The notes under the pieces were generated by a model. The model ran no database searches. It saw only the letters and a list, made by a program, of their open reading frames with translations, and was not told where the DNA came from. 40,127 nucleotides of DNA, from the IMG/VR virus record IMGVR_UViG_3300017781_000034, positions 1 through 40,127 of that record; one strand, written 5' to 3'. The stretch's first letter is position 1, and each line of letters opens with the position of its first letter. The translations under genes and the position numbers were made by a program. Origin of the DNA: a virus. This document shows, in pieces, positions 1 to 40,127 of the stretch.

Positions 1-89
1 AGGTAAAGCAGGAGATGCATGGAGTGATGGAAGCATTACATAGACTAGAAGATAAGCTAGATAGAGTATTAAGTAGAGAGAGCAAATGA
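1..89 (+). CDS. C-terminal end of a truncated rightward gene
   Basis: An open frame enters from the window edge (codons from position 3) and stops with TGA at 87-89. Only 28 residues are visible. They are charged and helical, with leucines spaced as in a coiled coil (LHRLEDKLDRVL), and end in ESK. The stop overlaps the next start as ATGA, so this is the upstream member of the same late operon. The function cannot be told from this fragment. By position it should be a tail or other virion gene. Confidence 0.6.
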   Translation, partial: VKQEMHGVMEALHRLEDKLDRVLSRESK

Positions 90-2086
90 TTTCATTTCAA
101 GGATTTAAGCCATCAGGCATAGAAAAGATAGCCAACGCTATGGGCTTTCAAGGTGAAGAGAAAGACTTCCAAAAGTTTTTAGAAGAAAACCCTGATAGAC
201 AGGCAGAGATGATGCGTTATCAGGACATAGCACGTAAGATGGTATCAGGTGGTTATGTTAACAAGATGCAGGAAGGTGGCACACCTGCAAAGAAAAGTAT
301 TCGTGATATATCACTTGACAGAGTAACCGATCCTAAAGTACCAACAGGTGCGACTGTTTCACCGTTTGGTATACCTACAGGTGATGCAGGGCAAACTGTT
401 TCAACTACGTCTGGAATGGTTGATACAACAGCACCACAGGCTACAGCTAAAACAGCAGGTACAACTCTGGCATCACGAACTAGAGTGGGTGATCCTGTAT
501 TTCCTTTTCGTCAACCTATGATTGAAGCAGATGGCAGAGTTGCACCTGCAATATCAGAAGAAGATAGAAGAAGATTTGAAGAGCTTGCAAATGTTAGTGA
601 TGTATCTAGACGGTTGCAATCCGATCAACCTGCCACAATGCAAGCTGATACTGTTACAGATAAAGTAACAGCCGTAACAGAAGCAACAGAAGCTGCTCGA
701 CTAGATCCAAATGACCCACGATCAAAAGTAACCGCAGCCGAAGCTACAAAGTCGGCTGTGTCCGATTTAGATGCAGCTCAAGGTACAGCAATTAAATTAG
801 AAAACCCTGTACAGAGAGAAATACAGCAAGGCGAACTTGTAGAGCCAGTAGCTAACGCAGAAAAAGCAGCAAAATTTACTGAACAAATTCAAGCTGCCAC
901 AGCAACACCCACAGAAAAAGCTACAGTCCAAGGACAGTTAGCATCACTTACAGCAGATTTTGATGCTAAGAACCCACCTGCTTGGGCTGCAGGGGCATTG
1001 AGAGGTGTTCAGGCTGTAATGCAACAGCGAGGTTTAGGGGCATCTAGTATCGCAGGACAGGCTCTTATACAGGCATCTTTAGAATCAGCACTTCCAATAG
1101 CAATGGCAGATGCACAGACGGTTGCTAAGTTTGAAGCACAGAACTTGTCGAATACACAGCAACGTGCAATGCTTGCCGCAGAACAACGTGCATCATTTAT
1201 AGGCATGGAGTTCACTCAAGAGTTTCAAGCAAGAGTGCAAAGTGCAGCAAAGGTAAGTGACGTAGCAAATATGAACTTTACTGCAGAGCAACAGATAGCT
1301 CTGGAGAACAGCCGTATTGCTAACACTGTAAATCTACAAAATCTTAGTAACAGACAAGCTAAAGTGATGGCAGAAGCCAGTGCATTGGCTAATCTGGACA
1401 TGGCTAATCTAAATAACAGGCAAATGTCTGCCGTTCAAAATGCACAGAACTTTATGCAGAGAGACATGGCTAACTTGTCTAATCAACAGCAGACAGAGTT
1501 GTTTAGGTCACAGCAGAGAATACAAAGCTTGTTTACAGATCAGGCTGCAGAAAATGCATCACGACAGTTTAACGCTACAAGTGAGAACCAGACTAAACAG
1601 TTCTTTGCACAGCTAGACACACAAGTGTCACAGTTCAATGCATCACAGGCAAATGCACAGGCACAGTTCAATGCAGGGCAAGAAAACGCTATCTCACAGT
1701 TTAACACAGAAGTGAGAAACCAACGTGACCAGTTCAATGCAAACAACAGGCTTGTGATTGACCAGAACAATGCACAGTGGAGAAGACAAATAGCAACAGC
1801 CGATACCGCTGCAGTCAATCGTGCTAACGAAATAAATGCACAGAACTTACTTGGAATATCAAACACAGCATATAATAACCTATGGCAGTATTACTCTGAC
1901 GCTATGCAGTATGCATGGACAAGTGCAGAAAATGAGAGAGACAGAGTAAAAGATTTAGCTGTCGCACACTTAGATGCCGATAATAATGTTGACATACAAA
2001 AGATGCAGAATGATTATAACTCTTCTGTTGGCTTTGGTAAGTTGATAGGAGCATTTATGTTTGGTAGTGAATTTTTATTTGGGTGA
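86..2086 (+). CDS. Repeat-rich probable virion protein (666 aa)
   Basis: A 666-residue protein of unknown function in the late operon, translationally coupled to the preceding gene (ATGA). Residues 1-70 are charged and include the short tag NKMQEGG. Residues 80-300 are rich in Thr, Ala and Asp without an evident fold. From about residue 350 to 470 a motif like NLSNxQQ recurs. At about 494-555 there is a run of QFNA-type units spaced 11-12 residues apart (QFNATSEN, QFNASQAN, QFNAGQEN, QFNTEVRN, QFNANN). This implies a long Gln/Asn-rich helix or fibrous coil. The C-terminus is hydrophobic and aromatic. Such repeats and the late-gene setting suit a tail, fibre or internal core protein, but I do not recognise a named family. 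Confidence 0.75.
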   Translation: MISFQGFKPSGIEKIANAMGFQGEEKDFQKFLEENPDRQAEMMRYQDIARKMVSGGYVNKMQEGGTPAKKSIRDISLDRVTDPKVPTGATVSPFGIPTGDAGQTVSTTSGMVDTTAPQATAKTAGTTLASRTRVGDPVFPFRQPMIEADGRVAPAISEEDRRRFEELANVSDVSRRLQSDQPATMQADTVTDKVTAVTEATEAARLDPNDPRSKVTAAEATKSAVSDLDAAQGTAIKLENPVQREIQQGELVEPVANAEKAAKFTEQIQAATATPTEKATVQGQLASLTADFDAKNPPAWAAGALRGVQAVMQQRGLGASSIAGQALIQASLESALPIAMADAQTVAKFEAQNLSNTQQRAMLAAEQRASFIGMEFTQEFQARVQSAAKVSDVANMNFTAEQQIALENSRIANTVNLQNLSNRQAKVMAEASALANLDMANLNNRQMSAVQNAQNFMQRDMANLSNQQQTELFRSQQRIQSLFTDQAAENASRQFNATSENQTKQFFAQLDTQVSQFNASQANAQAQFNAGQENAISQFNTEVRNQRDQFNANNRLVIDQNNAQWRRQIATADTAAVNRANEINAQNLLGISNTAYNNLWQYYSDAMQYAWTSAENERDRVKDLAVAHLDADNNVDIQKMQNDYNSSVGFGKLIGAFMFGSEFLFG

Positions 2087-2092
2087 TAAAGA

Positions 2093-2323
2093 ATGAGGTA
2101 TAGTCCGACAAATCCTGCAGTAGATGCGTGTAATAACATGGATATGTTTTTAGATATGTTAGGTAAACAGCCTAAAAAGAAGAAGCAAAAAGGTTTGTTA
2201 TCTAAATCTGGCATGATGGGTATGAAGCAGGAAAAACAAAAATCAGAAGCAGAAAATGCAGCAGACTTTGTAAAAATGATAAGAGAAGCAAGACAAGGAT
2301 TAAATGATGATACAGCAAGCTAG
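2093..2323 (+). CDS. Small hypothetical late protein (76 aa)
   Basis: A 76-residue protein between two virion genes. The N-terminal half carries a methionine-rich stretch (NNMDMFLDMLG), then a lysine cluster (KKKKQKG). The C-terminal half is a charged helix. It starts six bases after the previous stop, and its 3' end overlaps the next gene by 20 bases, so it belongs to the same transcript. I recognise no domain. It may be a minor structural or assembly protein by context only. Confidence 0.6.
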   Translation: MRYSPTNPAVDACNNMDMFLDMLGKQPKKKKQKGLLSKSGMMGMKQEKQKSEAENAADFVKMIREARQGLNDDTAS

Positions 2324-2795
2324 TTTAGATGCACCTATTCCCGGAGAAGGACTGACACATGAGCTAGGGGATAGACCTTGGCAAAAACCTGCACAGCTTA
2401 CAAATGTAGACGATGTTATGCCTTTTTATAGAGAAAAGATAACGGATGAGGAATTTGTACCTAATCTTTTACAAGTAATAGAGATGGGTATGCCTTTAAC
2501 AACGATAGCTAACGCTATGCAAAGTGCAGCTGTTATGGAGGGCGTACACAGTATTGATGTAGGAGTTTTGATGTTACCTATTATAGTAGAGTTACTAAAA
2601 TTTGTAGCAGAAAAAAATGACGTAAAGTATGTTACTGGTATGGAAAAGCGTGATGTAAAGCCTAACAATGAAATAGCTACGGCAATGGCTATGAAAGAAT
2701 TAAAAGAAGAAAAGTTTATGCCAGAGCAAACAAAAGAAGAAGAAGAACCAGTTGAAGAACCTCAACCTAGAGGATTAATGGCAAGGAGTATGTAA
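2304..2795 (+). CDS. Conserved late-operon protein with APIPGEGLT N-terminus (163 aa)
   Basis: The N-terminus has DAPIPGEGLT followed by DRPWQKPAQ. This signature resembles proteins I recall from marine podoviruses and cyanomyoviruses, where they are usually left as hypothetical or structural. The middle (about residues 55-105) is a helical segment with a hydrophobic stretch (VLMLPIIVELLKFV), and the C-terminus is very acidic (EEEEPVEEP). Two ATG codons are possible (2304 and 2307), both inside the upstream gene. The family resemblance comes from memory and was not searched. A role in the virion is inferred from context. Confidence 0.65.
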   Translation: MMIQQASLDAPIPGEGLTHELGDRPWQKPAQLTNVDDVMPFYREKITDEEFVPNLLQVIEMGMPLTTIANAMQSAAVMEGVHSIDVGVLMLPIIVELLKFVAEKNDVKYVTGMEKRDVKPNNEIATAMAMKELKEEKFMPEQTKEEEEPVEEPQPRGLMARSM

Positions 2796-4019
2796 ATGTT
2801 TAATTTTGGTGGTATGTTAACAGGTATTGGAGAAGCTGCTGAAGGCACTGTAAAGTTTGGCAGATCAGCAAAACATGATAAAGAAATGTTAAATACTAGA
2901 GAAGCTTTGAGAAAGAAAGCTTTACTTGAATCTAGAGATTATTCTAGGCAACAAGAAGTTTTAAAGGATAGAAAAGCTAGAAAATTAAGAGGACAAGCAT
3001 TAAAAGAGTTAGGCTTAAATGATGAAACTGTAGCTGTTCTTTCACAGAACGAATTTTCAACAGAAAATGCCATGAGTTTAGGTAAACTAATAGAAGAAAG
3101 AGCCATACAGTCAGGTGAGACACTAAACATAAATGAATTTTATGAAACAAAATATACTGGCGATCCGATGAAACGAAAGAAAGAAGGAGAGGTTTTTTCA
3201 TTAGGAAAATTTTATGAAAGTGACTTAGAAGCACAATTACCTTATAGCGTAAAAAGAATGAATATGCATCTTTTAAGAGAAAAGCCATCGTTAGATGAGC
3301 AAGAAGCTGAACTCGCTAATAATCATGAAACATTAATGATAAAAGCAGAGGGCGAACAGGATGCAGGTAAAAGAGAAGAACTAAATAAACAAGCAGAGTT
3401 GGCGTTTAGTAAACTAGAAAGTTTTAAAATTGGTAGAAAGAAAAGCAGTGTTAGACAAGCAACATTACAAGAAGCACCACGAGCGACATTAGAAGTTCTT
3501 GATGGTCAGATAAAAAACATGAACACTGAAATAAAGTCAGAGTTTCAAATACTCAATAAAGAAGCAGAAAATAATCCTCAATTAGCTATACTTATGGAAA
3601 GATTAGGATATACTCCTACTGGTGGAATACAAGGGGGAACTCAAGCTGAAAGAGAAATAGTTTATAACTTAATCAGAACTAGAGTTGTTGATAGAAATTT
3701 AGGTAAGCTAAAAGATAAAGATACTGGAGAATATTTAAAAGAATATCAGGATTTAGGAGTAAGACTAGAGGATTATTTCAGTGAGTTTTTAGATATTGGT
3801 AGAACAAATGTATTTCAAGGAAGAGTTTATGAAGAAGGTCAAGCTAATAATCAAGTTCCTACATTTGCTTTCTTAAACTATATGAGAGACAAGCCAGATC
3901 AAGAAATAATAATACCTTCAAGAGATAATTTTAAAATAGACAAATTTACTCAACAAGATATAGAAAATTATATAAGGAATTATACTCAGTATCATCAAGC
4001 AATGCCTAGAGGTATATAG
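2796..4019 (+). CDS. Hypothetical virion protein, charged helical (407 aa)
   Basis: The start lies directly after the previous stop (TAAATG), with a good ribosome site AAGGAG at 2783-2788. The N-terminus is glycine-rich (FNFGGMLTGIGEAAEG), which often indicates a membrane-active or assembly segment. The rest is long, charged and predicted to be helical, rich in Lys and Glu, with no cysteine-based or catalytic motif visible. In podoviruses, internal virion or ejection proteins of this size precede a very large internal protein, and the gene that follows here is 1258 residues long. I infer an ejection or core protein. No family match is recognised. Confidence 0.7.
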   Translation: MFNFGGMLTGIGEAAEGTVKFGRSAKHDKEMLNTREALRKKALLESRDYSRQQEVLKDRKARKLRGQALKELGLNDETVAVLSQNEFSTENAMSLGKLIEERAIQSGETLNINEFYETKYTGDPMKRKKEGEVFSLGKFYESDLEAQLPYSVKRMNMHLLREKPSLDEQEAELANNHETLMIKAEGEQDAGKREELNKQAELAFSKLESFKIGRKKSSVRQATLQEAPRATLEVLDGQIKNMNTEIKSEFQILNKEAENNPQLAILMERLGYTPTGGIQGGTQAEREIVYNLIRTRVVDRNLGKLKDKDTGEYLKEYQDLGVRLEDYFSEFLDIGRTNVFQGRVYEEGQANNQVPTFAFLNYMRDKPDQEIIIPSRDNFKIDKFTQQDIENYIRNYTQYHQAMPRGI

Positions 4020-4028
4020 GAATACACA

Positions 4029-7000
4029 ATGGAAAATGAAGAACTTAATGCAGAGCTACCTGAAAGATGGAGTTCTGTAGGAGAGAAGTATAGAGATAAA
4101 AATATAAATGTATTCAGTGAAGAATACAAAAACATGAACGCAGAGTTACCTAGCAGGTGGAAAAGCACTGTACCAAAAGAAACTACAAAACAAGCAAGTT
4201 TAGGCGTTACAAACTTAAATGACGAATACGCAGAAAGCAAAGACGCTAAACATTTTGACGAGTTAAACTATGATGCTGTAGATTTACTCAGATCAGATAA
4301 ACAATCAATCCAATCAATCAAAGAAAATGAAGACATAGGCGATGCTGCCATAAGAATGTCTGAAAAATATCTCGGTAGAGAAAACATAAATCGTGAGGAT
4401 GCTATAGATTTAGTTCTTGAGCATTTTAATAAATTTGATGTAAATGAAATGGTTGCTGCACAAGACTTAGGTTATGTTAGTGGTCTTGTAACAGATATGA
4501 ATGAAGCTGACCAAGCAGGTAGATCAGGAGATTTTGAGGATAAAGTTCAACAATTAAATGATTACAGACTTCTTTTTACAGCTAAAAACTCGTTACCTTT
4601 CTTTTTCCAAAAAGGTGGTAGAGGGATTACTGCCATAGGGGATGTCCTAGAGGGTATAGTACAAGCTCCATCTACGTGGATAGGTTTACTATTGCCAGTT
4701 GCAGGTAAAGCAGGTGCAATGGGATCAGCACAAGCTGCTAAGTTTGGTGTAACAAAACTGCTACAACAGGTAGGTAAACGACCTATATTGACTGCAATAG
4801 GAGTTGAAGCAGGTGCAGGTTTAGCACAAGATGTGGCAGCACAAAAAGTAGAGATAGAAACAGCATTAAAAGATGATTATTCATTAGTTAGAACAGGTGC
4901 TGTGACAGCAATAAGTGGTTTAGCTCCTGCTGCTCTAATACCACTAACAACCAAAGGTGCTGTAATATCTTACGCAGAAAGAAATACAGGAGATTTAGTT
5001 AAATTAAGTAAAGAAGCTATACAAGAGCGTATGGACGCTGCAACTAAAGAAGCAGAAAAACTTTTAGAAGGTGCAAAAGTTACAAAATCAGTAAAAGAAG
5101 ACGCTGAAAATGTTGCAGAACAATTAAAAATATTAGATCCTGAAGCAGTAAAAAGAGGGGATCTTGAGTTTAGAGCCGTTGCAGAAAAAGAGGGAGTTGA
5201 AGGACCTCTAAAGATAACTGTTTCAGCAGAATCATACAAAAGTGTTCAGGCTGCGTTAGTTGAAATTGCACAAAAGGCAGGAAAAGTAGAACCTAAATTA
5301 AATACAAAAACAGGAAAATTAGAAAAAGAAAGAATATCAGAAACTGTTGCTAGAGCAATAAGAAAAATAAAAACAACAGATCCAAAAACAGGTAAACCTC
5401 TAAAACAAGAGTTAGATGGAGATGAAGCATCAAAAGCTGTAAATGACTTTTTCTTTCCTTTAATGAAAAAATATAATTTAACTCAGGGTAATATATCAGA
5501 TATGTTTTTGGCAGACATGTCTGAAGCAGGTAGACAGCTTGCTGTTGGAAGTGCTATAAAAAAACAATTAAAAGATGCATTAACCGATGTATCTCAGTAT
5601 GACTACTTTGGGTTTGCCAAGGCTAGACAGCAAGCATTGAAAGAGTTAGACGATACTGCAAAAAATAAAAATGTTAGAGACTATTATCAAAATACTGTAT
5701 CAGCAAAAACAGGAGAGATAATAAAAGAGTTAGATGCCGCTCGTTTGGCGTTTATGACATCTCAACCTGCAACTACTGCAAGAAATATAGCAGGTAGTGC
5801 CATTCGTTTACCTATGGATGCACTTGTACGTTCAGTAGATACAACATTACAGAAAATAACAGGAGTAGAAAGACTTACACCTAATAGTGATGCATGGGCT
5901 ATGTTTGGAGGATTTTTAAACTCTGCAGAGACTAATGCTGTTGTAGCGTTAATGAAAGCAGATTTTGCAGGTCAAACAGATAAAGTGCTAAGACCTCTAA
6001 TAGACATGGCTGATGCAACAAAAACTCAGAGTAAAATAAAAGGTTTATCAACGGCGGCAAGAGCAGTTAATATATTAAATACTATATCTGATAACTGGTT
6101 TAAAAAAGTAGCATTAACAGGCACTTTAAAAAGAGAATTAAATAACATAGCCACTATTATAAATCCAAAAACAAAAGATGAAGCGTTAGAATACTTTGAA
6201 AAATTTTTAGTTAAGACAACAGGACCTGACGGAAAAATAATTGTTGGAGGAGAAAAAGGATTAAAAGATTATTATAAACTTATAGGGGTAGACGATAAAA
6301 GTCCTGATGCTTGGAAGTCTATATTTAGACAAGAGGATTTTAACTTATCCAACATAATACAAAAAGGTAGATTTCACGATGTATTTGGAAAGACAAAAGA
6401 AGGAAGAGATGCTGTACAAAATGCCGTTGAAGAAGCACTATACTTTACGTATCAGAGATCACCAGACAATCCATTAGCTAAGTCTTTTATAAATGGCGTA
6501 CACTCTTTACCCTTTCTTGCAACATCTGTAGCACCTTTTCCACGATTTATGGTTAATGCTATGCGTTTTACTTACGAACATTCTCCTGCAATGTTAATGT
6601 TTGATAAAAAAGCAAAAGCACAACTAATGTCTCTGGCAGGTAACAAATCAGCTAGAGAGGTAACTGAAGGTTATACAGAGTTATCTAAAAGTTTAGTGGG
6701 TACATCTGTGCTTATGGGAAGTGTTGCGTTTAGACAATCAGAGTTTGCAGGTGAAAACTGGTATGAAGGTAAAACAGCAGATGGAAGAACATATGATCTA
6801 AGACCATTCTTTCCGTTAGCACCTTATTTGTTTTTTGCAGATTTGATAGCTAGAAAAATGCAAGGTAATCCTGTTACTCCTGAAACAGCTTCTAAATTAA
6901 TACAGACAACTATTGCCACAGTTACAGGTATGCAAGCTTTTAAAACAGGGTTTGGATTATATGCATTTGAAAGCTCCATAGCAGATATAGAAGAAGGTAA

Positions 7001-7805
7001 CTTTCAAGGCATGGGTAAATTAGCTACAGAATGGGCAGCAAACGTAGCAGAAACTTTTACTATCCCTTTGAGTTTTGGTCAAGACGCATATAGTACATTC
7101 TTTGCAGAAGATGATGTTAGAATATTAAAAAGTTTAGATAGTCCCAATCTTTTTAGTTTGTTTGTTAATAAATCTACTAAGCGTCTACCTTGGAATAATT
7201 ACATACATGATTTTATGGATAATACTTTTGAGAATTATGAGAAACCTTTAGAGCTTACATCTCCGTTTACTACCGAAAAAATAAGAAGACCCGGAGCAAT
7301 ACAAAAACAATACTCAGGTTTAATGTTTAGAGAAAGAAAAACACTTGTACAAAAAGAATTTATTAGACTTAGAATACCACCATCAAAGTTAGCAAAAAGA
7401 ACTAAAGACCCAAAGTATAATAATATAATAAATTTTTTATCTGCTGAGTTTGCAGTAGGACCTTTACACGAACTTATGACATCAGAAAGATATTTGAAGC
7501 ACAAAGATGACCCACAGCTTCAGAGACAAATGATAGAGTACAGTATAGTTAATGAGTTTCACCCAGTAAAACGATATATAATGGATAACATAGCTAGAGG
7601 TTCTAAAACATCTAAAGTAATATCATTCTACAAATATAATAGACTGGGAGAATATGAGAAAAAAGTGGCTGAGAACACATATCATCAAATGACAAATCCA
7701 GAAACAAATAAACCTTACGGTGTGCCAGACAATGATAATTATGATTATGAACTTTTATATGATATTGGTAAAAGCATTAGAAAAGCTATACCAGAGCCAG
7801 AGTAG
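4029..7805 (+). CDS. Very large probable internal virion / DNA-ejection protein (1258 aa)
   Basis: The longest gene in the window and the last of the rightward late block. The N-terminus repeats a short unit twice, NAELPERW and NAELPSRW, about 30 residues apart. Around residues 195-310 there are alternating hydrophobic and glycine/alanine-rich stretches (WIGLLLPVAGKAGAMG). Around 820-860 there is an aromatic segment (LPFLATSVAPFPRFM). I see no lytic transglycosylase motif. Size, membrane-seeking stretches, position at the end of the late genes and lack of an enzyme signature fit an internal core protein that forms the ejection channel, comparable in role to T7 gp15/gp16. Homology to those is not claimed. 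The gene ends one base from a convergent leftward gene. Confidence 0.7.
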   Translation: MENEELNAELPERWSSVGEKYRDKNINVFSEEYKNMNAELPSRWKSTVPKETTKQASLGVTNLNDEYAESKDAKHFDELNYDAVDLLRSDKQSIQSIKENEDIGDAAIRMSEKYLGRENINREDAIDLVLEHFNKFDVNEMVAAQDLGYVSGLVTDMNEADQAGRSGDFEDKVQQLNDYRLLFTAKNSLPFFFQKGGRGITAIGDVLEGIVQAPSTWIGLLLPVAGKAGAMGSAQAAKFGVTKLLQQVGKRPILTAIGVEAGAGLAQDVAAQKVEIETALKDDYSLVRTGAVTAISGLAPAALIPLTTKGAVISYAERNTGDLVKLSKEAIQERMDAATKEAEKLLEGAKVTKSVKEDAENVAEQLKILDPEAVKRGDLEFRAVAEKEGVEGPLKITVSAESYKSVQAALVEIAQKAGKVEPKLNTKTGKLEKERISETVARAIRKIKTTDPKTGKPLKQELDGDEASKAVNDFFFPLMKKYNLTQGNISDMFLADMSEAGRQLAVGSAIKKQLKDALTDVSQYDYFGFAKARQQALKELDDTAKNKNVRDYYQNTVSAKTGEIIKELDAARLAFMTSQPATTARNIAGSAIRLPMDALVRSVDTTLQKITGVERLTPNSDAWAMFGGFLNSAETNAVVALMKADFAGQTDKVLRPLIDMADATKTQSKIKGLSTAARAVNILNTISDNWFKKVALTGTLKRELNNIATIINPKTKDEALEYFEKFLVKTTGPDGKIIVGGEKGLKDYYKLIGVDDKSPDAWKSIFRQEDFNLSNIIQKGRFHDVFGKTKEGRDAVQNAVEEALYFTYQRSPDNPLAKSFINGVHSLPFLATSVAPFPRFMVNAMRFTYEHSPAMLMFDKKAKAQLMSLAGNKSAREVTEGYTELSKSLVGTSVLMGSVAFRQSEFAGENWYEGKTADGRTYDLRPFFPLAPYLFFADLIARKMQGNPVTPETASKLIQTTIATVTGMQAFKTGFGLYAFESSIADIEEGNFQGMGKLATEWAANVAETFTIPLSFGQDAYSTFFAEDDVRILKSLDSPNLFSLFVNKSTKRLPWNNYIHDFMDNTFENYEKPLELTSPFTTEKIRRPGAIQKQYSGLMFRERKTLVQKEFIRLRIPPSKLAKRTKDPKYNNIINFLSAEFAVGPLHELMTSERYLKHKDDPQLQRQMIEYSIVNEFHPVKRYIMDNIARGSKTSKVISFYKYNRLGEYEKKVAENTYHQMTNPETNKPYGVPDNDNYDYELLYDIGKSIRKAIPEPE

Positions 7806-7806
7806 A

Positions 7807-7968
7807 CTAATTCTTTACAGGTAGCTTACGCAATACCTCTTTTATCTCTTTCAGACTTTTCTCACACTCTCTTAGCCTGTAGGTCATTTCTGTGAGAATT
7901 TCGAACATTGTCTTCGGATCTTTGTTTCTTCTGTCCATAAAATCCTTTGCTTCTTTTTCTAACCTCAT
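7807..7968 (-). CDS. Small coiled-coil protein at the end of the leftward arm (53 aa)
   Basis: A 53-codon frame read leftward from an ATG at 7968, with AGAGGA five bases upstream. It stops with TAG at 7807-7809, one base from the convergent late gene. The protein is a charged helix (RLRECEKSLKEIKEVLRKL) with a single cysteine. It overlaps the 3' end of the RMF-like gene by 107 bases in another frame. The ribosome site and coiled-coil composition favour it as a real gene, and it would then be the last gene of the early operon. Function unknown. Confidence 0.55.
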   Translation of the reverse strand: MRLEKEAKDFMDRRNKDPKTMFEILTEMTYRLRECEKSLKEIKEVLRKLPVKN

Positions 7969-8161
7969 GTATTCCTCTATCTAAGTTTTCGTAGTAGGCT
8001 TTACTAAACCCACGTTCCCATTCTCTGTGTTGCATAGTATCGGAACTATAGGGGTTGCGTAGCTTTCCATATGCAAAAGCATCGTAGCCTTTCATCCACT
8101 GTATCTTCAGTGGTGCATCATGTTTACCAAGACCACGTTCTTTTCGTGATAGATGTTTCAT
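7862..8161 (-). CDS. Ribosome modulation factor-like small protein (99 aa)
   Basis: Residues 24-60 follow the pattern of the ribosome modulation factor family: GYDAFAYGK, then NPYSS, then REWERGFSKAYYENL. The family pattern is GY-A---G----PY------W--G---A. In bacteria RMF binds 70S ribosomes and causes dimerisation and hibernation, and short RMF-like proteins are known in phages. Residues after about 65 are a basic tail of low complexity that overlaps another frame (7807-7968), so the conserved part is the first two thirds. The start is one base after the RNR stop, with AGGAG upstream, so it is coupled to RNR. The function is inferred from the motif only. Confidence 0.6.
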   Translation of the reverse strand: MKHLSRKERGLGKHDAPLKIQWMKGYDAFAYGKLRNPYSSDTMQHREWERGFSKAYYENLDRGIHEVRKRSKGFYGQKKQRSEDNVRNSHRNDLQAKRV

Positions 8162-8162
8162 G

Positions 8163-10049
8163 TTATGCTCCTATATCCACAATCTCACAGCTATCACCAG
8201 AACAGGCAAAGGTCTGTGAAGATTTAGTGTTATCTTCTTTTTCATAATCAATAAATTTATTCCAATCTATATGTCCGAACTTACTGCTAAAATCATTGTA
8301 TACAGCTTCTGTACAGTCCTGATATGGTGCTTGTTGATAAGTATGATCGGAGTGTGGTAAGAAAGAAACACCTGACATCTCGTCAAAATGTTTGAATACA
8401 AATGCTCCCACTTCCATCCATTCATCATCACGCACTGATATAGTAACAGAAGGTTTATGCTCACACCAATGTCTCTGATAGAGAAGCCACATCTCTAGCT
8501 GTTCGATAGCTGTCATGTCATTTCTCATAACAGAGTTCTTAGGTGACTTCATAGGAAAGCTAAACACTGTCTGTGTATCTGGCTTCATAAAGTCTGCTTC
8601 ACTTGGTATGCCACTATCTACCATGAAGTTAGTGAGAGGATCTTTATTATCGCCCCTAACGGTACGAATATAATAACTGCTATGACGAGGGTGGATACCA
8701 CTGCTTGAGTCAACAAGCTGTGATACTGTACCACTTGGTTTGACGCAGGTGATGGCTGTGCTTTGGGGGATACCAAAGATTGTTGACCATTCTTTGTTTG
8801 TTTCAACGGCAACTTCTCTGAGTTGTTGTAGGGTTTTTTCAAGTCCATTTTTCTTTCCATTAGTTAGTGGGTTATCCATGATACCTGTTAAACTGACACC
8901 TAACAATCTCTCTTCTTCCGTATTTGTATTCCAAATCTTACGTAGGTAAGGAAACTTTGTAAGCGTAGCTTGTGCTGTGCCAAGTATGGTAGCAAGCATA
9001 ACCTTTCTCTTCAAATCGTCAAACTTATCTTTCTCACGAATAACTACTTCGGTCAGATTGCAAAATTGATAAGGACGTAATATTATTTCACTGCAAGGAT
9101 TACAGCCAAAGTCATAGTTAGGATCTCGCCTACCATACTTTGATGCTTGGTCTTTTGCTGATAGCCTATTGAATATACCACGTTCACCAGACTTTGATTC
9201 CACGAGAGATGTCCACTCACGTAAGAATGTTTCACCGTCTGGTTTATCTGTGTAGACAACAGAGTTGTTTGACAGAGCCATCTGTGGTGCTGTCTCCCAC
9301 CATTTACCAGACTTGGCATGTCTCATGCGTTGGTCTGAAAGGTTAGACAAGCTAATCATAGCAGAACGTCTAACACCACCAGAGACTACAACTTCTCCCA
9401 CCTTACACATAAGATTGTGACAATCATAACTAGACAGCTTCTTGCCTTCATTCTGTCTAAACAGGGCAACAGTAAAGTTAAATAAATCTACGAGTGGAGC
9501 AGGACCACTGGCTCTACCACCGAACACTTTTAGTCTAGCACCTGCAGGTCTTACATTTGACATATCCCACATAGGAACTTCGCCCATATACAGATGACCT
9601 ATAAGCTTACGTAAGGCTCTTGCCCATCCTTCTTTGCTGTCTTGTACTTTTATTACAGTGTCAACATGATCTAAGCCTTGTGGTATCTCTGGTAACTGAC
9701 TTACGTATTGTCTTTCTACAGAGAAGCCAACACCAGTGCCACACAAAAGAATGTACATAGCTTCATCAAAAGCTTTTGGATCATCAACAGGAAGATAGCT
9801 ACAGTTGTATCCTGCTGTATTATCTCTTTCGAGAGCAGGTCCTGCTGTCATCAAGGCTCTCATAGAGGGCATAACTTCTAAGTTAGTTATAGCATCAATG
9901 ATCTGTTGCTTCGGTAGATGTCCTTTGACTTTCTCAGTTATATAATCTACATATCTGTGAACAGTTTCTTCCCATGTTTCCCTACGTCCTTTTTCATCTA
10001 TCCATCTAGCATACCTAGAAATTGCAATAAACTTTTGATAATCTTCCAT
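8163..10049 (-). CDS. nrdJ: Adenosylcobalamin-dependent (class II) ribonucleotide reductase
   Basis: Reduces ribonucleotides to deoxyribonucleotides for phage DNA synthesis, using B12 to make the thiyl radical. All five functional cysteines are visible. C83 (NTAGYNC) and C330 (QFCNL) form the redox pair. C319 in NPCSE is the radical cysteine, with E321 beside it. C616 and C621 form the C-terminal CxxxxC relay tail. The order and the tail match the monomeric Lactobacillus-type enzyme. At 628 residues it is shorter than the roughly 740 of that enzyme, so part of the regulatory region may be missing. It sits at the far end of the replication operon, just before the RMF-like gene. A B12 enzyme fits an oxic marine host that obtains cobalamin. 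Confidence 0.93.
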   Translation of the reverse strand: MEDYQKFIAISRYARWIDEKGRRETWEETVHRYVDYITEKVKGHLPKQQIIDAITNLEVMPSMRALMTAGPALERDNTAGYNCSYLPVDDPKAFDEAMYILLCGTGVGFSVERQYVSQLPEIPQGLDHVDTVIKVQDSKEGWARALRKLIGHLYMGEVPMWDMSNVRPAGARLKVFGGRASGPAPLVDLFNFTVALFRQNEGKKLSSYDCHNLMCKVGEVVVSGGVRRSAMISLSNLSDQRMRHAKSGKWWETAPQMALSNNSVVYTDKPDGETFLREWTSLVESKSGERGIFNRLSAKDQASKYGRRDPNYDFGCNPCSEIILRPYQFCNLTEVVIREKDKFDDLKRKVMLATILGTAQATLTKFPYLRKIWNTNTEEERLLGVSLTGIMDNPLTNGKKNGLEKTLQQLREVAVETNKEWSTIFGIPQSTAITCVKPSGTVSQLVDSSSGIHPRHSSYYIRTVRGDNKDPLTNFMVDSGIPSEADFMKPDTQTVFSFPMKSPKNSVMRNDMTAIEQLEMWLLYQRHWCEHKPSVTISVRDDEWMEVGAFVFKHFDEMSGVSFLPHSDHTYQQAPYQDCTEAVYNDFSSKFGHIDWNKFIDYEKEDNTKSSQTFACSGDSCEIVDIGA

Positions 10050-10051
10050 AA

Positions 10052-10213
10052 TTAATTCTCCATTATAATTTTAATATTTTTTATTTTAAGTCCATCAATA
10101 TCATGTATAAACTCTTCTACAGCTTCTTGTATTTCCTCGCTAGGATCTCCATCAGCAGGTACAGGATAGTCTTCTTTATCCAAATCCAATGTCAAAAATA
10201 TTTTAACAACCAT
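10052..10213 (-). CDS. Small acidic protein upstream of RNR (53 aa)
   Basis: A 53-codon frame read leftward from ATG at 10213 to TAA at 10052-10054. It begins with a beta-like stretch (MVVKIFLTLDLD), has an acidic middle (GDPSEEIQEAVEEFIHDID) and returns to a hydrophobic strand (LKIKNIKIIMEN). That pattern suggests a small alpha/beta fold. It overlaps the upstream DUF3310-type gene by 11 bases and leaves two bases before the RNR start codon, so the three genes are coupled. Its last codons supply GGAG-like sequence for the RNR start. Function unknown. Confidence 0.6.
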   Translation of the reverse strand: MVVKIFLTLDLDKEDYPVPADGDPSEEIQEAVEEFIHDIDGLKIKNIKIIMEN

Positions 10214-10517
10214 CGCTCAACTCTATACCTAAAGAAGTGAATAAATCTGGGGATGACTTGTCCCCCTTTTTTACTTCTATTAATTTATTGAGATACCACT
10301 GTGCCTTCTCTAAATCCTGCACACCATTCTTGTATCGGTATCTCCAAAGATACTTCATTATATTTCCTTGCAGATAATACTCAAAGCCTTCTCCAGTAGC
10401 TGACATTATTGCATCTATACATTCTACACCATACTTGTTGTAATGTGGTGGGCTGTTGACCATATCTTTATCCTTACAATTATTAATTTCCCATTTTGCC
10501 ATATTATGCACTCCCAT
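10203..10517 (-). CDS. DUF3310-type phage protein (104 aa)
   Basis: The core has the hallmark of the DUF3310 (SaV-like) family: VNSPPHYNKYGVECIDAI, then QGNIMKYLWRYRYKNG, then DLEKAQWYLNKL. This small family is common in phage replication regions and has often been annotated as nucleotide kinase-like. I know of no firm biochemical role. The protein is of normal family length. It overlaps both neighbours by a few bases, placing it in the nucleotide-metabolism end of the leftward operon beside RNR. The start could also be the internal ATG five residues in (MAKWEIN). Confidence 0.8.
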   Translation of the reverse strand: MGVHNMAKWEINNCKDKDMVNSPPHYNKYGVECIDAIMSATGEGFEYYLQGNIMKYLWRYRYKNGVQDLEKAQWYLNKLIEVKKGDKSSPDLFTSLGIELSDGC

Positions 10518-10848
10518 CTGTTTTTTTGTTAAAGTGAAGTTTTATTATATTACCATCTCTATTAAGTATACTACCATTTTTTTTTGGTGGGTCAAGATCT
10601 TTTTGTGCTATTTCCCAAAGTTTATCTCTGGCTTCTTCATCTTCTTCTATAAGAACAGGAGTTGCCATTATCATTCGTACAAAATTCATAAGAGAAAAAT
10701 AATCGACATCGCTTAGAGGGCTAGAGTCAAACGCATCAATAGTTAGATGCAGATTTCCTGTCCATTTATCTTTGTCTATCTCTGGTGATATACGGATACT
10801 AATCTCTTCATCTCTATATCCTAAAAAATTTAGTGGTTCTCTGGTCAT
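10504..10848 (-). CDS. Hypothetical early protein (114 aa)
   Basis: A 114-residue acidic protein with alternating strands and helices (ISIRISPEIDKDKWTGNLHLTIDAF, then a helix around DYFSLMNFVRMIM). It overlaps the endonuclease I stop as ATGA and the downstream DUF3310-type gene by 14 bases, so it is clearly in the operon. I recognise no catalytic motif. Position between a Holliday-junction nuclease and DUF3310 suggests a DNA-metabolism accessory role, which is only an inference. Confidence 0.65.
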   Translation of the reverse strand: MTREPLNFLGYRDEEISIRISPEIDKDKWTGNLHLTIDAFDSSPLSDVDYFSLMNFVRMIMATPVLIEEDEEARDKLWEIAQKDLDPPKKNGSILNRDGNIIKLHFNKKTDGSA

Positions 10849-11291
10849 ATTTTTTTATTCCTAAATTGTATGAGAGTTGGATGCGTCTTTATTCCTTTTT
10901 TACTTAGCCACTTATTTGGTATAACTCTGTTGCAATAAAGAAAGTCATTCTTCTCACACCATTTACCGTAAGAGGTTTTAGATCCTTTTCTCAGTTTGTT
11001 GTTTTCATTTTCAAAAACAAATCTAATGTCTAATTTAGGATGTTGTTTCTTTATTAAAAGATGCTTCCGTCTATCAGCTACAGTAAATCTGCCCTTAGTC
11101 TCTATTATAATACCGTTTGGCAATACAAAGTCTGGTGTGTACATACGATAAGCTAGGTCTTCCCATTCTATCTTCATACCCTCGTATATAAATGGAATGG
11201 AGAGTTCTTTCAACTCATCTGCGATCTTTACTTCAAGACCACTACGAAAACCTAGCCTACGTGCTAGATTATATTTTTTACTTCCGTACAC
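10845..11291 (-). CDS. T7-type endonuclease I (Holliday-junction resolvase)
   Basis: Cuts branched DNA and helps resolve replication and recombination intermediates before packaging. The match to T7 gp3 is strong by eye: FRSGLE near the start, YTPDFVLPNG, then ETKG, then KKQHPKLDIRFVF and KGSKTSYGKWCEK. The active-site residues known for T7 endonuclease I are conserved as E20, D54, E64 and K66. The length (148) equals that of the T7 enzyme. The start codon is GTG at 11289-11291, one codon after the upstream stop (TAA GTG), with no strong ribosome site, so translation is probably coupled. Confidence 0.93.
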   Translation of the reverse strand: MYGSKKYNLARRLGFRSGLEVKIADELKELSIPFIYEGMKIEWEDLAYRMYTPDFVLPNGIIIETKGRFTVADRRKHLLIKKQHPKLDIRFVFENENNKLRKGSKTSYGKWCEKNDFLYCNRVIPNKWLSKKGIKTHPTLIQFRNKKI

Positions 11292-11516
11292 TTACCACCA
11301 AACAGATGTAGATCTAACAGACGGAAAGGCTTTCAGCCCAAGAGCTTTTAGCTCATCATTAAGAGCTTCGTCTGCAGACTTTCTAGCATCCATTGCTATC
11401 TTCAAACCTTCGTACTTTCTCTCACGATAAGCTTTCTTCATCTCCATAAGTTGCTTTTCCATTTCACTAATTTCACTAGCCATTTCATCTAGTGTGGTGT
11501 TAGATTTATCATTCAT
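11292..11516 (-). CDS. Small coiled-coil early protein (74 aa)
   Basis: Residues 8-60 are a heptad-like charged helix (EMASEISEMEKQLMEMKKAY), so a dimeric coiled coil is likely. The C-terminus ends in two tryptophans. The start overlaps the 3' end of the Cas4-like nuclease gene, and the stop abuts the GTG of endonuclease I. Being placed between two nucleases suggests a partner or spacer protein in recombination, without direct evidence. Confidence 0.6.
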   Translation of the reverse strand: MNDKSNTTLDEMASEISEMEKQLMEMKKAYRERKYEGLKIAMDARKSADEALNDELKALGLKAFPSVRSTSVWW

Positions 11517-12373
11517 GCTACATTCTCCTTTCCTATACTAACATATGAAACAATTTTAGGCTCTTTAGCTTTAGACAACAAGGAAGGTAACTCCTGCAAA
11601 TTCTCCCAACATGAATTTTTATATCGACAGAAAGAACAAGTTATATTTAATATCCTATTGCCTGTAGCCTTACCTCTGAAGGTTTCTTCTACAGATTCGA
11701 AACATCTTTTAAAGACATTACTTTTTACTACATTGACGTTGGCTTCTAGCTTTTTAACTTCTTCATCTACGTCAATGCTACTTGCAGGTACGTACTTGAA
11801 CTGACCATTGGCTTTGTTCACAACCCACCAACCACCTGCTTTCTTACCAGAAGCTTTAGCATAACCTGCCAACTGTCCCACGTAACCAAAAGGATCTTCT
11901 TTGGCAAGAGTATCGTATGATTCAAACTTATTTCGATACGACCAATCTGAAGCAGACTTAATATCGTCTACAGCATCATTCAATACTAAATCATACGTAC
12001 CACTAACCTTCGTATCAGCAACGTCTAATGAAACTTTGTCTGAGTTTTGGAAATCAATCTTAGCTTCTTTCATCAATCCCTTGAATACAGCTTCAACTAT
12101 ATCCCCAAGCATCATGTTCATTACGAATGTTGTAGGCAGAGGATCAGCTTTCTCTGGACTATTCTTTTCAAACCAGAGTTGGCAAGAAGGTCTGCCTACA
12201 TTTGACATGCGTAGTTGAAACTTTCTACGCTTTGTCTTTTTACCAAACTGACGTTTCAATGCTTCTCCTATGTCTTTCTTAATACTTGTTATGGTACTAG
12301 CAGACATAGAGGTCTTTCCATTGATAGCATCTTCCAAGTATTGATGCAATGCCATTTCAGAGGGATGCTTCAT
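11513..12373 (-). CDS. Cas4/RecB-like PD-(D/E)XK nuclease with a four-cysteine cluster
   Basis: A 286-residue nuclease of the RecB/Cas4 kind, expected to degrade or process DNA ends. The metal-binding core is visible: GTYDL (D128), DDIKSASD (D137 and K139), and QLAGY (Q167 to Y171), the QxxxY motif of this group. Four cysteines are placed as in iron-sulfur members: C64 in the N-terminal region, and C246, C249 and C255 in CSFCRYKNSC. No helicase domain is attached and no CRISPR array is present, so this is the stand-alone phage form. It overlaps the upstream SSB-like gene by four bases. It may supply recombination exonuclease activity. Confidence 0.85.
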   Translation of the reverse strand: MKHPSEMALHQYLEDAINGKTSMSASTITSIKKDIGEALKRQFGKKTKRRKFQLRMSNVGRPSCQLWFEKNSPEKADPLPTTFVMNMMLGDIVEAVFKGLMKEAKIDFQNSDKVSLDVADTKVSGTYDLVLNDAVDDIKSASDWSYRNKFESYDTLAKEDPFGYVGQLAGYAKASGKKAGGWWVVNKANGQFKYVPASSIDVDEEVKKLEANVNVVKSNVFKRCFESVEETFRGKATGNRILNITCSFCRYKNSCWENLQELPSLLSKAKEPKIVSYVSIGKENVA

Positions 12374-13263
12374 TCGAATGGTATCTCCTCTGTTTCGATA
12401 ATCTCGTCAACGACACTAACATCCATGTCCTCTTTCTTACGAGAGTTTTCGTCCCAAGCACCGATGATGTAGTCGTTATAATTATCAACCCATTGCATAA
12501 AATCTGCAAAGGTTTGTTGGTCTTCGTCCGACAGTTTTATTGTGTCTGTCAAATTGACAGCAACCGATGGAAGATAGAAGCTGTTACCATTAGGTAACTT
12601 TTTCTGCTCCGTAGCTACTTCAAACATATGCTGTGGTGGTAGCCTTTTCATTTTGGACAGCTTCACAAAACAATTACCAAGAGTTTTGAAAGCATCTCTG
12701 TTTTCTACTTCCCATATGAAAGGTGTAGTGCCTAACTCAGCCGATACACCATTAGTGTCTACAGCATCTTTCAAATCAATAGTACCAAAGATAACACGTA
12801 CTCTCTTGATTTGCTTAATCAAATCCTGCGTTGATTGGTCAAGAGCCTTGAAGTCTTGAATGAACCCTGCAGGTTTACCACAGTTGAACCCACCATCATT
12901 ATCCTTGAGATCAACATTAAGATTGTCATTCATAACTGTCTTAATATATTTGTTTGGTGTGTCCCCAGAACCCATTACAAATCGCTTATACATATACCTC
13001 TGCATAAACGGACGAACACTCGCTGTGGTGGAATATAATGTTTCACCATCTGGTATCTCTAGTTTGTATGTACCACCCTCTACAACTTCAACATTAACAG
13101 ACTTTCCGTTGATCTCTGATTGACCCATTAAGGGCGAGTGATTAATTCGTAGTCGAGCAAGTGTACTAGACTTCTTCTTTGTATCGTTTTCTGAAACCAT
13201 GCCCATAGCTTTTGCCATAACTGCGTAGTTATCTGTATCTATTGTTGTAATGTTTGCACTCAT
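12370..13263 (-). CDS. Probable single-stranded DNA-binding protein (297 aa)
   Basis: Lies directly downstream of DNA polymerase and upstream of a nuclease, the usual place for an SSB in T7-like replication modules. The N-terminal two thirds are rich in beta-prone segments. The last 25 residues are highly acidic and end DEIIETEEIPFE, resembling the acidic tip with a terminal aromatic (DDDIPF) that SSBs and T7 gp2.5 use to contact partners. Here one Glu follows the Phe. No sequence motif defines the OB fold by eye, so the assignment rests on the tail and context. A good ribosome site (AGGAGA) precedes the ATG. It could instead be another recombination protein. Confidence 0.5.
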   Translation of the reverse strand: MSANITTIDTDNYAVMAKAMGMVSENDTKKKSSTLARLRINHSPLMGQSEINGKSVNVEVVEGGTYKLEIPDGETLYSTTASVRPFMQRYMYKRFVMGSGDTPNKYIKTVMNDNLNVDLKDNDGGFNCGKPAGFIQDFKALDQSTQDLIKQIKRVRVIFGTIDLKDAVDTNGVSAELGTTPFIWEVENRDAFKTLGNCFVKLSKMKRLPPQHMFEVATEQKKLPNGNSFYLPSVAVNLTDTIKLSDEDQQTFADFMQWVDNYNDYIIGAWDENSRKKEDMDVSVVDEIIETEEIPFE

Positions 13264-13300
13264 ATATTTATCTCCTATTAATTAAAGAACTATAGTTATA

Positions 13301-15340
13301 TCACATGACATCTTTAGTGTCAAGCCAATTATTTCCTATTTTTGATTCTAATAACAAGGGTACATTAAAGTCTATGTTGAAATGGTTATCAACAATATTT
13401 TTTAAGTTCTTGTTAATATCTTTCATCACCTTTAAAACTTGGTCTTGCTCGTCTGGGTGAATATCTATCACGATAGAGTCATGCACAGAATTTACAATAC
13501 AGCTTTGCATTTTTTGCAATGCTTCCTCTATTCGTATTAGAACCAAAGGAACGATGTCGGCAGTAGCAAAACTCTGTACAGGATAGTTCTTAATCTGTGT
13601 CCCATACGTAACTTTACCATTACCCTTTCTCTCAACATCTGGAAAAGAAAACTCTCTGCCAGATGGTGTTTTTATCCTCAAAGTATCTATAGCTTCTTGG
13701 GCAAGATTACTGTGCCAGTTAGCTATACCGTCATACTTCTTGGTAAACTGCTCATAATATTCAGCTTCAGCTTTTGTCCTTCCATAACCAGTAGCACCGT
13801 AGAGAGGTGCAAAGGTATGTGCTTTAGCTTCTTGTCTTGTTGTAGGCTGTCCTGCTTCCGATATAACCTTTGCTGTGTAAGCATGAACATCTACACCATT
13901 ACATATCTCACGAATAGCTGTTTTATCCTGCGACAAAAAAGCTGCAACTCTAAACTCTAGCTGTGCAAAGTCAGCTTCAAGTATCTTTCCTTCGTTCCAA
14001 CGAGATATGAAAACCTTCTTCACAGGAAACGTACCACCTCTGGGCATGTTCTGCATATTAGGGTCTGCACCACTGAACCGTCCTGTAGAGGTACGGTGCT
14101 GTAATAATCTAACGTGTAGCTTACCATCTCTCTTAACATGGTCTGCAATGCCCTCTACAAAGCTAGAGAGATATGTTTCTACTGCCGACAACCTACGTAT
14201 CTTCTTTAAGAAACTCTGTGCTGTAGTATCACCCTCTCGTCTAGCCATGTTCTCAAGTATCTCTACGTTTGATTTGTTTATCGTGAAACCACTGTGACTA
14301 ACCCAACGTGAGTTAGGTGGCTGTCGCTTTAGACCAGCTACTTCGTTGGCTACATTCTTATAAATAAACCCAAGATTATTACACGTAGAACATTTTGTTG
14401 GTCTGGCATATGGCTTACCATCTTTTCGCATCTTTTGTATTACACCTTTACCATCACAAGCTTCACACTTAAATGCTTTCTTCTTATATATAGTCTCGGC
14501 TTTTTCCAGAACTTTGCTTTTGAAACCATTGTAGTCCATCTTATAATCAAAACAGCTAGACCAATCATTCTTATCTTTTGGCTTACGGCTGTATATCACC
14601 CACGATAGTTGCTCTGGGCTGTTTAGATTGATAGGAACATCGCCCATAAGTTCTCTAACTTGTACATTTAAATCCTGTACAAGCTGTCTCTTTTCTTTTT
14701 CAAACTCTTGTTTAACTTCTTCTAATCCTACATAGTCAACAGCAAAACCGTTCCTATATATCTTACACAAGCAAACAGCAACCATATTTGTAAGGCTAAC
14801 TGTATTCATCAACCCACTGTCTTTACCATATAGTCTACCAAATATATTATCTGATAATTCATCTGTGGCACGTAAGTCTGCCACTAGATATTCCGATAAC
14901 TCGGCATGAGGTATGTCACGAACAGAGAACCCTTTTTTGAAATATTCTTTTAATGTATCTTGCTTCTTTGTTTCTAGTCCATACCTCTCTGCACACATCT
15001 CAAGTGATGACGGTTTCTTTTGACCTCGCTGTAAAACATAGTCCCCCAACATTGTGTCAAAAACAATACCGTCATACTTGAAACCAGACTCCCACAACCA
15101 GAGGAGATCGTGAGATACGTTGTGGCATACAAGAACTGTAGCCTTATCAAGCATATCTTGAACAATCTTTTGCCCATCTGGTGTGGGTTCTGTTTCACTG
15201 TGGTCAAACGTAATTACCTGCTCACCAAGCTCACTCTTCATTCCAATCATGACAAGGGAGTTATTGGTTTCAAAAGGATCTAAGTGTAGCCTATCGTTCC
15301 GTTTGGTTACAGTATTCTCTACATCAAGCACTAATTTCAT
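13301..15340 (-). CDS. polA: Family A DNA polymerase with 3'-5' exonuclease and DnaJ-like zinc insert
   Basis: Replicative phage polymerase. The exonuclease motifs are D6/E8 (LDVENT), N74-D78 (CHNVSHD) and Y151-D155 (YLVAD). Residues 292-320 form an inserted zinc knuckle, C292EAC295DGKG and C317STC320NNLG, like half of a DnaJ zinc domain. This partial DnaJ insert is what I recall for phage HMO-2011 and its relatives. Polymerase motif A is D457FAQLEFR, motif B starts R502QEAK and includes F510 and Y514G, and motif C is H620D621. F510 occupies the position of E. coli Pol I F762. No 5'-3' exonuclease domain is present. The 3' end leaves 37 bases before the SSB-like gene. Confidence 0.95.
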   Translation of the reverse strand: MKLVLDVENTVTKRNDRLHLDPFETNNSLVMIGMKSELGEQVITFDHSETEPTPDGQKIVQDMLDKATVLVCHNVSHDLLWLWESGFKYDGIVFDTMLGDYVLQRGQKKPSSLEMCAERYGLETKKQDTLKEYFKKGFSVRDIPHAELSEYLVADLRATDELSDNIFGRLYGKDSGLMNTVSLTNMVAVCLCKIYRNGFAVDYVGLEEVKQEFEKEKRQLVQDLNVQVRELMGDVPINLNSPEQLSWVIYSRKPKDKNDWSSCFDYKMDYNGFKSKVLEKAETIYKKKAFKCEACDGKGVIQKMRKDGKPYARPTKCSTCNNLGFIYKNVANEVAGLKRQPPNSRWVSHSGFTINKSNVEILENMARREGDTTAQSFLKKIRRLSAVETYLSSFVEGIADHVKRDGKLHVRLLQHRTSTGRFSGADPNMQNMPRGGTFPVKKVFISRWNEGKILEADFAQLEFRVAAFLSQDKTAIREICNGVDVHAYTAKVISEAGQPTTRQEAKAHTFAPLYGATGYGRTKAEAEYYEQFTKKYDGIANWHSNLAQEAIDTLRIKTPSGREFSFPDVERKGNGKVTYGTQIKNYPVQSFATADIVPLVLIRIEEALQKMQSCIVNSVHDSIVIDIHPDEQDQVLKVMKDINKNLKNIVDNHFNIDFNVPLLLESKIGNNWLDTKDVM

Positions 15341-15737
15341 AATCTATTCCTTTGATTATTTTTCGAATCTTATTAACGCTTACTCTAAACCATTCTCCAT
15401 TTCTGTCAAGAGAAATCTCACTTATTACGTCATGTGCTATCTCTTCAGCCACTTTTCTGTTTAGAAAATACTTGCTGTATTCTAATCTATAATCTCTGTG
15501 AGGACTAGATGTTTGATAACTTCCACATCTATCCTGAGAATCAACAGCCATGCCAACCTTATACCAACCTTCCCACGCAGGGTTAGATATAATATACACA
15601 TACCCATCTTTCTGTTTATTGTATTGCCGTAATGTGTTCTTAGATATTTCTAAGGCTGTCTCTTTTAGTTCTTCTTTTCTTTTGATGTCTTTAACATCTA
15701 AGTTTCCAAAGAGAAATGATAGTAATTGTGTAATCAT
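15324..15737 (-). CDS. GIY-YIG-like (T5orf172/MUG113-type) protein (137 aa)
   Basis: Residues 46-90 show the GIY-YIG style core: GYVYIISN, then WYKVGMA, then R70 and YQTSSPHRDY, followed by a conserved AEE and EWF. This arrangement resembles the T5orf172/MUG113 branch, found widely in phages as small nuclease-like proteins whose targets are mostly unknown. The N-terminal 40 residues are a charged helix. The gene overlaps the polymerase start by 17 bases and the upstream gene by four. It could be a homing-type or DNA-processing nuclease. The overlap with operon neighbours argues for a resident gene rather than a recent insertion. Confidence 0.7.
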   Translation of the reverse strand: MITQLLSFLFGNLDVKDIKRKEELKETALEISKNTLRQYNKQKDGYVYIISNPAWEGWYKVGMAVDSQDRCGSYQTSSPHRDYRLEYSKYFLNRKVAEEIAHDVISEISLDRNGEWFRVSVNKIRKIIKGIDYEISA

Positions 15738-16081
15738 GCTGTGTCCTTTCTTATATAGTTGCTTACAAAATGTTTAATATCTTTGTGCTTATACCATGTA
15801 TTTTTATTTAAAACTCTCCAGTTATTATCTATCAAGGATACAACAAATTTTTTATCTAATAAAACAAGACCATCTCTATAACTTTCTATTTGTAAATCTT
15901 CATGTATCAAAGATATCAATTTTTCTATTCTTTGAATATCTCTCTTGTAAGGATTATTATAATAGGCTCTATAATAATTCTCTTCCTCACATTGATCTGA
16001 TTTAAATTTAGATATTGTAAGTTTAGACTCTAAGTTGGGCAAGTCTTTTTTAGTAAATTTATATATACCTAAATTCATCAT
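15734..16081 (-). CDS. Hypothetical early protein (115 aa)
   Basis: A 115-residue protein rich in Lys, Tyr and Asn, with no motif I recognise. The start has two adjacent ATGs (16081 and 16078) overlapping the helicase stop, and the stop overlaps the GIY-YIG gene. Its AT-richness and Asn/Lys content are higher than in the replication enzymes around it, so it may be a recent acquisition within the operon together with the GIY-YIG gene. Function unknown. Confidence 0.6.
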   Translation of the reverse strand: MMNLGIYKFTKKDLPNLESKLTISKFKSDQCEEENYYRAYYNNPYKRDIQRIEKLISLIHEDLQIESYRDGLVLLDKKFVVSLIDNNWRVLNKNTWYKHKDIKHFVSNYIRKDTA

Positions 16082-17319
16082 GCTGTGTACCTCGCTGTTT
16101 TGTAATCTAAATCACAAACAATGCGACCATGCCAACCAGACAATTTATTCTTTACAACATTGATGTGACGTAACGTGCTTTCTTCACCACCATCGTCATC
16201 CCCACCTTTCTTATTTACAGGTGCATCTTTTGCTATCAAAATCATCAAATCGGCTTCTGCTGCCTTACCTGTTCTACTGCCTTCCATCATGGCTTGGTTA
16301 AGTACAACCTTACCTTCTGCTTCGGCAGATAACTGTGACATATAAAATATGGCACACTTATGCTGTTTCGCTATCATACGAGCATGAACTGCATTAGCTT
16401 TCAATGCTTCATCCGTCCTAGCAAACCCTGCTGTCTTAGCAAACTTGTCACCCATATCAAGAACAACAACGTCTGGCTGATAAGACTTGCATACACTCTC
16501 AACCCAAGACATATCTTTGCCAGTAGCGTCACGTAGCTTGACATTTTTTTGTATTGGTGCATATAACTCTTTTGCTTTACTAGGGTTCTCTTTTATCTGG
16601 TACTTGTCCATACCAGTAGCTGAAGTGAGGTAGCGTAGACCCACACGGTGACTGCCCTCTTCATTGCAAAGCACGACACACTTAGCACCCTGCCTTGCGA
16701 AACCATTTACTCCTGCAATCAAACTCGCATGAAAAGACGTTTTACCTGTGTTGGGTCTAGCACCCACTTCGATAAGGTGTCCATCATTGACACCCTCAAC
16801 GACCCTAGTAAGGGACGATATATTGAAAGACCATCTGGCTTCCATGTCGTTCTTCTGTAGCAAAGTGTCTACATCCATGTCATCCCACTCTATGTTAAGG
16901 TTGGGAGTGAAGTCATCGCCATAACTCTCAAGTATATTACGCAAAGGCTCAAGGCTTGTCTGCGAACCATTTACATAATCAAAACCAAGATTGGCAATAT
17001 CTTCGCCCACAACTTGTTGGAATAACTTTGATAAGACTTCCTGTGCTACATCATTACCCAACGGATCTTCTTTCTTAATCCTCTTGAATAAATCTCCGTA
17101 TGCACCTTTCTGTGCAGTTGTTAAGGTAGGATTGTTAGCCATGAACAACGCTTCAATCTCATCTGGTGTGACGGTTCTCTCGTAGTTGTACATCGCTTTG
17201 TCGATAGATGTCTTAATCTTTCGAACATCTTTACTGAATAATCTATCTGGGCATCTAGCACCTCTATGCTCTTCATAAAAGGCTCTGTCCATCAAACTTC
17301 TAACTAAACTTAATTCCAT
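16078..17319 (-). CDS. Replicative DNA helicase (RecA/DnaB-like, T7 gp4 helicase counterpart)
   Basis: Unwinds DNA at the phage fork. The C-terminal half is a RecA-fold ATPase: Walker A GARPNTGKTS (186-195), a catalytic-acid region LCNEEG (217-222), Walker B VVVLD (284-288), sensor motif YMSQLS (326-331) and the segment GSRTGKAAEAD (347-357) seen in DnaB/gp4 helicases. Residues 1-165 are helical and take the place of the DnaB N-terminal domain. No zinc or TOPRIM domain is present; those are on the next gene upstream, so primase and helicase are separate polypeptides here. It overlaps the primase gene by ten bases, consistent with a working pair. Confidence 0.9.
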   Translation of the reverse strand: MELSLVRSLMDRAFYEEHRGARCPDRLFSKDVRKIKTSIDKAMYNYERTVTPDEIEALFMANNPTLTTAQKGAYGDLFKRIKKEDPLGNDVAQEVLSKLFQQVVGEDIANLGFDYVNGSQTSLEPLRNILESYGDDFTPNLNIEWDDMDVDTLLQKNDMEARWSFNISSLTRVVEGVNDGHLIEVGARPNTGKTSFHASLIAGVNGFARQGAKCVVLCNEEGSHRVGLRYLTSATGMDKYQIKENPSKAKELYAPIQKNVKLRDATGKDMSWVESVCKSYQPDVVVLDMGDKFAKTAGFARTDEALKANAVHARMIAKQHKCAIFYMSQLSAEAEGKVVLNQAMMEGSRTGKAAEADLMILIAKDAPVNKKGGDDDGGEESTLRHINVVKNKLSGWHGRIVCDLDYKTARYTA

Positions 17320-18089
17320 GCTGTGTCTCCCATTCTTTTTAAATTGTGTATGTCTATCTCTCTACTGTACTTTAGATCATCTGTCAAGCGTAATATCTTT
17401 ACGTTGTCAACATGACCTCTTAACTCTTTACTAAAGGCTACAGTTTTCGGCAATGCGTCTGGGTCTAGTGCCACGATAACAGTTGAGAACTGCGATAAAT
17501 ACTTTTTATGTGTTTCAGAAAGAGATGTACCCAACACAGCAACACCCACAAATTCATCTCCACCGACCACGCAAGCACTCACGCAATCCTCAACTACAAC
17601 TGCCCTTTTCCCTAACCCATGAGAAAAAGGCAATCCACTTGTACCATACTTTTTCCACTTTGGCAAGCTATTTCTTAACGATCTGCCAATAGCATCAACT
17701 GTAATGCCATTATGCACAATAGGAAAGACAGCACGATTATCTTTTACATCATAATGTAATTCCCATTCGTCAATACCGAACCTCGATGTGAACCTAGTAA
17801 TCTCACGCTGTCCATTGTACGGCACAACATACTCTGGCATTACAAAGTCAGCATTGTCCAACTCTTTTACAGCATAACCCAAAGACTTCTTAATGTCTTC
17901 CGATGTCAACTGGACACGAACACCACCAGATACGGAACAAGATGCCTTGTAACAATTCCATACAAGACTACCCATATTGTTAGTAGCAGTAAAAGTTTTA
18001 TAGCCATCACAATTAGGACAATTCATACGCTTAGTTTCTCCATCACGTAACTCTAACTGTAACACTAAACTGTATATATCATTTATCAT
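17310..18089 (-). CDS. DNA primase (zinc finger plus TOPRIM)
   Basis: Makes RNA primers for lagging-strand synthesis. The N-terminal zinc ribbon uses C24, C27, C46 and C51 (CPNC and CYKASC). The TOPRIM domain shows E167 (VVVEDCVSA) and the DxD pair D209/D211 (VALDPDA). The protein of 259 residues corresponds to the primase half of T7 gp4 and is followed by an overlapping helicase gene, so the two activities are split. The upstream integrase stop overlaps its ATG by four bases. Confidence 0.9.
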   Translation of the reverse strand: MINDIYSLVLQLELRDGETKRMNCPNCDGYKTFTATNNMGSLVWNCYKASCSVSGGVRVQLTSEDIKKSLGYAVKELDNADFVMPEYVVPYNGQREITRFTSRFGIDEWELHYDVKDNRAVFPIVHNGITVDAIGRSLRNSLPKWKKYGTSGLPFSHGLGKRAVVVEDCVSACVVGGDEFVGVAVLGTSLSETHKKYLSQFSTVIVALDPDALPKTVAFSKELRGHVDNVKILRLTDDLKYSREIDIHNLKRMGDTAWN

Positions 18090-19198
18090 ATTATATCACT
18101 TTCAATGTCTGCACTTAAAGTGCTTTTAACATGATTCGTTCTTTTTGTCAATGCATTGTTTGCACTTGTGAACGTATTTTTAATGTAAGGCTGTACCGAA
18201 CTTATGTTTGTGTGTCCTGTAACTGACATAATCTGGCTAATATCTACACCTGCATCAACCATCTGTGTAACTCCAGTTCTTCGTAAGTCCATAAGTCGCA
18301 GTTCGTCAGACAGCCCTATCTTCCTCATGACACGCCTTGCCAACATTCCTATCTCATACTTCCCATAAGGTACATACACGCCCTGTACAGGCTTTATTTT
18401 GGGACATATATAGGGTTGGAAGCCGAACTCTTCCTTTTGTTGCTTCAACATGGTGTTCAAGTCTTCAGAGATAGGTAAAAACACTTGCGACCTACGTTTG
18501 GATTGCTCTAAAAACAACTCCGACCTCTCCAAAAATACATTTTCCCATTTTAACTCTCGCATATCGCCAATACGCTGACACCACTCGTATGCCATCTGTA
18601 CTATTAGTCCAATACTACGATATTTGAAGTCACTATAACAGAAGTCAAGCATTTTTATAACTTCTTCATCTGTCCAGACCACCTTTCTCTTCTTTGGCAG
18701 ACGTTTTTTTACAGATTTGTAAGGATTAAACGTGGTGTACTCCATATGCACAGCATAATTAAACACAACCGATGCACAAGAGCAAACATGATTCGCCAAA
18801 GTTACTCCTCGCTTTACCCAACCCTCGTATGCATTTTTTGCATCCCTAGTTGTAACCGACATAAACTTTTTTGATCCTGATGTCCGTCGCAAAATCTCTA
18901 AAAAATATTTATAGTCTACTTTAGAACTATCTCTTAACATACTGAAATCATTAGATAAATAGTAGCTGTCTATTAAATCTGACAATGTACTTGCCCTCTT
19001 AATATTTCTAATTTTCTCTTGACTCGACCTATAGTCATTTATTTTTTCATTAAACTGATTCGCAGCAACCCTCACTACACGCAGATCTGTACCCAGTTCT
19101 TTACGTTTTACCACTCCCTCGTCAACTAAAGTTTGTGGTGGGTTAAATCGGTAATGTGTCTTACCATCTGCCAGTTTACGTTTCTGTACATACCTCAT
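18086..19198 (-). CDS. int: Tyrosine recombinase / phage integrase
   Basis: A 370-residue integrase. It has a basic N-terminal arm-binding region (to about 65), a core-binding SAM-like domain (70-170) and a catalytic domain. Catalytic residues visible are R209 (CQRIGD), a likely beta-hairpin K234 (SKRR), R306 (DLRRTG), H329 (TGH) and Y338 (PYI). The box II histidine usually found three residues before R306 is M303 here, a variant tolerated in some families. It lies inside the replication operon and overlaps primase by four bases, which is unusual, since integrases normally sit beside attP. No excisionase or tRNA-like att core was recognised nearby. It implies integration ability, or a chromosome-dimer or concatemer role. 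Confidence 0.88.
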   Translation of the reverse strand: MRYVQKRKLADGKTHYRFNPPQTLVDEGVVKRKELGTDLRVVRVAANQFNEKINDYRSSQEKIRNIKRASTLSDLIDSYYLSNDFSMLRDSSKVDYKYFLEILRRTSGSKKFMSVTTRDAKNAYEGWVKRGVTLANHVCSCASVVFNYAVHMEYTTFNPYKSVKKRLPKKRKVVWTDEEVIKMLDFCYSDFKYRSIGLIVQMAYEWCQRIGDMRELKWENVFLERSELFLEQSKRRSQVFLPISEDLNTMLKQQKEEFGFQPYICPKIKPVQGVYVPYGKYEIGMLARRVMRKIGLSDELRLMDLRRTGVTQMVDAGVDISQIMSVTGHTNISSVQPYIKNTFTSANNALTKRTNHVKSTLSADIESDII

Positions 19199-19206
19199 AA
19201 ACTACC

Positions 19207-19635
19207 CTACCTTTCCCATCTGTAAAATATATGTCTATCAATTCTTGTTGTTTTGGTTTTAGTTTTTGCCCACGATGGACGAACATAGGTTGCATGGTAG
19301 TGGGTTGCTCCCTCAGTTACATCCAGAACTATCTTCCCAGACAGAACTATTCGTGCATAATCTTGTGCTAAAAACCAAGATTTACTGTCATACTCTGGTT
19401 CATCTTTCTTACCATCGCAGTACCAACTAAAGCTACACTTAAAAAGTATAGGTTTTTTTGTTCCCTTGTGGGTAATAGCTTGCTTTACTACTTCACAAAC
19501 TGTGTCTGGAAAACGGCTGTCTGCCACCCTATTCATCACAACCTGCCCTACAGCTATTTGCCCTAGCATAGATTGATTATTAGCTTCGTGGTAGATGTTT
19601 AATGCCATACACATAAATGCTGTTTCTAATATCAT
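19207..19635 (-). CDS. SleB-type cell-wall hydrolase (142 aa)
   Basis: Matches the Hydrolase_2/SleB pattern: NIYHEANNQSMLGQIAVGQVVMNRV (E17 is the likely catalytic Glu), FPDTVCEVV, CSFSWYCDG, and a C-terminal GATHYHATYVRPSWA. Family members cut peptidoglycan glycan strands and occur in spore germination and as phage lysins. The N-terminus is mildly hydrophobic (ILETAFMCMALNIYH) but lacks a clear signal peptide. It is preceded by, and overlaps, two tiny membrane-protein genes. A second, different lysin (M15 peptidase) is in the late arm. Expression from the early arm is odd for a lysin; entry, lysis inhibition or another remodelling task is possible. Confidence 0.85.
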   Translation of the reverse strand: MILETAFMCMALNIYHEANNQSMLGQIAVGQVVMNRVADSRFPDTVCEVVKQAITHKGTKKPILFKCSFSWYCDGKKDEPEYDSKSWFLAQDYARIVLSGKIVLDVTEGATHYHATYVRPSWAKTKTKTTRIDRHIFYRWER

Positions 19636-19724
19636 CCTATAATTCCTTGTACTACTACGTTAAGTGCTAGTGTTGCCACTACTCCACATATCATTAATAA
19701 AAATAATGCGTGTCCCTCATTCAT
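19632..19724 (-). CDS. Single-span membrane miniprotein (30 aa)
   Basis: A 30-codon frame preceded by a strong ribosome site GGAGGA (about 19732-19737). The stop overlaps the SleB-like start as ATGA, and the start overlaps the upstream gene's stop by eight bases. After MNEGH the whole protein is one hydrophobic span (ALFLLMICGVVATLALNVVV). The ribosome site and tight overlaps on both sides make it a convincing gene despite its length. It could be a small holin or pinholin-like partner of the hydrolase, but that is inference from context. Confidence 0.6.
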   Translation of the reverse strand: MNEGHALFLLMICGVVATLALNVVVQGIIG

Positions 19725-19956
19725 CACAAAAATTCCTCCAAAATTTACAGTTGTTATCGCCCTTGCATACACGTTCATGCTTGGCATTTTCCCAACACTC
19801 TGACTGCCAAGGTGAAAAGTATTTAGTTGTAAACCTATCCACCCAATCTTGTCCGTCTACTGCCCACAGTCCCAGTATAGGCAAGGGTATGAGTAGCATG
19901 AACACTACAAAAAATGCCATGCCAAAGCCTTTGTTATGATATGGTTTGTTACCCAT
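19717..19956 (-). CDS. Membrane-anchored small protein with cysteine-rich outer domain (79 aa)
   Basis: I chose the ATG at 19956 (MGNKPYHNKG), which overlaps the upstream stop by eight bases. A longer frame exists but its extra residues look non-coding. Residues 10-33 form one transmembrane segment (GMAFFVVFMLLIPLPILGLW), followed by about 45 polar residues with four cysteines (SECWE, RVCKG, NCKF, NFCDE). The outer part would be periplasmic and disulfide-bonded. It forms a cassette with the 30-residue membrane peptide and the SleB-like hydrolase. A spanin-like or hydrolase-anchoring role is possible. Confidence 0.65.
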   Translation of the reverse strand: MGNKPYHNKGFGMAFFVVFMLLIPLPILGLWAVDGQDWVDRFTTKYFSPWQSECWENAKHERVCKGDNNCKFWRNFCDE

Positions 19957-20134
19957 ACTGCACCACCTGTCCTGTGTTCCACTTGTCTGCTTCCTTCTGT
20001 GCATCTTCGTGGGTGTCGAACAGTTTAACTGGACTCTTGTCATCCCACATAGCACCACACCCTTGCTTGACGTATTCTAGTCCCTCTGTTTCAAAGGGTT
20101 CAAATACTACTGCATATTGTACAAGTTTAATCAT
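19949..20134 (-). CDS. Small hypothetical protein (61 aa)
   Basis: A 61-residue protein with a beta-rich start (KLVQYAVVFEPFE) and a helix (DTHEDAQKEADKWN), a shape like small phage proteins that fold as one alpha/beta unit. The 3' end overlaps the membrane protein start and the 5' end overlaps the gene upstream by eight bases. No function recognised. Confidence 0.6.
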   Translation of the reverse strand: MIKLVQYAVVFEPFETEGLEYVKQGCGAMWDDKSPVKLFDTHEDAQKEADKWNTGQVVQYG

Positions 20135-20348
20135 TTAAATTATCCTCTTTAAATACTAAATCGCCATAATGACATTTCTTTTTGTACTCAAACCCATAGT
20201 CATGCTTAATTGCATATAGTAAATTTTCAAGTTCACATATGTGTTCATATGTAATAGGACATTTCTCCGATGTTGTTCTATCTATATCGGCTAACACATT
20301 GGCAAACTTTAGATACTTTGCCCTTAATTTTTCATCATTATGTTTCAT
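20127..20348 (-). CDS. Small hypothetical protein (73 aa)
   Basis: A 73-residue, mostly helical charged protein (ENLLYAIKHDYGFEYKKK) with three cysteine/histidine-containing spots that do not form an evident zinc site. The start overlaps the end of the C5 methyltransferase by 11 bases. Function unknown. Confidence 0.6.
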   Translation of the reverse strand: MKHNDEKLRAKYLKFANVLADIDRTTSEKCPITYEHICELENLLYAIKHDYGFEYKKKCHYGDLVFKEDNLND

Positions 20349-21363
20349 TATTTACTCCTTTCAAAATTGTGGATATAACGTCTACTGTGAAACCATTTCC
20401 AAGCATCTTATATCTCTGTGATTTACTAATCGGCTTTGTTGTGTAACGAATAAAGTTACCATCTTTATCGAACTGTTCACCACCCATGTCGCCATACTGA
20501 GTGTATCCATCAGGTACAGTTTGCAATCTCTCACATTCAAGAGGTGTTAAGGCTCTCCAATACATATCCCCACAAGTGACCTTTGGCTCTCTGTGACCAC
20601 CTTGCATCGTTGTCAGAGAGGGTGCTTTACCTTGTCGGCTGTATACCCTACGAATAATGTCATATCCCTTTATATCGGCTTCTCCGACTTGCTTACAGCC
20701 AATATTACCATTCTTATCAAACACTACTTGCCGTCTAGCTTTCTCGTAGTAGTGTCTAAGATTACCACCCTTGAAGTAGTTAGCATCTAGGCAATGTGAT
20801 TTATCTCTATCTGCCATAGCACCATCTTCAAGAATATCATTCATAACTATTCCACTATCAGACATAAGTTCCATGATATCAAATTCAATGTTTGTCCAAT
20901 ACAATCGCCTACGAGATTGCCCTGACTTTACACGACTATTTACCTCGTGACATACTACATCAGGGAATATACGTTGAAACATCTCTGTAAAGTAATCTTT
21001 CCAAACTTTTGGCATTGATGCAACATTCTCAATCAATATCTTATCTACATCTAACCCTTTGATAGCATCAAGTAATACCTTTGACATATCTCTTGGGTCT
21101 GATTGGAACTTCTGCAAACCTGCAACCGAATAACTCTGACAAGGAAACCCTGCAACCAAGAGGTCAATCTTTTTGCCCTTGAGAACTTCCCAATTTCGTG
21201 CATCACCATGACGAATGATGTTAGGATAGTTATACCGACTAACGGCACTTGAATAAGGGTCAATCTCAAAAGCGTGATATTCTACTGGTGTAATGCCTAG
21301 CTTGTCTAAAGCAATCATCGTACCCGAAAACCCATCGAAAAAACTTCCAACTATTTTATACAT
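20338..21363 (-). CDS. C5-cytosine DNA methyltransferase
   Basis: Transfers methyl from SAM to C5 of cytosine. Motifs in order: I, FDGFSGTMIALDKLG (near residue 10); IV, LLVAGFPCQSYSVAG with the catalytic cysteine; VI, LIENVASMP; VIII, QSRRRLYWTN; IX, RALTPLECERLQTVPDGYT; X, KMLGNGFTVDVI. All are in the normal order, and the 341-residue length is typical for a solitary enzyme. No cognate restriction nuclease is adjacent, so protection against host restriction is the likely role. Specificity cannot be read from sequence. A second, adenine-type methyltransferase is encoded in the late arm. Confidence 0.93.
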   Translation of the reverse strand: MYKIVGSFFDGFSGTMIALDKLGITPVEYHAFEIDPYSSAVSRYNYPNIIRHGDARNWEVLKGKKIDLLVAGFPCQSYSVAGLQKFQSDPRDMSKVLLDAIKGLDVDKILIENVASMPKVWKDYFTEMFQRIFPDVVCHEVNSRVKSGQSRRRLYWTNIEFDIMELMSDSGIVMNDILEDGAMADRDKSHCLDANYFKGGNLRHYYEKARRQVVFDKNGNIGCKQVGEADIKGYDIIRRVYSRQGKAPSLTTMQGGHREPKVTCGDMYWRALTPLECERLQTVPDGYTQYGDMGGEQFDKDGNFIRYTTKPISKSQRYKMLGNGFTVDVISTILKGVNNET

Positions 21364-21496
21364 CTTTTTTATCCTCTATTGAATCTTCAATTATTTCTTT
21401 GATCTCTAAAAGTTTTTCTAAAGTAAATACATCTCTTATAAAATACTTTACCTCATGTAACTTATTATCCAACATTATTTTATAATCTTCATTCAT
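21356..21496 (-). CDS. Small acidic helical protein (46 aa)
   Basis: A 46-codon frame from ATG at 21496 to TAA at 21356-21358, overlapping the methyltransferase start by eight bases and the upstream gene's end by eight. A ribosome-site-like GGAG lies nine bases upstream. The protein is a charged helix (LEKLLEIKEIIEDSIEDKK). The overlaps on both sides follow the pattern of this operon. Function unknown. Confidence 0.55.
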   Translation of the reverse strand: MNEDYKIMLDNKLHEVKYFIRDVFTLEKLLEIKEIIEDSIEDKKDV

Positions 21497-21668
21497 CTTT
21501 CAACTCCTTTCTCAAAAGTTTAGCTTGAAACATCTCATGCTGATGCCTACGTCTTGCAACCTTTTCACGCTTGTCGTTTATCGACATGGTTTTTCTTTGC
21601 ACCATGTTTGCAAAAACTGGGTTGCGTGTTTTAGGTGTTTTCACTTTTTTATAATACGTTTTCGGCAT
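21489..21668 (-). CDS. Small basic phage protein with RNPV motif (59 aa)
   Basis: A basic protein (KVKTPKTRNPVFANMVQRK, then KREKVARRRHQHEMF). It resembles a short, widespread phage protein with the pattern K-PK-RNPVA-N---R, seen beside replication genes in many tailed phages and of unknown function. I prefer the ATG at 21668, because the longer frame begins with TTG two codons earlier. The start overlaps the end of the gene upstream by 20 bases. The charge suggests nucleic-acid binding. Confidence 0.65.
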   Translation of the reverse strand: MPKTYYKKVKTPKTRNPVFANMVQRKTMSINDKREKVARRRHQHEMFQAKLLRKELKDE

Positions 21669-22173
21669 TGTCAATCCTCATTTCACTTAACCACTCAGGC
21701 ATATATCTACCCTTGTTGTATCTAGCGAATCGCATCTTGTCAACATAATAAAACTTACGATAGGCATTTACTGGAAAGAACTCGTCTGTCTTTAAATGGT
21801 CATGCCCTGAAAAGCATTGAGGGTGGGGAGTCATTTTACCCTCTGGTATCCTAAATCTACCTTGCCACAAAGGTATTTGATGTTTACATGCACCATGAAA
21901 TTTGTCATATCTGTGAGTATACTCATGCAACATAACACTATATAATTTGTAAGCAAAAGTATAATTTTCTCTGTTCTCCATCGCCCAAAGAGTGCAAGGG
22001 TGCTTTTGATGAACTGGTTTATATAATCCCTCTTGTTCTGCATATTCAGGTGCATGATGCCATAAAGCTGTACAGAGCATCTGTGCTTCTTCCAATGGCA
22101 TCTTTACGATATGTTGGTCACATAGTGATTCTGCGATGCTCACAACGTCATAATCTATAATAAATCTATTCAT
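21649..22173 (-). CDS. Conserved phage protein with CDQHIVKM / EYTHRYDK motifs (174 aa)
   Basis: Contains a recognisable set of motifs: CDQHIVKMPLEEAQML, YKPVHQKHPCTLWA, YKLYSVMLHEYTHRYDKFH, and a C-terminal AYRKFYYVDKMRFARY. Proteins with this pattern recur in cyanophages and other tailed phages and are sometimes linked to pyrimidine-dimer DNA glycosylases. I am not certain of that link, and the function has not, to my knowledge, been shown. The several His, Glu and Cys residues could form a metal or active site. A GGAG ribosome site precedes the ATG. Confidence 0.7.
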   Translation of the reverse strand: MNRFIIDYDVVSIAESLCDQHIVKMPLEEAQMLCTALWHHAPEYAEQEGLYKPVHQKHPCTLWAMENRENYTFAYKLYSVMLHEYTHRYDKFHGACKHQIPLWQGRFRIPEGKMTPHPQCFSGHDHLKTDEFFPVNAYRKFYYVDKMRFARYNKGRYMPEWLSEMRIDNAENVL

Positions 22174-22185
22174 AATAAAACTCCT

Positions 22186-22377
22186 CTAATGTACTGTTGG
22201 TTTATATTCTTTTATAAAATCAACTTCTATATCAGCATCAGGCTTACTGTCAAGGATTGATTCAATAACCCATTTGAGGGCTGACGTAGTATCATGAATA
22301 TGAGTGAATTTGTTGTCTAAATGCAACACTCCTTGTTTCCCATCTACTGTCAACCCTATTTCATAATATATGTCCAT
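22186..22377 (-). CDS. Small hypothetical protein (63 aa)
   Basis: I start this at the ATG at 22377, which overlaps the upstream stop as TAATG. A TTG six codons earlier is less likely. The protein reads as a small alpha/beta unit: strands (MDIYYEIGLTVDG, GVLHLDN), a helix (SALKWVIESIL) and an acidic strand (DADIEVDFIKEY). No family recognised. Confidence 0.6.
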   Translation of the reverse strand: MDIYYEIGLTVDGKQGVLHLDNKFTHIHDTTSALKWVIESILDSKPDADIEVDFIKEYKPTVH

Positions 22378-22712
22378 TAGTGTACAAATCCCCAAGTGAT
22401 TCGGTGTCTCATACCCTCGACAGTATCTGTAGCATCTGTCGAATCACCCTCTTCGTCACAACCCACAACTAATGCTTTGTTTACTAGCTGTACGTTTTGA
22501 TGCATAGAATGATTGCTATATCGGTAGGTAAACCACGCTTGTTTTGGTGAATACAATCCCTCGTCATCAACATAAATGCCATCATTACCAGTTGGAACGC
22601 TGACCACATCAAATGTCTTACAATCAATGAGGTCATATATTTTCGTATAATCACCATTGTAATCAACTTCTTTGATTTCTTTGGCGAATGGGTCAATTAA
22701 AATTGCTCTCAT
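22377..22712 (-). CDS. DUF3846-like protein (111 aa)
   Basis: Begins MRAILIDPFAKEIKEVDYNGDYTKIYDLI and continues with FDVV, IYVDDEGLY, and later ALVVGCDEEGDS. This matches the pattern of the DUF3846 family found in phages and plasmids (RAILIDP, Y-IY-LI, DDEGL, G-DEEG). The family has no known function. The length is usual. It overlaps both neighbours by one to four bases in the early operon. Confidence 0.75.
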   Translation of the reverse strand: MRAILIDPFAKEIKEVDYNGDYTKIYDLIDCKTFDVVSVPTGNDGIYVDDEGLYSPKQAWFTYRYSNHSMHQNVQLVNKALVVGCDEEGDSTDATDTVEGMRHRITWGFVH

Positions 22713-23092
22713 GCTACTTCTCCTTTTTTAAAAAATCTTTTTCCCATATCTTCAGTAAATAAATATTCTTTGTTGTTTGTCAAGTTTAAAACGATAAAAG
22801 GTTGCTTTCTTGCTTTCACTCTATACCCAACTAACTTATATTTAATACCATGCACATCAGCAACCTTTTGAGGTACTACATCATAAAGGTTAGCATATCT
22901 ATCTAAATCCATGCTCTCTTTACTCTCTATGTCTTTCACTCTCAAAGTTACTTTGTACGTCACTTCATACCCATCAAAGTTACAATCCCCCACCTTGATA
23001 TCATATTTATTGCTCAAAGAACTTTTATCATTCACTTCTTGTAGTTCATTTCGTAGAACTTGGCACGTTTTTTTGTCGATTGATTCTGTCAT
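22709..23092 (-). CDS. Hypothetical early protein (127 aa)
   Basis: Start chosen at ATG 23092 (MTESIDKKTCQVL), which has GAGGA upstream; a TTG six codons earlier is possible. The first 30 residues are helical with one cysteine. The remainder is beta-rich (YDIKVGDCNFDGYEVTYKVTLRVKDIE, YKLVGYRVKARKQPFIVLNL), suggesting a barrel-like fold. The order resembles small phage proteins that bind nucleic acid, but no family is recognised. Confidence 0.6.
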   Translation of the reverse strand: MTESIDKKTCQVLRNELQEVNDKSSLSNKYDIKVGDCNFDGYEVTYKVTLRVKDIESKESMDLDRYANLYDVVPQKVADVHGIKYKLVGYRVKARKQPFIVLNLTNNKEYLFTEDMGKRFFKKGEVA

Positions 23093-23093
23093 T

Positions 23094-23252
23094 TTATTCC
23101 TCACTTTCAAATTTTAATTTAACGTATGTTAACAACCATTCTTTTTCACTGATGTAAGAATAACTATCAAGAAAATCTTGCTTTGACAAGTAAAAAAAAT
23201 CGTTCATTTTTTCTTCATCATCACAAAAATCTTTATACTCAATATTAGTCAT
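23094..23252 (-). CDS. Small acidic protein, first gene of the long leftward operon (52 aa)
   Basis: A 52-codon frame from ATG at 23252 to TAA at 23094-23096, with a clear GAGAGGA ribosome site. It lies about 30 bases downstream of the predicted start of the leftward promoter at 23292-23320, so it should be the first gene of the long early operon. The protein is acidic and aromatic (DDEEKMNDFFYLSKQDFLDSYSYI). Being first after an early promoter, it may be a host-takeover protein; that is inference only. Confidence 0.65.
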   Translation of the reverse strand: MTNIEYKDFCDDEEKMNDFFYLSKQDFLDSYSYISEKEWLLTYVKLKFESEE

Positions 23253-23291
23253 TATTCCTCTCTTTCTATTATGTTAACTGTTTATTCCTCA

Positions 23292-23320
23292 GTTATACTA
23301 TATGATTCGTTTTATGTCAA
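23292..23320 (-). promoter_or_regulatory. Leftward sigma70-type promoter with GANTC in spacer
   Basis: On the minus strand, TTGACA (23320-23315), a 17-base spacer, then TATAAC (23297-23292). The spacer carries ACGAATCA, which includes GAATC, a GANTC site. It is placed to transcribe the 52-residue gene at 23252 and the long early operon beyond. Confidence 0.7.
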
Positions 23321-23344
23321 TATATTTATTTTCTTTTTCCCATT

Positions 23345-23355
23345 CCCCCCCCCCC
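23345..23355. repeat. Homopolymer run of 11 C (G on the transcribed-sense strand)
   Basis: Eleven C in a row on the plus strand, followed directly by TGACCGAT. On the minus strand it is a G11 run lying 24 bases upstream of the -35 box at 23320. A second tract of exactly the same length occurs at 24308-24318, upstream of the matching promoter. In an AT-rich genome two such runs are striking, though homopolymer lengths are error-prone in sequencing. Confidence 0.85.
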
Positions 23356-23376
23356 TGACCGATTTGCATCTTAGGG

Positions 23377-23399
23377 AAAAGGGAGTCGTTAAACTCCCC
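23377..23399 (-). terminator. Hairpin terminator after the GP88-like unit
   Basis: The arms GGGAGT (23381-23386) and ACTCCC (23393-23398) enclose a six-base loop. Read leftward, the stem is followed by TTTT. The stop codon of the 42-residue gene lies inside the hairpin. It would end the short transcript of 24232-23389 just before the next leftward promoter. Confidence 0.6.
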
Positions 23400-23517
23400 A
23401 ATTTCCTATTTTCTTATTTTTTCGCTGATTCTTACGTTTTAAAGTTTTTTCTTTTAGCAATTCTTTTTTTTCTAAAAACTTTTTTATCTTTTCAATTCTA
23501 ATAAATTTTTTATCCAT
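23389..23517 (-). CDS. Small highly basic protein (42 aa)
   Basis: A 42-codon frame from ATG at 23517 to TAA at 23389-23391. The start overlaps the stop of the GP88-like gene by eight bases (ATGGATAA), and AAGG lies upstream. About half of the residues are Lys or Arg (IEKIKKFLEKKELLKEKTLK). It ends in the loop of the terminator, so it is the second and last gene of that short unit. RNA or DNA binding is plausible from charge alone. Confidence 0.5.
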   Translation of the reverse strand: MDKKFIRIEKIKKFLEKKELLKEKTLKRKNQRKNKKIGNWGV

Positions 23518-24232
23518 AATTTTTAACCTTTTCAACTATAATATTTTCGGCATTAAAAGTATAGCACGCCATGCAATCTTTACATTTTTGACCAGTACAG
23601 TTTTGATCCTCTATAAACTTATCTTTATGAACGTTATTAAACACTTTATTAAAGTTTTTTGGAATCTTCTTTAATATATGATTCTTTTTTGGGTTAGAAT
23701 ATACCATAATCACGTTGTCAGGTTTTGCAAAGTGTCTAAAATATTCATTTATTAAATCAGTTCTTTTTGTCCAATAAGCAAAAACCGTAGTTGGATTCTT
23801 GCGAATAATACTAAATATATTGATAACGTGAGTCATGTTTATATTTTCACCATGACTCGCAATTCTCAAATATTTTTGCATTATTAAAGGTAATACCGAA
23901 TCAGGCAATATAGACTCACTTAATAGTTGACTATTTCTTTCAAGACACTCTTGCATATTTTTTCGCATACCCAACAATAAAGCAAATGAATAACAATTTT
24001 TGCAAATTGTATCTGTTTTTTTATTGTGCTGTTTTTGGCAAAATTCATTTGTAAGTGTATTAGTTGAAATAGAATCTATATCTAATAACTTTCCACTTCC
24101 CTTTGAAATATGCACTTTCAAAAATCCAATTTTCTCAAATACTTTTCTACCCTTAGACTCTAACCAACTATCAAAATCTAAATTAATATTATACTTGTTA
24201 ATAAAATCTTTATGTTTAATAATATCTAACAT
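23510..24232 (-). CDS. GP88-like cysteine-rich phage protein (240 aa)
   Basis: I start this at ATG 24232, downstream of the promoter at 24267-24295. A longer frame to 24385 would read through the G11 tract and the promoter and is unlikely to be translated. Cysteines are paired as C65, C77 and C80 (ICKNCYS) and C212, C217, C220 and C223 (NCTGQKCKDCMACY). The segment between includes RIASHGE and NPTTVFAYWTKR. This layout, with CxxCY followed by an Arg/Gly-Glu segment and a tryptophan-Thr-Lys motif, resembles the GP88 family first named in mycobacteriophages, thought to bind iron-sulfur or a similar cofactor. Function unknown. It has its own promoter and terminator, separate from the replication operon. 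Confidence 0.65.
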   Translation of the reverse strand: MLDIIKHKDFINKYNINLDFDSWLESKGRKVFEKIGFLKVHISKGSGKLLDIDSISTNTLTNEFCQKQHNKKTDTICKNCYSFALLLGMRKNMQECLERNSQLLSESILPDSVLPLIMQKYLRIASHGENINMTHVINIFSIIRKNPTTVFAYWTKRTDLINEYFRHFAKPDNVIMVYSNPKKNHILKKIPKNFNKVFNNVHKDKFIEDQNCTGQKCKDCMACYTFNAENIIVEKVKNYG

Positions 24233-24266
24233 TTCATACCTATATGTTTTAATTAATATTAAATTT

Positions 24267-24295
24267 ATTCTATAGTGATTCGTTTTAAATATCAA
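24267..24295 (-). promoter_or_regulatory. Leftward promoter with GANTC in spacer, twin of the one at 23292
   Basis: On the minus strand, TTGATA (24295-24290), a 17-base spacer, then TAGAAT (24272-24267). The spacer contains AAAACGAATCA at the same place as in the promoter at 23292-23320. A G11 run (24308-24318) and a CTGACCGAT box lie just upstream. It should drive the GP88-like gene at 24232. Confidence 0.65.
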
Positions 24296-24307
24296 TATAA
24301 AAAGACT

Positions 24308-24318
24308 CCCCCCCCCCC
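24308..24318. repeat. Second homopolymer run of 11 C
   Basis: Eleven C on the plus strand, flanked by TATCGGTCAG, which is the reverse complement of the CTGACCGAT box. It lies 12 bases upstream of the -35 box of the promoter at 24267-24295. It is the same length as the tract at 23345-23355. Confidence 0.85.
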
Positions 24319-24339
24319 TATCGGTCAGATTTTTTTTGC

Positions 24340-24394
24340 TTGTCATTTTTTTGACAAAATCCGAGTCAATTTTTTGACGCGTCAATTTTTTGAC
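24340..24394. promoter_or_regulatory. Three GTCA-N6-TGAC dyads (candidate operators)
   Basis: Three inverted repeats in a row: TTGTCA-T6-TGACAA (24340-24357) and two copies of GTCAA-T4-TTGAC (24365-24378 and 24381-24394). All share GTCA, six A/T bases, TGAC. Two more with the same spacing are at 25091-25106 and 25131-25148. Fixed half-site spacing suggests a dimeric DNA-binding protein. Confidence 0.55.
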
Positions 24395-24418
24395 GGCAGC
24401 TTTTTGACACTTGGAATC

Positions 24419-24455
24419 AAAAAAACCCTGCTAACCTTTTACAGCTAGCAGGGTT
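24419..24455 (-). terminator. Strong intrinsic terminator of the 24496-24879 gene
   Basis: A perfect 10-bp stem, AACCCTGCTA (24424-24433) with TAGCAGGGTT (24446-24455), and a 12-base loop. Read leftward it is followed by a run of seven T. It lies 41 bases past the stop of the gene at 24496. On the plus strand no T run follows, so it works leftward only. Confidence 0.85.
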
Positions 24456-24495
24456 AATATTTAAGTATAAACTATTTACATTTACTAAATGGCTT

Positions 24496-24879
24496 TTATT
24501 TAGCCATGACACTCTTTATTGAACCACTATGTAAATTTGGTTTAAAGTTTATACTTATATTGAACACACCATTAATCTCTCTCATTCTCAATGTACGTGC
24601 CAATTCTCTTGTCTTGGAGTCTGCTAATACCCACAAATGTTCAAAACCTTTTTTCTTACATTTGGTGTAGACTAATTCACTCCAACCTTTTCCAGTTTTT
24701 AAATTATAAAGATCAATTACATTTCCAAGAATTGCATTTGATCGAACAATATTCCCACTATTTTTTGAATAACCAACCTTAACATGATAGTCTTGACGTA
24801 TTGTCAAAAATGGTCGGTTGGTATCATAATTTGGGTTAATATCGAAAATTGATAATGTGTTTTTTTTAATAGTTGTCAT
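24496..24879 (-). CDS. Hypothetical monocistronic early protein (127 aa)
   Basis: Start chosen at ATG 24879 (MTTIKKNTLSIF), with AAAGGA upstream. A start 13 codons earlier would place the conserved TGATTCGTTTT element inside the coding region. The protein has a beta-rich first half (RPFLTIRQDYHVKVGYSKN) and later ARTLRMREINGVFNISINFKP. It has its own strong terminator and a presumed promoter upstream, and it is the first leftward gene next to the control region. By position (first gene, single-gene transcript, flanked by palindromes) it could be a regulator, but I see no helix-turn-helix or known family. Confidence 0.65.
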   Translation of the reverse strand: MTTIKKNTLSIFDINPNYDTNRPFLTIRQDYHVKVGYSKNSGNIVRSNAILGNVIDLYNLKTGKGWSELVYTKCKKKGFEHLWVLADSKTRELARTLRMREINGVFNISINFKPNLHSGSIKSVMAK

Positions 24880-25073
24880 GGCTTTATTCCTTTCTTTAAA
24901 TGATTCGTTTTTTACCATATCTAATTATGCGATTTTTTACGCCATAAGTAAATAAAAAGATTCAAATATTGTAAATTTTTTTAAAATCGCGATTTGCTGC
25001 AAGTGTGACATTTTTGCAACACATTTAAAAAAAATTATATTTGTTGTAAATATTGCTTGACGAATCACCTAAC

Positions 25074-25091
25074 CTGACCGATCTGACCGAT
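25074..25091 (+). repeat. Tandem CTGACCGAT boxes
   Basis: Two perfect, directly abutting copies of the 9-mer CTGACCGAT (25074-25082 and 25083-25091). The same box, or its first-base variant, flanks both C11 tracts (TGACCGAT after 23355; ATCGGTCAG after 24318). The tandem pair runs straight into a GTCA-N6-TGAC dyad. Confidence 0.75.
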
Positions 25092-25452
25092 GTCAAATAA
25101 TTGACACAAGCACACTCATTTTTTTCTTGACTGTCATTTTATTGACAGCTCTTTTTTTTGATTCGCGAATCGTTAACTGTTAGAATTACAGTTTTTAAAA
25201 TGTCAATAGTTCTTTATTTATATGATTATTTTATTATTTTGGTGTCTCATATATACATCTTGACTTTCCACCACACGTTGATAACCCTTTTTTCTACCAC
25301 AATATCGGTTTGATTCGGCTATGCGACCATGCAAGCGTCAGGGTGGGGTGTACAGTACGTATGCTTGGATATATACACAGATCAGGAAAATTAAGTGTTA
25401 ACCACAGAGTTAACCTTGAATGGGATAAAAACTAGGATTTCATAAATAAGTG

Positions 25453-25481
25453 TTGACAACCTCTCAATAATAGTGTATAAC
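25453..25481 (+). promoter_or_regulatory. Rightward sigma70-type promoter
   Basis: TTGACA (25453-25458), a 17-base spacer, TATAAC (25476-25481). It faces the rightward arm and gives an untranslated leader of about 115 bases before the ATG at 25607. The capsid gene has a near twin (39525-39552), also followed by ACTA after the TATA. Confidence 0.75.
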
Positions 25482-25490
25482 TAAGATGTT

Positions 25491-25576
25491 CACTTTAAGT
25501 GAGACACTATAAGTGTATATTAGTCTAAATGTATATAAACATTTAAATGTAACATTATAAATGTAGATTAGATTAA
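25491..25576 (+). repeat. Leader with palindrome and two copies of a 21-base element
   Basis: CACTTTAAGTG (25491-25501) is followed by element copy 1 (25508-25528) and copy 2 (25556-25576), 48 bases apart. The element reads TATAAGTGTA, a variable base, ATTA, a variable base, TCTAA. Copy 2 matches copy 1 at 17 of 21 positions. A third copy (19 of 21) lies in the capsid leader at 39600-39620. Between the copies lies the palindrome ACATTTAAATGT (25539-25550). Confidence 0.7.
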
Positions 25577-25606
25577 TTATACGTAAATGTAAAATAATCC
25601 TTGACA

Positions 25607-25825
25607 ATGAGTAAAAAATCAGTAAAACTATATACTGAAGATGTAATTTCGTGTTTCTATAAAGCTATCCGTACAAACACCCTCGACAAATTACATATAC
25701 CCCACAGTGATGTATTCTATGTACGTAATGCTATTGAAGCACGTACAGGAGAGCGATACACGCTAAAGCGTATTGAAGACGCTATGATCGCAGAAGGATG
25801 GCTCGAAAAGGAAGAGGAAGACTAA
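25607..25825 (+). CDS. First rightward gene, small conserved-looking protein (72 aa)
   Basis: I start at ATG 25607 (MSKKSVKLYTEDV); a TTG two codons upstream is possible. There is no clear ribosome site, so initiation is unusual. The protein is helical with a positively charged middle (YVRNAIEARTGERYTLKRIEDAMIAEGWLE) ending in an acidic tail. The arrangement could be a small winged-helix-type DNA-binding fold, but no family is recognised. As the first gene after the long structured leader it may be a regulator of the rightward arm. Confidence 0.65.
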   Translation: MSKKSVKLYTEDVISCFYKAIRTNTLDKLHIPHSDVFYVRNAIEARTGERYTLKRIEDAMIAEGWLEKEEED

Positions 25826-25826
25826 A

Positions 25827-26756
25827 ATGGCTAGTAAAACGGAAAAGGCGATGAAGGAAGCAGGTTTTAAGTTTGGATTTGGAATGAACAAACCTAAACC
25901 TACATCAAGCTTAGCAGAAGGATTAAGAAGAAGATTATCTAAAAGTGGAATGTCTGCTGCGGATAAGAGAAAGTTAAAACAGTTACAAACAGAACAACAA
26001 AAGCGTGACGCTTCTAAAACTGCAGGTGAAAGATCTGCTAAAGCTAAAATAGCCGCAGCTGAGAAAGCTGCAAAGAAGAAAAAAGCTACAGAAGAAGCAA
26101 AGAAAATGCTAAAAACTAAGAGAATGGATAAGCCTAAAAAGAAGACTCCTGCTAAATCTGTAATGTCGGATGCTCAGAAAAAAGGGCAAGCAGGTACAAG
26201 ACAAACTAAAAAGGATCTTGGTCCTAAAGGATCTGTGCCTAAATCAGTTTCAGCTGCTCAAAAGGCAGGAAAGCTGTACTTCATGGACAAAAACAATAAA
26301 GCTAAGTTAGCTATAACTGCTGCACAACTTACAACATTCATGAAAGCTAAAGGCATAAAGTCCAGAAAAGAAGCTTTAACAAAATTTGCAAACACCTACA
26401 AGCCGGGAACAGGAATGGCTAAATTCAAAGCTGACATGAAAAAGATGGCTATGGGTGGTGCTGCGATGAAAAAGAAAGGCATGGCTATGGGCGGCTCTAT
26501 GAAGAAAAAGGGCATGGCTATGGGTGGCATGAAAAAGAAGGGTTACGCAATGGGTGGTTTGAAAGCTACTAATCCTTCCCAAGTAGGACTAAAAAAACTA
26601 CCAACAAACGTGCGTAACAAAATGGGCTACATGAAAAAAGGTGGCATGACCAAAAAAGGTTATGCTAAAGGTGGCTCTATGAAGAAGAAAGGTTATGCTA
26701 TGGGGGGCATGCCTAAAAAGTACGGTGTAGTGGACAACCGAAAAACTAAAAGGTAA
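25827..26756 (+). CDS. Lysine-rich protein with MKKKGxAMGG repeats (309 aa)
   Basis: A very basic protein. Residues 40-110 are an Ala/Lys helix (KAKIAAAEKAAKKKKATEEAKK) like histone H1 tails. Residues 155-200 look like a compact SAP-like or small helical domain (TAAQLTTFMKAKGIKSRKEALTKF). From about 205 to the end, the unit MKKKGxAMGG is repeated about seven times with small changes (DNA 26440-26720). Similar Lys/Gly/Met repeats occur at the ends of other proteins in this window. A DNA-condensing or virion-associated role is plausible. It ends in a TAATG overlap with the HNH gene. Confidence 0.7.
   Translation: MASKTEKAMKEAGFKFGFGMNKPKPTSSLAEGLRRRLSKSGMSAADKRKLKQLQTEQQKRDASKTAGERSAKAKIAAAEKAAKKKKATEEAKKMLKTKRMDKPKKKTPAKSVMSDAQKKGQAGTRQTKKDLGPKGSVPKSVSAAQKAGKLYFMDKNNKAKLAITAAQLTTFMKAKGIKSRKEALTKFANTYKPGTGMAKFKADMKKMAMGGAAMKKKGMAMGGSMKKKGMAMGGMKKKGYAMGGLKATNPSQVGLKKLPTNVRNKMGYMKKGGMTKKGYAKGGSMKKKGYAMGGMPKKYGVVDNRKTKR
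26440..26720 (+). repeat. In-gene tandem repeats encoding MKKKGxAMGG
   Basis: Imperfect direct repeats of about 30 bases, built on ATGAAAAAGAAAGGC followed by ATGGCTATGGGTGGC, recur across the 3' end of the lysine-rich gene. Three units are nearly contiguous (about 26467-26560) and others follow after a 75-base gap. Unit number could vary by slippage. Confidence 0.75.
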
Positions 26757-27010
26757 TGGTCCAGAAGCGAAACTACCGTAAAGAGCATCTTACGTATGAC
26801 GGTCTTCCTAAACGTAAGAAAGCTCGTGCTGCCAGAGGAAGAGCAAGATATGCTCTGATGAAAGAAGGCAGGGTAAAAGTGGGGGATAAAAAGCAGGTAG
26901 ATCATAAGAACATGAATCCTAACGACAACCGTAGGTCAAACTTACGTGTTCTACCTGCTAAACTCAACATGTCTAGGCAACCTGCGAGAAAGCCTAGAAG
27001 ACGTAAATAG
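26756..27010 (+). CDS. HNH-type nuclease, minimal (84 aa)
   Basis: The C-terminal half has an HNH signature: VDHKNMNPNDNRRSNLRVLPAKLNMSR (DH, then N-N-D-N---NLR). The N-terminal 40 residues are very basic (RKEHLTYDGLPKRKKARAARGRARY) and probably bind DNA. At 84 residues it is a minimal HNH protein, smaller than homing enzymes. HNH proteins close to terminase genes can assist packaging, though here terminase is 4.5 kb downstream. It could also be a stand-alone nicking enzyme. It starts within the previous stop (TAATG). Confidence 0.8.
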   Translation: MVQKRNYRKEHLTYDGLPKRKKARAARGRARYALMKEGRVKVGDKKQVDHKNMNPNDNRRSNLRVLPAKLNMSRQPARKPRRRK

Positions 27011-27035
27011 TATATGGGTAAATTGCTTTAGCAAT

Positions 27036-27557
27036 ATGGGTAAGCGTAGTAATTTTGAGAGAAGAGAAAGAGACTATTACAGGACACCAGAAGAAGCCTT
27101 AATACCTCTTTTAAAGCACATCGACTATATCACATATAATTTTATAGAGCCGTGTGCAGGTGATGGAACGCTAACATCACTTCTACTGAAATACACAGAT
27201 GGTAAGTGTTTATACCAAAGTGACATTGAACCACAAGAAAAAGGTATTTTAGTAAAAAATGTTCTTGACATTGAGGACAAACCAGACTATTATATAACAA
27301 ATCCACCTTGGAATAGAAAGCTATTACATCCGATAATAGAACATCTAAGCGACTTATCTCCAACGTGGCTGTTATTCGATGCAGACTGGATACATACAAA
27401 ACAGAGCAGACCTTATCAACAACGATTACAAAAGATAGTAAGTGTAGGCAGAGTGAAGTGGATACCAGACAGCAAAATGACAGGCAAAGATAATTGTTGT
27501 TGGTATCTGTTTAACAAAGACAACAAAGATCAAACGGTTATATACGGTAAGGAGTAA
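27036..27557 (+). CDS. SAM-dependent adenine-type DNA methyltransferase (173 aa)
   Basis: Start chosen at ATG 27036 (MGKRSNFERRERDYYRTP); the longer frame to 26946 overlaps the HNH gene and looks non-coding. Motif I is FIEPCAGDGTL (residues 36-46), and the catalytic motif IV is TNPPW (88-92), the N6-adenine/N4-cytosine amino-methyltransferase signature. The DYYRTP segment before motif I is typical of phage adenine methylases. The 173-residue length is short, leaving little for a target-recognition domain. Together with the C5 methyltransferase it suggests layered protection against restriction. The recognition site is unknown; GANTC is an attractive guess given the host-type promoters. Confidence 0.8.
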   Translation: MGKRSNFERRERDYYRTPEEALIPLLKHIDYITYNFIEPCAGDGTLTSLLLKYTDGKCLYQSDIEPQEKGILVKNVLDIEDKPDYYITNPPWNRKLLHPIIEHLSDLSPTWLLFDADWIHTKQSRPYQQRLQKIVSVGRVKWIPDSKMTGKDNCCWYLFNKDNKDQTVIYGKE

Positions 27558-27560
27558 TCA

Positions 27561-28298
27561 GTGTCCTATTTACAAAGTAATGTCCCATACTTCAAAGCGT
27601 GGGTAAGAAGAGAATACACAACAAATTTTCAACGAGGTCATGGCGAGTTTTTACATTGTATGGTAATAGCCGTGACATCAATGCCGAATAGATGTTTATC
27701 GTTTCAAGTGATCTTTACTGGATGTGAAACAGACGATACAGACGAACAGAACGTAACTGGTGGTGCAATGTGGGCGAGGATGCCTATTACAGCCTTAGTA
27801 GGTGATACACCAGTAGATGATTGGGCAAAAGAGTTGCCACCGTATATTGCACAACCTTGGGATTGTATGTCACATGACCACAGCGTGTATGTACTCAACA
27901 GAGCAACTCCTGCACCTTGGATAGCGAAAGTGGATGGTGAGTTTTATCCTGCAAAGTATTACTTCACCGTAGATTACACGAATAGCGAAATTGCAGACGA
28001 TCCTGCACAACACAAACAAAGTCATGTGCTAGAGCTAATGAACGCAGGTGAATATACAGGAAACATAGTGGCACTACCAAACAACAGAGTCAGAGTAACA
28101 CATCCTGCGTGGTTCGAGACTGGAACAGGCTCACCTGACTTCAGACCTTCCCAAAGAATTTTTCATTCTAAACAAGAGATTGAATATGTGTGGAACACTG
28201 ATAGAGTGTTCAATAACCTATACGCAGAGGATACCGATGACAACCAGAGCCAAAGCAACAATAAAAAAAGTAGCAGGAAAGCTAAAAAAAGCAAGTAA
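27561..28298 (+). CDS. Hypothetical protein, beta-rich with basic tail (245 aa)
   Basis: Starts with GTG at 27561 (MSYLQSNVPYFKAWVRREYT), three bases after the previous stop with GGAG close by. The body is beta-rich with many aromatic residues and three to four cysteines (FTGCETDDTD, PWDCMSHDH). It includes FEVD-like acidic loops and AWFETGTGSPDFRPSQRIFHSKQEIEYVWN. The C-terminus is a run of Asp, Ser, Asn and Lys ending KKSSRKAKKSK. I recall similar genes beside small basic proteins in marine podoviruses, all uncharacterised. The next gene starts inside it in another frame. Confidence 0.65.
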   Translation: MSYLQSNVPYFKAWVRREYTTNFQRGHGEFLHCMVIAVTSMPNRCLSFQVIFTGCETDDTDEQNVTGGAMWARMPITALVGDTPVDDWAKELPPYIAQPWDCMSHDHSVYVLNRATPAPWIAKVDGEFYPAKYYFTVDYTNSEIADDPAQHKQSHVLELMNAGEYTGNIVALPNNRVRVTHPAWFETGTGSPDFRPSQRIFHSKQEIEYVWNTDRVFNNLYAEDTDDNQSQSNNKKSSRKAKKSK

Positions 28299-28521
28299 AG
28301 CTCATGCAAAGCAATCAAAAGCGTTATCATCCCTAAAGTTAAACAAAGGTGGTAGCACAGTAAACCAAGCAGGTAACTATACAAAGACGGGAATGAGAAA
28401 AAGAATGTTCTCAGCAATCAAGGCAGGTTCTTCTGGGGGTAATCCCGGGCAGTGGTCTGCAAGAAAAGCACAGTTATTAGCGGCACGATATAAGAAAGCA
28501 GGTGGGGGCTATAAGTCGTAA
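28237..28521 (+). CDS. Small basic protein with GQWSARKAQLLA motif (94 aa)
   Basis: Start chosen at ATG 28237 (MTTRAKATIKK), with AGAGGA upstream, inside the previous gene. The C-terminal half reads YTKTGMRKRMFSAIKAGSSGGNPGQWSARKAQLLAARYKKAGGGYKS. I recognise this as a common conserved module in marine phage and virome sequences, usually hypothetical. It is strongly basic. Neighbours of the same kind (28521-28820, 28789-29037, 30578-30901) form a cluster that may be internal virion or DNA-binding proteins. No function is established that I know of. Confidence 0.75.
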   Translation: MTTRAKATIKKVAGKLKKASKAHAKQSKALSSLKLNKGGSTVNQAGNYTKTGMRKRMFSAIKAGSSGGNPGQWSARKAQLLAARYKKAGGGYKS

Positions 28522-28820
28522 TGGCTGATCCTAAGAAAGGGACAGGCAAAAAGCCGAAAGGTAGCGACAGAAGGCTCTATACGGATGAAAATCCTAAAGA
28601 TACAGTAAGTATAAAGTATGCGACAGTAAAAGATGCAAAAGAAACTATTGCAAAAGTTAAGAAAATTAAGAAACCCTATGCGAGGAAGATACAAATCCTC
28701 ACCGTTCTTGAACAACGAGCTAGGGTTGCAGGAAAAACTGAGCAAGCTGCCCTTGCAAAGAAGGCAAAAGAGCAATTAAGGAGACAACATGGCACTAAAA
28801 CAAAGCCAAAGAAGTCTTAA
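28521..28820 (+). CDS. Small basic protein with SDRRLYTDENPKDTV motif (99 aa)
   Basis: Begins MADPKKGTGKKPKGSDRRLYTDENPKDTVSIKYAT, followed by VKKIKKPYARKIQILTVLEQRARVAGK. I recall this combination as a family frequent in marine phages and always next to the GQWSARKAQ protein. The first codon overlaps the previous stop (TAATG). It is basic with a helical C-terminal half. Function unknown. The constant neighbourhood suggests the three small basic proteins work together. Confidence 0.75.
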   Translation: MADPKKGTGKKPKGSDRRLYTDENPKDTVSIKYATVKDAKETIAKVKKIKKPYARKIQILTVLEQRARVAGKTEQAALAKKAKEQLRRQHGTKTKPKKS

Positions 28821-29037
28821 ATCATGGACAAAACAGAAATGGAGAACCAAAAGTGGTAAGCCCAGTAAGAAAACTGGAGAACGCTATCTTCCAACAGCTG
28901 CAATCAAGGCTCTATCACCCCAAGAGTACGCAGCGACAACTAGAGCTAAAAGAAAAGGCACAGCATCAGGCAAACAATTCGTTAAACAGCCTAAAGGCAT
29001 CGCTAAAAAGACGAGAAGTTATCGAAAAGTTACATAA
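28789..29037 (+). CDS. Small basic protein with SLKSWTKQKWRTKSGKPS motif (82 aa)
   Basis: Reads QRSLKSWTKQKWRTKSGKPS, TGERYLPTAAIKALS, EYAATTRAKRKGT, then KQFVKQPKGIAKKT. This is a well-recurring phage/virome family that I believe is Pfam DUF5872, although I cannot confirm the number here. The start overlaps the preceding gene by 32 bases. Strongly basic with two tryptophans near the start; no enzymatic motif. The role is unknown. Nucleic-acid binding in the virion or during packaging is a reasonable guess. Confidence 0.78.
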   Translation: MALKQSQRSLKSWTKQKWRTKSGKPSKKTGERYLPTAAIKALSPQEYAATTRAKRKGTASGKQFVKQPKGIAKKTRSYRKVT

Positions 29038-29054
29038 TATAGGATATTTTGAAA

Positions 29055-29318
29055 ATGATAGTTGAAGCATGGTTTGCTGTAGCAGTAATGCTAGGAGTTT
29101 ATGATAACGGTATGCAGGATATATTAGTTTTTAAGCAACCAAAACACGGACACTTTCACAGTGTAGATGAATGTAAAGAGTTTGTAAAGAATAATCCTGA
29201 ACCTCTTGTAAAAACTGTATGGAAGTTCTATGGGCAAAGACCTGTAGAAAGAGTTATATGTGTAAACGAAGATGTGCTTAATAAATTCATAGCACAGAAT
29301 AATAGCGTAGACAGTTGA
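29055..29318 (+). CDS. Small probably exported protein (87 aa)
   Basis: Start chosen at ATG 29055 (MIVEAWFAVAVMLGVYDNG). The first 18 residues are hydrophobic and may be a signal anchor. The rest is polar with two cysteines (VDECKEF and RVICVNE) that could pair in the periplasm. The pattern of a short N-terminal hydrophobic region, a GMQDILVFKQP strand and SVDECKEFV resembles small exported phage proteins of unknown function. It lies just before the lysis genes and overlaps the next start by one base (TGATG). Confidence 0.65.
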   Translation: MIVEAWFAVAVMLGVYDNGMQDILVFKQPKHGHFHSVDECKEFVKNNPEPLVKTVWKFYGQRPVERVICVNEDVLNKFIAQNNSVDS

Positions 29319-29461
29319 TGCTCTATGAGCCTACATGTGACGTTTGTGGGCATCACATTGAAGATGATAAATGTGAGTATTGTGAGAAAACTGGGGACAA
29401 TGGGGACTGGGTAGAGGAAGTTATAAAGGATAAAGATAAAAATGACTCCAGAAACACTTGA
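29318..29461 (+). CDS. Zinc-ribbon miniprotein (47 aa)
   Basis: A 47-codon frame from ATG 29318 to TGA 29459-29461. It has two CxxC pairs close together (TCDVCGHH and KCEYCEKT), a likely zinc knuckle, followed by an acidic tail (GDWVEEVIKDKDKND). It overlaps the previous gene by one base and the next by 20, so it fits the tight packing of this block. Role unknown; the zinc site suggests structural or regulatory binding. Confidence 0.6.
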   Translation: MLYEPTCDVCGHHIEDDKCEYCEKTGDNGDWVEEVIKDKDKNDSRNT

Positions 29462-29669
29462 CAGATGGCAAATACTTCCAAGACTTATGATGCTAGTGAT
29501 GACAGGCGTTTATATACGCTGTATCGAATGGGCTTTGAGTCAGCCAGAGTTGACCACACAACAAGCAGGGTTGATATCCGTGATTACAGGGGCGATGACA
29601 GGATCTTTCGCCATATGGATGGGAGCAGAGAAGTCAGAACCCAAAAGAATGGAGAGGGAAGAACGATGA
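29442..29669 (+). CDS. Two-span holin-like membrane protein (75 aa)
   Basis: Begins MTPETLDRWQILPRLMMLVM, followed by two hydrophobic segments (about 12-32 and 42-62, the second GLISVITGAMTGSFAIWMG) and a charged tail. I recall a common marine phage family with the same MTPETLDRW opening directly upstream of 3TM holins, so a lysis or antiholin role is likely. It is followed, overlapping as ATGA, by a micro-ORF and then the 3TM holin. Confidence 0.72.
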   Translation: MTPETLDRWQILPRLMMLVMTGVYIRCIEWALSQPELTTQQAGLISVITGAMTGSFAIWMGAEKSEPKRMEREER

Positions 29670-29752
29670 ACTGGAAGATATGGAGATACTTTAAAAGAAT
29701 ATGGTGTGCTATCTTAAATAAAAAGTGCCATGAAGATTGTGACTGCGTATAA
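29666..29752 (+). CDS. Cysteine-ended 28-residue miniprotein in the lysis cassette
   Basis: A 28-codon frame between ATG 29666 (overlapping the previous TGA as ATGA) and TAA 29750-29752 (overlapping the next ATG as TAATG). GGAGAGGG lies upstream as a strong ribosome site. The protein is an amphipathic basic and aromatic helix (NWKIWRYFKRIWCAIL) and ends with a cysteine cluster (KKCHEDCDCV). Tight coupling on both sides supports it as real. It may be a membrane-bound lysis accessory. Confidence 0.6.
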   Translation: MNWKIWRYFKRIWCAILNKKCHEDCDCV

Positions 29753-30111
29753 TGATAGGTACACTGCTTAGTTCAGTAACGAGTTTAGCGTCTTCATACA
29801 TAGATGGTAAGACAGCCATACAGAAGGCTGAAGCTACTATCAAGATGAAGGAAGCTACTGGTGAGATAGACTGGGACTTAGCTGCTATGAGGGCATCCCA
29901 AAGCTCGTGGAAGGACGAATGGCTTACATTGCTGTTCAGTATTCCTCTGATCTTGAGCTTTTGTGGGTCATGGGGCAGGGGTGTAGTAGCAGACGGATTT
30001 GAAGCACTGGCAGGTATGCCACAGTGGTATCAGATTGCATTGGGAGCTATCGTGAGTGCAAGTTTTGCTACACGATCTGCAGGTAAGTTTTTTAATAAGA
30101 GGAAGAAGTAA
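29752..30111 (+). CDS. Holin, GTA-type 3TM family (119 aa)
   Basis: Residues 1-50 form an amphipathic helical N-terminus. Hydrophobic spans follow (WLTLLFSIPLILSFCG and WYQIALGAIVSASFATRSAG), matching the holin family first seen in gene transfer agents (3TM holin). The order MIGTLLSSVTSLASSYIDGKTAIQKAE, then WKDEW before the first strong span, is typical. It forms membrane holes that release the endolysin encoded directly downstream (overlap of one base). Confidence 0.82.
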   Translation: MIGTLLSSVTSLASSYIDGKTAIQKAEATIKMKEATGEIDWDLAAMRASQSSWKDEWLTLLFSIPLILSFCGSWGRGVVADGFEALAGMPQWYQIALGAIVSASFATRSAGKFFNKRKK

Positions 30112-30578
30112 TGGCGTTTAAATTATCAGGAAGAAGTTTAGGAAAACTAGAAGGTGTACATCCTGTACTGGTAGACACAGTTAAACGTGCCATTGAAGTG
30201 AGCAAAGTGGACTTTGGAGTGATTTATGGTGTCCGTTCCCTTGCAGAACAAAAAAGATTGTATGAAGCAAAAAGATCACAAACGATGAAATCTAAACACC
30301 TTGTACAAGAAGATGGATATTCACATGCTGTCGATTTAATGGCTTATGATGGTAGTGACCCAAGTTGGGACATCGTGATGTACGATGACATAGCTGACGC
30401 AATGAAGCAAGCAGCACTAGAAATTGGAGCTAAAATTTGTTGGGGAGCTTCATGGCATATAGATAATATAGCTGAGTGGGACGGAACAATGGAAGCAGCG
30501 ATGAACGCTTATGTAGATTTACGTAGAAGTCAAAACCGCCGCCCATTTATTGATGGTCCTCATTTTCAAGTAAGCTGA
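30111..30578 (+). CDS. Endolysin, M15 (D-alanyl-D-alanine / L-Ala-D-Glu type) peptidase
   Basis: A zinc peptidase that cuts peptidoglycan cross-bridges. The motif SKHLVQEDGYSHAVDLM (from residue 61) gives the zinc ligands H63 and D75, and the C-terminal DGPHFQ gives H151. The 155-residue length is normal for single-domain phage endolysins such as T5-like Lys. There is no signal peptide, so release depends on the upstream holin. A second lysin (SleB type) is encoded in the early arm. Confidence 0.9.
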   Translation: MAFKLSGRSLGKLEGVHPVLVDTVKRAIEVSKVDFGVIYGVRSLAEQKRLYEAKRSQTMKSKHLVQEDGYSHAVDLMAYDGSDPSWDIVMYDDIADAMKQAALEIGAKICWGASWHIDNIAEWDGTMEAAMNAYVDLRRSQNRRPFIDGPHFQVS

Positions 30579-30901
30579 TGGCGTTACCTGAACGAGTCAA
30601 AAATAAGATGAAGGATGTAGGTCTGAGAGCAGTCAACAAAGCTCAAAGACTACCTGACAGTGATACATCTGGTAAATCACATCACGTTATGGCTAGTGAG
30701 GGTGGCAAGTATAAGTACATAAAGTTTGGACAAAAGGGTGTAAAGACTAACCAGACAGTTGGACAGAGAAAAGCATTTAAAAGTAGACACGCTAAGAATA
30801 TAGCCAAGGGTAAATTATCTGCGGCATATTGGGCAGACAAAGTTAAATGGAGTCCAAGTAAAACTAAATCTCCTTCTAAGAAATGGAAAAAGGGTTCATA
30901 A
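30578..30901 (+). CDS. Small basic conserved protein with SARHAKNI-like core (107 aa)
   Basis: Contains KSHHVMASEGGKYKYIKFGQKGV, then KAFKSRHAKNIAKGKLSAAYWADKVKW. I recall this as a frequent virome family (KARHAKNIAKGKMSAAYWADKVKW). It is basic and of unknown function, and it sits between the endolysin and terminase genes. No catalytic motif. It belongs in type with the basic cluster at 28237-29037. Confidence 0.75.
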   Translation: MALPERVKNKMKDVGLRAVNKAQRLPDSDTSGKSHHVMASEGGKYKYIKFGQKGVKTNQTVGQRKAFKSRHAKNIAKGKLSAAYWADKVKWSPSKTKSPSKKWKKGS

Positions 30902-31270
30902 ATGGCACGACAACTTACAGAAAAACAACAAAAGTTACTAGCTGTATTATTTGACGAAGCAGGAGGTGACTTAGTTATGGCTAAGAAGTTAGCAGGATAT
31001 TCTGATGCATCAAGCACAACAGAAGTAATGAGGGGCATCAAAGACGAAATACTAGAAGCTACACAAGACTATATGGCTAGAAATGCACCACGAGCTGCTG
31101 TTGCGATTGCAGGGGGTTTGATAGATCCAACAGAGCTAGGTATACGTGACAAACTAGCTGCAGCGAAAGAGTTACTTGACAGAACTGGTTTAGTAAAAAC
31201 AGAAAAGATGCAAGTAGAAGCTACAGGTGGTGTGATGTTAATGCCACCAAAAGAAAAAGGCAATGAATAG
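30902..31270 (+). CDS. Probable terminase small subunit (122 aa)
   Basis: Begins LTEKQQKLLAVLFDEAGGDLVMAKKLAGYSD, a pattern of small terminase proteins with an N-terminal helix-turn-helix that binds the packaging site. It continues with helices (RDKLAAAKELLDRTGLVKTEK), whose RTGLVK-like ending I recall from marine phage small terminases. The start is one base after the previous stop. The following gene also looks DNA-binding, so either may do the recognition step. Confidence 0.6.
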   Translation: MARQLTEKQQKLLAVLFDEAGGDLVMAKKLAGYSDASSTTEVMRGIKDEILEATQDYMARNAPRAAVAIAGGLIDPTELGIRDKLAAAKELLDRTGLVKTEKMQVEATGGVMLMPPKEKGNE

Positions 31271-31670
31271 ATCATTAGGTAAGTGGACACTACCACAACC
31301 CACAGACATGAAAGAAGAAGAAGAGTGGGTAGCTATACCTAAGATAGCAAGAACAGTACCGTTTGGTTATGTTGTAGATGAAAACGATCCAGATGTTTTG
31401 CAACCAGTAAAGTTAGAGTTAGATTTATTAGAACAGGCAAGAGCATACACACGACAGTATTCATACAGGCAAGTTGCCAACTGGCTAACAAAAAACAGTG
31501 GACGAGAAATATCTCACGTAGGATTGATGAAACGGTTAAAGAATGAGCGACAACGTAAGAACAAAGTTACAAGCTTACGCAAGTGGGCAGAGTATGCCGA
31601 AAAAGCGATTAACAAAGCGAAAGAACTCGAAGAAAGTCGTACAGGAGCAAAAACAGAAGCCACCAGTTAA
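31263..31670 (+). CDS. Helix-turn-helix protein adjoining terminase (135 aa)
   Basis: Overlaps the previous gene by eight bases and the large terminase by up to 128. Residues 60-100 look like a helix-turn-helix: ARAYTRQYSYRQVANWLTKNSGREISHVGLMKRLKN. The C-terminus is charged and partly dual-coded with the terminase start. The position directly before the large terminase is usual for a small subunit or packaging cofactor, so it may share this role with the 122-residue protein upstream. Confidence 0.65.
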   Translation: MNRSLGKWTLPQPTDMKEEEEWVAIPKIARTVPFGYVVDENDPDVLQPVKLELDLLEQARAYTRQYSYRQVANWLTKNSGREISHVGLMKRLKNERQRKNKVTSLRKWAEYAEKAINKAKELEESRTGAKTEATS

Positions 31671-33102
31671 AGAAATAGAAATAGATGTACTACCTGTAGA
31701 AGAATCACACAATGTTATTTTTCAACCAAACAAAGGTCCTCAAACATCATTTCTAGCAGCAGGTGAAAGAGAAGTTCTATACGGTGGGTCAGCAGGAGGT
31801 GGTAAGTCCTACGCAATGTTAGCAGACCCTTTGCGTTATATGGGACATCCTGCATTTAGTGGCTTACTACTGCGTCACACCACAGAAGAGTTACGAGAAC
31901 TTATATTTAAAAGTCAAGAACTCTACCCAAAAATATGGAAGGGTATTAAGTGGTCAGAACGAAAGATGCAGTGGGTAGCACCATCAGGTGCAAGACTATG
32001 GATGTCATATCTCGACAGAGATGATGATGTGCTACGATACCAAGGACTAGCATTTAGTTGGATAGGATTTGACGAACTTACACAGTGGGCTACACCGTTT
32101 GCTTGGAACTACATGAGATCACGTTTACGTTCTACATCATCTGATCTGCCAGTGTACATGAGAGCAACTACGAACCCCGGAGGTAGGGGGCATCACTGGG
32201 TCAAGAAGATGTTTATAGACCCTGCACCATATAACAAGGCATTTAATGCAACAGACATTGAAAGTGGAGAAGAACTCAAGTATCCTGCAGGACACAGCAA
32301 AGCAGGACAGCCACTATTCAAACGTAGGTTTATACCTGCTCGACTTACAGATAACCCTTATCTCTCGGAGCAAGGCGATTATGAAGCAATGCTTCTATCC
32401 CTTCCTGAACAGCAAAGAAGACAACTACTGGAAGGAGATTGGGATATTAAAGAAGGAGCAGCTTTCACCGAGTTTGATCGCAACATACATGTGGTTGAGC
32501 CTTTCCATATACCTAGTAATTGGACTAAGTTTAGGTCATGCGACTATGGGTATGGAAGTTATTCTGCCGTTGTATGGTTTGCTGTTAGTCCATCTGAACA
32601 GCTAGTAGTGTACAGAGAGTTGTACGTATCAAAGGTGTTAGCTACAGACTTGGCTGATATGATACTAGATGAAGAAGCAGAAGACGGCAATATAAGATAT
32701 GGAGTGTTAGATAGTTCACTCTGGCACAAACGAGGAGACACAGGACCTAGCCTAGCAGAACAAATGATTATGAAAGGCTGTAGGTTTAGACCCTCTGATA
32801 GAAGTCGAGGAAGTAGAGTATCAGGTAAAAATGAAATACATAGAAGATTACAAGTTGATGAGTTCACCGAAGAGCCACGTTTGGTTTTTTTTAGCACATG
32901 TACTGACATCATCTCGCAACTACCTGCTATACCACTGGATAAAAAAAATCCAGAAGATATAGACACAAACTCAGAAGATCACTTGTATGATGCTCTAAGA
33001 TATGGTATAATGTCAAGACCACGGTTTAGTGTATTTGATTATGATCCTGCAAACAGACAAACAAATAGCATGCCTGTAGCAGACGCAACATTTGGATATT
33101 AA
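31543..33102 (+). CDS. terL: Terminase large subunit (ATPase-nuclease)
   Basis: Pumps DNA into the procapsid and cuts it. Walker A is GSAGGGKS (82-89), Walker B is FSWIGFDE (171-178), and the coupling motif is RATTNPGG (207-214). The nuclease domain opens with RSCDYGYGSYSAVVW (about 335-350), whose D is the first metal ligand, and a later NSEDHLYDALRY supplies another. The start is uncertain: ATG 31543 overlaps the upstream gene by 128 bases, while ATG 31594 (MPKKRLTK) is an alternative with a GGGCAG ahead. The 519-residue length is normal. Confidence 0.95.
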   Translation: MSDNVRTKLQAYASGQSMPKKRLTKRKNSKKVVQEQKQKPPVKEIEIDVLPVEESHNVIFQPNKGPQTSFLAAGEREVLYGGSAGGGKSYAMLADPLRYMGHPAFSGLLLRHTTEELRELIFKSQELYPKIWKGIKWSERKMQWVAPSGARLWMSYLDRDDDVLRYQGLAFSWIGFDELTQWATPFAWNYMRSRLRSTSSDLPVYMRATTNPGGRGHHWVKKMFIDPAPYNKAFNATDIESGEELKYPAGHSKAGQPLFKRRFIPARLTDNPYLSEQGDYEAMLLSLPEQQRRQLLEGDWDIKEGAAFTEFDRNIHVVEPFHIPSNWTKFRSCDYGYGSYSAVVWFAVSPSEQLVVYRELYVSKVLATDLADMILDEEAEDGNIRYGVLDSSLWHKRGDTGPSLAEQMIMKGCRFRPSDRSRGSRVSGKNEIHRRLQVDEFTEEPRLVFFSTCTDIISQLPAIPLDKKNPEDIDTNSEDHLYDALRYGIMSRPRFSVFDYDPANRQTNSMPVADATFGY

Positions 33103-33103
33103 T

Positions 33104-35260
33104 ATGGCTGAAGATAATATAGACGAAGAAGTATTTATGGATGACTCATCAATCGCTATCGAAGATACAGAGGTAGATAGTCAAGACGATTACAATAGTT
33201 CTAACATCATTCCATACATCATGGATAGATACAAAAAAGCTGATGACTACAGAGAGCAAGACGAGCAAAGATGGTTACGAGCATACAGGAACTACAGAGG
33301 TCTATATGGTTCTGATGTACAGTTTACAGAAGCAGAGAAGTCAAGAGTATTTATTAAAGTAACAAAAACTAAAACACTTGCAGCATATGGACAGATAGTT
33401 GATGTGTTGTTTGCTAATAATAAGTTTCCACTTACGGTAGAGCCAACAGAATTACCAGAGGGTGTAGTATCAGATGTAAGCTTTGATCCGAAAGAGCCAG
33501 AGAACATTAGAGGAAAACTAGACGAAATGGAAAGTCCTTATGGCTTTGCAGGTGATGGTAAAGATTTACCTGCAGGTTCTACAAAAGAAAGCTTGACGGA
33601 CAAACTAGGACCTTTGGAAGGTAAGTTTGATGATGTAGATAATCTGAGAGAGGGTGTGGGTAAAACACCTTCAGCGATTACATTTAGTCCTGCAATGATT
33701 GCTGCAAAGAATATGCAGAAGCAGATACATGACCAGTTAGAAGAATCAAATGCAAACAAGCATCTACGTAGCACAGCATTTGAAATGGCTCTGTTTGGCA
33801 CAGGTGTGATGAAAGGACCTTTTGCTGTAGATAAAGAATACCCTAACTGGGATGATGAGGGTGAGTATTCTCCTGTATTCAAAACAGTGCCACAGGTTTC
33901 ACATGTATCTGTATGGAACTTCTTTCCTGATCCAGATGCAAACAACATGGATGAAGCACAGTATGTGATAGAAAGACACAAGATGTCACGATCACAGCTA
34001 CGTGCATTAAAGAAACGACCACACTTTAGAGACACACTTATAGATGAAGCCATAGAGCTAGGTGAGAACTACAATAAAGAATACTGGGAAGATGATCTAT
34101 CTGACTATTCACCAGAACATGCAATAGCACGATATGAAGTGCTAGAATATTGGGGTATGGTAGATACAAACATGCTCAAAGAACAGGGATTAGATATTCC
34201 TGAAGAGATAGCAGATCACGATGAAATACAGGCAAACATCTGGATATGCAACAGTAAAGTGTTACGAATGGTACTTAATCCATTTAAACCTGCTAAGATA
34301 CCTTATATGGCTGCTCCGTATGAACTCAACCCATACAGCTTCTTTGGTGTAGGTATAGCAGAGAACATGGACGATACACAGACATTAATGAACGGTTTTA
34401 TGCGAATGGCTGTTGACAATGCTGTGATGTCTGGTAATCTGTTAATAGAGATAGATGAAACAAACTTAGTACCGGGTCAAGACCTTTCTGTCTATCCGGG
34501 AAAAATATTCAGAAGACAGGGTGGTGCTCCGGGTCAAGCAATCTTTGGTACAAAGTTTCCAAACGTAGCTAACGAGAATATGCAACTGTTTGACAAAGCC
34601 AGAGTGCTTGCAGACGAAAGCACAGGACTGCCAAGCTTTGCTCATGGGCAAACAGGTGTCATGGGTGTAGGACGTACAGCGTCAGGTATATCCATGCTGA
34701 TGAACGCAGCAAGTGGTGGCATAAAGAATGTTATAAAGAACGTAGACGATTATTTACTTAGACCATTAGGCGAAGGTCTGTTTAGATTTAACATGCAGTT
34801 TAACTTTGATAAAAAGACCAAAGGGGACTTAGAAGTGAAAGCTCGTGGTACAGAAAGCTTGATGGCAAACGAAGTGCGTAGCCAAAGACTTATGCAGTTT
34901 TTACAAGTGGCAAGCAATCAGTCACTTGCACCGTTTGCAAAGTTTCAGTATGTAATAAGAGAGATAGCCAAGTCACTAGACCTAGACCCAGAGAAGGTGA
35001 CAAACAACATGGACGAAGCTGCATTGCAAGCAGAGATCATGAAAAAATTCCAACAGCAACAGCCACAACAGCCGACACCTCCTGCAGGGGCAAATCCCCT
35101 AGATCCAACAGGGGCAGGTGGTGCGACTATAGGAACAGGGCAAGTACCGTTGCCACAGGAACAAGGATTTACAGGAAATGCAGAACAACCTACAGGACAA
35201 GCTACTCAGCAAGCTCAAGCCACTGGTCAACAACAAGGACCAATGGGACAGCTTCAATGA
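33104..35260 (+). CDS. Portal protein (718 aa)
   Basis: Forms the dodecameric gate for DNA at the capsid vertex. Start chosen at ATG 33104, one base after the terminase stop; an upstream TTG is less likely. The sequence has portal-like features: HVSVWNFFPDPDANNMDEAQYVIERH in the wing, the stem/crown region QTLMNGFMRMAVDNAVMSGN, and GRTASGISMLMNAASGGIKNVIKNVDDYLLRPL. The C-terminal 60 residues are Gln/Pro-rich (QQQQPQQPTPPAG). Position directly after terminase supports it. Size is at the large end, typical of podoviral portals with long barrels. Confidence 0.9.
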   Translation: MAEDNIDEEVFMDDSSIAIEDTEVDSQDDYNSSNIIPYIMDRYKKADDYREQDEQRWLRAYRNYRGLYGSDVQFTEAEKSRVFIKVTKTKTLAAYGQIVDVLFANNKFPLTVEPTELPEGVVSDVSFDPKEPENIRGKLDEMESPYGFAGDGKDLPAGSTKESLTDKLGPLEGKFDDVDNLREGVGKTPSAITFSPAMIAAKNMQKQIHDQLEESNANKHLRSTAFEMALFGTGVMKGPFAVDKEYPNWDDEGEYSPVFKTVPQVSHVSVWNFFPDPDANNMDEAQYVIERHKMSRSQLRALKKRPHFRDTLIDEAIELGENYNKEYWEDDLSDYSPEHAIARYEVLEYWGMVDTNMLKEQGLDIPEEIADHDEIQANIWICNSKVLRMVLNPFKPAKIPYMAAPYELNPYSFFGVGIAENMDDTQTLMNGFMRMAVDNAVMSGNLLIEIDETNLVPGQDLSVYPGKIFRRQGGAPGQAIFGTKFPNVANENMQLFDKARVLADESTGLPSFAHGQTGVMGVGRTASGISMLMNAASGGIKNVIKNVDDYLLRPLGEGLFRFNMQFNFDKKTKGDLEVKARGTESLMANEVRSQRLMQFLQVASNQSLAPFAKFQYVIREIAKSLDLDPEKVTNNMDEAALQAEIMKKFQQQQPQQPTPPAGANPLDPTGAGGATIGTGQVPLPQEQGFTGNAEQPTGQATQQAQATGQQQGPMGQLQ

Positions 35261-35414
35261 TTATATAAATTTTTTAATAGCACAAAACCACGCTGTTATG
35301 GAGCAGACAAACGAATTAGTTATACTGCACAGATCACAAGGTGCTATTATGATATTAAGACGATTGCGACAACTAAGAGATAATGTAAACGCAAATGGAA
35401 AGAATCAAACCTAA
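35178..35414 (+). CDS. Small helical late protein (78 aa)
   Basis: Overlaps the portal 3' end by 83 bases in another frame and the next gene by 20. The protein is helical: DQWDSFNDYINFLIAQNHAVMEQTNELVILHRSQGAIMILRRLRQLRDNV. I recall a similar short protein with an HRSQGAI-like motif after the portal gene in marine podoviruses. A head-assembly or connector accessory is likely by place. No domain known. Confidence 0.68.
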   Translation: MQNNLQDKLLSKLKPLVNNKDQWDSFNDYINFLIAQNHAVMEQTNELVILHRSQGAIMILRRLRQLRDNVNANGKNQT

Positions 35415-38400
35415 TCCTAATAGACTTTTGGTTGGCAAGCCTACAGGAGAAATAACTAGAGCAGGTAGACCTGTGTTAGAAACTTCTGAAGGTGAAATGG
35501 TTTCTGAAAGATCACGAACTATACCCATCGGAGGTAAGTTTTATAATGTGCCTAGTATATATGCTAACAAAGAATATACAGAGGACGAGTTAAAAAAGGC
35601 TATTGAAGATAATAGGCTTATACCAACAAGTGAACACGACACTTATGAAGAAGCAATAGAAGCGGCTAAAGATAGAAGTGATAGTCTAAGACCTGAAGAC
35701 GATAAAAGAGCAGCAATAAGGGCTAGGTTAGAAAAAAGCAGAAAAGGCTCTACACAAGATGAGCAAATGTCTCGCTTACTTGGTTCTCAAACAAAAGCTA
35801 TTGAGGAACAATTTGAAGGTAAAGATGTATTTGATAGTGAGTCTGGAAAAGATTTTTTAGTAGGTGCGTCAGATTTTATTCCCGGAGTTAGCACAGCTAA
35901 AGATACTACAGATTTAGTTAGAAGTGTTTCTGAGCAAGATATGCTTGGTGCAGGAGTTGCCCTTTCATCTTTATTAGTGGGTGCTGTACCAGTTGTAGGA
36001 GGAGTTGCTAGAAAAGGTATAAAAAAAGCAGCAGAAAAGTTAAAATTAAAAGATGTAGAAAATAATAAAGAAAAAATAGTAGACGAAATAGAAGAGTCAA
36101 AAGAGTATATAGACGCTAAATTTTTAGACGAAGATAAAATACCCACAAAAACAACTAAGGGTTACAAATTATTTAGGCAAAAAGATGGAGAACTTTATCC
36201 ATTATTTGTTGATACAAAAAGTCCTGTGCCTAAAGGTAGATGGCTAGAAGCAACAGATGCTTATCATTTTAAAGATTTAAAAGGTGTAAAAAGAACTCCT
36301 GCTAAGACAGGAGATGCACAACCAATAGCTGACCAAGCTACCGTTGACGAAATGAAAAAGTTAGGTATTAAACCTACTACCACAGAAAAAGCATTAAAAC
36401 AGTCTCCGTTTGGAACTGTGATGTCTGTTAAATACCGACCCGGATGGCATGGTGATACAAGACCAACGGCTTCACATTTAAGAGAAGGACCTGATAGAGT
36501 TTGGGCAGAGGTTGAATTTTCTGATGATGTAGACTATCAATCTATAGCTAATAAAGGAGCTGCTAAACTTAAAGATGGAAGTATAAATACTAAAACGGCA
36601 GATTTAGATTATATACCTACAGGGGGAAGTTATAGATACAAGACAAACCCTAATATGGAAGGTTCTTGGCTTATAAGTGGTGAAATGAAAGTTAATAAAG
36701 TTTTGAGTGAAAACGAAGTAAAAGCTTTAAACAAAGCAAAAAATTTTAATCAAGGAGGAGCAGTGATGCAGGAACAAATGAAAATGGCTTTCATGCAAGA
36801 AGGTGGCATGCAGGACGATGGTGGTGAAACAGAACCAACGTCAGGCAACAAAGTACCGTCAGGTTCATTAAAAGAAGAAGTTGCAGACGATATACCCACA
36901 ATGCTTAGTGAGGGTGAGTTTGTTTTTCCTGCAGACGTTGTGCGATACATTGGTCTTGAAACATTGATGAAGATGCGTCAAGATGCAAAGCAAGGCTTGA
37001 AGATGATGGATAAGATGGGACAGCTTGGCAACCCAGACGAAGCTGAGATACCAGATGATCTTCCATTTGGTATGGCTGACTTAGTTGTTATATCAGGTGA
37101 GATGAAAAAAGAAGATGATGACGAGAAAGAAGAAAAGGCTGAAGGTGGTGCAGTAGGACTACAAACAGGAGGACTGCTTAGTGATCCACGATTTACAAGT
37201 CAGGTGACGGCAGGTACACAGCCGACAGAGTATACGGAAGAAGAGAAGCAAGAAATACGAGACTCATTAAAGACTGCTCCTACTCGTGGATCTGTTACAC
37301 TTAAAAAGGTAGTTAACCCAAACAATCCAGATGATTTTGAAATGCATCCGTTTGAGGGGGACGAGCCTATGTTCCCATTACCAGAGGGATACGTTGTAGA
37401 TGATAGTCCTACAGAAGAACAGATAGGTGCTAGACCTAGAATGACCACAACAACAGATGATGATAGAGGTGGCTCTGATAGACCTAGCGTTGGTGAAGCA
37501 CAGCCTGATCCTTTTGCTCAACCTCAACCTAGATTTGAAACTGCACAAGATACAGACATAATGGATGCAAACTATGGACTATTTAAAGAAGATGGTTCAC
37601 CTATAAGTTTACAAGAAACTACATTTAATAATTTAAAAGATGAATATGATGCATTAAAGTCTAGTGGAATTAAAGAATCAAAATTATCTTTTCAGCAATA
37701 CTATAACTTACCAACGTATGATAAAGTAAGATTTGCCTTGCAAACTAGATTAGGCACTGCTCCTACAGCAGAACAAGTCAACAAAGCATTAGAAGCATCC
37801 AAAGCAGGTGCTACAGGATTAGCAGGTATACTAAGTCCAGTTACAAGCTTTATAAGAAACATCTTTAGTTCTAAGGCGTCGGAAAGTATTAAAGCTGCAG
37901 ATTCTAAGAACCCTACAATAAAAGCAAGACAAGAAAGACTTGATGCAGAAACCAGATTGAACAAAGTCTTAAAGGCTGATCCTAGAGATAAATCTGCAGT
38001 AACAAAAGATGCTTACAAACAATATTTAACAGATTTAAATACCCAGACTAAACCTTTAGTTCCTGCTCTAAACAAAGCAGATGCATTTTTGTCAGGTATT
38101 CGTGAAGATGATAAGGGTGTTCTTAGAGTATCTCAACCCGGAAATCCTAATGCTGAACTTACAAAAGGTGCATTAGGTAGAATAGAACAGAACAGAAGAG
38201 ATGTTAGAGATAGAGTAGAGCAAAATGTTTTAACAAAGGGAAAAACAGCAGTGCCAACAGGTCCGGGCAGTTTTATGTATGTTCCTTCACAAGAGTCTGG
38301 GGACAGCGAAGCTCAACAAAGAGCCAGAGATGAAAATCCTCTTGAAGCTTCTCTAAGTCAAAACCCTGCGTATCAAAGTCAAGAAGAACTAGCAAATCCT

Positions 38401-38556
38401 TTTAGGAACAAAGGAGGTATGTCTAAAATGTACGTAGGAGGTGTACCCACTAAACCTATGAAACCACAAAGACTGAACAAAGGTGGTATAGCTTCACCTA
38501 AAGCTAAACCAAAGAAAATGAAGAAGGGTGGATTGGCTTCATCACGTAAAAAATAA
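35395..38556 (+). CDS. Mosaic large virion protein with GG-tag repeats (1053 aa)
   Basis: A multi-part protein. Residues 1-110: a domain beginning GKPTGEITRAGRPVLETSEGEMVSER, then NVPSIYANKEYTEDE and EAIEAAKDRSDSL, seen in large phage proteins. About 170-205: a glycine-rich hydrophobic stretch (ALSSLLVGAVPVVGGVARKG). About 252-450: a repeat-containing domain with YKLFRQKDGELYPLFVD, YRPGWHGDTRPTASHLR, RVWAEVEFSDDVDYQ and YKTNPNMEGSWLISGEMKVNKVL, which recurs in polyvalent phage proteins. About 500-580: VADDIPTMLSEGEFVFPADVVRYIGL. Five or six KGG/EGG tags are spread from 453 to 1050, ending KMKKGGLASSRKK. Likely a virion-borne, multi-function protein; no activity is proven. Confidence 0.75.
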   Translation: MERIKPNPNRLLVGKPTGEITRAGRPVLETSEGEMVSERSRTIPIGGKFYNVPSIYANKEYTEDELKKAIEDNRLIPTSEHDTYEEAIEAAKDRSDSLRPEDDKRAAIRARLEKSRKGSTQDEQMSRLLGSQTKAIEEQFEGKDVFDSESGKDFLVGASDFIPGVSTAKDTTDLVRSVSEQDMLGAGVALSSLLVGAVPVVGGVARKGIKKAAEKLKLKDVENNKEKIVDEIEESKEYIDAKFLDEDKIPTKTTKGYKLFRQKDGELYPLFVDTKSPVPKGRWLEATDAYHFKDLKGVKRTPAKTGDAQPIADQATVDEMKKLGIKPTTTEKALKQSPFGTVMSVKYRPGWHGDTRPTASHLREGPDRVWAEVEFSDDVDYQSIANKGAAKLKDGSINTKTADLDYIPTGGSYRYKTNPNMEGSWLISGEMKVNKVLSENEVKALNKAKNFNQGGAVMQEQMKMAFMQEGGMQDDGGETEPTSGNKVPSGSLKEEVADDIPTMLSEGEFVFPADVVRYIGLETLMKMRQDAKQGLKMMDKMGQLGNPDEAEIPDDLPFGMADLVVISGEMKKEDDDEKEEKAEGGAVGLQTGGLLSDPRFTSQVTAGTQPTEYTEEEKQEIRDSLKTAPTRGSVTLKKVVNPNNPDDFEMHPFEGDEPMFPLPEGYVVDDSPTEEQIGARPRMTTTTDDDRGGSDRPSVGEAQPDPFAQPQPRFETAQDTDIMDANYGLFKEDGSPISLQETTFNNLKDEYDALKSSGIKESKLSFQQYYNLPTYDKVRFALQTRLGTAPTAEQVNKALEASKAGATGLAGILSPVTSFIRNIFSSKASESIKAADSKNPTIKARQERLDAETRLNKVLKADPRDKSAVTKDAYKQYLTDLNTQTKPLVPALNKADAFLSGIREDDKGVLRVSQPGNPNAELTKGALGRIEQNRRDVRDRVEQNVLTKGKTAVPTGPGSFMYVPSQESGDSEAQQRARDENPLEASLSQNPAYQSQEELANPFRNKGGMSKMYVGGVPTKPMKPQRLNKGGIASPKAKPKKMKKGGLASSRKK

Positions 38557-38627
38557 ATCCACATTATGTTGGCTACCTAACTCCCCATCAACATGGCAAC
38601 AGTTAGCCCTAACGAAAGGTAAAGTAA

Positions 38628-39515
38628 ATGGAAGAACCAAATGTAATGGTAAAAGACGCTACACCTAAAAAGGTGATGGCATTAGCATCTCGGAAATATT
38701 CAAGAGATGATAGGATTAAAAAAGACGAAGAGGAGTTAGAGAAACTTCTTGCCGAACAAAAAGGCGAAGCAACTGAGGAACAAAAGGCTGAAGAGGTAAA
38801 AGAGGACAAAGAGCCTGAACCAACCAGTGCAGAAGAAAAGACGTTTAAAAAGCGTTATGGTGATCTGCGTAGATACTCTCAGCAAAAAGAGACTGAACTG
38901 CATGAGCAGGTTAAAGCACTCAAGTCACAGTTAGATGAAGCAACTAAAAAACAAATAAAGCTTCCTAGCAGTGATGAGGACATTGAAGCATGGACAAAGC
39001 AATATCCTGACATTGCAGCAGTAGTTGAAACAATAGCTATCAAAAAGTCTCTTGAGCAAGCCGAAGGTCTTGAAAACAAGATCAAAGAGATCAACGAGAT
39101 GCAACACTCAGCTACGAAGGAAAAAGCTGAAGTTGAATTATTAAAAATGCATCCTGATTTTGCTGACATAAGAGAAAGTGATGATTTTCATAACTGGGCA
39201 GAAGAACAACCAAAGTGGGTTCAACAAGCTCTGTATGATAATGATACGGATGCAAAGGCAGCTTCTCGTGCTATAGACTTATATAAAGCTGACAAAGGTA
39301 TCAGCAAAAAGAAGTCAAGTAATAAAGATGCAGCTTTTGCTACAAACACGAAGTCAACGAGAACTAAACCTCAGACAAATGAAGAGTCTTCATATCTGAA
39401 GGAGTCTCAAGTACAAAAGATGTCTTCACAGGAATATGAAAAGCGAGCCGATGAAGTCATGGAAGCTATCCGAACAGGAAAGTTTGTTTATGACGTATCT
39501 GGATCAGCTAGATAA
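38628..39515 (+). CDS. Probable capsid scaffolding protein (295 aa)
   Basis: Acidic and helical, directly before the capsid gene. It begins MVKDATPKKVMALASRKYSRDDRIKKDEEELEKLL and continues with long Glu/Lys coiled coil (KRYGDLRRYSQQKETELHEQVKALKSQL). A conserved-looking middle reads SSDEDIEAWTKQYPDIAAVVETIA, and a C-terminal helix QEYEKRADEVMEAIRTGKFVYD is typical of capsid-binding scaffold ends. Ser/Asn/Lys linkers separate the two. It guides assembly and then leaves. Length and position match podoviral scaffolds. AAGG lies ten bases before the ATG. Confidence 0.85.
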   Translation: MEEPNVMVKDATPKKVMALASRKYSRDDRIKKDEEELEKLLAEQKGEATEEQKAEEVKEDKEPEPTSAEEKTFKKRYGDLRRYSQQKETELHEQVKALKSQLDEATKKQIKLPSSDEDIEAWTKQYPDIAAVVETIAIKKSLEQAEGLENKIKEINEMQHSATKEKAEVELLKMHPDFADIRESDDFHNWAEEQPKWVQQALYDNDTDAKAASRAIDLYKADKGISKKKSSNKDAAFATNTKSTRTKPQTNEESSYLKESQVQKMSSQEYEKRADEVMEAIRTGKFVYDVSGSAR

Positions 39516-39524
39516 AAAAAAGTG

Positions 39525-39552
39525 TTGACATTTTTAAAAATATATGTATAAC
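39525..39552 (+). promoter_or_regulatory. Promoter of the capsid gene
   Basis: TTGACA (39525-39530), a 16-base spacer, TATAAC (39547-39552), then TATG. It is nearly identical in -35, -10 and following bases to the rightward promoter at 25453-25481, except for the spacer length. Confidence 0.7.
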
Positions 39553-39753
39553 TATGTATATACTACAAATGTACACATATAACCCCTTTAAGGACTACTT
39601 ATAAGTGTACATTATTCTAACAAAAAACAATGTGATGAGAATAACCTAGTTTAACTAGCCCAGAGTGTACATCTGCACCTAGAACTAAATTAGCCCCTGT
39701 ATCAGTAATTGTAATTTGTATCTGTGAACCTGAAAAAGTAAGGAGGATTAACT
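39553..39753 (+). promoter_or_regulatory. Structured leader of the capsid mRNA
   Basis: About 200 bases between promoter and capsid ATG. It holds CCCCTTTAAGG (39583-39593), the third copy of the 21-base element (39600-39620, 19 of 21 identical to copy 1), the palindrome CTAGTTTAACTAG (39646-39658) and an imperfect repeat of CCTAG...TTAGCCC downstream. AGGAGG at 39741-39746 is a near-perfect ribosome site, fitting the strongest expressed late gene. Confidence 0.7.
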
Positions 39754-40127
39754 ATGGCTTTTTCAACCGCTGCAGGTTACGGCAATTTACCTAATGGTAA
39801 CTTTTCGCCAGTAATCTATTCCAAACAGGTACAGCTTGCTTTTCGTAAGTCATCTGTTGTGGAAGGTATCACAAACTCTGATTATTTCGGTGAGATTGCT
39901 CAGATGGGTGATACTGTTAAAATTATAAAAGAGCCTGAAATTACGGTAAAATCGTATGCTCGTGGCACAACAATCACACCTCAAGACTTGGACGATGAGG
40001 ATTTTTCTCTAGTCGTTGACAAAGCAAACTACTTTGCATTTAAAGTCGATGACATTGAGGAAGCTCATTCACATGTCAACTTCCAATCTTTAGCTACTGA
40101 CAGAGCAGCTTATAGACTTTCAGATCA
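39754..40127 (+). CDS. Major capsid protein, N-terminal part only
   Basis: ATG at 39754 follows a perfect AGGAGG. The 124 residues visible read MAFSTAAGYGNLPNGNFSPVIYSKQVQLAF, then YFGEIAQMGDTVKIIKEPEITVKSY and TITPQDLDDEDFSLVVDKANYFAFKVDDIEEAHSHVNF. This pattern of an N-arm, then a beta segment (GDTVKI) and DLDDEDFSLVVDKANYFAFKVDD, is typical of HK97-fold capsid proteins in marine podoviruses. The gene leaves the window with no stop. Scaffold and a dedicated promoter lie just upstream. Confidence 0.88.
   Translation, partial: MAFSTAAGYGNLPNGNFSPVIYSKQVQLAFRKSSVVEGITNSDYFGEIAQMGDTVKIIKEPEITVKSYARGTTITPQDLDDEDFSLVVDKANYFAFKVDDIEEAHSHVNFQSLATDRAAYRLSD

Follow-up and report, generated by a model that had tools for sequence, protein, structure and literature searches.

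Do two leftward promoters in a marine phage genome, each with a GANTC site between its -35 and -10 elements, respond to the DNA methylation of the host, and are the sequence box and the G-run that accompany them part of the same switch? The question is raised by a 40,127-bp stretch of DNA (the window), which corresponds to the IMG/VR virus record IMGVR_UViG_3300017781_000034. The original prediction had described the two promoters, here called P1 and P2, as belonging to matching control modules in which a box, a run of eleven Gs and a promoter with GANTC in its spacer follow one another, and had suggested that the phage times its early units by the methylation state of host DNA. With moderate confidence, we read P1 and P2 from their sequence as host-sigma70 promoters of leftward early or accessory genes, with a GcrA-type element in the spacer, and the box and G11 run as a separate feature.

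The window comes from a phage of the HMO-2011 type. Phages of this type are marked by a family A DNA polymerase with a partial DnaJ (CXXCXGXG) insert and by a colinear genome. The window's polymerase (679 aa) has hundreds of relatives among viral contigs and contains two CXXC stretches. The order of the integrase, replication and polymerase genes approximates that in HMO-2011-type phages, and the terminase/portal side matches the Roseobacter phages CRP-1, CRP-345, CRP-603 and CRP-2, which are in or akin to the HMO-2011-type group (PMC6918029). The cultured relatives of this type infect Rhodobacteraceae and SAR116, hence Alphaproteobacteria (PMC6918029). From about 25 kb, the genes for replication and early functions read leftward, whereas the structural genes read rightward, and we therefore regard 23-25.6 kb, which lies between the two sets, as the control region. 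The window is an incomplete genome, since contig G804, which is 99.99% identical to positions 24329-40127, continues for 2.65 kb beyond the window's end. The window is without tRNAs and its 22.5-26 kb part without matches to Rfam families, and profile searches of the window found neither GcrA (PF07750) nor an N6_N4 methyltransferase. A C5-cytosine DNA methyltransferase (PF00145) is encoded at 20338-21363 on the minus strand, within the leftward early operon.

Both promoters lie on the minus strand. P1 (23292-23320) reads, together with its upstream elements, ATCGGTCA-G11-(24 nt)-TTGACA-TAAAACGAATCATATAG-TATAAC, and P2 (24267-24295) reads CTGACCGATA-G11-(12 nt)-TTGATA-TTTAAAACGAATCACTA-TAGAAT; the -35 and -10 elements are 17 nt apart in each. 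Both spacers contain AAAACGAATCA. The GANTC sites (23304-23308 in P1, 24277-24281 in P2) are thus located inside the promoters, as in GcrA/CcrM promoters, and their context, CGAATCA on the promoter strand and TGATTCG on the plus strand, is an exact match to the published extended motif TGATTCG/YGAKTCK that GcrA activates. The GAATC fills positions 7-11 of the P1 spacer, which leaves 6 nt up to the -10 element, and positions 9-13 of the P2 spacer, which leaves exactly 4 nt. The 11-mer TGATTCGTTTT occurs three times in the window (23303, 24276 and 24901), where 0.035 copies are expected. The third copy of AAAACGAATCA (24901-24911, minus strand) is located outside promoter spacers, in the leader or N-terminus of a 140-aa ORF. 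As P1 and P2 are dissimilar outside the motif, they are not recent duplicates. A generic sigma70 scan of the control region found 21 sites, which is at chance level (18.1 in shuffles). Two further matches were discarded as promoter evidence: 18123-18151 (TTGACA..CGAATCA..) is coding DNA for the conserved integrase C-terminus, and the match to the promoter pattern at 21715-21743 is also in coding DNA.

Directly behind P1 is a small ORF of about 55 aa (23084-23252, minus strand), followed by a 133-aa ORF (22709-23110, minus strand). P2 serves a gene for about 240 aa (23510-24239, minus strand), which has a weak GP88/DUF5131 match below the cut-off, and whose homologue in contig L091 is 87% identical and has no P2 upstream. 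The 140-aa ORF, annotated at 24496-24918, more likely starts with the ATG at 24879 (24496-24879, minus strand). Behind it, a hairpin with T-run that resembles an intrinsic terminator (24424-24455, minus strand) parts the ORF from the P2 unit. Another promoter-like site, TCGTCA-N18-TATAAT, is present at 25034-25063 on the minus strand, with a GATTC that overlaps its -35 element. Near the boxes, at 24342-24394 and 25092-25146, there are five GTCA-N6-TGAC dyads (starting at 24342, 24365, 24381, 25092 and 25133; 0.03 expected from shuffles of the region), which look like operators for some regulator or replication protein.

The distribution of GANTC in the window is highly uneven. The control region (23000-25600) contains 24 sites against 5.5 expected, a 4.3-fold enrichment (obs/exp 4.34), whereas the motif is depleted on both sides, with 26 sites against 75 expected in 1-22999 (obs/exp 0.35) and 19 against 41 in 25601-40127 (obs/exp 0.47). 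In one study, about half of the pelagiphages examined were GANTC-depleted (PMC9516812). Since the coding sequence of the P2-served gene contributes to the cluster, noncoding DNA was counted separately. The 1,233 bp of noncoding control-region DNA contain 13 sites, where 2.6 are expected and none of 400 shuffles gave more than 7. YGAKTCK is matched by eight of these sites (23% in shuffles), but this preference is not significant when the control region is compared with the rest of the window (8/13 vs 21/56, Fisher p 0.13).

Conservation was assessed in related contigs and in isolates. In the diverged relative L279, which is 79-92% identical to the window where the two can be aligned and about 90% identical in the P1 flanks, P1 has not a single base change. 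It stands there directly before the 133-aa ORF, the window's small ORF being absent. P1 is also the same in contig L086, which is from the same species as the window. Contigs L185 and L208, the latter an HMO-2011-type relative as judged from its integrase end, each have GANTC in the spacers of two promoters. Among 105 HMO-type loci, however, promoter-like sites with a spacer GANTC are at chance level (about 13-15 of 564). HMO-2011, CRP-1, CRP-2, CRP-345 and CRP-603 resemble the window in genome plan, DNA polymerase, integrase and terminase/portal, but have none of its GANTC-spacer promoters. Such promoters are a trait of some lineages, not of the HMO-2011-type group. Two observations concern other contigs. 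In L158 and L161, which are related to the window, the integrase end reads TTGACACAACGAAACGAATCACTTATATAAT, a coding sequence that could also pass for a GANTC promoter with a spacer of 19 nt. The contig of another relative has a (CGGA)n repeat at its end (L012:1-130), upstream of a TTGACT-TATAAC promoter that lacks GANTC, and contigs of its group tend to terminate in simple repeats at this region.

Box and G-run do occur in the same order at both promoters when read leftward, and the original description was right in substance, with corrections of detail. At P1, the CTGACCGAT box (23355-23363, plus strand) shares its last base with the G11 run (23345-23355, minus strand). At P2, the box (24320-24328, minus strand) is inverted relative to that at P1, and a single A separates it from the run (24308-24318, minus strand). 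CTGACCGAT occurs exactly four times in the window: once in each module, in opposite orientations, and twice in a tandem pair without G-run (25074-25091, plus strand). The two 11-base runs are the only runs of G or C in the window with a length of at least seven, and there are six nine-G matches against 0.04 in shuffles. Chance had been considered an unlikely source of two such copies, and the G-runs, the box copies, the common 11-mer and the GANTC cluster all exceed it. Between them, the two modules delimit a 956-bp stretch that holds P2 and its gene and has on its two sides the C11 runs in direct and the boxes in inverted orientation.

As a general unit, the combination of box, G11 and promoter does not survive comparison, because a box or a run of more than five Gs was found within 100 nt of none of the 67 GANTC-spacer promoters in nine other contigs. 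CRP-1 and CRP-345 have neither boxes nor G-runs. Apart from L086, other contigs with G8-TTGA-ACGAATCA do not contain clear promoters, and L282, which has ATCGGTCAGGGGGGG, is not similar to the window. We take box and G11 to be a separate local feature that bounds the 956-bp accessory cassette, a cassette edge or an operator and not part of the methylation switch.

Several contigs end at the cassette edges, which may reflect sequencing difficulty, variation in run length, or presence and absence of the cassette. L086 ends at most 2 nt from the P1 box, and its last stretch (L086:7424-7458 of this IMG/VR contig) is a terminal Illumina adapter, TCTTCCGATCT, with a low-complexity tail rich in G and A. 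G804, also of the same species, begins with 24329, the base next to the P2 box, and L279 terminates in G7AGGAGAAAAA, in which the G7 may be genuine or stem from a tail added to the library. All three ends could speak for box and G-run as artefacts of library preparation or assembly, but the window crosses both runs with unique sequence on either side, run and box are common to the window and the separately named L086, and G804 too contains the tandem boxes at 25074, so that we consider an artefact very unlikely. Poly-C promoters of Bordetella fimbriae undergo phase variation through slippage that changes the length of the run. A switch of this type, in which slippage in the G-run would bring an operator box closer to the promoter or move it away, is in line with the presence, in both modules, of the box on one side of the run and the promoter on the other, with the ends of other contigs at these places, and with a run that is G11 in the window and G10 in L086, where just one other difference occurs in 7,431 bp. 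Against it speak the error-prone length of homopolymers in short reads, the opposite orientations of the boxes at the two sites and the lack of a G-run at any other GANTC promoter, and we think it unlikely as well.

P1 and P2 have counterparts in many uncultured phages. Viral contigs were scanned with the pattern TTGAYA-N(0-5)-AAACGAATCA, in which no -10 element is demanded. The scan led to many unrelated contigs in which a near-perfect -10 element stands at spacing 17, in most cases ahead of a ribosome-binding site and an ATG. When the GANTC was broken in a decoy pattern (AAACGTATCA), a -10 element was present at 7 of 103 sites, compared with 32 of 110 for the intact pattern, and at the preferred spacing (a gap of 4 nt) the figures were 1 of 20 and 26 of 42. 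Promoters in long contigs were also picked by their -35 and -10 elements only, without use of GANTC. By this procedure, 21 of the 32 consensus promoters with 17-nt spacers in contig G002 (155 kb) and 23 of 53 with 16-17-nt spacers in G001 (342 kb) carry GANTC in the spacer, with fewer than 1.3 expected in either case. In 20 of 55 promoters of G001 and 18 of 35 of G002, exactly 4 nt separate the end of the site from the -10 element (about 0.1 expected), and in 16-nt spacers the site shifts along with the -10 element (position 8 in 9 of 14). When the pattern was counted over whole records, matches were confined to one strand within each record, and the reversed pattern gave none.

In all 48 distinct promoters the site is GAATC, preceded by C (44) or A (4) and followed by A (43), G (4) or T (1), and an ATG is found within 45 nt in 45 of them. 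The consensus, MGAATCR, reads YGATTCK on the other strand and is contained in YGAKTCK. Mismatches in near-matches are mostly outside GAATC, flanking bases being lost and GAATC kept. The contigs were chosen for having at least one match, so the position and base counts within contigs can be read, but not the prevalence of the class among phages. By their capsid and terminase genes, G001 and G002 are closest to PA5oct (Pseudomonas), Phosso (Sinorhizobium) and Atu_ph07 (Agrobacterium), and by its capsid gene, contig G010 is closest to Melnitz (OM43) and to Mosig and HTVC008M (SAR11). The class is therefore present in unrelated lineages, PA5oct/Phosso-like, pelagimyovirus-like and HMO-2011-type. 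The peak at a gap of 4 nt is absent from these isolates, and the strict class is absent from the tested isolates, some of them from alphaproteobacterial hosts, CRP-1, CRP-2, CRP-345, CRP-603, HMO-2011, HTVC008M, Mosig, phiCbK, phiM12, SIO1, Atu_ph07 and Phosso.

Other searches and contigs yielded additional observations. G010 (IMGVR_UViG_3300030328_002122) has a second layout, in which the -10 element is immediately followed by GATTCG (TATAGTGATTCG; for example at 132434, 139921 and 140178). It is seen in 3 of 21 consensus promoters, where 0.19 would be expected. G002, G014 and G019 (L276, L275 and L274), phages with many GANTC promoters, encode an N6 adenine methyltransferase of 288 aa. The best match of the G002 enzyme among solved structures is CcrM (6pbd, 2.9e-21), but it cannot be called CcrM, since it scores 98 bits against the CcrM equivalog NF050803 (NCBIfam), far under the cut-off of 830. 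The N6_N4 methyltransferase of G010 was rejected as CcrM because it is a long enzyme with a different layout, and no GcrA homologue was found among 21 phage records. A short BLAST search of named phages, with the promoter as query, retrieved for the most part generic promoters from phages of Gram-positive bacteria. A genome scan with the exact pattern gave nine matches, mostly in Clostridia and Prevotellaceae and two in Alphaproteobacteria. Such class-wide searches are no test of GcrA, as they mainly reflect the abundance of consensus promoters in Clostridia, which have them in 77 of 391 genomes, against 5 of 385 for Alphaproteobacteria.

On the simplest reading, P1 and P2 would be promoters of the GcrA/CcrM type, together with the wider class. 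Alphaproteobacteria methylate GANTC and use this mark in timing their cell cycle. GcrA prefers methylated GANTC (PMC3667746), binds domain 2 of sigma and stimulates open complex formation at m6A promoters (PMC7403470), and in Caulobacter the extended motif TGATTCG/YGAKTCK goes with activation by GcrA (PMC7987155). A site close upstream of the -10 element would fit an activator bound to this domain. We infer the following sequence of events. Host CcrM would methylate the adenines of the GANTC sites in P1 and P2, and the host's GcrA, attached to the polymerase at domain 2 of sigma, would read the mark and speed up open complex formation. Incoming DNA that had been methylated in the previous host could then fire these promoters at once, and the hemimethylated or unmethylated copies produced by replication would fire more weakly until CcrM has acted on them. 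Early transcription would thereby be coupled both to replication and to the cell cycle of the host, and this is how the phage might time its early units by host methylation, as had been suggested.

Several points argue against a role of GcrA: the site in P1 is 6 nt and not 4 nt from the -10 element, part of the window's GANTC cluster falls inside one coding region, the YGAKTCK preference of the control region is not significant, the tested isolates lack the strict class, HMO-type loci as a whole are at chance level, and few genomes of Alphaproteobacteria have such consensus promoters. Moreover, the N of GANTC is A without exception, so that a factor that reads GAATC and is blind to methylation could be at work. 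In that case some other host repressor or activator would recognize (A)CGAATCA whether or not it is methylated, and the overlap with GANTC would be incidental. The A in 48 of 48 promoters, the conserved flanks and the A-rich bases that the flanking sequences have in common are compatible with such a factor. It does not sit well with the abrupt end of conservation after GAATC and two flank positions, with a flank degeneracy (M, R) that equals the published GcrA motif, with the location near the -10 element, which suits a sigma2-bound activator, or with the enrichment of GANTC in other contexts in the window's control region, and we consider it doubtful. P1 and P2 might also be plain strong sigma70 promoters without a regulator, the common AAAACGAATCA being a relic of duplication or chance. 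Close isolates do manage without the element, and HMO-type loci overall have it in chance numbers, but the dissimilarity of P1 and P2 outside the motif, the frozen P1 of L279, and the recurrence at a fixed position in unrelated phages, which is lost with the decoy, make this highly improbable. The motif match, the GANTC enrichment, the conservation of P1, the fixed-position recurrence and the failure of the decoy considerably strengthen the original view that these promoters may work like GcrA promoters, without proving it.

The window's promoters share sigma70 elements, GANTC and TGATTCG/YGAKTCK with the GcrA/CcrM promoters of Caulobacter crescentus and other Alphaproteobacteria, such as those of mipZ, podJ and ctrA P1 (PMC3667746, PMC7987155). 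They differ from them in that the class sits in phage genomes, has near-consensus -35 and -10 elements, and has its site locked 4 nt from the -10 element. Phage genes under host GcrA, as predicted here, have a precedent in a prophage operon of Brevundimonas subvibrioides, apparently defective, that RNA-seq found to be GcrA-dependent; a fixed promoter class is not described in the accessible part of that report (PMC7987155). Phages of Alphaproteobacteria with CtrA-controlled promoters, which have arisen in several lineages and are associated with “lytic deferment”, likewise place sites for a host cell-cycle regulator in their promoters, but the regulator is CtrA, its site is unrelated and methylation is not involved (PMC9437464). 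phiCbK-like phages encode a GcrA homologue (PMC3556154), and Sinorhizobium phages have CcrM analogues (cited in PMC9437464). These phages engage GcrA and CcrM through proteins of their own, whereas the window would do so through promoter sites only.

Tentatively, and without yet calling it probable, we propose a class of phage promoters built around the host's m6A cell-cycle mark, in which a GANTC in GcrA context, about 4 nt before a near-perfect -10 element, would make firing dependent on how each single phage DNA molecule is methylated. The class would have evolved separately in at least three lineages, HMO-2011-type podoviruses, pelagimyovirus-like phages and PA5oct/Phosso-like jumbo phages. 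The 48 distinct promoters make the methylation idea directly testable with short synthetic promoters. If it is correct, the depletion of GANTC elsewhere in such genomes and its enrichment in the control region would be explained, and the sequence signature would help to predict the promoters of uncultured phages and, perhaps, their alphaproteobacterial hosts. Some marine phages would then time the firing of their genes by an epigenetic mark of their present or previous host, and such a phage could tell parental from newly copied DNA and follow the cell cycle of its host.
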